DNA from: Syntrophomonadaceae bacterium
GTDB taxonomy: Bacteria > Bacillota > Dethiobacteria > DTU022
Direction: 5' to 3'
Assembly (NCBI GenBank): GCA_007119965.1
Contig: SKOR01000041.1
Location: 1-37,346, forward strand
DNA length: 37,346 bases
Shown piece after piece: positions 1-37,346 of this stretch (its first letter is position 1; the number at the start of each line of letters is the position of its first letter). Both the position numbers and the translations under genes were made by a program. The notes beneath the pieces are model-generated. The model did no database searches. It saw nothing but the letters and a program-made list of their open reading frames with translations, and was not told where the DNA came from.

Positions 1-15
1 AGTTCCGGGCCGTAA

Positions 16-1161
16 TTAAATCCTGCCGTTAATTATATTGTTGGCGATCACCAGGCGCTGAACCTGGCTGGTCCCCTCATATATTTGCATAATTTTTGCA
101 TCACGCATATATTTTTCCAGGGGGTACTCCCTGGTGTAACCATACCCCCCGAGAACCTGCAGGGCATCGACTGTTACGCGCATGGCCATATCCCCGGCAT
201 AGCACTTGGCCATAGACGAATAAGCGGAAAGATTTTTATTGCCCTTGCCGATCCTGCCTGCCGAGCAGAGGACCAGTGAGCGGGCTGCTTCGATTTCCAT
301 GGCCATATCGGCCAGCATGAATTGAATAGCCTGCTGCTGAATAATCGGTTTCCCGAACTGGACCCTTTCCCGGGCATATTTTGCCGCTGCCTCGTAGGCA
401 GCCCGGGCCAGGCCTACTGCCAGGGCGCCGATCATGGGTCTTGAAATATCGAAGGTTTCCATGGCCACCCTGAAACCGCCGCCCGGTTTACCCAGCATAT
501 TCTCTTCAGGCACGCGGACCTGATCGAAGACAACCACCGCGGTATTGCTGGCGCGAATACCCATCTTTTTTTCTTTACGGCTGGCATCCAGCCCGGCGGA
601 GCCCTTCTCGACCACAAAGGGAGTCAGCGACCTGGCCCCTCTTGCCGAATCGGTAATTGCGAACACCACATAATAATCAGCATAAGTCCCGTTGGTTATA
701 AAACACTTAGTTCCGTTAATTACATATTCGGAACCTTCTTTAGTTGCCGTTGTCGATATAGAGCTGACATCAGATCCGGCATTCGGCTCAGTAAGGCAAA
801 ACGAGGCCAGTTTACCTTCGCACAAGGCGGTCAGGTATTTTTTCTTCTGTTCTTCACTGCCGGCCAGTTGAATCGGCAGCATGGCCAGGGAGTTAGTGCA
901 TATCCCGGTTGTAATGCCGGCACAACCGCGGCCCAGTTCCTCGGTAACCAGGCAGACAGTTACTTCGTCCATCCCTGCTCCCCCGTATTCTTCTGGGACA
1001 CTGACCGCGGCAAAACCTTCGGCAACCATTCTGCGAATCAGTTCAACCGGCATCTCTTCTTTTTCATCATATTCCGATGCAATCGGTGCAATTTCTTTTT
1101 CTGCATATTCGCGGGCCATTTTCTGCATAGCCAGCTGTTCGGTAGTCAGTTCAAAATCCAT
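16..1161 (-). CDS. Acyl-CoA dehydrogenase (short-chain/butyryl-CoA type)
   Basis: FAD-dependent alpha,beta-dehydrogenation of an acyl-CoA in the cytoplasm, normally passing electrons to electron-transfer flavoprotein. The 381-residue length is standard. Visible family features are the N-terminal helical domain, the FAD/substrate segment CLTEPNAGSD near residue 122, the GIRASNTA segment of the middle domain, and the C-terminal QIYEGTSQVQR, whose Glu is the catalytic base in short-chain and butyryl-CoA dehydrogenases. The ATG start has a GGGAGGT ribosome site 6 nt upstream. It follows a sigma54-type activator by 43 bp, which may control it, although no -24/-12 promoter is visible in that gap. 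No etfAB genes are seen before the window ends. Substrate chain length cannot be set from sequence alone; butyryl-CoA or a branched short acyl-CoA is likeliest. Confidence 0.93.
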   Translation of the reverse strand: MDFELTTEQLAMQKMAREYAEKEIAPIASEYDEKEEMPVELIRRMVAEGFAAVSVPEEYGGAGMDEVTVCLVTEELGRGCAGITTGICTNSLAMLPIQLAGSEEQKKKYLTALCEGKLASFCLTEPNAGSDVSSISTTATKEGSEYVINGTKCFITNGTYADYYVVFAITDSARGARSLTPFVVEKGSAGLDASRKEKKMGIRASNTAVVVFDQVRVPEENMLGKPGGGFRVAMETFDISRPMIGALAVGLARAAYEAAAKYARERVQFGKPIIQQQAIQFMLADMAMEIEAARSLVLCSAGRIGKGNKNLSAYSSMAKCYAGDMAMRVTVDALQVLGGYGYTREYPLEKYMRDAKIMQIYEGTSQVQRLVIANNIINGRI

Positions 1162-1204
1162 TGGACAACCTCCCTTTTATTTGCCTTTGCTCACCTGCCG
1201 GGGC

Positions 1205-3334
1205 TTATTCCAGGCCAAGCCCGGATATCTTTCGATAGAGCCATGAGCGGCTGATGCCTAAAATACGGGCAGCCTCGCTCTTATTGCCTTCTGCCTGCTG
1301 CAGGGCCTTTGCTATTGTTTCACGTTCCCTGGCTTCCCGTTCCCGGCGGTAGGCCGGCATCCCGGTGGCCGGAGTTTCTCTGCGGGGAAGCGATCCATGC
1401 CCGGCATTGAGGCTCCCGGGGCCGGAACCGGTCCTTAACTGCGGCGGCAAATGCTCCAGGCCGATCACCTGATCCACAGAGAAATTCATAGCCCTCTCGA
1501 TTACGTTTTCCAGCTCGCGAATGTTGCCCGGCCAGGAATATGAACGCAGGGCTGCCATGGCTTCCCTGGTTATATCGCCGACCTGCATGCCGAATATTTT
1601 ATTATACTTGCCCAGGAAAGCATAAACCAGTGGTTTAATATCTTCAACCCGATCCTTCAGAGGGGGGATCGGGATGGGGATTACATTAAGGCGGTAAAAG
1701 AGATCTTTCCGGAAACTGCCGTCTTTTACTTTACTTTCGAGATCCTGGTTGGTCGCGGCTAGAAAGCGGATATTAACTCTGATTGTCGCCGTATCGCCGA
1801 CACGTTCGTAAGCCTGATCCTGCAAAACCCTTAAAAGTTTCCCCTGCAAAGACAGCGGCATATCGCCTATCTCATCCAGAAACAGGGTGCCACCGTCTGC
1901 CCTGTCGAGAAGGCCTTCCTTGCCGCTTTTGCTGGCCCCCGTGAAAGCGCCTTCCGCATATCCGAAAAATTCCGATTCGAGGAGGTTCTCAGGAATTGCC
2001 GCACAGTTGACCTTCACAAACGGTGCGCTGCTGCGCTGGCTGTCCTGGTGGATGGCCTGGGCCATAAGTTCTTTGCCCACGCCGCTTTCCCCGCTGATTA
2101 AAACCGTCGACAAACCCTGGGCAGCCTGCCGCGCTTCCCAGATCAAGGCCTGCATAGCAGGATTAATGGTGATAATATCTTCAAAATGAAATGGGCGTTC
2201 CCTGTAGCGCGCTTTTTTCAGCTCTTCCTGAAAATGGGCCAGGCGGCTATCCATAGTTTCCAGCCGGGTAGCCAGTTCACGCAGTTCATCAACACGGCGG
2301 AAACTGATTTTGCCTACCGCGCCGATTACCTGCTGGTCCCTGACTATGGGCAGCCTGGAAACCACGTAAGGTTTGCCGTCGATGAACTGAATATCGTTGA
2401 GCTCCGGAATCCCTGTTTTTACCACGACGTGCAGGCGGCTGTTTTGAAGCACCTCACTGACGGGGCGGAACATTACTGCTTCCTCTTCAAGACGGACAAA
2501 GTCTAAAAATGTGCGGTTGACCAGGATAACTGAACCTTGTTCGTCAACAACTACCAGGGCATCGTAGCCGATATCAAGGACTGTTTGCAGGGTCCTGTTC
2601 AACCGCTTAACAGTACCCATTTCTTCAGCAATCGATTCCAGTTCGGTGATGTCCTGAAATATGGCAATGGCCCCGACCACCCGGCCGTTGTCCAGTAAAG
2701 GTGTCTTGTTGACCATGGTCGTGGTCTCACCGACTGTATAATTGGCCCCGATTTCAACAAGCCCTGTCTCGAGAACTTTCCCAATTTCCAAGCCGGGCAG
2801 TATTTCATCCAGGGGTTTGCCCTGGACCTGGTCGTGATTGATGGAAAACAACTGGCCTGCCGAGCGGTTAATAAAGTTAATCCTGCCTGTTTCGTCAACC
2901 GATACGATGGCATTGTGCATGGCCTGACACATGGCGTTAAGCCTGGTGTTCAGGAGCCGCTCTTCTTTAAACAGGGCAGTAATCAGCTCGACCTTGGTAA
3001 ACAGGCCCACTACCCTGTCACAGGCATCGACCACGACCCCAGTTCCGACCGGAATACGGCGGACAGCTTCAATCACTTCGCTGTAGGTCAGGTCTTTCGA
3101 AATTTTTACCACGTTACGGTTATAAAACCTGCTGACTGCACTATCCAGGGAGTTATTACTGATTAAAGCATCATAGAGGTTGGTCTTGGTGAAGATACCG
3201 GCCAGGGAACCGTCTTCATGCAGCACCGGCAGCCCGTCGCGCCTGCTGTTGCGCAGCAGGTTGACAGCGCTTTGCAGGCTGTCGTCCGCTTTCAACGTGG
3301 AATAATTAGAGGTCATCATATTTTCCAGTCGCAT
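1205..3334 (-). CDS. Sigma54-dependent transcriptional activator with CBS pair and two PAS domains
   Basis: Enhancer-binding protein that would hydrolyse ATP to open sigma54 promoters. In order: two CBS repeats (about residues 1-120), two PAS domains (about 130-340), a short coiled stretch, a sigma54-interaction AAA+ domain with Walker A GESGVGKE, the sigma54-contact motif GAFTGA and Walker B GGTLFLDEIGD, and a Fis-type helix-turn-helix at the C-terminus (SEAARILGISRSWLYRKI). The CBS pair suggests sensing of adenine nucleotides or S-adenosylmethionine; the PAS domains suggest a small ligand or redox cofactor. The ATG has AAGGAGG 8 nt upstream. It lies 20 bp after recN and 43 bp before the acyl-CoA dehydrogenase. 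Control of that dehydrogenase is an inference from adjacency. The length (709 aa) is complete for this architecture. Confidence 0.93.
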   Translation of the reverse strand: MRLENMMTSNYSTLKADDSLQSAVNLLRNSRRDGLPVLHEDGSLAGIFTKTNLYDALISNNSLDSAVSRFYNRNVVKISKDLTYSEVIEAVRRIPVGTGVVVDACDRVVGLFTKVELITALFKEERLLNTRLNAMCQAMHNAIVSVDETGRINFINRSAGQLFSINHDQVQGKPLDEILPGLEIGKVLETGLVEIGANYTVGETTTMVNKTPLLDNGRVVGAIAIFQDITELESIAEEMGTVKRLNRTLQTVLDIGYDALVVVDEQGSVILVNRTFLDFVRLEEEAVMFRPVSEVLQNSRLHVVVKTGIPELNDIQFIDGKPYVVSRLPIVRDQQVIGAVGKISFRRVDELRELATRLETMDSRLAHFQEELKKARYRERPFHFEDIITINPAMQALIWEARQAAQGLSTVLISGESGVGKELMAQAIHQDSQRSSAPFVKVNCAAIPENLLESEFFGYAEGAFTGASKSGKEGLLDRADGGTLFLDEIGDMPLSLQGKLLRVLQDQAYERVGDTATIRVNIRFLAATNQDLESKVKDGSFRKDLFYRLNVIPIPIPPLKDRVEDIKPLVYAFLGKYNKIFGMQVGDITREAMAALRSYSWPGNIRELENVIERAMNFSVDQVIGLEHLPPQLRTGSGPGSLNAGHGSLPRRETPATGMPAYRREREARERETIAKALQQAEGNKSEAARILGISRSWLYRKISGLGLE

Positions 3335-3354
3335 GGCAGGCCTCCTTAAAAGCT

Positions 3355-5067
3355 TCAGTTAACTGTTTCTTTCTTAAATCGCTGAGCTCTTTCCAGCAGG
3401 TTGTCAACATGCTGCAAGCCGACCTGGTCGATGCTGGCGCCGTCAAGCATCCTGGCCAATTCTTCCCTGATCTCCGAACCCTTTAGGGTGTCAGCCAGGG
3501 TTAAAGTTCTATCCCCGACAGTTTCCTTGTAAAGGCGAAAGTGGCTGTCGGCCATTGAAGCGATCTGCGCACTGTGGGTAACACACATTACCTGGTGGTG
3601 ACGGGATAAATGGGCCAGTTTTTCAGCCACTTTCTGCACCGTGGCCCCGCCGACTCCTGAATCGACTTCGTCAAAGATCAGGGTCGGGACAAGATCCTGC
3701 CTGGCCAGAATTGTTTTTAGAGCCAGCATAACCCGCGACACCTCGCCGCCGGAAATAATTTTGGCTAAAGGTTTAACTTCCTCACCCCTGTTAGCTGAAA
3801 ACATAAACTCAACATGATCGGTGCCCCTTGGGGAATATGCCTCCCGGTTGGCCAGTTTTACTTCGAAACGGGCATTGGCCAGGGCCAGTTCTTCCAGGCA
3901 CTCTTCAAGCAGCCCTTCCAGCCTGTTGGCTGTTTCACGGCGCCGGCTGTTCAGCTTACCGCTCTGTTCAGCCAGTCTTTCCTCCAGCTCAGCGATTTCT
4001 TTCTCAACCTGCCCGGCCAGGGCTTCGCTGTTCTGCAGGCGTTCAATGTCCTCTTCCAGTTTATCGGCAAAAGCGAGGGTTTCTTCAATAGTGCCCCCGT
4101 ATTTTCGTTTAAGGCTGTTTATCTGGTTCGACCGTTCCTGGATAGCGGCCAGCTCATTTGGCTCAAACTCGAACTTTGACTGGTAATCGCGCAGTTGATG
4201 AGAAGCCTCTTCCAGTTGGGCTGAAGCAGTTTCGAGCAGCTCAAGCAGCGGGGACAGGGCCTGATCAATGCCTGCTGCTTCAGTCAGCAGGGCAGACGAC
4301 CTGTTCAGGCGATCGATCAGGGCTTCGACAGGACTGTCTTCTTCGCCGGCATATATATCAGCATAGGCCCGGGCAGTCAGCGTGCATATCTTTTCAGCAT
4401 TAGCGAGTATTTTTTCCCGCCCGGCCAGCTCCTCGTCTTCCCCGGGCTCAATCCCGGCATCCCTGATCTCTTTAAGCTGGAAAGTAAAGATATCTATGTT
4501 CCGCTCCCGCTCAGCGCTGTTTTCACCCAGAGCAGCGAGTTCTTTTTTTTTGCCCTGCCAAATTTTATAAAAGTCGGCCACACTTTCCCGCGCCACGGCT
4601 ACTTCCGGTCCGCCGAACGAATCAAGCAGTTCCAGGTGCTGATCGGGGCGCAAAAGGGATTGGTGCTGATGCTGCCCGTGAAGGTCAACCAGGAGCTGGC
4701 CAATATCTTTCAGGAATGACAGGGGAACGGCGCGGCCGTTTACCCTGGCCACGCTGCGCCCGGTGCGATAAATTTCGCGGGCAATGATTAACTCCCCGCC
4801 GCCTGCTATCCCGGCATCTTCCAGAATTTTTTCGATCTTGTCTTTTAAGACATGCTCGCAGTTGATCATGCCTTCAACATAAGCGGATTCCTGCCCCTGG
4901 CGGATCTGCTCGACAGCAGCCCTTTCACCGAGCAGCAGGTTGATTGCCCCAATCACAATAGACTTACCTGCTCCTGTTTCACCGCTGAGAATGTTCAAAC
5001 CGGGATTAAAGTTCAAGGTCAGATCTTCGATTAGAGCGTAATTGACAACCCTCAACTGAACAAACAT
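3355..5067 (-). CDS. recN: DNA repair protein RecN
   Basis: SMC-like ATPase of recombinational double-strand-break repair. Walker A GETGAGKS is at residues 29-36. A long central coiled-coil region rich in Glu, Leu and Ala is followed by the ABC signature LAKIISGGEVSRVMLALK and Walker B TLIFDEVDSGVGG, which is characteristic of RecN. Length 570 aa is normal. An AGGGGGT ribosome site precedes the ATG. It sits downstream of nadK across a 196-bp spacer. In many Firmicutes argR lies between nadK and recN; no such gene is present here. The neighbouring order dxs-tlyA-nadK-recN is the usual Firmicutes arrangement. Confidence 0.97.
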   Translation of the reverse strand: MFVQLRVVNYALIEDLTLNFNPGLNILSGETGAGKSIVIGAINLLLGERAAVEQIRQGQESAYVEGMINCEHVLKDKIEKILEDAGIAGGGELIIAREIYRTGRSVARVNGRAVPLSFLKDIGQLLVDLHGQHQHQSLLRPDQHLELLDSFGGPEVAVARESVADFYKIWQGKKKELAALGENSAERERNIDIFTFQLKEIRDAGIEPGEDEELAGREKILANAEKICTLTARAYADIYAGEEDSPVEALIDRLNRSSALLTEAAGIDQALSPLLELLETASAQLEEASHQLRDYQSKFEFEPNELAAIQERSNQINSLKRKYGGTIEETLAFADKLEEDIERLQNSEALAGQVEKEIAELEERLAEQSGKLNSRRRETANRLEGLLEECLEELALANARFEVKLANREAYSPRGTDHVEFMFSANRGEEVKPLAKIISGGEVSRVMLALKTILARQDLVPTLIFDEVDSGVGGATVQKVAEKLAHLSRHHQVMCVTHSAQIASMADSHFRLYKETVGDRTLTLADTLKGSEIREELARMLDGASIDQVGLQHVDNLLERAQRFKKETVN

Positions 5068-5263
5068 CCATGAACCCCCTGTTTATTGTGTTTTATTAAC
5101 CCGCGGGCAGAACCCTTCACAATCCGGCATAAAGCAGGTTCAACAGATGGAAACTGCTTTAACCGTCGACGAAATGCGCGACCCGGCTGCTATTACAATT
5201 TTATGCCCAGCTTTTCAACGCTACCGGTTAATCAGACCGGGTTCCTGCACAGGGCCCGCTGTT

Positions 5264-6115
5264 TCAGGCTTTTAGTTTCTGGTGCAGCATCCTGTAAAAA
5301 GAGTAGTCGTGGAAACAGACCATTTTTATCCTGTACCCCGAACGGCGGACGATGACTTGATCTTTGTCTTCCAGGGCAAAGCGAACCTGGCCGTCTACAG
5401 TCAGGACCACCTGGACCATCCGGGAATCGACCGTGAGTTTCATTACATCATCGCCGTTAATAATTACTGAACGGTTATAGAGGCTGTGCGGGCAGATCGG
5501 GGTAACGACAAATAAATCCATAGAAGGGTTCACGATCGGCCCGCCGGCAGAAAGCGAATAACCGGTTGAACCTGTCGGGGTGGCAACTATGACTCCGTCA
5601 CCTGAGTAACTTTCCATGTAGTCTTTATTGACGTGAACCTCTACCTTGATGATCCGCGAGAAAGGCCCCCTCGATATTACAATATCATTTAGAGCCAGGT
5701 AGCTGCCCAGCTCATCATCGCCCCGCATAAGCCGGGTTTCCATCATCATTCGCTCCTGGAACCCGTACTGTCCCGTGGCAATGTACTGCAGGAAACGCTC
5801 CATCTGTTCGACTTCAATTTCGGCTAAAAATCCTTTTTGGCCCAGGTTAATCCCGAGCACGGGAACATCCCAGCAGGCCAGATCCCTGGCAACGCGTAAA
5901 ATAGTACCGTCGCCGCCGACAACAATGATCAGCTGCAGGTTATCCCGCCAGCCTTTGAGCTGTTCAGAAAGAGACACTTCACTGTAAAAATCAGCCAGGT
6001 GCTTATCGGCAACCTGCAGTTTGATCTTCCGCTGGTCAAAGAAACGGGTTATCTTTTCGACAACCAGGGTTGAGTTTTTCTTGTGCCAGTTGGGGATTAT
6101 CCCTATATCTTTCAC
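5264..6115 (-). CDS. nadK: NAD kinase
   Basis: ATP- or polyphosphate-dependent phosphorylation of NAD to NADP in the cytoplasm. The diagnostic GGDGT motif (VVGGDGTILRVARD) is followed by NLGQKGFLAEI and then the NAD-binding TPTGSTGYSLSAGGP. Length 283 aa is normal. The start is GTG with AGGAGGG 5 nt upstream, which fixes it. A terminator-like structure lies in the 227-bp gap separating it from tlyA, so it may be transcribed partly from its own promoter; no convincing -35/-10 pair was found in that gap. Confidence 0.97.
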   Translation of the reverse strand: MKDIGIIPNWHKKNSTLVVEKITRFFDQRKIKLQVADKHLADFYSEVSLSEQLKGWRDNLQLIIVVGGDGTILRVARDLACWDVPVLGINLGQKGFLAEIEVEQMERFLQYIATGQYGFQERMMMETRLMRGDDELGSYLALNDIVISRGPFSRIIKVEVHVNKDYMESYSGDGVIVATPTGSTGYSLSAGGPIVNPSMDLFVVTPICPHSLYNRSVIINGDDVMKLTVDSRMVQVVLTVDGQVRFALEDKDQVIVRRSGYRIKMVCFHDYSFYRMLHQKLKA

Positions 6116-6204
6116 TTAAGCCCTCCTGTAAACAAGCACCATCTTACCTACCTTAAATTCGGCGCTGTACAATCAGATCCTGCCCTCACCCGGCAGAGAA
6201 CGTT

Positions 6205-6234
6205 AAAAAAACAGGGAGCAATTAAGCTAACCTG
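6205..6234 (-). terminator. Terminator-like hairpin between tlyA and nadK
   Basis: Read on the minus strand, CAGG and CCTG pair around a second AGC/GCT stem, and the hairpin is followed at once by seven T residues. This fits a short Rho-independent terminator after tlyA. The stem is weak, so partial read-through into nadK and recN is likely. Confidence 0.5.
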
Positions 6235-6342
6235 CGGTTCTCCTCCAGCTGTTAGCGAAGCAGTTCCTTACCTCTACGCTGCAGGCCATGGAAAAGCTGG
6301 GCCAGGGTTTTTCCGCCGGGCCGAATGCCGCAGTCAGTAAGA

Positions 6343-7173
6343 CTAACTGCCCTTTACATTAAGTTCCCGATGGGCACTGCCGACCACTTCTGCCGCCAGT
6401 TCACCAAGATCCTGCAGACATGTACAGCGGTCATTTTCCCTGTTTTTAAGATAAACAAAATACTCGATATTGCCTTTGGGACCCGGCCACCCGGAATATG
6501 CAATTCCTGCGCAGCAGTAACCAGATTGACAGGCACGGGCTGCAGTTTCGTCTAAAACCCGCCGGTGCAGTTCAGGGTCGCGAATCACTCCCCGGCCCCT
6601 GTCTGCTTCAGCGCGGCCCGCTTCAAACTGCGGTTTTACCAGGGCCAGCACAGCCGGGATACCGATACCGGCAATCACGGGAATCACCCTGGCCAGGGAA
6701 ATAAATGACACGTCAACTACGGCCAGGTCAGGCTTGATTTCCAGATCATCTTCTTTCAGGGAGCGGACATTAAAGCGTTCCATTGTCACAACACGCGGAT
6801 CACTGCGCAAACTAAAAGCCAGCTGGCCGTAACCGACATCAAGGGCGTAAACCAGTTTTGCCCCTTTTTGCAAAAGGCAATCGGTAAAGCCGCCGGTTGA
6901 AGCGCCCACATCAAGGATTACCAGGCCTTCAACATTAATCGACAGTCCTTCCAGGGCACCTGCCAACTTCAGGCCTCCCCGGCTGACATAGCGGTTTTCA
7001 ACCTCACGAAGCCGGATTTCGACGCTTTCGTTGAGCATAGTACCCGGTTTGTCGACAACTCTGCCGTCGACAGTTACATTGCCGGCCATTATTTCAGCCC
7101 GGATTCGGTTCCGGCTTAAATCCGGCCGCCTTTCGGTTAACAGGAGATCCAGTCTTTTTTTTTGCTGTTTCAG
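6343..7173 (-). CDS. tlyA: TlyA family 16S/23S rRNA 2'-O-methyltransferase, probable non-ATG start
   Basis: S4-domain plus FtsJ-like SAM methyltransferase; TlyA proteins 2'-O-methylate ribosomal RNA and some act as haemolysins. The SAM-binding site is ILDVGASTGGFTDCLLQ; further on come ALDVGYGQL and ALVKPQFE. The first ATG (7089) would give 248 aa lacking the start of the S4 domain. Reading the same frame upstream gives 28 more codons, including KKRLDLLLTER, which is the typical TlyA N-terminus, with no ATG, GTG or TTG before the in-frame stop at 7198-7200. I place the start at a CTG (7173) preceded by AAGGTG, giving 276 aa, the usual length, 2 bp after the dxs stop. A CTG start is inferred; initiation at 7089 or a sequencing error are alternatives. 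Confidence 0.85.
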   Translation of the reverse strand: MKQQKKRLDLLLTERRPDLSRNRIRAEIMAGNVTVDGRVVDKPGTMLNESVEIRLREVENRYVSRGGLKLAGALEGLSINVEGLVILDVGASTGGFTDCLLQKGAKLVYALDVGYGQLAFSLRSDPRVVTMERFNVRSLKEDDLEIKPDLAVVDVSFISLARVIPVIAGIGIPAVLALVKPQFEAGRAEADRGRGVIRDPELHRRVLDETAARACQSGYCCAGIAYSGWPGPKGNIEYFVYLKNRENDRCTCLQDLGELAAEVVGSAHRELNVKGS

Positions 7174-7175
7174 CT

Positions 7176-9077
7176 TTAAGTCACACCTTTGACAGCTTCA
7201 GGCCCGACAAAGTCGAGGGCTTCGTCATAAATGCTTTCCGTATCGAGGCTGCAGCAGGCAAGCATTTCTGCCCTTGTCCCGTGCCCGACAAAGCAATCTC
7301 CGACTCCCAGGCGTTTTACGGGGACCCTGAGGCCTTTTTGTTCAAAAAGTTCCAGTATGCTGCTGCCGAATCCGCCGGCGAGCACATTTTCTTCAATAGT
7401 CATTACCCTGTGGCATTTTCCGGCCCAGCTTAAAATCAATTCTTCGTCCAGTGGTTTCACGAAGCGGGCATTGATTACTGCCGCCTTGATACCCTGCCAA
7501 AACAGCTTCTCTGAAGCTTCCAGGGCTGAATTTACAACCGACCCTGCCGCAATAATCAGCAGGTCTTCCCCCTGCCTGATCAGTTCGCCTTTACCCCAGG
7601 GCAGGATCTGCGGAGCGGTCAGTTCAATCCCGACTCCTTTATCCCTGGGATAGCGAATTGCCACCGGGCCGCCTTCATAGTCAAAAGCGGTTTTCAGCAT
7701 ATGCTGCAATTCATCTTCATTAGCCGGGGCCATAATCGACATGTGGGGCATGGTCCGCAGGTAAGTCAAATCAAACAGGCCCTGGTGCGTTTCACCGTCT
7801 TCACCGATAATTCCGGCCCGATCCACGGCAAAGACAACGGGCAGTTTTTGCAGGCAGGTATCATGCAGTATTTGATCGTAAGCCCGCTGCAGGAAAGTAC
7901 TGTAAACTGCAAATACAGGGCGCATTTTCCCGGCAGCTAGCGCTGAGGCAAGGGTTGCCCCGTGCTGTTCTGCAATTCCGACATCATAAAAACGATCGGG
8001 GAATTCTTCGGAGAACTTCTTCAAACCGGTCCCCGATGTCATTGCCGCAGTCAGGGCGACAATTTTTGGGTTTTCACGCGCCATTTCCAGAAGGGCGCTG
8101 CCAAAGACATCGGTATAGGTGGGGTTTTGCTTTTTTTTCAACGGCACACCGTTACTTAAATCGAAAGGCCCGATCCCGTGAAACGCTTCCGGGGATTTTT
8201 CGGCAAAATGGTAGCCTTTGCCTTTTTCAGTTACAACATGGACTATAACAGGGCCGTTCATCTTATCGGCCTGTTTTAAAATATTTTTAATGGCAGCAAT
8301 ATTGTGACCGTCTACCGGACCAAAATAAGTAAAACCGAGTTCTTCAAAAAGCATACCGGGCATCAGGAGGTACTTCAGTCCGCCCTTAACCCTTTCGGCA
8401 GAACTAATCAGCTGTTTCCCGATCAGCGGTATTTTGTTAACGAATACTTCAAAATCCCGCTTTAACCTGGAATACTTGGGATCGGAACGGATTCGTCCCA
8501 GGTAGGAGGACATGCTGCCCACATTTGAACTGATCGACATTTTGTTGTCATTGAGGATAACCAGCATGTTGGCCTTAATATGGCCCGCATGGTTCAGGGC
8601 TTCGAAGGACATCCCCCCGGTGAGGGCGCCGTCGCCGATTACCGCGATTACCTTGTAATCGTCGCCGTGATGATCGCGCGCCCTGGCTAAACCGAGCGCT
8701 GCGGAAATTGATGTGCTGCTGTGCCCGGTGAGGAAAGGATCATGTTCGCTTTCAGCTGGCTTGGGAAAACCGCAAAGACCGCCCAACCTGCGCAGGGTCG
8801 GAAATTGTTTCCAGCGCCCGGTCAGCAATTTATGCGGGTAACTCTGATGCCCGACATCCCAGATAATTTTATCGCGGGGGCTTTTATAAGTACTGTGCAG
8901 GGCAAGCGCCAATTCGACAACCCCCAGGCTGGCAGCCAGGTGACCGCCGTTATCGGCAACAGTCCGGGTCATATATTTACGGACTTCTGCAGCAGCCTTT
9001 TCAAGTTGGGCTGTATCCAGGCCTTCCAAATCGTCAGGCAGGTTTAAGCTGCTGATCAAGTTATCAATCATAATCAC
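7176..9077 (-). CDS. dxs: 1-deoxy-D-xylulose-5-phosphate synthase
   Basis: Thiamine-diphosphate enzyme condensing pyruvate and glyceraldehyde 3-phosphate, the first step of the MEP isoprenoid route. Visible: WDVGHQSYPHK, the ThDP-binding GDGALTGGM followed by an Asn about 30 residues on, and the DXS-specific VDRAGIIGEDGETHQG in the transketolase pyrimidine domain, then the C-terminal transketolase domain. Length 633 aa is normal. The start is ambiguous by two codons: GTG at 9077, or an ATG two codons in, with a GGGGTG that could act as ribosome site only for the latter. It follows oapA by 9 bp, so the two are probably co-transcribed. Confidence 0.97.
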   Translation of the reverse strand: MIMIDNLISSLNLPDDLEGLDTAQLEKAAAEVRKYMTRTVADNGGHLAASLGVVELALALHSTYKSPRDKIIWDVGHQSYPHKLLTGRWKQFPTLRRLGGLCGFPKPAESEHDPFLTGHSSTSISAALGLARARDHHGDDYKVIAVIGDGALTGGMSFEALNHAGHIKANMLVILNDNKMSISSNVGSMSSYLGRIRSDPKYSRLKRDFEVFVNKIPLIGKQLISSAERVKGGLKYLLMPGMLFEELGFTYFGPVDGHNIAAIKNILKQADKMNGPVIVHVVTEKGKGYHFAEKSPEAFHGIGPFDLSNGVPLKKKQNPTYTDVFGSALLEMARENPKIVALTAAMTSGTGLKKFSEEFPDRFYDVGIAEQHGATLASALAAGKMRPVFAVYSTFLQRAYDQILHDTCLQKLPVVFAVDRAGIIGEDGETHQGLFDLTYLRTMPHMSIMAPANEDELQHMLKTAFDYEGGPVAIRYPRDKGVGIELTAPQILPWGKGELIRQGEDLLIIAAGSVVNSALEASEKLFWQGIKAAVINARFVKPLDEELILSWAGKCHRVMTIEENVLAGGFGSSILELFEQKGLRVPVKRLGVGDCFVGHGTRAEMLACCSLDTESIYDEALDFVGPEAVKGVT

Positions 9078-9086
9078 CCCGAATAT

Positions 9087-9659
9087 TTACTGCGTCTTTC
9101 TGAACCAGGCTAAGGGTCTTTCCATCCTGGTAATTAAAGAACCGACCATCAGAATTACCTCTGTCGAATAATTGATCGCCACTATCTTTCCCCATGCTTT
9201 GCCGCCCACTGTCAGGGCTGCAACCAGGGCAGTCAGCAGGATCCCAAGGTAGAATTCAGCCTGATCGACTGGTACAGTCACCACCAGCCTGTAAACAAGA
9301 ATTGCCGCCAGCGTTCCGCTGACTACCCCGCTGATATCGCCGGCAACATCATTACAGAAGTTTGCAACCTGTTCTGCATTCTTAACCAGGTAGACCCCGC
9401 GCCGCGCCCCGACCACCCTGCGGGCAGCCTTGGCATTTAACGGGCCTATTTTGGCCGCCGCTGCAGCCGTGCCGATCAGGTCAAAGATAACCCCCAGGGC
9501 AACTACCATGAATAACAGGGCAAAAGAAGCGATCAGAGACTGGATCTCATTTAAAAAATACTGGGTAACAAATCCGAATATGATGGCGAGAAAAAAAGTA
9601 TAAATAGAAATCAGGATAACCCAGCGTGCACGTCGGCGGCTTTTACTTTTATTAGCCAA
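9087..9659 (-). CDS. oapA: OLE-associated membrane protein OapA
   Basis: A 190-residue membrane protein with a basic N-terminus (KSKSRRRAR) and about four hydrophobic segments (near residues 14-36, 43-66, 110-132 and 136-158). The stretch between segments two and three is rich in Ala, Arg and Lys and resembles the DUF21/CNNM magnesium-transporter core. Position directly downstream of the structured non-coding RNA and upstream of dxs matches OapA, the protein that binds OLE RNA and carries it to the membrane in Firmicutes; loss of that complex is known to cause magnesium, cold and alcohol sensitivity in Bacillus halodurans. The start is TTG with AAGGTGAT 6 nt upstream; the nearby out-of-phase ATG stops after four codons. 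The OapA identity rests on context and topology, not on an alignment. Confidence 0.85.
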   Translation of the reverse strand: MANKSKSRRRARWVILISIYTFFLAIIFGFVTQYFLNEIQSLIASFALLFMVVALGVIFDLIGTAAAAAKIGPLNAKAARRVVGARRGVYLVKNAEQVANFCNDVAGDISGVVSGTLAAILVYRLVVTVPVDQAEFYLGILLTALVAALTVGGKAWGKIVAINYSTEVILMVGSLITRMERPLAWFRKTQ

Positions 9660-9683
9660 ACTTCATCACCTTTATACAAAAAA

Positions 9684-10249
9684 ACATAAGTGGTAGTAAA
9701 CCAGGTAAACTTTGCGGCTTAGGTCCAGCAGGATTTCCCGGGCAGTCACCTGTCGTCGCCGAGCAGGCAGTTCCCTTTTAAGACTACCCCCGCTGTGTCG
9801 CCATCAGCAGAGCTGGATTACCACTTAGCTCACACTTTAATCCCTGGTTTACTTCTCCTTCGAGAGCAGTCTAGAAGATTTCCTCCCTGACGCCTGATCT
9901 CCCCTAGCCCCTTTTGCAGAATAGGTTTAAGGAGCCGGAGCTCCCTCCACCTATCCCACTCAGGGCAGGCTACGCTGTACACAGCTTTGTACCGCATACA
10001 GGTTCATACCCAGGCAGTAGCAGTTTTGCTGTTAACAATATGCTACCGGCACTGGGTCTCCGCGAAGGTAGGGTCAACGCCTACATGCCATTGTAGATCG
10101 CCCCATCCTTCTTAACTCCCAGCAGCAGCCCCCAACTGGGCGTCGGCGGCCACCACCAGGAACTTCATCGATGTGCCCTTAACGGATTTTTAGGCCCGTT
10201 TTCGGAGAGGGGCGCCAACTAGAATACTGCACCACTTATGTCCATTGTT
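9684..10249 (-). ncRNA. ole: OLE RNA (Ornate, Large, Extremophilic RNA)
   Basis: About 565 nt with no credible protein gene but dense secondary structure. The RNA 5' end (10232-10241) and 3' end (9684-9693) are perfect 10-bp complements, and a run of U follows the 3' arm. A second perfect 10-bp helix pairs 9696-9705 with 9843-9852. Local hairpins include 9921-9926/9949-9954 enclosing 9931-9935/9940-9944, 9977-9981/9988-9992, 10081-10085/10092-10096 and 10118-10122/10136-10140. It has its own promoter and is followed by oapA and dxs, with folD, ispA, xseB and xseA upstream, which is the established OLE locus of Bacilli and Clostridia. OLE forms a membrane ribonucleoprotein with OapA. The ends are estimated from the promoter and the terminal helix. 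Confidence 0.9.
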
Positions 10250-10255
10250 CAAAAT

Positions 10256-10284
10256 ATTATAGCACAACGCGCTGCTGTTCTCAA
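10256..10284 (-). promoter_or_regulatory. SigA-type promoter of OLE RNA
   Basis: Minus strand: -35 TTGAGA (10279-10284), 17-bp spacer, -10 TATAAT (10256-10261) with an extended -10 TG one base upstream. Predicted transcription start is near 10249, a few bases before the 5' arm of the OLE terminal helix. This would let OLE be made at a higher level than the surrounding operon. Confidence 0.85.
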
Positions 10285-10293
10285 GTGAGACCA

Positions 10294-10312
10294 GGCAGCA
10301 GACCGGGCTGCC
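10294..10312 (-). other. Hairpin directly after folD stop
   Basis: GGCAGC and GCTGCC form a 6-bp stem with a 7-nt loop starting at the base after the folD stop codon. No T-run follows, so it is not a standard intrinsic terminator; it may stabilise the folD mRNA end or weakly insulate it from the OLE promoter just downstream. Confidence 0.4.
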
Positions 10313-11251
10313 TTAAAGTATTTTGTAGTGTATTTTACATGCTTTAAGGGCGTTTTTCATCAGCATTCTGTTGGTAACTGAGCCAACGCCTTTGGGGACA
10401 GGCGTAATTGCCTTTGTTTTACCTTTAACTGCTTCGAAACTGACATCGCCTACGGTTTTAGACTTTTGTTTTCCCTTCTCATTTAGCACAGGCTCGCCTT
10501 TTTCATCAAATACCTTGACACGGTTGATACCGACATCAATTACGATTGCGCCTTCCTTAACCTGCTCTGGGCCGATCAACCCGGCTTTTCCGGCGGCGAC
10601 TATCAAAATATCGGCTCCTGTGGTGTGCTTCTCCAGGTTGCCTTTCATGCTGCTGAAAACATGTGTAACGCTGGTGGTTGCATTGCGGTTAAGCACCAAC
10701 AGGGCAATCGGTTTGCCCACGGTGTTGGAGTGGCCGACAACGACAATTTCGGCGCCTTCGAAGAAGTCTTTCGGGTCAACTTTGTCTTCTTTGCGGGCAA
10801 AACGCTCCAGGATTTCTATAACCGCAGCAGGGGTTGCCGGCGGGAATGTTGCTTCACCAAGCGTCAGCCTGCCCATATTGAAGGGGTGGAAGCAATCGAT
10901 GTCTTTGTTTACATCAATCGAATTAATTACAGCGTAGTCCGAAATATGCTCGGGAAACGGACGCAGGGGCAAAATACCGCTTACTTCATGGTCTGCATTT
11001 AATTCCAGAACAGCTTCCTTAACCTGCTCCTCTGTGGCTTCGGCAGGCAGAATCTTGTTAACATAGTTAAAGCCCGCTTCTTCGCAGAATTTTTCAACCT
11101 GGCCGCGGTACATCTTGGAGCCAAAGTCGTCCCCAACCAGCAGGGTGGCAATTCCGGGAGTAATTCCTTTCGCTTTTAACTGGCTGGTCTCCTCTTGAAT
11201 CTCCTGCATAATTTCTTCGCCAATTGCTACACAATCAATTACTTTTGTCAT
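10313..11251 (-). CDS. folD: Methylenetetrahydrofolate dehydrogenase, FolD variant lacking cyclohydrolase residues
   Basis: Folate one-carbon enzyme interconverting 5,10-methylene- and methenyl-THF. FolD features include VVVGHSNTVGKPIALL (nucleotide site), KDIDCFHPFNMGRL and a C-terminal TPVPKGVGSVT. The catalytic Lys found four residues after the conserved Tyr in bifunctional FolD is Val here (MYRGQVEKFCEE), and the usual VQLP-type loop is PLRP, so the neighbouring Gln is also gone; the later Asp (KDID) is kept. This predicts a dehydrogenase with little cyclohydrolase activity, and fchA upstream would supply that step. It is about 25 residues longer than ordinary FolD, with an insert near VFDEKGEPVLNEKGKQ. 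ATG at 11251 is preferred (AAAGGGG 10 nt upstream); a TTG one codon earlier is possible. Cofactor preference cannot be told. Confidence 0.88.
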   Translation of the reverse strand: MTKVIDCVAIGEEIMQEIQEETSQLKAKGITPGIATLLVGDDFGSKMYRGQVEKFCEEAGFNYVNKILPAEATEEQVKEAVLELNADHEVSGILPLRPFPEHISDYAVINSIDVNKDIDCFHPFNMGRLTLGEATFPPATPAAVIEILERFARKEDKVDPKDFFEGAEIVVVGHSNTVGKPIALLVLNRNATTSVTHVFSSMKGNLEKHTTGADILIVAAGKAGLIGPEQVKEGAIVIDVGINRVKVFDEKGEPVLNEKGKQKSKTVGDVSFEAVKGKTKAITPVPKGVGSVTNRMLMKNALKACKIHYKIL

Positions 11252-11316
11252 CAAACAATAACCCCTTTCTCTTACTTTATTGATAGACCTTAAATAAACA
11301 CCTTTATGCCGCAGTA

Positions 11317-11346
11317 ATTATAGCAGTCTTGCCAGCTTGTGTCTAA
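11317..11346 (-). promoter_or_regulatory. Probable SigA-type promoter of folD
   Basis: Minus strand: -35 TTAGAC (11341-11346), 18-bp spacer, -10 TATAAT (11317-11322) with TG one base upstream (extended -10). It lies in the 113-bp gap between fchA and folD, giving a leader of about 60 nt. Confidence 0.65.
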
Positions 11347-11367
11347 CTTGCGGCAGCAGGTAACTGC

Positions 11368-11997
11368 CTACTTGAATTTTTCAATCACGCTATTCAGGGT
11401 TTGATCAGCCACCCTGCTTCCTTCTTCTACCAGGTGATCTACTTCAGCCACCGTTTCCTTGACAAACTGGTCGTCTTTAATTGCGCCCAGGTTAATTAAA
11501 ACATTCAGCTGGCCGCTGATCAGGGCTGCTTTTAGAAATGCGACGCCGCACCCCACATCAGAGATGGCCAGTTTTGTGCCGATCTGACCCATTCTTTCAT
11601 GTATTTTTATCCCCGCATAGGATTTGCGCATAATTTCCAGGGGCACGGAACAGGCATCTTTTGAACATTCTTCCATAACCTTTGCCTTGTGCGCAGCCTG
11701 TTCTGCGGTCTCTTTTGGTAAGCCGTACGCCTTGGAAAGCGGTTCAAATACTTCAGCATCTTTGTCGATCAGGACTTTCAGATCTTCAATGATCTGATAC
11801 CCCTGCTCCAGCAGTTCTTTAACTTCATCTTCAACATCGGCGAACTTCTTTTTCCCCACGGTCAGGTTGCCGACCATGTTCGAGAGAGCCATACCGATCG
11901 CCCCGCCCATTGCTGCCGCCCCGCCGCCGCCGGGTACCGGGGCTTTCGATGCCAGCACATCCAAAAAATAACTGCTGCTCTTCTCTGCCATTGACAT
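11368..11997 (-). CDS. fchA: Methenyltetrahydrofolate cyclohydrolase, cyclodeaminase family (FchA)
   Basis: Small all-helical enzyme of the formiminotransferase-cyclodeaminase family. It hydrolyses 5,10-methenyl-THF to 10-formyl-THF, and in some relatives deaminates formimino-THF. The N-terminal glycine motif APVPGGGGAAAMGGAIG and following VGNLTVGKKKF are the folate-binding signature; SDVGCGVAFLKAAL near residue 160 is also typical. The start is ATG at 11997, 9 nt after AGGAGG; an in-frame TTG at 12006 overlaps the ribosome site and is unlikely. Length 209 aa is normal. No hutI or formiminotransferase gene is present, so a C1-pathway role with the adjacent FolD is favoured over histidine degradation. 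Confidence 0.93.
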   Translation of the reverse strand: MSMAEKSSSYFLDVLASKAPVPGGGGAAAMGGAIGMALSNMVGNLTVGKKKFADVEDEVKELLEQGYQIIEDLKVLIDKDAEVFEPLSKAYGLPKETAEQAAHKAKVMEECSKDACSVPLEIMRKSYAGIKIHERMGQIGTKLAISDVGCGVAFLKAALISGQLNVLINLGAIKDDQFVKETVAEVDHLVEEGSRVADQTLNSVIEKFK

Positions 11998-12179
11998 AAT
12001 AACCAACCTCCTATTAATGATAATCCCGGAGCCGGGAACCGGCAGCCGCTTTGAGGCAGCTCTGGCCGGTTCAAAACATCCAGCTTCCTGCTGAATGCCA
12101 CAAACTCCTTAATTGAAAACACACCCTAAATAATCTATATCCCGGGTCCTGCTTCTGAACAGCACCGGGTTGGCCGTAT

Positions 12180-13064
12180 TTACTTTTTGCGGTCAATTAT
12201 TTTTTTGGCCAGCCCTTTCAAGAGGCCGGCAGGGCAATCAAGTTCGTTTAACGCTGACAACGCTTCGTTGTAGAATGACTCCGCCCTTTTTTTAGTTCCT
12301 TCCGGGCCAAAGAAGGCTGGATAGGTGGCCTTGAAACGGACCTGGTCTGCCCCGGCCGGCTTACCCAGTTCTTCCGTGGTGCTTTCATAATCAAGCAGGT
12401 CATCAACAACCTGAAAGGCTTTGCCGATATTGGAACCGTAAGCCCTGAGGGCTTTAAGCTGCTGTTCTGTAGCACCTGCGGCAATCCCCCCGCAGGCTGC
12501 GGCCGCCCTCAACAGGGCGCCTGTTTTAAGCGCGGATATTCTATCTATTTCAGAAAGGGAAATATCCCTGCCTTCCGCGTCAAGATCCAGGGCCTGCCCG
12601 CCGATCATCCCCGCTGCCCCGGCGGCGGCAGAAAGTTCTGCTGCAATGCGGACCGCTTTTCTTTCATAACCTTCCCTGCTGCCGTACCCCGCCACTGTTT
12701 CAAAAGCAAGGGTCAGGAGGGCATCTCCGGCCAGGATCGCCATAGCATCACCGTAAACACGGTGGCAGGAGGGTATACCCCGTCGCAGATTACTGTCGTC
12801 CATAGCCGGCAGGTCATCATGAATCAGTGAGTAAGTGTGTATAAATTCCAGGGCACAGGCCACTTCAAGGTCTGCATCATCTTCTGAGCCCAGGGTTTTC
12901 GCTGCGGCAAGGGTCAGGATCGGCCTGAGCCGCTTGCCGCCGGCTTCCAGGCTGTAGCGCATAGCAGCGCTAACCGCAGGAGGAGCGTCCGGAGGGAAAT
13001 ACTGACCCAGGGCGAGGTTGATCCTTTTTCTTTCAACCTCCAGGAAGCGTTCAATATCAATCAT
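12180..13064 (-). CDS. ispA: Farnesyl/geranyl diphosphate synthase (polyprenyl synthetase)
   Basis: Trans-prenyltransferase building C15 (possibly C20) diphosphate from IPP and DMAPP for quinone and cell-wall carriers. The first Asp-rich motif is HDDLPAMDD followed by LRRG; the second is FQVVDDLLDYES. The residues before the first motif (FIHTYSLI) fit a short-chain farnesyl-type enzyme. The ATG shares one base with the xseB stop (TGATG), indicating translational coupling, with GGGAG 7 nt upstream. Length about 294 aa is normal. Adjacent xseA/xseB and downstream dxs are the common Firmicutes association. FPP versus GGPP product is an inference. Confidence 0.94.
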   Translation of the reverse strand: MIDIERFLEVERKRINLALGQYFPPDAPPAVSAAMRYSLEAGGKRLRPILTLAAAKTLGSEDDADLEVACALEFIHTYSLIHDDLPAMDDSNLRRGIPSCHRVYGDAMAILAGDALLTLAFETVAGYGSREGYERKAVRIAAELSAAAGAAGMIGGQALDLDAEGRDISLSEIDRISALKTGALLRAAAACGGIAAGATEQQLKALRAYGSNIGKAFQVVDDLLDYESTTEELGKPAGADQVRFKATYPAFFGPEGTKKRAESFYNEALSALNELDCPAGLLKGLAKKIIDRKK

Positions 13065-13327
13065 CAATCTTCTCCCTCTTGAGTGGTGTTACCCTGTTCA
13101 CAATCGTCGGCGCCCAGAGCCTGCTGTTCCTCTTTGAGCAGGTATTCCACCCTGTATTCAATTTCTGCCAGTTTTTCCCTGCAGTACCGGGAAAGGGCAA
13201 TCCCTTCCTGGAATGCTGCAAGCGATTCTTCAAGGGGGATGTCGGTATCTTCCAGGCGCTCAACGATTTCTTCTAATTTTTGCACGGCCTCTTCATAATT
13301 CATCTTTTCCGGTTTTTTATTTGTCAA
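13064..13327 (-). CDS. xseB: Exodeoxyribonuclease VII small subunit
   Basis: Small helical subunit that multimerises on XseA in the ssDNA-specific exonuclease VII. Typical segment: MNYEEAVQKLEEIVERLE followed by PLEESLAAFQEG. The start chosen is TTG at 13327 because AGGAGG lies 9 nt upstream, overlapping the xseA end by 11 bp and giving 87 aa. The alternative ATG at 13303 begins exactly at MNYEEAV (79 aa) but has no good ribosome site. The C-terminus is an acidic, variable tail. It overlaps ispA by one base. Confidence 0.93.
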   Translation of the reverse strand: MTNKKPEKMNYEEAVQKLEEIVERLEDTDIPLEESLAAFQEGIALSRYCREKLAEIEYRVEYLLKEEQQALGADDCEQGNTTQEGED

Positions 13328-14543
13328 CGATCCTGCCCTCCTCAATCTCTTCAGTGCGGCAGCGGGCCCGCCCGTCGCTGAAACTCAACTGCAGGATTCC
13401 TTCCGGCTCCAGGTCTTTTACTGACCGGATAATCTTGCCCTCTTCATTTCTGCAGTAACAATAACCCCGGCTCATAACTTTAAGGGGGCTGTAGCTTTCC
13501 AGCCTGTCATTCAGGCCCTGCAACCTCATCCCTTTGTACTGCAGGACACGGACAATTTCACGGCGCAGTTTTCTGTCCAGCTGACCGAGCGCTTCTTTTG
13601 ACATCCTGATCCGCCTGGCCGGCAGGGCAAAGAAACGTTCGCTGACTATATGATCAAGAGCCTGTTTTTCCCTCTGCAGCCGCCTTTTCAGGGCTAATGC
13701 AGCCCTCTCCCGAAGCTGACCCTGGACGTCAAGCAGATCCCCCAGGTCGGGGACGGCAGCCGAGGCGGCCGCTGTCGGGGTCGGCGCGCGCAGATCGGCG
13801 GCAAAATCAGCAATCGTGAAGTCGGTTTCATGGCCTACGGCCGAGATAACCGGGACCTCCGAGCGGTAAATGGCCCGGGCTACCATTTCTTCATTAAACG
13901 GCCACAAGTCCTCAAGAGAACCGCCACCGCGTGTTAAAATAATCACGTCAATATCCTTGCGCCGGTTTAACAGGCCAAGAGCCCGGACGATGTCAGACCC
14001 GGCTCCCGGGCCCTGGACCAGGCTTTCCGCCACAACCAGGTGAACATGGGGATAGCGGGCTTTAACCGTGATCAGGATATCCTGTAAAGCTGCCCCGGTC
14101 GTAGAAGTTACCAGGCCAATTCTGCGGGGCAGGGCCGGGATCTTTTTTTTATGCTCAGGCCGGAAGAGGCCTTCCTGCTCCAGTTTCTTTTTGAGCTGTT
14201 CGAAGGCAAGAAAAAGTGACCCCATGCCGGCAGGCTCCATCTCGCTGACATAGAGCTGGTAGACACCATCAGGTTCATAAACTGATATATTGCCGTGCAG
14301 GATTACTTCCATGCCATCGGAGGGCTTAAAAAGACAACGTGCATTCTCCCTGCGAAAAAATACACAGCGCAGGGAAGACTTGCTGTCTTTTAAAGTAAAA
14401 TACATATGGCCTGATCGATGGTGCTTGAAGTTGGACAATTCGCCCCCTACCCACAGGTCGCGCAGGCGGGGATCTCCGTGAATCAACCCCTTGACATAGC
14501 GGTTTATCTCTGAAACTTTTAGGACAGAAATGTTATTTTGCAA
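13317..14543 (-). CDS. xseA: Exodeoxyribonuclease VII large subunit
   Basis: Catalytic subunit of exonuclease VII, degrading single-stranded DNA in repair. An N-terminal OB-fold (VGGELSNFKHHRSGHMYFTL) precedes the conserved catalytic region LTRGGGSLEDLWPFNEE and ISAVGHETDFTIADF with LRAPTPTAAA. A coiled-coil C-terminal part follows. The start is TTG directly after the preceding gene's TGA (zero spacing), with GGAGG 5 nt upstream; no ATG is better placed. Length 408 aa is slightly short but within range for Clostridia. It forms one cistronic chain with xseB and ispA. Confidence 0.96.
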   Translation of the reverse strand: MQNNISVLKVSEINRYVKGLIHGDPRLRDLWVGGELSNFKHHRSGHMYFTLKDSKSSLRCVFFRRENARCLFKPSDGMEVILHGNISVYEPDGVYQLYVSEMEPAGMGSLFLAFEQLKKKLEQEGLFRPEHKKKIPALPRRIGLVTSTTGAALQDILITVKARYPHVHLVVAESLVQGPGAGSDIVRALGLLNRRKDIDVIILTRGGGSLEDLWPFNEEMVARAIYRSEVPVISAVGHETDFTIADFAADLRAPTPTAAASAAVPDLGDLLDVQGQLRERAALALKRRLQREKQALDHIVSERFFALPARRIRMSKEALGQLDRKLRREIVRVLQYKGMRLQGLNDRLESYSPLKVMSRGYCYCRNEEGKIIRSVKDLEPEGILQLSFSDGRARCRTEEIEEGRIVDK

Positions 14544-16562
14544 TCAGGCCTCCATCTCCTCCCGGACTTCTTCCAGGGATGCATAGTTCCATTTCGCACC
14601 CAAATGGCGGGCCAGTTCACAGATCAGGCGCCAATCCTCAATGTCCTCCCCGCCGGGTTTAAGAGCGGCCCGGTTTAAGCGGGTCATGCCGGAAGCATTG
14701 ATAAACAAACCTTCCTTTGTCTCGACGCCCTGTGCGGGCAGCAGAAGATCGGCTTCCCCGCCATCTTCCCGGGGTACGCCTGCCGCGACCAGGAACCCGG
14801 GGTTCTTTGCCTTCAATTCAGGGTCAAGCGAACCGAAATTCAAAACCCCTTTTACTTTGCCTGCCTTAGCTGCAGCGGCAATCCCGGCCCTGTTTAATCC
14901 GCTGTCGCCGGTTAAGGGTGTAAAACCCGGGCCTGCTGCAGGGGTGCCCCCAGCAGCCAGAACCCCGGCGGCGTTGCTGTATGCTGATAAAAGCAGCATC
15001 CTGCTGCGCCCTTTTTCGATCAAGCCGCTTTCCCTGGCCAGGTCAAGCAGGGCTTTCACCGCATCAGGGTCGGCATTGTTAATATAGGAAGGGCAAACAA
15101 CAAGAAAGCTTTTCGGCCGGGTAATCAGGTCGGCTATTCTTTCAAGATCTGCCCGGTTAAAAGAAGTTTTTGCAGCAATTTCTTCGCTATTTCCACCGCG
15201 CACCATTTCCAGGAGCGCCCTTGTTAATTGTACCTCCGAGCCATCCTCAACCCCTAAAGGAATCCCTTTCCAGGCAGAAGGAATTTCTTCCCCGCCTGCC
15301 GTCCTGATCACCACGGCATCGCCGTAGCGCCCGGCCTGCCCGACAGCCATAGCCGCAACGGGATGGCTCTCTTCCAGGCCGGAGCCGATTACTAATATTG
15401 AATCAGCCCTGCTGACTTCAGCGGGTGTGGGCCCCGGTACCCCGATGCCGACAGTATCCTGTATACCGCTAAAAGCTTTTACCCAGGCAGCTTCTGCACC
15501 TAAATCCACATTGGGCGTGCCGAGGATATCCCTGGCCAGTTTCTGCAGCAGGTAGTTTTCCTCGATACTGAGCCGGCCTGATGAAAGTACCGCCAGGGAT
15601 TCAGCTCCGTGTTTTTCTTTTATGGCGAGCAGCGCTCCGGCTGCCTGTTCGAGGGCGGCGCCGGGGGTTATTTCTTCATAACCGCCGCTTTTCCGGTTCA
15701 ATTTTAAAGCATTGGTCTGGGGATCGCCGCCGTTTTGCTCCCGGTGGCCGAATTTGCCCCGGATACAGAGCCAGCTGACCTTATCGCCTTCGGCAGGAAC
15801 CGTTACTTTAATTAGTTTGTCCCCGGATACCTGCCTTTCCAGGTAACAGCCCAGCGAACATTCGATGCAAACCCCTGCAGCAGAAGAAAGCTCCCATTCT
15901 CTGCCCCCACTGCTGCGGCCTTGCTCAGTCAGGGCAGCTACCGGACAAACATCGACACACTGACCGCAAAAGATGCAGCCAGCCTCTTCCATTGAGACTT
16001 CTTTGCCGTCACGGTAAGGCACTACCCTCGTATTGACTCCTGTGTTAATCATTTCGTAGACGAAGGCTCCCGGCCCCGAGCGGCATATTTGAATGCACCG
16101 CCCGCATAGAATACATTTTTCTTCATCCCTGACAATATAATAGTTGTCCCCGTCATCTTCAGCGGGGATATCGCGTTCAAGTTGTTCGGGCAGGTCTGTC
16201 TGAAAACGGTAGGCATTTTCCTGCAGCTCGCAGGTCCCTGTCCGAACACAGGTCAGGCAGTCTTTGTACGGATGGGTAGCCAGGGAAAGTTCCAGGATAC
16301 TGTTGCGCATTGCCGTCAGTTCAGGGGTATTCGTGGTAACTTTCATTCCCTCCGTTACCGGATTGTCGCAGGAGGTAACCGGCCGATCCAACCCTTCAAT
16401 AAGGACAATGCAGACCCGGCAGTGGCCGAGAGGCTTTACCCTGGGATGGAAGCAGAGAGTCGGGATAGTTATACCGTTCTGCCTGGCCGCTTCTAAAATG
16501 GTTGTTCCTGTTTCCGCATATATTTTTTTACCGTCAATTTCTAATCCGATTGTTTTATTCAT
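14544..16562 (-). CDS. NuoG/FdhA-like iron-sulfur subunit without active-site Cys/Sec
   Basis: Electron-transfer subunit related to complex I NuoG and formate dehydrogenase alpha. In order: [2Fe-2S] ligands C37, C48, C51, C65; a His-Cys cluster H97, C102, C105, C111; two ferredoxin [4Fe-4S] motifs (C150-C160 and C196-C206); the molybdopterin-type [4Fe-4S] ligands C232, C235, C239, C266; then a molybdopterin-oxidoreductase fold. Where formate dehydrogenases carry the catalytic Cys or Sec, this protein reads NVDLGAEAAW (residues 351-360), with neither, so it is probably not a formate dehydrogenase. At 672 aa the C-terminal domain is also short. The ATG overlaps the upstream NuoF-GltD gene by 8 bp, implying a two-subunit complex. 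The electron acceptor is unknown. Confidence 0.85.
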   Translation of the reverse strand: MNKTIGLEIDGKKIYAETGTTILEAARQNGITIPTLCFHPRVKPLGHCRVCIVLIEGLDRPVTSCDNPVTEGMKVTTNTPELTAMRNSILELSLATHPYKDCLTCVRTGTCELQENAYRFQTDLPEQLERDIPAEDDGDNYYIVRDEEKCILCGRCIQICRSGPGAFVYEMINTGVNTRVVPYRDGKEVSMEEAGCIFCGQCVDVCPVAALTEQGRSSGGREWELSSAAGVCIECSLGCYLERQVSGDKLIKVTVPAEGDKVSWLCIRGKFGHREQNGGDPQTNALKLNRKSGGYEEITPGAALEQAAGALLAIKEKHGAESLAVLSSGRLSIEENYLLQKLARDILGTPNVDLGAEAAWVKAFSGIQDTVGIGVPGPTPAEVSRADSILVIGSGLEESHPVAAMAVGQAGRYGDAVVIRTAGGEEIPSAWKGIPLGVEDGSEVQLTRALLEMVRGGNSEEIAAKTSFNRADLERIADLITRPKSFLVVCPSYINNADPDAVKALLDLARESGLIEKGRSRMLLLSAYSNAAGVLAAGGTPAAGPGFTPLTGDSGLNRAGIAAAAKAGKVKGVLNFGSLDPELKAKNPGFLVAAGVPREDGGEADLLLPAQGVETKEGLFINASGMTRLNRAALKPGGEDIEDWRLICELARHLGAKWNYASLEEVREEMEA

Positions 16563-18540
16563 CGTTTGCCCTCCCCGCTGAAACGACAGCCAGGCCGAGA
16601 CGCAGGCAGGTAATGCATCTTTCGGCTTCGGTGATCACAGCCGAAGGGCATTTAAAACCAAGTTCCGCTTCGTCAAAACCCTGCATCCTTTCAGCCACCG
16701 GCCTCACTTCTTCTTCCAGGCGTTCCCTGTTTCCAATCACTGCGGGAACTGTTTCTTCACTGTAGACACCGAGGTTTTCGATGTGTTGTTCCAGCTTGAA
16801 CCTGCTTCCGACAGCGCTTTTGCCTTCACGCAGGTAACTGTCGATCGCTTCGGCAGCCCGATTTGCCGTAGCGATCGCTTCAATTACTGTCCTGGCGCCA
16901 AGCACGGCATCGCCTCCGGCAAATATGCCCGGTATCGAGGTAGCCATGGTTTCTTCATCAACCTGCAGCGTACCCCATTTGGTGACATCAATAGAACATT
17001 CTTTGTCCAGGAAACAGAAATCGGCTACCTGCCCGATGGCAGGTATTACGGTATCGGCACTGAGGATGAATTCAGAGCCGTCAAGCGGAATCGGACGCCG
17101 TCTTCCGCTTGCATCCGGCTCGCCTAATTCCATTTTTACGCACTCCATACCGCTGACTGAACCGCCGTCTTCGAGGATACAGGTTGGGTTGGCCAGCAGG
17201 TGGAACTTAATCCCTTCTTCTTCCGCTGCATCAATTTCCGCCTTATTGGCCGGCATTTCAGTCCTGCTGCGGCGGTAGATCAGGTGCACTTCTTCTACCC
17301 CAAGCCGGACGGCAGAACGGGCACAATCCATGGCCACGTTTCCGCCCCCTATAACAGCCACACTGCTGCCAAGTTCGACCGTTTCTCCGAGGTTAAGCTT
17401 CCGTAAGAATTCCACTCCCGGCAGATAACCTAAATAACAGGCATCTTCGCCTTCACAACCCATGGTCGCGCTGTCGTGGAGACCGTTGGCGATAAAGATG
17501 GCCCTGTACCCTTCAGACCAGAGCTGATCGATAGTTTTATCAACCCCGATTTTTGTATTGTAAACAATTTCGACGCCGAGCTTTTCAACCAGGCTTATTT
17601 CGGCATTTAAAATCTCGCGCGGCAGCCTGTAACTCGGTATACCGACAGCGAGCATCCCACCGGCTATGGGCAGGGCTTCATAAATCGTAACCGCGTATCC
17701 CTTTCGGGCCAGCTGGTATGCCGCATTGAGGCCGGCGGGCCCGGCACCTACAACGGCAACCCGATCTGCATCTGGCGCAGGACGGGGATGCTCCCTTTTT
17801 TGATCATAGTTGTTCGAAGCCCCGAAATCGGCAACAAAGCGCTTCAAAAGCCTGATCGAGAGCGATTGGTCGTAAGGCTGGCGGTTGCAGTTCGATTCAC
17901 AGGGGTGGACGCAAACCCGGCCGAGCGTTCCGACCAGTGGGGTCTTTTCGCGGTTCACGGCCAGGGCTTCCTCATAATTGCCATCCTTGATACAGGCGAT
18001 ATATTTCGGGATATTGATATGCGCAGGGCACCCGTTCTGGCATGGAGCGGTCATGATCGGGTGGTAATCGAAGTTGTTCTCGGCGGCAACCCCGGATCCG
18101 CTGACCAGGGCGCTAAAATCTTCCCTGAAGTACTCGAGGGCATGGATCAGGGGAATCGGGGAAGAGATACCCAGTTCACATAGTGAGCTTTCTTTTATCA
18201 GCGCCGCCATCTCTTCTAAAAACAGGAGGTCTGCTTCGCTGCCGCTGCCGGCTGTGATCTTTTCCAGGCGGTCGGCAATAACTTTGCTTCCGGCCCGGCA
18301 GGGGATACAGCGCCCGCAGGATTTATCCTGGACTTTTATAAAATACTCTTTCAATGCACTAACTACATTTACTTCCGGATCGGATATGATCAACCCCGCC
18401 CAGCCGATCATCGCTTTTAAATCTTTTCGATCATAAGTTGCGGGTATATCAAGATCCCGGAGTTCAATACGTTCATCTAACAGTTTTTCACGCTCGTCGA
18501 CAATTTTTCCGTTCCAGCTGCTGAAAAATACCTTGGACAT
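16555..18540 (-). CDS. NuoF-type iron-sulfur module fused to GltD-type NAD(P)H oxidoreductase
   Basis: Flavin/iron-sulfur oxidoreductase. Residues 1-145 resemble the C-terminal [4Fe-4S] module of NuoF (SCGRCIPCR, ligands C75, C78, C81, C121), but the NuoF FMN/NADH domain is absent. Residues 160-640 are a GltD-like unit: Cys-rich C167, C171, C210, C214, C218 region, FAD site VAVVGAGPAGLNAAYQLA, NAD(P)H site VAVIGGGNVAMDCA, and GIFAGGDAVLGARTVIEA. The GltD part thus replaces the NADH-binding half of NuoF. Such proteins occur with NuoG- or FdhA-like partners in acetogens and syntrophs. Start ATG has GAGGGA 3-4 nt upstream. Together with the next gene it probably moves electrons between NAD(P)H and ferredoxin or a one-carbon partner; this is inference. 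Confidence 0.85.
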   Translation of the reverse strand: MSKVFFSSWNGKIVDEREKLLDERIELRDLDIPATYDRKDLKAMIGWAGLIISDPEVNVVSALKEYFIKVQDKSCGRCIPCRAGSKVIADRLEKITAGSGSEADLLFLEEMAALIKESSLCELGISSPIPLIHALEYFREDFSALVSGSGVAAENNFDYHPIMTAPCQNGCPAHINIPKYIACIKDGNYEEALAVNREKTPLVGTLGRVCVHPCESNCNRQPYDQSLSIRLLKRFVADFGASNNYDQKREHPRPAPDADRVAVVGAGPAGLNAAYQLARKGYAVTIYEALPIAGGMLAVGIPSYRLPREILNAEISLVEKLGVEIVYNTKIGVDKTIDQLWSEGYRAIFIANGLHDSATMGCEGEDACYLGYLPGVEFLRKLNLGETVELGSSVAVIGGGNVAMDCARSAVRLGVEEVHLIYRRSRTEMPANKAEIDAAEEEGIKFHLLANPTCILEDGGSVSGMECVKMELGEPDASGRRRPIPLDGSEFILSADTVIPAIGQVADFCFLDKECSIDVTKWGTLQVDEETMATSIPGIFAGGDAVLGARTVIEAIATANRAAEAIDSYLREGKSAVGSRFKLEQHIENLGVYSEETVPAVIGNRERLEEEVRPVAERMQGFDEAELGFKCPSAVITEAERCITCLRLGLAVVSAGRANDE

Positions 18541-18654
18541 TTATCCCTCTCTCTCCCCACTAAAAACCACAAAGCCCTTTTGCGGCTATTGTTCTTGTTA
18601 GAAATATTTTCTTATCCCAATGTAAAATCTTCGGCATCTTTTTATAAATTCCTT

Positions 18655-19638
18655 TTAATCTTTTGCAATCATTAAGGCATATTTATAGGCCCGCGCTGCC
18701 TGCACGGCCAGGCCGACAGCATTGTCGGAAGCATATTCCGCCCCGGCGGAAAAAATGGTCCAGGCAGGCAGCTTTTCTTTTAAGCGCTCCCTGATATAGC
18801 TGTTGGCGGTAACGCCGCCTACCGTTACCAGGCCGCGGTATTGGCCGGGAGTTACAGACAGGTTTTCGATCGCCGCCGCCAGGGAATCGGCAATGCATAT
18901 TTCTACCGCCCTGGCCAGTTCATCCCCCGGGCAGCCCTGCAGAAGAAGCCTTTCGGCCTGGCTGGCAGGTCCGGAAAAGCTTATTTCGCTGCCTTTAACG
19001 GCTACAGGGAGCGCCGCCGATTCACCGGATGCGCCGCCGGCCAGCTTTTCAAGTTCAGGGCCGGCAGGGAAACCGAGGCCCATGACCAGACCGAGGCGAT
19101 CTATAAATTGGCCGGCATTTAAATCGGCGCTGCCGCCCAGCAGGGTCAGCTCAAACTGCCCGGGCTTATCTTCTCTTGATGATACTATTTCCGTAGTTCC
19201 CCCGGACAGATGCAGGATAAGGTATTGCCCTGCAGGAAGGCCTGCTGACCATAAACCGGCCTGGATATGACCTTCCTGGTGAGTGGAAGGCAAATAAAAA
19301 AGGCCCATGGTCCGGGCAAGAAACAGACCAAAGGCCTCGCTTACTTTAAATACGGGCATATAAGAATCTTCAACAGGGCGGGGCTTAACCGCGGCAGCGA
19401 CCGCAGCGGGGGCCGCACCTTCAAATGCGCCCTTCCGGTCATGCCACAGGCCGGGCAGGTTGGACAGGTGGGCAAATACAGCATCAGACTGCCGGAGGCC
19501 CAGGCTGCCCTGCTTAACAGCAAGCGGCGCCCTGCGATCATAAATTAATTGCTCATCCTGGTCGACCAGGGCCAGTGAAGTCGTGTAGGCCGATGTGTCG
19601 AGCCCCAGGGCGGTGAATCGCTCATGATTCTTTTTCAA
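18655..19638 (-). CDS. TsaD/Kae1 family paralogue (Gcp-like)
   Basis: ASKHA-fold protein related to TsaD, the tRNA t6A enzyme. Family features: N-terminal LGLDTSAYTTSLAL, the metal-type HQEGH pattern (STHQEGHIQAG), the phosphate loop HLSGGTTEI, and C-terminal GGVTANSYIRERL and ASDNAVGLA. It differs from canonical TsaD: the DDAAGEAFDK-like segment is ADLNAGQFIDRLG and the terminal CTDN is ASDN. Clostridia commonly carry this shorter paralogue beside nusB in addition to true tsaD. The start is TTG, 6 nt after AGGAG and inside the end of nusB (17-bp overlap). Whether it modifies tRNA is unknown; tsaD proper is not in this window. Confidence 0.85.
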   Translation of the reverse strand: MKKNHERFTALGLDTSAYTTSLALVDQDEQLIYDRRAPLAVKQGSLGLRQSDAVFAHLSNLPGLWHDRKGAFEGAAPAAVAAAVKPRPVEDSYMPVFKVSEAFGLFLARTMGLFYLPSTHQEGHIQAGLWSAGLPAGQYLILHLSGGTTEIVSSREDKPGQFELTLLGGSADLNAGQFIDRLGLVMGLGFPAGPELEKLAGGASGESAALPVAVKGSEISFSGPASQAERLLLQGCPGDELARAVEICIADSLAAAIENLSVTPGQYRGLVTVGGVTANSYIRERLKEKLPAWTIFSAGAEYASDNAVGLAVQAARAYKYALMIAKD

Positions 19639-20038
19639 AGGATTCTCCTACAGCACGGTCTAAAATACCGTTAATAAAACCTACCGCTTCTGCTGTACTG
19701 CCATACTTCTTTGCTAAATTTAGGGCTTCGTTGATCGAAACCGCATGGGGGATATCGGCCCTGTAAACTATTTCAAACAGGGCCAGGCGCAGCAGGTTGC
19801 GATCAACCGCGGACAGGCGGTCCAACTCCCACTTGACCAGGTACTTCTGGATCAAATCGTCGAGAACCGGTCGGTTCTCAGCAGTTCCGGATACTAAATC
19901 ACGTATAAACTGTTCTTCAGCACTGCTTAACTTAAACCCTTCCAGAGAATGTTTCAAAGCCGACTCTGCTCTGCATTTGCCTACATCAATCTGAAAAAGT
20001 GCCTTGAATGCTACTTCTCTGGCTAACCGACGGGACAA
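19622..20038 (-). CDS. nusB: Transcription antitermination factor NusB
   Basis: Binds boxA RNA with NusE (S10) to form rRNA antitermination complexes. N-terminal SRRLAREVAFKALFQIDVG and C-terminal SINEALNLAKKYGSTAEAVGFINGILDRA are the family hallmarks. Length 138 aa is normal. The start is TTG with GGAGGT about 10 nt upstream; no closer ATG exists. The TsaD-like gene starts inside its end. Confidence 0.97.
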   Translation of the reverse strand: MSRRLAREVAFKALFQIDVGKCRAESALKHSLEGFKLSSAEEQFIRDLVSGTAENRPVLDDLIQKYLVKWELDRLSAVDRNLLRLALFEIVYRADIPHAVSINEALNLAKKYGSTAEAVGFINGILDRAVGESFEKES

Positions 20039-20078
20039 TAGAATTTTACCTCCGTATTGCTCTAAATAATATCAGGTG

Positions 20079-20093
20079 TCCCGTTGAACGGGA
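20079..20093. repeat. Short perfect palindrome upstream of nusB
   Basis: Fifteen-base inverted repeat TCCCGTT-centre-AACGGGA in the 132-bp spacer between DUF2273 and nusB. On the minus strand no T-run follows, so it is not an obvious terminator; an operator or RNA hairpin is possible. Confidence 0.4.
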
Positions 20094-20170
20094 GCAAAAG
20101 TAATACAGGCTAACCTCAGCCTGATCAGCGCAGTTTGTAACCGGCCTGCTTCCTGGAAAGCCCGGATTGA

Positions 20171-20398
20171 TCAATTTTCATCTTTCGGGGCAAACATCCG
20201 GCTCAGGTACCGGCCGGCTGTTTGACTGACTTCCAGCCTCCAGCCGGCGACTAAACCGACAGCGACACAAAGAAAAATAAAGACACTCCACCAAAAACCG
20301 ATATTGATTACCAGCAGGGCGAAGATCAGGCCGAGCAGGCCGCCCAATATTTTTCCCCAGTGTTTATTAATGAAATACCACCAGTTTTGTTCAGACAA
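20171..20398 (-). CDS. DUF2273 small membrane protein
   Basis: A 75-residue protein with two hydrophobic segments (about residues 16-32 and 36-52) preceded by WWYFINKHWGKILGG, as in DUF2273 proteins. These are encoded with Asp23 and AmaP in many Firmicutes and are thought to belong to the same envelope-stress assembly at the membrane. AGGAGGAGC precedes the ATG closely. It is the last gene of the asp23-amaP-DUF2273 set. Confidence 0.88.
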   Translation of the reverse strand: MSEQNWWYFINKHWGKILGGLLGLIFALLVINIGFWWSVFIFLCVAVGLVAGWRLEVSQTAGRYLSRMFAPKDEN

Positions 20399-20427
20399 AG
20401 CATGCTCCTCCTTTTTGTTTTAACCGC

Positions 20428-20964
20428 TTAACTCCTGGAAGCGGCCTGATCCATATTTACGTTATCGACAAGTACTTTAACCTCATGGACAGATATTCCG
20501 GTAATTTCCTCTAAGTATTCCTTGGTCCTTGCCTGCAGTTCGCTGACCATCCCGGGCAGGGCGACATCAGGCATTACGCTGATCTTGATTTTTATAACCA
20601 AACCGTCCGGTGTGAAAGAAACATTCCGGCTGATATCCTTGATGCCCTTGGTCTGTTGAACAACCCTCAGGACCATATTTTCAACAGCGGGAATAGAAAT
20701 TAACACCTCTCCATATTCACTGCCCTTGAGTACTGCATTGCCGGTTTTTTTTGCCGGCCGAAGGCCCAGCGCCAGGATAATCAGGGCAATGAGCAGTAAT
20801 CCTGAACCGACCGCCAGCAGCACGTTTTCTCCGGCCCAGTCAGGCAGAGCAACCGCATCTGCCAGCCCGGGGATCAGGTTAAAATTGATCGCGGCCAGGA
20901 ATAATGCAGCGCCGATGAACAGGAGTGCAATAAATACCACGATAATGCGGACAACCGCTTTCAT
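20428..20964 (-). CDS. amaP: Alkaline shock response membrane anchor protein AmaP
   Basis: Membrane anchor for Asp23. Two N-terminal transmembrane segments (about residues 5-28 and 48-67) are followed by a cytoplasmic Asp23-like domain (VENMVLRVVQQTKGIKDIS and a later KEYLEEITGISVHEVKVLVDN). Length 178 aa is normal. AGGGGGAG precedes the ATG. Together with Asp23 immediately upstream and DUF2273 downstream it makes a standard envelope-stress operon. Confidence 0.9.
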   Translation of the reverse strand: MKAVVRIIVVFIALLFIGAALFLAAINFNLIPGLADAVALPDWAGENVLLAVGSGLLLIALIILALGLRPAKKTGNAVLKGSEYGEVLISIPAVENMVLRVVQQTKGIKDISRNVSFTPDGLVIKIKISVMPDVALPGMVSELQARTKEYLEEITGISVHEVKVLVDNVNMDQAASRS

Positions 20965-21001
20965 GCTTACTCCCCCTTAATCTTTGCTCACTAATGCTTT
21001 A

Positions 21002-21433
21002 TTATTCCTTCGTTTCTTCAGTTTCAACTACTTCTGCTTCCTCTTCTGACTCTTCTAACTCTTCTTCAGTTTTAGGGAAGTGGACTCCCTGGACATGAAC
21101 ATTGACATAGGCAACTTTCAGGCCGGTCATATTCTCGACAGCATTTTTGACCGATTCCTGAATATCCCAGGCTACGTCAGGGATGCGCACACCATATTCA
21201 ACTACAATAAATATTTCTACTTTTGCGTCTTCAGTACCTACTTCAACTTTAACGCCCTTGGAAAAATTACGGCGGCCCAGAACTTCGGCTATGCCTCCGC
21301 CAATTCCGCCGCTCATCGAGGCGACACCTTCAATTTCTGTAGCTGCCAGCCCGGCAATTATCGATACCACTTCATCGGCAATTTTAACAACACCCAGTTC
21401 AGTTGGCAGGGTGCGGCTTGCTTCTTCGACCAT
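21002..21433 (-). CDS. Asp23/Gls24 family envelope stress protein
   Basis: Abundant cytoplasmic protein that coats the membrane through AmaP. Conserved features: GVVKIADEVVSIIAGLAATEIEGVASM and the C-terminal VNVHVQGVHF; the tail is highly acidic (Glu-rich). GGGAGGT precedes the ATG, and a strong promoter lies 58 bp upstream. First gene of the asp23-amaP-DUF2273 run, possibly extending to nusB. Confidence 0.95.
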   Translation of the reverse strand: MVEEASRTLPTELGVVKIADEVVSIIAGLAATEIEGVASMSGGIGGGIAEVLGRRNFSKGVKVEVGTEDAKVEIFIVVEYGVRIPDVAWDIQESVKNAVENMTGLKVAYVNVHVQGVHFPKTEEELEESEEEAEVVETEETKE

Positions 21434-21490
21434 ATTAAACTACCTCCCGATTAATGATTTGCCTGCTAAAATAGATTTTTCTTTCTCTTA

Positions 21491-21519
21491 ATTATAACAG
21501 ACTCTAACAATCGGTTCAA
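21491..21519 (-). promoter_or_regulatory. SigA-type promoter of asp23 operon
   Basis: Minus strand: -35 TTGAAC (21514-21519), 17-bp spacer, -10 TATAAT (21491-21496) with an extended -10 TG. Predicted start near 21484, leader about 50 nt. Confidence 0.8.
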
Positions 21520-21550
21520 TTTATGCTGCTTTTAAAGCGTTTCACAACAA

Positions 21551-21585
21551 CAGGGCCTCCGACTCCCGGGGGAACGGAGACCCTG
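21551..21585 (-). terminator. Terminator-like hairpin after CD1247-type gene
   Basis: CAGGGTCTCCG pairs with CGGAGGCCCTG (11 bp with one G-T pair) around a 13-nt loop. The minus strand continues TTGTTGTG, a weak U-tract. It separates the aro-efp transcript from the asp23 promoter just downstream. Confidence 0.65.
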
Positions 21586-21620
21586 GTTCAGGCGAATGCA
21601 AACCTGTTAACCTGCGATCA

Positions 21621-22070
21621 TTATTTGTCTTCAGTCTCTTCGGGCAGTTCTTCAACATCCATTTCCCATTCCTCATCGTCGACCAGGACTACTTCGCCGC
21701 AGCCCGGGCAGGTCACTTCGATTGCAGAGTCCTGGTCGAGGATATCATCATCGACAACCACGATTTCCCTGCAGTTCGGGCATTCCATTGAAAAACCGCT
21801 TTTAAAGTCATCCTCGAAGTCATCGTCAAGGGCGTCTTCATCGTCTTCGTAAAAATCTTCTTCCATTTCAGTGAGGTCATCATCAATTGCTTCTGTGTAC
21901 TCAAAGAGTTCCTCGTAATTAACACTCAACTGCTCAATTTCGTCAGTCATATTTTCGAGCAGGTCAATAATGCGCTGCAGCACTTTCTGTTCCTTACTCT
22001 CTTCTCCTAATTCCAGCCCTTCGGTAAACCCTCTCAAATAGGATACGCGTGCTTTCAAATCTTCAGTCAT
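21621..22070 (-). CDS. CD1247 N-terminal domain protein with zinc-ribbon
   Basis: A 149-residue acidic protein. The N-terminus (LKARVSYLRGFTEGLELG, helical) is that of the CD1247-type family found next to efp and asp23 in Clostridia. The middle is a run of Asp and Glu, and the C-terminus holds two CxxC pairs (ECPNC and TCPGCGE) that should bind one zinc. Function unknown; a ribosome- or nucleic-acid-linked role is possible given its efp neighbour. The ATG has AGGGAGG upstream. Confidence 0.82.
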   Translation of the reverse strand: MTEDLKARVSYLRGFTEGLELGEESKEQKVLQRIIDLLENMTDEIEQLSVNYEELFEYTEAIDDDLTEMEEDFYEDDEDALDDDFEDDFKSGFSMECPNCREIVVVDDDILDQDSAIEVTCPGCGEVVLVDDEEWEMDVEELPEETEDK

Positions 22071-22102
22071 GCTGGACCCTCCCTTAGGTTAATAATTACA
22101 AT

Positions 22103-22660
22103 CTAAGCTCTTTCAATGTAAGAGCCTGTGCGGGTATCAATCTTGATTGAATCTCCGCTGTTGACAAACAGCGGCACCTGGACAACCAGGCCAGTTTCCG
22201 TTGTGGCAGACTTGGATGCTCCCGATGCGGTATCGCCCTTTACTCCCGGCTCAGTATCAGCCACTTTCAAAACGACCGTGATCGGCACATCGACACCAAC
22301 TATTTCTTCACCGTAAAACAAAATGCTGAGGTGGTCATTTTCTTTCAAGTAATTAATGCTCTCCCCGATCTGGGCGACTGACACGGCAATCTGCTCATAA
22401 TTCTCTGAATCCATTAAATAAAAGGAATCATCGTCCCTGTAAAGGTACTCCATTTCTTTACGCTCCAGGTGGGCCCTGGCCATTTTTTCCCCGGCCCTGA
22501 AGGTCCGGTCGACGATTGAGCCGGAGCGCAGGTTTTTCAGCTTGGAGCGCACAAATGCAGCACCTTTTCCCGGTTTAACGTGCTGAAACTCTAAAACTGT
22601 GTATATCTCCCCCTCCAGTTCAATTGTTATTCCTGTCTTAAAATCGCTTGTTGATATCAT
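22103..22660 (-). CDS. efp: Translation elongation factor P
   Basis: Relieves ribosome stalling at polyproline. KOW-like N-terminal domain with the loop HVKPGKGAAFVR, whose Lys (residue 32) is the tip residue that contacts the P-site; two OB domains follow, ending in GSYIERA. Length 185 aa is normal. It follows the Xaa-Pro peptidase by 26 bp, a conserved pairing in Firmicutes. The means of Lys32 modification, if any, is not evident here. Confidence 0.98.
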   Translation of the reverse strand: MISTSDFKTGITIELEGEIYTVLEFQHVKPGKGAAFVRSKLKNLRSGSIVDRTFRAGEKMARAHLERKEMEYLYRDDDSFYLMDSENYEQIAVSVAQIGESINYLKENDHLSILFYGEEIVGVDVPITVVLKVADTEPGVKGDTASGASKSATTETGLVVQVPLFVNSGDSIKIDTRTGSYIERA

Positions 22661-22686
22661 GGCATTTCCTACCCTTCATCTGCTGA

Positions 22687-23751
22687 TTATAAGATGATCA
22701 GATCCCGCGGGCTGTTCGTCAGCGTTTCCGAACCGATTTCTGTTACCACCAGCATATCTTCGATGCGCACCCCGCCCCATCCGGGGATGTAAATGCCGGG
22801 TTCGACCGTTACCACCATTCCGGCCTCAAGGATAGTGTTGCTGCGGTGGTTAAGAACCGGTTGTTCATGTGTTTCCAAGCCGACCCCGTGGCCCAGGCCG
22901 TGGCCGAAATAATTGGCGTAACCTTCCTCACTGATCAAATCCCTGGCCACAGCGTCAGCTTCACTGCATTTCAGGCCCGGTTTAAGAGCATCACAAGCTT
23001 TTTGCTGTGCTTTATACACAATACCATATATTTCTCTCTGGCGCTGATCAACTTTGCCCAGCGCAAAGGTTCTGGTCATATCTGTGGCATAACCTTCAAA
23101 GACGCCCCCGAAATCAAGGGTGACCATCTCACCTTCACTGATAACCTTATCTGAAGCAGTCCCGTGGGGCATTGAACCCCGGTGGCCTGAAGCAACGATA
23201 TAGCGGAATGAGGGCTCTTCCATGCCCTCTTTCAATAAATGTATTTCCAATTCAAGGGCCAGTGCCTTTTCCGTCATTCCCGGCCCGGCAATCGATTGAA
23301 CATACTCAAAAGCCCTGTCCAGTATTTTCGCCCCGCGGCGCATCACGTCAACCTCAGCGGGTCCTTTGATCATACGCAGATTTTCAGCGATTTTCTTTAC
23401 CGGGGTCAGGCCGGCAGGCAGTTTCTCTTCCATTTCTTTATAAACTGAATAAACAACATGCTCCGACTCGAAGCCGATTTTTTTCCAGCCGTTTTCTTCG
23501 ACCAGTCCTGCGAGGAAACGGTTAAGATCGTCTTTCCAGCGCTTTACTTCAAAATGGGGGGCCTGGGCCGCAGCCTGATCCACATAACGGAAATCGGTGA
23601 CCAGGTATGCCTGTCCGGAACTGATCAGCAGCACCCCGGCGGACCCTTCAAAGCCGCTCAGGTAGCGGCGGTTAACCGGGTTCGTGATCAGCACGGCATC
23701 AACACGATTTTTTTCCAGCAGCTGCCGGATCTTTTTCAGCCGTTTTACCAT
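22687..23751 (-). CDS. Xaa-Pro aminopeptidase (M24B)
   Basis: Metallopeptidase removing N-terminal residues before proline. A creatinase-like N-domain (VDAVLITNPVNRRYLSGFEGS) precedes the pita-bread catalytic domain. Metal ligands are visible in order: Asp in VTLDFGG, Asp in ATDMTRTF, His in GHGLGHGVGL, Glu in VTVEPGIY and Glu in VRIEDML. Length 354 aa is normal. It starts 9 bp after the aroQ stop with AGGA upstream of ATG. Confidence 0.95.
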   Translation of the reverse strand: MVKRLKKIRQLLEKNRVDAVLITNPVNRRYLSGFEGSAGVLLISSGQAYLVTDFRYVDQAAAQAPHFEVKRWKDDLNRFLAGLVEENGWKKIGFESEHVVYSVYKEMEEKLPAGLTPVKKIAENLRMIKGPAEVDVMRRGAKILDRAFEYVQSIAGPGMTEKALALELEIHLLKEGMEEPSFRYIVASGHRGSMPHGTASDKVISEGEMVTLDFGGVFEGYATDMTRTFALGKVDQRQREIYGIVYKAQQKACDALKPGLKCSEADAVARDLISEEGYANYFGHGLGHGVGLETHEQPVLNHRSNTILEAGMVVTVEPGIYIPGWGGVRIEDMLVVTEIGSETLTNSPRDLIIL

Positions 23752-23760
23752 ATATTATTC

Positions 23761-24207
23761 CTAACTCTTCTCTATCAGCCGGATCAGAGCTTCCAGGCCT
23801 AAAAGGTAACTGTCCATACCGAGGCCGCAGATTACGCCGCCGGCAACCGGTGAAATAACCGAGTGCTGCCTGAAGGCTTCACGGGCATATATATTGCTTA
23901 AATGGACCTCGACCAGGGGCAGCCCGCAGGCAGCAAGTGTGTCACGCAAAACATAGCTGTAGTGCGTCAGGGCGGCGGGGTTAATCAGCAGGCCGTCATA
24001 TACATGGGCTGCCTCCTGGATCCGGTCAGCAAGGAGGCCTTCATGGTTGGACTGAAAACAGTCGACCTCCGCGCGGAGATTCGAGCCGCGTTCTTTCAGC
24101 GCTTCATTGACCTGTTCCAGGGTAAGGCTGCCGTAAATATCCGGATCCCTGCCACCCAGCAGGTTGAGATTCGGTCCGTGCAGGACAAGAACTTTGAGTC
24201 TGCTCAA
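23761..24207 (-). CDS. aroQ: 3-dehydroquinate dehydratase, type II
   Basis: Converts 3-dehydroquinate to 3-dehydroshikimate as a dodecamer. Type II markers: VLHGPNLNLLGGRDPDIYG (catalytic Tyr), FQSNHEG, LLINPAALTHYSYVLRD (catalytic Asn and the His region) and EVHLSNIYAREAFRQHS. Start TTG with GGAGTGA about 10 nt upstream. With aroK and aroE nearby it covers three shikimate-pathway steps. Confidence 0.97.
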   Translation of the reverse strand: MSRLKVLVLHGPNLNLLGGRDPDIYGSLTLEQVNEALKERGSNLRAEVDCFQSNHEGLLADRIQEAAHVYDGLLINPAALTHYSYVLRDTLAACGLPLVEVHLSNIYAREAFRQHSVISPVAGGVICGLGMDSYLLGLEALIRLIEKS

Positions 24208-24287
24208 TTAATAGTCACTCCCCGCTAAACTCTGTCGTTTTTATTTCCCCTGCCGGCCCTGAAATCCTGCCTTATCGTAAAAAATAT

Positions 24288-24842
24288 CTACTGCCCTGTT
24301 AAATAACTAACCAGTTCAGTTACAACCTGTTCAACGCTCTTTCCGGTTGTGTCAACCTGCAGGTCACAGGCACTGTAGGATTGCTGCCGCTCTTCAAGCA
24401 GGGCTTTGACTTTCGCTTCAGGATCAGGGACATTGAGCAGCGGGCGCTTCCCGGTTTTTGCAGCGCGCTCAATAATTGTCTGAGGCTTTGCAGTTAAAAG
24501 AATTAAAAGTCCGCGCTGCTTAAGGATCTCCCGGTTTTCTTCCCGGAGCAGGGCCCCGCCACCGGTAGCTACGACAAGGCTGCCCGGGGGGTGCTGTCCC
24601 AAACCGGCCAAAGCTTTGCTTTCCAGATCCCTGAAATAAGCCTCGCCGTACTGCTCAAAAATAACGCTGATTTTCATTCCGGATGCAGCTTCAACGAGCC
24701 GGTCGGTGTCAATAAAACGCCTCTCCAGGCGCCCGGCCAGTTTTTTCCCGGCAGACGTCTTTCCTGTTGCCATAAAGCCGGTCAGAATAATATCCAGTTC
24801 GCCTGCCCGTGGGTTTTTTCTCATAATTATTCCCCGTTTCAC
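24288..24842 (-). CDS. aroK: Shikimate kinase
   Basis: ATP-dependent 3-phosphorylation of shikimate. Walker A is GFMATGKTSAGKKLA; FIDTDRLVE gives the substrate-binding Asp; ATGGGALL is the next glycine-rich substrate motif; KRPLLN is the lid. GTG at 24842 overlaps the gspH-like stop, but ATG at 24824 is equally plausible, with GGGGA 6 nt upstream, giving 178 aa that start at MRKNPRAG. It is embedded behind pilus genes, which suggests a merged transcript. Confidence 0.95.
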   Translation of the reverse strand: MKRGIIMRKNPRAGELDIILTGFMATGKTSAGKKLAGRLERRFIDTDRLVEAASGMKISVIFEQYGEAYFRDLESKALAGLGQHPPGSLVVATGGGALLREENREILKQRGLLILLTAKPQTIIERAAKTGKRPLLNVPDPEAKVKALLEERQQSYSACDLQVDTTGKSVEQVVTELVSYLTGQ

Positions 24843-25321
24843 CAGCCCGAAGGCGGTGTATCCGATATCCTGACCCGGCCCGTGGCGGGAGTGACTATTA
24901 TGTAGAGAACATCGCCCGCATCATTAACCAGTCCCACTGTCCCCCCGCTGTTAGGTGCACCGCTGCGGTTAAAACTGAGCAACCTGTAGCCGCCAACAAG
25001 GGGAAAGTTATTCGAGCGGTAACTGACCCCTGCGGGCAGTTCAACTCTCTGCCGTTCGCCGCTATTTCCATCTTTGATCACGTAATCATCGACTGATGTG
25101 CGCATCTCGATCAATTGTGCCCAACCTGCTGTAACCGCTTTCTGCTGAGCTTTGCGCATATCTATGGCCATGGTGCGGGCGGCCAGCTCCAGGTTCCTCT
25201 TTCGCCCCAGATCAGCAACTGCGGGAGCAGCTATCAATACTATCATACCGAGGAGCATGATTACACACAAGAGCTCCACAAGGGTAAAACCTTTTTCATT
25301 AAACCTTTTTAACAAGGGCAA
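24839..25321 (-). CDS. GspH-like type IV pseudopilin
   Basis: Exported minor pilin. A short basic leader ends in KG, followed by FTLVELLCVIMLLGMIVLIAAPAV, the class III prepilin motif and hydrophobic spine; Glu5 of the mature form is present. A helical stretch (AARTMAIDMRKAQQKAV) and a C-terminal beta-rich head follow, as in GspH/FimT. Length 160 aa. It lies between pilB and aroK and overlaps the latter by 4 bp if the GTG start is used. Not the major pilin by its fold. Confidence 0.85.
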   Translation of the reverse strand: MPLLKRFNEKGFTLVELLCVIMLLGMIVLIAAPAVADLGRKRNLELAARTMAIDMRKAQQKAVTAGWAQLIEMRTSVDDYVIKDGNSGERQRVELPAGVSYRSNNFPLVGGYRLLSFNRSGAPNSGGTVGLVNDAGDVLYIIVTPATGRVRISDTPPSGW

Positions 25322-25358
25322 TTCTCCTGTTTACTGTTCCGTTCAACCCCTGCCGGAA

Positions 25359-27137
25359 TCAGTTGTTTTCCCTGTGCAGGCGGGCCAGCAGGGAGGCGCT
25401 GTCAGCAGTACCACCCGGCCCGGCATCAAATATACTGCTGAAAGTAGTCCGGATCACTTCGTTAACAGTGGTTAAACCTTCTTCCACACAGCGCAGGCCG
25501 TCCTGAACCAGCGGGATCATGCCCAGTTCGACAGCCTTCCTCTGCAGAACTTCGGCCGTTACTCCGAGCAGAATCAACTCCTGCAGTTCCTGGCCCAGGA
25601 CTAAAATTTCCTGGATTGAAGTCCTTCCCCGGTAACCGGTTTGATTGCAGCGGCGGCACCTGGCCCCCTTTAAAAGTCTGTGGGGCGGTTCTTTTTTGAA
25701 GTAGCGCCTGTAAAAAAACTTTTCATCATCGGTCAGGCTGTATTCTTCGGCACAATCGGGGCAGATTTTACGGACAAGGCGCTGTCCGACAACGCCAACC
25801 AGGGAAGCGGTAACCAGGTAGTTTTCAAGGCCCATATCGATCAGGCGGGCCACCGCCCCTGCAGCATTGTTTGTATGCAGTGTACTCAAAACCAGGTGGC
25901 CTGTAAAAGCAGCCTGGGTGGTTATTTTCGCCGTTTCAAGATCCCTGATTTCACCGACCATGATAACATTGGGGTCCTGGCGCAATATGGAGCGCAGAGA
26001 ATTGGCAAAAGTCCGGTTGATCCGCGAATTAACCTGGACCTGGTTGACCCCCCTCAAGCGGCATTCAATCGGATCCTCTACCGTGATGATATTGTCTTCA
26101 GGGCGGTTCAGGTAATTAAGAGCAGAATAAAGGGTGGTTGTCTTGCCGCAGCCGGTCGGCCCTGTTACCAGGAGCAGCCCGGCGTGGTTCAACAGCAACC
26201 CCAGGAAAGCTTTGTAGTTGTCCCTGTTAAAGCCGAGTTTTTCAAGAGGCAGGACAATTTTATCTTTTTCCAGCAGGCGGATTACAATTTTTTCACCGTG
26301 AACAGTGGGCAGGGTGGAGATACGCAGGCTGCTGCCCCGCGCGCCGTCCTTCCATTCAATATTGCCATCCTGGGGCAGCCTTCTTTCAGCGATATCCAGG
26401 TTGGCCATAATCTTTACCCTTGAGACAATTTTTGCACTGCTGTGCTTCGGGAGGGCAGCGAGATCGCGCAGAACGCCGTCTAAACGCAGGCGGACCCTGA
26501 GGCTGTCATCAGAGGGTTCTATGTGAATATCGCTGGCCCCTTCTTCGACCGCTTTTTCTATCAGCGATTTGACAATCCGGATTACGGGTGCCTCATCAGC
26601 CGAAACCTCAGTACGCCCTGCCGGGCTGACCCCATCTCCGGTGACCTGATCGGCCAACCCGGCCCGGCTCGCAACCCGGCCGGTAGGCTCCGCAATACTG
26701 TAAAGCTGGGTAATCAGGTAATTAATGCTGTTTTCCCCTGCTGCGACCGGCTTTATTTCCGCTCCCGTCAGCATGGAAACATCGTCCATGGCGGAAAGGT
26801 CCAGGGGATCGGCCATCGCCAGGGTCAGAACCCCTTCTGCTTCCGCAATCGGTATAACGCAGTGGCGCAGGGCCACCTCTGCGGGGACCCGCATGGTAAC
26901 GGCCGGATTAATGGGGTGCATGCCCAGGTTTATCACGGGGATGTCAAACTGCTCTTCTATGACCGAGAGCAGTTCATCTTCAGCAATATAGCCTTTTTCC
27001 ACCAGAAGCTTACTGATCCGCCTCCCCGATGAACGGTGTTCATCCAGGGCCGCGCTGAGCTGCTCCGAACTGATCAACCCCGCCTCAAGCAGCGCCGCTT
27101 CAAGACGGCGCCGGCCAAATAGTGCCAGTTTACTCAC
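25359..27137 (-). CDS. pilB: Type IV pilus assembly ATPase PilB (GspE family)
   Basis: Cytoplasmic hexameric ATPase driving pilus extension. N-terminal MshE/GspE-N domain (about residues 1-150), then the catalytic part with Walker A GPTGCGKTTTLYSAL, Asp box EDPIECRLRGVNQVQV, Walker B NVIMVGEIRDLETA, His box LSTLHTNNAAGAV, and a zinc tetracysteine formed by CPDC and CRRC. Length 592 aa is normal. Start is GTG with AGAG almost adjacent, so initiation may be weak. It lies 39 bp after aroE and before the GspH-like gene. Confidence 0.95.
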   Translation of the reverse strand: MSKLALFGRRRLEAALLEAGLISSEQLSAALDEHRSSGRRISKLLVEKGYIAEDELLSVIEEQFDIPVINLGMHPINPAVTMRVPAEVALRHCVIPIAEAEGVLTLAMADPLDLSAMDDVSMLTGAEIKPVAAGENSINYLITQLYSIAEPTGRVASRAGLADQVTGDGVSPAGRTEVSADEAPVIRIVKSLIEKAVEEGASDIHIEPSDDSLRVRLRLDGVLRDLAALPKHSSAKIVSRVKIMANLDIAERRLPQDGNIEWKDGARGSSLRISTLPTVHGEKIVIRLLEKDKIVLPLEKLGFNRDNYKAFLGLLLNHAGLLLVTGPTGCGKTTTLYSALNYLNRPEDNIITVEDPIECRLRGVNQVQVNSRINRTFANSLRSILRQDPNVIMVGEIRDLETAKITTQAAFTGHLVLSTLHTNNAAGAVARLIDMGLENYLVTASLVGVVGQRLVRKICPDCAEEYSLTDDEKFFYRRYFKKEPPHRLLKGARCRRCNQTGYRGRTSIQEILVLGQELQELILLGVTAEVLQRKAVELGMIPLVQDGLRCVEEGLTTVNEVIRTTFSSIFDAGPGGTADSASLLARLHRENN

Positions 27138-27176
27138 CTCTTTTTATCAGATCGGGCAGCCCTTATTGGTGGCTGC

Positions 27177-28022
27177 TTAAAGTTCAACTGCTTTCCGCAT
27201 TGCGGCAAGGGGCGCTTTCTGCCCGGTAAATTCTTCAAAAGCAATTACTGCCTGCCAGAAAAGCATACCGAGCCCGTTAAAGGCTTTTCCGCCGGATTGG
27301 CTGAAACTTTTCATAACCGCGCTTTCTGCCGGGCTGTAACGCAGGTCGAACAGGAGGCTGTCCCCGAAGGGGATCCCGCTTTCTGCAAGGGCTTCGATAA
27401 ATTCCCGGTGATCAGTGGGCAGGCTGTATACGAACAGGCGGCAGTGAGGCAGCAGGGGCAGCAGGGCTTCCGCATCCAGGGGTACAGCCGTGCAGAGCTT
27501 AAGCTGAGTTTGTGACCGGATCAAGCCTGCCAGCGACTCGGCCTTACCGCGGCTGCGGTTGGTTATATACATTTCGCCGGCCCCTTCCCGGGCCAGGCTA
27601 TAGGCTACAGCACGGGCCGCTCCGCCGGCGCCGATAATCATACATGGCTGTTCGATTTTGTAACCGGAGACCGCCTGTTTTAAAGACCGGCAAAAGCCGG
27701 GACCGTCAGTAGTAAGACCGTGCAGGCTGCCTTCGCGGTTAATGATAGTATTTACCGACCGGATCGTTTCTGCTTCTGCTGAGACAGAATCAAGAAAAGG
27801 GATCACTGCGTCTTTAAAGGGGCTGGTTACGTTCGCCCCTGCTATCGATAACGCTCTCAGGGCCTCTACAGCGGCTCCAATCCGCTTTTCCTCAACATGG
27901 GCTGCCAGGTAGGCATAGTTGAGGCTAAGAGCCTTAAAACCGCTGTTATGCATCGTCGGTGATAAAGAATGTTTTACAGGGTTGCCGAGCAGTAAGCAAA
28001 GCCTGGTTTGCGCATTAATCAT
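27177..28022 (-). CDS. aroE: Shikimate dehydrogenase
   Basis: NADPH-dependent reduction of 3-dehydroshikimate. The N-domain has LLLGNPVKHSLSPTMHN and VTSPFKDAVIPFLD (the usual N in VT-PFK is Ser here), and the C-domain has the nucleotide site MIIGAGGAARAVAYSL with YITNRSRGKAESLA. ATG at 28022 is preferred because MINAQTRLCLLLGNP matches the family N-terminus; an ATG at 28043 would leave only about a 10-nt leader and no ribosome site. Length 281 aa is normal. It heads the leftward aroE-pilB set. Confidence 0.93.
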   Translation of the reverse strand: MINAQTRLCLLLGNPVKHSLSPTMHNSGFKALSLNYAYLAAHVEEKRIGAAVEALRALSIAGANVTSPFKDAVIPFLDSVSAEAETIRSVNTIINREGSLHGLTTDGPGFCRSLKQAVSGYKIEQPCMIIGAGGAARAVAYSLAREGAGEMYITNRSRGKAESLAGLIRSQTQLKLCTAVPLDAEALLPLLPHCRLFVYSLPTDHREFIEALAESGIPFGDSLLFDLRYSPAESAVMKSFSQSGGKAFNGLGMLFWQAVIAFEEFTGQKAPLAAMRKAVEL

Positions 28023-28059
28023 CCGGGCTGCACCAGCTTCCATTAAATAAATATGCAAT

Positions 28060-28068
28060 ATTATAGCA
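28060..28068 (-). promoter_or_regulatory. Extended -10 promoter of aroE-pilB operon
   Basis: Minus strand: TATAAT (28060-28065) preceded by TG one base upstream, an extended -10; no good -35 is present at 16-18 bp. Predicted start about 28053, giving a leader of about 30 nt to the ATG at 28022. Confidence 0.6.
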
Positions 28069-28279
28069 CAGCTGGCTTCTATACGGAATATCAATATACA
28101 GATTTTTCTCAAAAACAGTTTAATCGTCAAATAACTGGCAGGATTTATCCAAGATGCGCCGAAGTATTAACATCGTCAAGCCTTTGGCACAGCCATAAGC
28201 TGCCTGCCCGCACCATTTCTCGAACCGCTCTTTTATTGCGGAGCAGGCGAACCTGCAAAGGGGGCCGAAAGAGGGCCGC

Positions 28280-29083
28280 ATGGATTTAAACTACATCTTA
28301 ATTGCGATCATATTTTTTTTATTCGGACTTTGTTTCGGCAGCTTTTTAAACGTAGTCGTATACAGGCTGCCGATCAAAAAATCACTTTCCGAGCCGCCTT
28401 CAAGCTGCCCTTCCTGTGAGAACAGGCTGGGCATCGTGGAGTTAATCCCCTTACTGGGCTACCTCTTGCTGCGCGGCCGATGCCGGCACTGCGGAATCAG
28501 GATTAGCGCACGCTACCCCATGGTTGAACTGGCGGTCGGAATCCTCTTTGTTTTGTCCTATGCACATTTCGGTCTTTCTATTAATACAGTTTTCTACCTG
28601 ATCCTGTTTTTCATTCTGCTGGCTGTGGCCCTGATCGACCTCGAACACCGCATCGTCCCCAATACTTTAGTTGCTTACGGCCTGGGCGCAGGAATCCTGT
28701 TTTACATCCCTGCCGCTGCCGATTTGCTGCTGGTTATGCCATCCTGGCTGGTTGTGGACCGGGCAGTTGCCGATGCTGCCGGGGGTTTTCTGCTGGGCGG
28801 TGCAGTGATGCTCGTTATATTGCTGGTCAGCCGCGGGGGCATGGGTGCAGGCGACATGAAACTGATGGCCCTGATCGGGCTCTACGTGGGCCTGCGCGGC
28901 GCCGCTGTGGTCATGCTGCTCGGCTTTTTTTTCGGAGCCGTCGTCGGTTTAACCTTTATGGCCCTGGGAAAACTGACCCGCAAGGACGCCCTGCCCTTTG
29001 CCCCTTACCTGTCACTCGCCGGTCTGATCCAGGTACTATGGGGCGAACAGATCTGGGACTGGTATATGAACCTGTTGAATTAG
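28280..29083 (+). CDS. pilD: Prepilin peptidase (PilD/GspO, A24)
   Basis: Membrane aspartyl protease that cleaves prepilin leaders and N-methylates the new N-terminus. The cytoplasmic zinc loop has CPSC and CRHC pairs; catalytic Asp residues lie in ALIDLEHRIVP and RGGMGAGDMKLMALIG. About seven to eight transmembrane segments. Length 267 aa is normal. GAGGG precedes the ATG. First gene of the rightward pilus operon, divergent from aroE. Confidence 0.96.
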   Translation: MDLNYILIAIIFFLFGLCFGSFLNVVVYRLPIKKSLSEPPSSCPSCENRLGIVELIPLLGYLLLRGRCRHCGIRISARYPMVELAVGILFVLSYAHFGLSINTVFYLILFFILLAVALIDLEHRIVPNTLVAYGLGAGILFYIPAAADLLLVMPSWLVVDRAVADAAGGFLLGGAVMLVILLVSRGGMGAGDMKLMALIGLYVGLRGAAVVMLLGFFFGAVVGLTFMALGKLTRKDALPFAPYLSLAGLIQVLWGEQIWDWYMNLLN

Positions 29084-29146
29084 ACTCCTGACCCTTTAAT
29101 CATTAAACCAATCGATACAGTAATAATCACACAAGGAGCTTCATTA

Positions 29147-29590
29147 ATGGACAAGTCAATTCTTGGGAGTAATTACGGGTACAGCTTTATAGAATTACTG
29201 GTTGCGATCAGCATCCTGGGCCTGGTAACCGCCCCTTTCCTGGCCCTTTTCTCCGGCAGCCACCTCTTCATAAACAGCGCCGGCCGGCAGTCAACGGCAG
29301 TTAACCTCTGCAGGGCCCGGATCGAAGAAGTTAAATCACTTGGCTGCAGCACAGCCCGTGATCTTTACTTGAATAATGATGGCTCCTCCCCAATTACAGA
29401 AGAAAGTGTTGAAGGTTTTAACAGGTTTAGGAGGGTTACTGATCTAAGGCCCTTCTATTTTTCATGTGAAAATCAACCTGCGACAGAGCTCACGCTGCTG
29501 GTAATCACGGTAACGGTATACTGGGAAGAAGGTAACGCAGGTAAATCGGAAACACTGTCCGTTTTGTTCAGCTGCAGGGAATGGAAATGA
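29147..29590 (+). CDS. Type IV pseudopilin, PilV/GspI-like
   Basis: Minor pilin: leader ending NYG, then YSFIELLVAISILGLVTAPFLALF, giving the class III cleavage site with Glu at position 5. A short C-terminal head follows (147 aa in total). AAGGAG is 8 nt before the ATG. Its stop overlaps the next gene's ATG (ATGA). Priming or tip function is inferred from related clusters. Confidence 0.85.
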   Translation: MDKSILGSNYGYSFIELLVAISILGLVTAPFLALFSGSHLFINSAGRQSTAVNLCRARIEEVKSLGCSTARDLYLNNDGSSPITEESVEGFNRFRRVTDLRPFYFSCENQPATELTLLVITVTVYWEEGNAGKSETLSVLFSCREWK

Positions 29591-30063
29591 GCAAACTGCG
29601 CAGCAGTGCAGGGCTGACCCTGATTGAGCTTTTGGTAACCCTGGCCATAATCAGCTTTGTCATTATGGCTGTTTATACATTCTACCTGACCGGCCTGCGC
29701 GGGTGGCAGCGGGGCAGCGATCAACTGGAAGCGCAGCAGAGCGCGAGGTTTGCCATGGATAAGATTATCGGCGAAGTGCGCTACGCCCATGAACTGAGCC
29801 TGCACGACGGAAACAGTGAAGTCAGGTTTAAAACCGGATGTGATATTCGGACCCTGCGCTTCAGGCTGATCGGGGAAGAGCTCGTCTTTGAATCTTACCC
29901 GACAGGATACACGGGATATTTTCATAATAAGATTGCGCTGGGCATTACCGCTTTAGATTTCAGCATTAATGATCAAAACCTGCTCACTGTTACACTGAGC
30001 GCCGGGCAGGCCCATGGCGAAAGCAAACTATCCGGAAGCGTCCGCCCGCGCAACCTGCCCTGA
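29587..30063 (+). CDS. Type IV pseudopilin, PilW/GspJ-like
   Basis: Leader ends SAG, followed by LTLIELLVTLAIISFVIMAVYTFYL, then QQSARFAMDKIIGEVRYAH, a segment typical of PilW/GspJ proteins. The start is ATG at 29587, overlapping the previous stop (ATGA), with GGGA 6 nt upstream; an ATG at 29581 is also possible. Length 158 aa is short for PilW but complete. Confidence 0.85.
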   Translation: MSKLRSSAGLTLIELLVTLAIISFVIMAVYTFYLTGLRGWQRGSDQLEAQQSARFAMDKIIGEVRYAHELSLHDGNSEVRFKTGCDIRTLRFRLIGEELVFESYPTGYTGYFHNKIALGITALDFSINDQNLLTVTLSAGQAHGESKLSGSVRPRNLP

Positions 30064-30076
30064 GGTGATAGGAAAC

Positions 30077-30493
30077 TTGCGAGATGATTGGCATGACAGC
30101 TTCTTTACAGGCCGGGAGAACGGAATGGCCCTGGTGCTGGTCCTTGTCTTTACAGCTGCCCTGCTGTCTTTCGGTGCGGCCCTGCTCACATATGCTGTCA
30201 ATGAAAAGCTGATCGCCAGTTACCACGGCCATGATGCTGCAAAATATTACCTTGCCGAATCTGGCCTCGAGGTTGGGCTGGCCGTTTTGCACAAAGATTT
30301 TTATTACGGCCCGGAGCTCAGAGGTTCACTGGACGCTGGAACTTTCACGGTCAGTTTCTCCGACTTGAGCGAGAACAGGCGCATGATTATTTCTGAAGGG
30401 CAGCTCGGAGAATACAGCCTGACCTTAAATGTTGTCGTTGAATATACTCCTGAAGACGGCGTAGTTATTATCGATTGGCAAGCTCCTGAATAA
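30077..30493 (+). CDS. Type IV pseudopilin, PilX/GspK-like
   Basis: Cleavage site RENG followed by MALVLVLVFTAALLSFGAALL (no Glu5, as is common for PilX/GspK) and then AAKYYLAESGLEVGLAVL, the PilX signature. The start chosen is TTG at 30077: AGGTGAT is 7 nt upstream and the gene then begins just after pilW. An ATG at 30014 in the same frame would overlap pilW by 50 bp without a ribosome site. Length 138 aa. Confidence 0.8.
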   Translation: MRDDWHDSFFTGRENGMALVLVLVFTAALLSFGAALLTYAVNEKLIASYHGHDAAKYYLAESGLEVGLAVLHKDFYYGPELRGSLDAGTFTVSFSDLSENRRMIISEGQLGEYSLTLNVVVEYTPEDGVVIIDWQAPE

Positions 30494-30576
30494 TACTCTA
30501 TTTATCTTTCACAGGGAGGTGGCCTGTTATCGGCTCAGCAGTAAAATATAATAAACCTCACCAGAAACAAGTCAAA

Positions 30577-31650
30577 ATGTACCGCCGCCGGTACTCGCCG
30601 ATCGGGATCGATGCGGGCAGCGCTCAAATCAAGATGATCCAGTTCCGGCAAAACCGCGGCCGGATTGCTGTGCACTGCAAGGCGCTCGGCCCGACTGATC
30701 CTGAAGCTTACAGGGACGGCATGATCGTAAAGCCGGGCCCGCTGATCAGGGAGTTGAAACGCCTGAAAGATACACACCGCTGGCATAAGAACAGGGTCAA
30801 CCTCTGCCTCGGCCCGCAGGCATTTTACCTGCGGAAAGTCAGTCTCCCGCAGATGACCGAAGCTGAAACCTGCAAAGCAATGTTCTGGGAAGCAGAAAAC
30901 CACTTTCCCCTGCCTGCCAGCGAGACAGTTTTCGACTTTTGCCCGGCAGACAGCGAACCCTTAAGCGGAAGCGAACCGCGGGTTTATCTCCTTGCAGCCA
31001 CCGCTAAAGAAACCGCTGATTCCTTCACTGCCGCTGTGGCAGCCGCCGGTTTTCAATGTGTTTCGCTTGAGATCCTGCCGCTGGCCCTCTTGCGCTCAAT
31101 GCAGGCCGGGCTACAGGGCCGACAGGAGGAAGGCGGTACCGACCTTCCGGGAGGCGAAACGCTCCTGCGGGTCCTTATCGATATAGGCCACAGGAGCAGC
31201 ACAATTCTAATCATCCGCGGCCGCAAATACCACTTTTACCGCAATCTTAAATTCGGGACTGCCCACTTCACAGAGGCCCTGCTTCAATCATCCGGCGAAA
31301 GTTATCCTGCTGCGCACCGCAGTCTCTATGAAAAGAAAACTCTTGAAGCAAAAGGCCTCCTCGAGGCAGCCGGCCACTTCGCCACAAAGCTTGAGCAATC
31401 ACTTTCCTACGCTTTTGATGTGCCGGGGCATACTGAGCCTGCCCTGCGAAGCCTCGAATTCTGCGGCGGAGGTGCCTTTATCCCCGGTTTAGCTACTTTT
31501 GTTGAGCAGAAACTGGCTGTAAAACGGAGGCTTTATAACCCCCTGTCCGCTGTCAGCGGCAGCACCCTGGTTGGGCAGCCCGAAGTTTACCGGGAAGAGG
31601 CCTTATACCCTGCCGCTCACGGCCTGGCCCTGCGGGGGTGGTTGAAATGA
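30577..31650 (+). CDS. pilM: Type IV pilus assembly protein PilM
   Basis: Actin-like cytoplasmic ATPase that binds the PilN N-terminus. The N-terminal GIDAGSAQIKMIQF is the ASKHA phosphate loop, VLIDIGHRSSTILIIRG the second, and LEFCGGGAFIPGLATFVEQKL the adenosine motif. Length 357 aa is normal. The ATG at 30577 lacks a ribosome site; the strong GGGAGGTG at 30514-30521 is 8 nt before an in-frame ATC with 16 further open codons, so the true start could be a rare codon upstream. The stop overlaps the pilN ATG. Confidence 0.92.
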   Translation: MYRRRYSPIGIDAGSAQIKMIQFRQNRGRIAVHCKALGPTDPEAYRDGMIVKPGPLIRELKRLKDTHRWHKNRVNLCLGPQAFYLRKVSLPQMTEAETCKAMFWEAENHFPLPASETVFDFCPADSEPLSGSEPRVYLLAATAKETADSFTAAVAAAGFQCVSLEILPLALLRSMQAGLQGRQEEGGTDLPGGETLLRVLIDIGHRSSTILIIRGRKYHFYRNLKFGTAHFTEALLQSSGESYPAAHRSLYEKKTLEAKGLLEAAGHFATKLEQSLSYAFDVPGHTEPALRSLEFCGGGAFIPGLATFVEQKLAVKRRLYNPLSAVSGSTLVGQPEVYREEALYPAAHGLALRGWLK

Positions 31651-32204
31651 ATTACGATCTCGACCTGCGCAGCCCGGCCGGTAAAGAAGCGGCCCGTTCC
31701 TTTAGCAGGTCAGCAGCCAGGGTGTTTTTCACCCTGTGCCTGCTCTTGATCCCGCCTGCCTTTTTTTGCGGACTGGGGCAGTATGCCGCCTGGTTAGACC
31801 TGGAAACAGAAGCCCTCCGGTCTGAAATTTCCGCCCTGTCTGCAGGGGCTGAACCGCTAATCACCATGACCGCCGAAGCCGGAAAAATCAGGGCCCGGAT
31901 CGAATTGGAAAAAGCGCTTGACCGTTCCGGAATGCCGTGGCCTCATTACCTGCAGAAAATCAGTTCCGCGGCGCCCCCTGCCCTTACCCTGGACAGTATA
32001 GAGATTACCCCGGAGAGGGGTGTTGAAATTAAAGGTTCCGGTTCCGAAATGCAGCTGCCTGCCTTGTACCAGCAAAATTTAGAACGCCTTGATTTTACAG
32101 GGTATACCGAGTTGAAATCGATTGCCCTGAACCCCCAGGGAAGTTACAGCTTTCAGATGCAAACAGACCTAATATCACGGGATGGTGTTGAAGAAGATGA
32201 ATAA
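31647..32204 (+). CDS. pilN: Type IV pilus assembly protein PilN
   Basis: Bitopic inner-membrane protein with one N-terminal transmembrane helix (about residues 25-47) after the DLDLRSP segment that would bind PilM, then a helical linker and a ferredoxin-like domain. ATG at 31647 overlaps the pilM stop (ATGA), with GGGGGTGG 5 nt upstream. Length 185 aa is normal. Assigned from order and topology; sequence similarity in this family is low. Confidence 0.85.
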   Translation: MNYDLDLRSPAGKEAARSFSRSAARVFFTLCLLLIPPAFFCGLGQYAAWLDLETEALRSEISALSAGAEPLITMTAEAGKIRARIELEKALDRSGMPWPHYLQKISSAAPPALTLDSIEITPERGVEIKGSGSEMQLPALYQQNLERLDFTGYTELKSIALNPQGSYSFQMQTDLISRDGVEEDE

Positions 32205-32745
32205 TAAGAATCAGGGTTTCACCGGCAGAGAATATTACCTGCTGGTGATTCTCGCCGTTAGCGCCCTGTTTATGGCCGGCTGGCACTTTAAGGGGACCGC
32301 CCTGTACCATGACATAGCCCGTTTACGGCTGGAACATACTTTGCTGCAAGAAGAACAGGCTTCCCTGTTGGCCGTAATACATGACCGGGAATCGATAGAA
32401 GCCGAATGGCCTGTCCTCCTCCGGGAACAAGAACGCCTGGCAAAAAGAATCCCCTGTCTTTCAGAGCTGCCGCTGGTCCTGGGCAACCTGGAAGCCCTGC
32501 TGGACAACTATGCAGTAGAAATCCGTTCCCTGCGAATCGGCGAAGTCATCTGGCGGGAAGACCATTTTGCCGTTGCCCTGGCCCTGGAGTTATCCGGCGA
32601 ACCATTCCGCCTGCAGGCCCTGCTGCAGAACCTGGAGCGGTTTCCCCACCTAACCCTTTTTGAGAGAATCCGGTGGTCGGGAAGCGGCGGGCAGGGCGTT
32701 GGACTGGAACTGAACCTTCAACTGATTTTTGCCCGGGAAGAGTAA
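32197..32745 (+). CDS. pilO: Type IV pilus assembly protein PilO
   Basis: Bitopic membrane protein partner of PilN. One transmembrane helix near residues 12-32 (YLLVILAVSALFMAGWHF), a coiled-coil region with many Glu and Leu (RLEHTLLQEEQASLLAVIHD), then PLVLGNLEALLDNYAVEIRSLRIG, a PilO-type domain. ATG overlaps the pilN stop. Length 182 aa is normal. Ends 99 bp before pilC. Confidence 0.83.
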   Translation: MNNKNQGFTGREYYLLVILAVSALFMAGWHFKGTALYHDIARLRLEHTLLQEEQASLLAVIHDRESIEAEWPVLLREQERLAKRIPCLSELPLVLGNLEALLDNYAVEIRSLRIGEVIWREDHFAVALALELSGEPFRLQALLQNLERFPHLTLFERIRWSGSGGQGVGLELNLQLIFAREE

Positions 32746-32844
32746 ACCGGCCCATGCTCAGGACAGTCGCCCGGCAACTGGCCGGCGGGTTAATGAACAG
32801 ATCATGACCAATGCAACTTTAAGCCGGCAGGGGGAATAAACATA

Positions 32845-34077
32845 GTGATTTCAGATTACCGCTTCAAAGCAAGGAACTGGCAGGGCAGAAAAGTAAACGG
32901 CAGGCTTTCAGCATCCAGCCTGGATGAAGCCCAGGCCAAAATCCGTTCGCGCGGGCTGGTTCCCCTGGAGATCAGGGAGTACCGCTATTTAAATCTTTTT
33001 CGCAGGGCAGCGCTGCTGAAAGCCCTGCACGGTTTTGGCCTTGGCCGGTACAGCAGCCGCGATTTAATGATCTTTTGCCGGCAGCTGGCAACCATGCTGA
33101 AAGCAGGAATCCCCGTTCTGCATGCCTTAAACGTTCTTGCCGGGCAGATGGAAAACAAAACTTTGCGGGTTAAACTGCAGGGAGCATCTACATCCCTGGA
33201 ACAGGGCAGCGACCTGGCGGGCAGCCTGAACGAACAGGAGGGTTATTTTCCGCCGCTCCTGGTCAATATGGTTGCCGCCGGAGAAGCAGGGGGCATGCTC
33301 GATGATATACTGGAAAGAATGGCCCTGCACTATGAAAACCAGCATGACATGGAAGAAAAAATCCGCTCGGCCACAGCTTATCCCCTGCTCGTAACCGCAG
33401 TGGCCCTGATTGTTGTCCTGGTGATGATCATTTTCGTCCTGCCCCAGTTTGCCGGAATCTTTAATTCAATGGGCATGGAAATGCCCCTGTTCAGCCGGGT
33501 CCTGCTGGCAGCAGGCGCAGGGGCCGTCAGTTACTGGCCCTTAATTGCTGCGGCCCTGGCAGCGGGGACCGGCGGATTAACCTGGTATGCAAAAACTGAA
33601 AAAGGCAGGCTCCGGCTTGACATGCTCCGCCTGCGCCTGCCCCTGTACGGCAAAATATACAGTAAAAATATTGCGGCCCGTTTTGCCCGGACCCTCGGCT
33701 CACTGCTCGCCGGGGGAGTAACCCTGCAAAGCTCCCTCAGGCTGGTTGATAAGGTCATCGATAACAAGGTGATCTCATCTGCAATCGGCAGCCTCAGCGA
33801 TGCCCTGAACTGCGGTGAAACAATTGCCGGCCCGATGTCGGCGGCAGGCTGCTTCCCCCCTTTACTGACCGAGATGATCCGGGTCGGGGAAGAAACCGGA
33901 ACGCTCGGCCAAACCCTCAACCGGGCGGCAGTTTTCTACGAAAAAGAAGTGTCTTATATTGTTGATCGGCTCGGCACTATTTTAGAACCTATTCTGCTTT
34001 TAGCGGTCGGCCTCTTTATCGGGCTGCTTGTCTTCTCTATCCTCTCCCCGATGTACCAGGTCTTTCAGATGATTTGA
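32845..34077 (+). CDS. pilC: Type IV pilus inner-membrane platform protein PilC (GspF family)
   Basis: Polytopic membrane platform that couples PilB and PilT to pilus assembly. N-terminal YRFKARNWQGRKVNGRL and two GspF repeats with the signatures FCRQLATMLKAGIPVLHAL and ARFARTLGSLLAGGVTLQSSL; three to four transmembrane segments (near 170-200, 215-240, 375-400). Length 410 aa is normal. Start is GTG with AGGGGGA upstream. Its stop abuts the stop of the convergent next gene with no spacer. Confidence 0.95.
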   Translation: MISDYRFKARNWQGRKVNGRLSASSLDEAQAKIRSRGLVPLEIREYRYLNLFRRAALLKALHGFGLGRYSSRDLMIFCRQLATMLKAGIPVLHALNVLAGQMENKTLRVKLQGASTSLEQGSDLAGSLNEQEGYFPPLLVNMVAAGEAGGMLDDILERMALHYENQHDMEEKIRSATAYPLLVTAVALIVVLVMIIFVLPQFAGIFNSMGMEMPLFSRVLLAAGAGAVSYWPLIAAALAAGTGGLTWYAKTEKGRLRLDMLRLRLPLYGKIYSKNIAARFARTLGSLLAGGVTLQSSLRLVDKVIDNKVISSAIGSLSDALNCGETIAGPMSAAGCFPPLLTEMIRVGEETGTLGQTLNRAAVFYEKEVSYIVDRLGTILEPILLLAVGLFIGLLVFSILSPMYQVFQMI

Positions 34078-35160
34078 TTACTGCTGCTCTTCGTCACCTG
34101 TTTCATTTTCTGCCGGGTCAACAACATTTACAACGTGGTAGATATATACTTCATACCCGGTTTCGATCGTTTCAGGGAAAATCAGCTGTCCTTCAAAAGT
34201 ATATGAGCCTTCCACGTCGGGTTCGTAATTACTAAACAGCCGGTCATCCCATTCAACATAGATATCCCTGATCAGGATATTATCCAGGCTGAAGGTCAGC
34301 TTCTCATGCAGGCCGATGTCTTCAAGTTTAGTCCCCGGCGGAACTGTAGATTTAAATACCTCACTGCCGTCAATAATGATTGACAGATCCTGGTCAGCGC
34401 CTTCCACCGGTTCTGGTCCTTCTTCCGTTCCATCAGCATCATGATTAACATCTTCGGCAGTAAATTCATATAGATCATTTTCCGCGCCGGGAACAGAACC
34501 CTCCAGGGTAAGATAATCTGTGAAATCGTCTGCAGATTTTAGCAGTTCGCTAATATTGACCCGCCCTACGATAACACTATCTTCAAAAAGATATTCACCT
34601 GAAACGGGTTCAACCAGGTCAATGTAGCGCTTAACTGTCCCCTGTGCAGTGGAAGCAGTCTGGCTGATAGAAAAAGCTGCGTCTTCTTCACCGTATACTG
34701 CTGCAGCGGCTGAAATATCCTGTCCTAAACTGCCTTCTTCACCGGGATCGGCTTGAATGCTGACAGCAAATATCTGTGGCGGATGTTGATCATCGACGTC
34801 CCCGGCAAACAGCTCTTCCCCGTCAAGGTTATGCAGTTTAAATGTTGAAGATACTTCCAGGCCGCGCAGCGAATCGGGGTCGGCAACCCAGTAATTATCG
34901 CTTAGTGCCTCGAGGCCATCCTCACCGAGCCTTACCAGTTCGTACCTGGTCAGGCTGCCCACGCCCTGCACCAGGGTTTTGTGCTGCCCCGTATTGTTAT
35001 AATCGCTCCCGGCCTGGATTTTCATCATAATTATTCCATCCAGATCATAAGCCTTCCTGTACGTAAGAGACCCCGGCGCAGCTAGGGCAGAACAGCCCAG
35101 GGCCAGGGTTAATGTAAATAAAACAAGTACAGCGAAAAAATTGCTCTTTCGCATCTGCAA
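34078..35160 (-). CDS. Exported protein of unknown function
   Basis: Not recognised. A 360-residue protein with a signal peptide (basic MRK, hydrophobic FFAVLVLFTLTLALG, predicted cut after SALA). The mature part is acidic with few Cys, alternating polar/hydrophobic segments suggesting beta structure (for example RYELVRLGEDGLEAL and YTFEGQLIFPETIETGYEVY), and a low-complexity acidic linker near residues 240-256; it ends in a Glu/Asp/Gln-rich tail. It is transcribed from a perfect consensus promoter with a long leader, toward pilC. Association with pili is only by position. A lipobox reading (ALGC) is weaker than the AxA signal site. Confidence 0.75.
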   Translation of the reverse strand: MQMRKSNFFAVLVLFTLTLALGCSALAAPGSLTYRKAYDLDGIIMMKIQAGSDYNNTGQHKTLVQGVGSLTRYELVRLGEDGLEALSDNYWVADPDSLRGLEVSSTFKLHNLDGEELFAGDVDDQHPPQIFAVSIQADPGEEGSLGQDISAAAAVYGEEDAAFSISQTASTAQGTVKRYIDLVEPVSGEYLFEDSVIVGRVNISELLKSADDFTDYLTLEGSVPGAENDLYEFTAEDVNHDADGTEEGPEPVEGADQDLSIIIDGSEVFKSTVPPGTKLEDIGLHEKLTFSLDNILIRDIYVEWDDRLFSNYEPDVEGSYTFEGQLIFPETIETGYEVYIYHVVNVVDPAENETGDEEQQ

Positions 35161-35312
35161 ACACTTCCTCCCTGTAAAAGTAGCGTTAAACGCTTTTTAT
35201 ATCTATCTCTTTCTGTTTATCTATTGTTTCTGCGCACCTAAACTGCAAAATGATTCGTTTGGCGACGTGAGCAGATATTTCTATTTACTATTACATATTA
35301 AACTTGCCCTGT

Positions 35313-35341
35313 ATTATATTTGAAAATTTGGGTTTTGTCAA
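35313..35341 (-). promoter_or_regulatory. Consensus SigA promoter of the exported protein gene
   Basis: Minus strand: -35 TTGACA (35336-35341), 17-bp spacer, -10 TATAAT (35313-35318): both hexamers match the consensus exactly. Predicted start near 35306, about 145 nt before the ATG. Confidence 0.85.
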
Positions 35342-35473
35342 AATATTTTAGTTAATAAATCCCGGGAAATGCCGGAATTGAAATAATGTCCCCTTCAATA
35401 GAGGCCTATCCGGCTAGTACTCTGCACTGACGTTGCGCACTCGTTGAAGTTGAATAACATGCCGGTTTACTGA

Positions 35474-35500
35474 AATAAGCTGACAGTTAATAACAGTGTA
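35474..35500 (+). repeat. Palindromic direct repeat, copy A
   Basis: 27-bp copy beginning AATAAG and ending ACAGTGTA; two 1-base gaps and two mismatches relative to copy C. It abuts the stop codon of the DUF362 gene. Confidence 0.75.
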
Positions 35501-36406
35501 TTAACCGTTAAGGATCCTGCGTATCTTCTGAGCATACTGAGCGCTATCGGAATCCCCGGTTAGCAGTTCTATCTTTTCCGGGGAATCAACACCCAGGCCC
35601 AGTTCAACCGCCCTGGCAATCTGTTTCTGGTCAAAGATCCGGCTATTCATAATTCCGGGTGTCGAACCCAACTCTTTTAAAACAGCCACGCCAACTGCAT
35701 CAATGGCGATCCGGTCGGTTCCCGCTATAAACAGGCCGGCGGACTTTCGCGTCCCGGTCATCGGGCCCGCCTCTACGAAAGCCTCCATGCCATCTAAAAC
35801 AACCAGGTCGGGGCTGTAGGCTGTATTAATTTCGGCAATCATCTCACCCATATGTGATGAACTGTGCAATTCCTGCATGTAAGAATTCCCGGCCTTGGGG
35901 ACAATGCCAACCGCAAGTTTCAGGGCCATGGTAAAGACCCCGCCGAATTGATGAGTTTTGAGGCAGGGAGCCGCCACGATGCATTCCGCTTCCCGGAAGA
36001 GGCGGGGCACCAAAAAGCCTTCTTTCCAGTGGCTGCCGGGGGGGTCTACCCTCTCCATCTCTTCCGGGGGCAGGGCGTCGACATTGACCACCTCTACACC
36101 ATATTGATCGGCGATTTCGTACACTCCCAGTAACTCCATTACATCCCCGCTGTCCGCCGGCCCGCTTCTCTCAGCGATCGTAATTCCGGAAGCGCCCATC
36201 TCGTTGAGCTGCTCTATCAAACCCCGCAGCGTCTCAGGATGACTCGAACCCGGGTAGGGGTCAGCGGTATTGAAGTTTGGTTTAAGGACTACTTTTTTTC
36301 CCTGCACGGGGTTGATGCCCAAAAGTTCTATAGAGCTGCGCAGTCCTGCCCGCCTCTCTTTTGTCTTAACCAGCGATACTTCAGACTTTTTATCGGTCCT
36401 TGCCAT
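35501..36406 (-). CDS. DUF362 domain-containing protein
   Basis: DUF362 family protein of 301 aa. Typical segments: KKVVLKPNFNTADPYPGSSHPE, TIAERSGPADSG, CIVAAPCLKTHQFGGVFTMALKLAVGIVP and the C-terminal DRIAIDAVGVAVLKELG. The family is common in anaerobes and some members carry ferredoxin domains; this one has none and no obvious cofactor site, so its reaction is unknown. The ATG has AAAGGAGGT 8 nt upstream. Its ends are marked by repeat copies: copy A directly after the stop, copy B 38 bp upstream of the start. Confidence 0.88.
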   Translation of the reverse strand: MARTDKKSEVSLVKTKERRAGLRSSIELLGINPVQGKKVVLKPNFNTADPYPGSSHPETLRGLIEQLNEMGASGITIAERSGPADSGDVMELLGVYEIADQYGVEVVNVDALPPEEMERVDPPGSHWKEGFLVPRLFREAECIVAAPCLKTHQFGGVFTMALKLAVGIVPKAGNSYMQELHSSSHMGEMIAEINTAYSPDLVVLDGMEAFVEAGPMTGTRKSAGLFIAGTDRIAIDAVGVAVLKELGSTPGIMNSRIFDQKQIARAVELGLGVDSPEKIELLTGDSDSAQYAQKIRRILNG

Positions 36407-36443
36407 AAAAAACGACCTCCTTTATATTGAGTCGGTCTACCCA

Positions 36444-36472
36444 AATAAGTTAACAAGTTAGTAAACAGTGTA
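36444..36472 (+). repeat. Palindromic direct repeat, copy B
   Basis: 29 bp, 27 of 29 identical to copy C. Contains the inverted pair TTAAC-AA-GTTA(G). Five bases from the end of the RAYT fragment and 38 bp from the DUF362 start. Confidence 0.8.
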
Positions 36473-36477
36473 TTGTT

Positions 36478-36603
36478 TTTAAGGTAGCGGCTTTTATCGG
36501 CGGCATTCCGAAAGATATTTTCCCGGTTATTGCCCCTCTGGATTACATGATAAAAGGCCCCGGGATATTCAATCCGTCTTCTAGATAAAGAAACGCCTCC
36601 CAC
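36478..36603 (-). pseudogene. REP-associated transposase (RAYT, IS200-like) N-terminal fragment
   Basis: Forty-two codons match the N-terminus of Y1 (IS200-like) RAYT proteins: RRRIEYPGAFYHVIQRGNNR and IFRNAADKSRYLK. The catalytic HUH and Tyr regions are missing; the frame then runs into repeat copy B and non-homologous sequence. Hence a deletion remnant, likely lost by recombination at the repeat. The GTG at 36603 lies within the adjacent hairpin. Confidence 0.8.
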
Positions 36604-36624
36604 TTAAGAGTGTAGCAGGAGGCG
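36594..36624 (-). terminator. Hairpin after pilT, terminator-like or REP-like
   Basis: CGCCTCC (36594-36600) pairs with GGAGGCG (36618-36624), enclosing an inner CACT-TAAG-AGTG stem. On the minus strand TTTCTTT follows, so it could end pilT transcription. The GTAG tetranucleotide in the loop, plus the RAYT fragment next to it, also recalls a REP sequence. Confidence 0.55.
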
Positions 36625-36638
36625 CCTTGTATTTCAAT

Positions 36639-36667
36639 AATAAGTTAACAAGTTAATACACAGTGTA
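36639..36667 (+). repeat. Palindromic direct repeat, copy C
   Basis: 29 bp with two adjacent inverted repeats: TTAAC-AA-GTTAA and TACAC-A-GTGTA. It lies one base after the pilT stop codon. Confidence 0.8.
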
Positions 36668-36668
36668 G

Positions 36669-37346
36669 CTATGCAATGCAGCTGTTTTTGAAAAATGAGT
36701 GCATCGCTTCTTCATCCCTGGCGTACTCGAGGACTTTTTCTTTGGTAATTTTTCCGTTTTGATAGTGGTTCTGCAGGCACTTATCCATAGTGAGCATACC
36801 CTGCCCGGCGCAAATCTGCATGGTTGAGGGAATCTGGTGGACCTTGCCTTCCCTGATCAGGTTGCGCACCGCGTTATTGCAAAGCAGCACCTCGGCTGCT
36901 GCGATCCGGCCTGAGCCATCCATGCGGGGAATCAGCCTCTGGGAAACAATTCCGACCAGCGAATTGGCTAACTGGGTGCGAATCTGGTGCTGCTGGTTGG
37001 AGGGAAAACTGTCGATAATTCTTTCTACAGATTGGGCCGAATCATTGGTATGGAGAGTAGCCAGAACCAGGTGCCCGGTTTCTGCAGCTGTCACGGCAAT
37101 CGATATTGTCTCAAGGTCGCGCATTTCTCCAACTAATATTACATCCGGATCCTGACGCAGGGCAGCCCTGAGCGCTGACGGAAATGTGTTGCTGTCCCTG
37201 CCAATTTCACGCTGCGTAATCACACTCTTTTTGTGCTTGTGAACATATTCGATCGGATCTTCCAGCGTGATGATATGAAGTTCCTTATTGCTGTTAATCA
37301 GGTCAGTCATCGCCGCCAGGGTAGTCGATTTGCCGCTGCCCGTCGG
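36669..37346 (-). CDS. pilT: Type IV pilus retraction ATPase PilT (partial, 5' end outside window)
   Basis: C-terminal part of the hexameric retraction ATPase for twitching. The frame is open to the window edge, beginning PTGSGKSTTLAA (Walker A). Then the Asp box LEDPIEYVHKHKKSVITQRE, Walker B DVILVGEMRD, His box LATLHTNDSAQSVERIID, and the PilT-specific VRNLIREGK with the following QICAGQGMLTMDKCL. The start and N-terminal domain lie beyond 37346. The presence of both PilB and PilT predicts retractile pili. Confidence 0.95.
   Translation of the reverse strand, partial: PTGSGKSTTLAAMTDLINSNKELHIITLEDPIEYVHKHKKSVITQREIGRDSNTFPSALRAALRQDPDVILVGEMRDLETISIAVTAAETGHLVLATLHTNDSAQSVERIIDSFPSNQQHQIRTQLANSLVGIVSQRLIPRMDGSGRIAAAEVLLCNNAVRNLIREGKVHQIPSTMQICAGQGMLTMDKCLQNHYQNGKITKEKVLEYARDEEAMHSFFKNSCIA

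Follow-up and report, generated by a model that had tools for sequence, protein, structure and literature searches.

The window analysed here, which is the whole 37,346-nt stretch of DNA from a Syntrophomonadaceae bacterium, carries a long non-coding region between oapA and folD. It raises two questions: which RNA is encoded there, and whether this RNA still has all the contacts that are described for its family. Search with cmscan gave a match to the Rfam OLE model RF01071 over model positions 1-616, with 490.5 bits and E 4e-141, which is far over the covariance gathering cut-off of 50 bits. Single-strand folding of the region in comparison with shuffled sequences gave the z value listed in Table 1. 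The sequence-only reading had proposed a 565-nt structured non-coding region and had named it OLE RNA; the distance from P1 to P1 is 558 nt and the covariance match is 578 nt long, both consistent with that size, and the covariance search bore out the name. The shortened P9 described below was absent from that reading. Membership in the OLE family is certain from all features tested save the B3 loop, which is not among the defining features.

To our knowledge, few conserved bacterial RNAs without a known biochemical function are as large as OLE. The ole gene is present in a single copy in the 2.34-Mb assembly, and OLE was carried by 50 of the 60 nearest genomes. Contigs of three related MAGs start or stop within OLE, so the "absence" of OLE in draft genomes may partly reflect assembly breaks at highly conserved stretches. 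OLE-OapA loci were also seen in two records titled outside Bacillota, one as Actinomycetota (L081) and one as Pseudomonas, which are probably mis-binned or mislabelled. The statement that the OLE-OapA setting is established for Bacilli and Clostridia is correct, and PMC11332333 already has it in print for thousands of genomes. Because the pair is so well known, the locus is by identity alone one further family member.

Table 1. Coordinates of the features in the window (positions of the whole stretch).
Feature	Position	Strand	Remark
dxs (1-deoxyxylulose-5-phosphate synthase)	7176..9077	-	TIGR00204, 848.9 bits
oapA	9087..9659	-	190 aa, membrane protein with predicted CNNM fold, TTG start
ole (OLE RNA gene)	9674..10251	-	whole-model RF01071 match, fold z -8.9
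P1 helix, 3' strand	9684..9694	-	perfect complement of 10231-10241; outer pairs co-vary
P13 GGCGAC loop (predicted OapB region), intact	9753..9761	-	GG..AC 100% conserved in both P9 classes
P12.2 GGCGAC loop (predicted OapB region), intact	9796..9803	-	GG..AC 94-100% conserved in both P9 classes
Shortened P9 stem	9904..9973	-	70 nt including flanking anchors, versus 103-118 in full-length P9
UCCG apical loop of short P9	9936..9939	-	replaces P9.2/P9.3 with the GGCC kissing loop (bridge B3)
L6 loop GGCA (dimer bridge B2), intact	10084..10093	-	97-100% conserved in both P9 classes
L5 loop GCCCA (dimer bridge B2), intact	10134..10144	-	98-100% conserved in both P9 classes
J4a/5 strand of k-turn (predicted OapC site), intact	10163..10173	-	GATGAAG 92-100% conserved in both P9 classes
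L4 A-rich loop (dimer bridge B1), intact	10184..10194	-	AAAAA run 97-100% conserved in short and long P9 classes
P1 helix, 5' strand	10231..10241	-	perfect 11-bp complement of 9684-9694; outer pairs co-vary
Sigma-A-type ole promoter	10256..10284	-	TTGAGA (10284-10279), 17-bp spacer, TG-n extended -10, TATAAT (10261-10256)
folD (upstream of ole)	10313..11254	-	PF00763, PF02882
fchA-like cyclohydrolase, ispA-type prenyl synthase, xseB, xseA	11368..14543	-	

The extended -10 promoter proposed ahead of ole was found, with 11 of 12 consensus matches and TG ahead of the -10 element. Promoter-like matches in the region are no more numerous than expected by chance (2 versus 1.7), so the real evidence for this promoter is its conservation. 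Of the 65 OLE genes compared, 56 have a site scoring at least 9/12 just before P1, and in almost every case the TG extension is there too. This agrees with Halalkalibacterium halodurans (H. halodurans), in which ole has a separate promoter (PMC9723947). The ends of the RNA are perfectly complementary as claimed: ACATAAGTGGT (9684-9694, + strand) pairs with ACCACTTATGT (10231-10241) over 11 bp. The GTGGT/ACCAC core of P1 is almost invariant across 60 relatives, and the pairs outside this core co-vary; for example, the first outer pair changes from A-T to G-C.

The gene order is recN, nadK, tlyA, dxs, oapA, ole, folD, fchA-like, ispA-type, xseB and xseA, which is the usual kind of ole neighbourhood. 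All of these genes and the ole promoter are on the minus strand, and the sequence-only reading had left the strand unstated. The gene dxs indeed lies beside OLE and OapA, on the downstream side. In FolD (313 aa), the match to the NAD-binding domain spans 186 residues over a 160-position profile, which suggests an insert of about 28 aa. Adjoining xseA, at 14544-18540, are two iron-sulphur/flavin redox proteins of about 660 aa, one of NuoG-like molybdopterin type and one of NuoF-C-terminal/FAD type, which resemble an electron-transfer module of hydrogenase or formate dehydrogenase. This OLE-carrying bacterium also has a type IV pilus/competence set (PilB-like, prepilin peptidase, PilM and PilC-like) at 25359-34077. 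A sigma-54 activator with CBS and PAS domains is located at 1205-3334, downstream of recN and beside an acyl-CoA dehydrogenase.

The membrane protein downstream had been taken for OapA, and its position and sequence agree with this. The gene starts 14 nt past the covariance match, and oapA lies directly downstream of OLE in all 29 readable loci. The 26 aligned orthologues had 40-87% identity and 29 invariant columns, and the motif NDxxGD (N103, D104, G107, D108) was invariant in all of them. H. halodurans OapA has been mutated at the D-x3-D pair D100/D104 (PMC9723947). D104 and D108 of the window protein share this spacing, which was taken from that paper, the H. halodurans protein itself being outside the alignment.

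OapA is mostly helical. CNNM Pfam matches were present in 15 of the 26 orthologues, and the window protein was below the CNNM threshold. Its weak match to MARVEL in Pfam (E 0.01) was judged as chance, and a PDB sequence search with the OapA profile gave no match. The AlphaFold model (pLDDT 78.6, pTM 0.66) was compared with solved structures. The three best Foldseek matches were all CNNM/CorC transporters, and the four best VIA matches were also CNNM/CorC, with Z of 11.8 and 10.5 over 126-130 residues; the top one was 7m1t (Z 11.8, 3.2 A over 130 residues). Z values of this size can arise by chance between helical bundles, but Foldseek and VIA both rank CNNM first. By fold, the model resembles the transmembrane domains of CNNM/CorC proteins, in agreement with the OapA-MpfA relation described in PMC11332333. 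Compared with the CNNM Mg2+ exporters MpfA, CorC and CorB, OapA shares the predicted fold, but it consists of the transmembrane domain only, CBS and CorC domains being absent, and its gene is the neighbour of ole.

Genes for the other partners are present on other contigs of the binned assembly, for which the estimated contamination is 4.6%. OapB was located by synteny, as a 95-aa KOW-type protein between map and infA with a modest match to the solved OapB 7k9b (E 2.9e-6); a KOW Pfam search of the genome matched L24 and NusG and missed it. OapC is an 81-aa YbxF homologue between rpoC and rpsL (E 6e-16 to YbxF 3v7e/4lck), and the bS21 gene was found with E 3e-21. No protein of the assembly was over the cut-off for a CNNM-type Mg2+ exporter, versus 12 of 14 control genomes that have one. 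MpfA and OLE are reported to be anticorrelated, and the lack of a CNNM match here is in line with it.

In the RNA, the L4, L5 and L6 loops of bridges B1 and B2 are intact. L7, which also contributes to B2 in the solved dimer structure, is variable in both P9 classes. The position of the k-turn site of OapC follows PMC9723947 and PMC12286853, and GGAGA of J6/7, a k-turn feature, is conserved. The k-turn is found together with an OapC gene, and the P12.2 and P13 loops together with an OapB gene; OapC and OapB are predicted to bind this RNA.

The difference lies in P9. The window OLE is 38 nt shorter than the Rfam consensus, and this deficit comes from P9, in which the covariance alignment skipped 41 model positions and used 3 nt. 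The tip of the stem is GGAGC-UCCG-GCUCC. By the length of the P9 segment, the 94 OLE RNAs separate into one group of 65-79 nt and another of 103-118 nt, with 39 short and 55 long members when L081 is counted as long. The P9 of L081 is intermediate in length and has GAGCTC at its middle. The GGCC columns were 93-100% conserved in the 55 long forms and gapped in all 39 short ones, and a palindrome in the unpaired apical loop of P9 was present in 49 of 53 long versus 2 of 39 short forms. In the OLE dimers solved by cryo-EM, bridge B3 is a kissing loop that L9.3 makes with four G-C pairs; the L9.3 palindrome co-varies among GGCC, GAUC and AGCU (PMC12286853, PMC12191101). The window OLE does not have this symmetric kissing loop, and the third bridge cannot form because P9 stops at a short hairpin.

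It could be argued that the segment is missing from the MAG through an error of sequencing or assembly, since the source is a fragmented draft and the contigs of several relatives break inside OLE. The chance of this is negligible, as it is refuted by the same short form in 51 of 71 genomes of the window's order, in which loop sequences differ and stems co-vary. The B3 loop is thus lost across most of the order. The only genuine long P9 in the order was that of one genome (G036), with UUGGCCAG, and it was not caught by the long pattern; the sole long-pattern match in the order (G005, contig C15) was unrelated DNA on another contig.

The short form is not confined to this order. Among 398 genomes sampled over the phylum, the long pattern was matched by 199 and the short pattern by 22. 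Of the latter, 8 belong to the order and 14 do not, so that long and short forms outside the order stand at 199 to 14. The 14 genomes are spread over ten families, three of which also hold long forms, so the arm was probably lost several times. A tree of the 94 OLE RNAs from which the P9 columns were left out shows a single change of the P9 state, with weak support for that branch (49/85). That set was picked by similarity to the OapA or the genome of the window, and therefore the tree under-samples other short forms. One short-P9 OLE outside the order (G342, contig C136, 2942-3004) has TGGCCA in the middle of P9, possibly as an intermediate or with a B3 contact on a short arm.

A shorter P9 was described before, and the short form may be nothing more than the published variant 1 of OLE (TANB77 type; Fernando and Breaker 2024). 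PMC11332333 gives variant 1 shorter P7, P8 and P9, and places the shorter P9 "in many clades", mostly TANB77, which fits with the 14 short forms outside the order. However, P9 alone is short in the window OLE: P7 equals that of Bacillaceae in length (about 52 nt), and P8 (about 25 nt) is of ordinary length and like that of several long-P9 OLEs, whereas variant 1 shortens these too. According to the same text, variant 1 often has no OapB site in P13, and TANB77 hosts mostly have neither OapB nor OapC; the window RNA keeps both OapB-site loops, and OapB and OapC are present. The bit-score rule of that paper (at least 390) would most likely file these RNAs as "full-length", the window score being from RF01071 and not from the paper's model. 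We therefore consider the identity with variant 1 unlikely. By the text description in the part of the paper available, a class with only P9 shortened and all partners present appears separate from variant 1. Variant 2 (RF39 type), as described there, is also naturally without an arm of domain 1, but it is P7 and P8 that it does not have, whereas the window OLE keeps both and is without the distal P9.

With the full-length RF01071 class (H. halodurans, C. acetobutylicum, C. botulinum), the window OLE shares the whole-model match, the own promoter, the overall architecture, the L4, L5 and L6 dimer loops, the k-turn and the OapB loops, as well as oapA beside ole and the dxs/folD/xse/ispA neighbourhood. 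It differs by the short P9 hairpin without P9.2/P9.3 and the GGCC kissing loop, and by a P1 several pairs longer in its clade (the short-P9 clade has about 12 pairs, which co-vary, and other OLEs have about 8). A run of T comes after the extended P1 in this clade.

B3 might also have been replaced, by contacts of the short P9 loops through other weak palindromes or by docking of P9 elsewhere. Both AAACC within P9 and the flanking GTAGCCTG remain conserved, and 12 of the 39 short loops have some 4-nt palindrome when the closing pair is included. The window is among them: with the closing G included, its loop region reads CCGG, which leaves a small chance that some kissing contact persists in this species. 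But the short loops vary in sequence and size among close relatives, and a palindrome is missing altogether from 27 of 39, versus 49 of 53 long forms that carry one in their unpaired loop. Such a replacement seems quite improbable to us.

We consider it somewhat probable that most of the Dethiobacteria-type order runs an otherwise complete OLE particle (OapA, OapB, OapC, bS21) without P9.2/P9.3, and that some other lineages lost the arm independently. B3 and the "arch" of the solved OLE dimer would then be a dispensable module, and the dimer would be rewired in a clade-specific way, with B1 and B2 only and a longer P1. That P9 ends in a short hairpin without B3 indicates that the P9.2/P9.3 arm is dispensable for a maintained OLE RNP.

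For the locus as a whole, our main reading, to which we give a probability of roughly 0.87, is that ole with its own promoter forms a membrane RNP with OapA, OapB, OapC and bS21, as a B1/B2 dimer without B3. Protein binding, membrane location, dimerisation and physiological role of the window OLE follow here from its homologues. By analogy with H. halodurans, OapA with its CNNM fold would anchor the RNA at the membrane, OapC would hold the k-turn, OapB would bind P12.2/P13 and bS21 would bind P6. Two OLE RNAs would dimerise via L4-L4 (B1) and L5-L6 (B2), and we infer that dimerisation persists without B3. The particle would support Mg2+ homeostasis and stress tolerance in a bacterium for which no CNNM-type exporter was detected in the assembly.

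Among named records, the nearest belong to Syntrophomonadaceae MAGs from the sediment of Cock Soda Lake, and a Dethiobacter alkaliphilus MAG falls in the same short-P9 group as the window OLE. A 16S search of the assembly gave no match, and the taxonomy is here taken from the record titles of neighbours. The host is presumably an uncultured Dethiobacteria-type bacterium from a soda lake or a comparable habitat. In a metatranscriptome from the sediment of Cock Soda Lake, about 1% of the ncRNA reads were OLE (PMC6704655). At the level of the community, OLE is therefore expressed in sediment of this kind.

With the OLE dimer structures of 2025 came the question of which bridges between the two molecules are important in living cells. 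A lineage with the whole RNP but with B3 deleted serves as a natural knock-out of the B3 contact. It renders the importance of B3 testable and predicts that B1 and B2 suffice. Being smaller, the short-P9 OLE may also lend itself better to solving the structure of the whole RNA. The otherwise nearly invariant GGCC loop must have a role that the short-P9 lineage does without.
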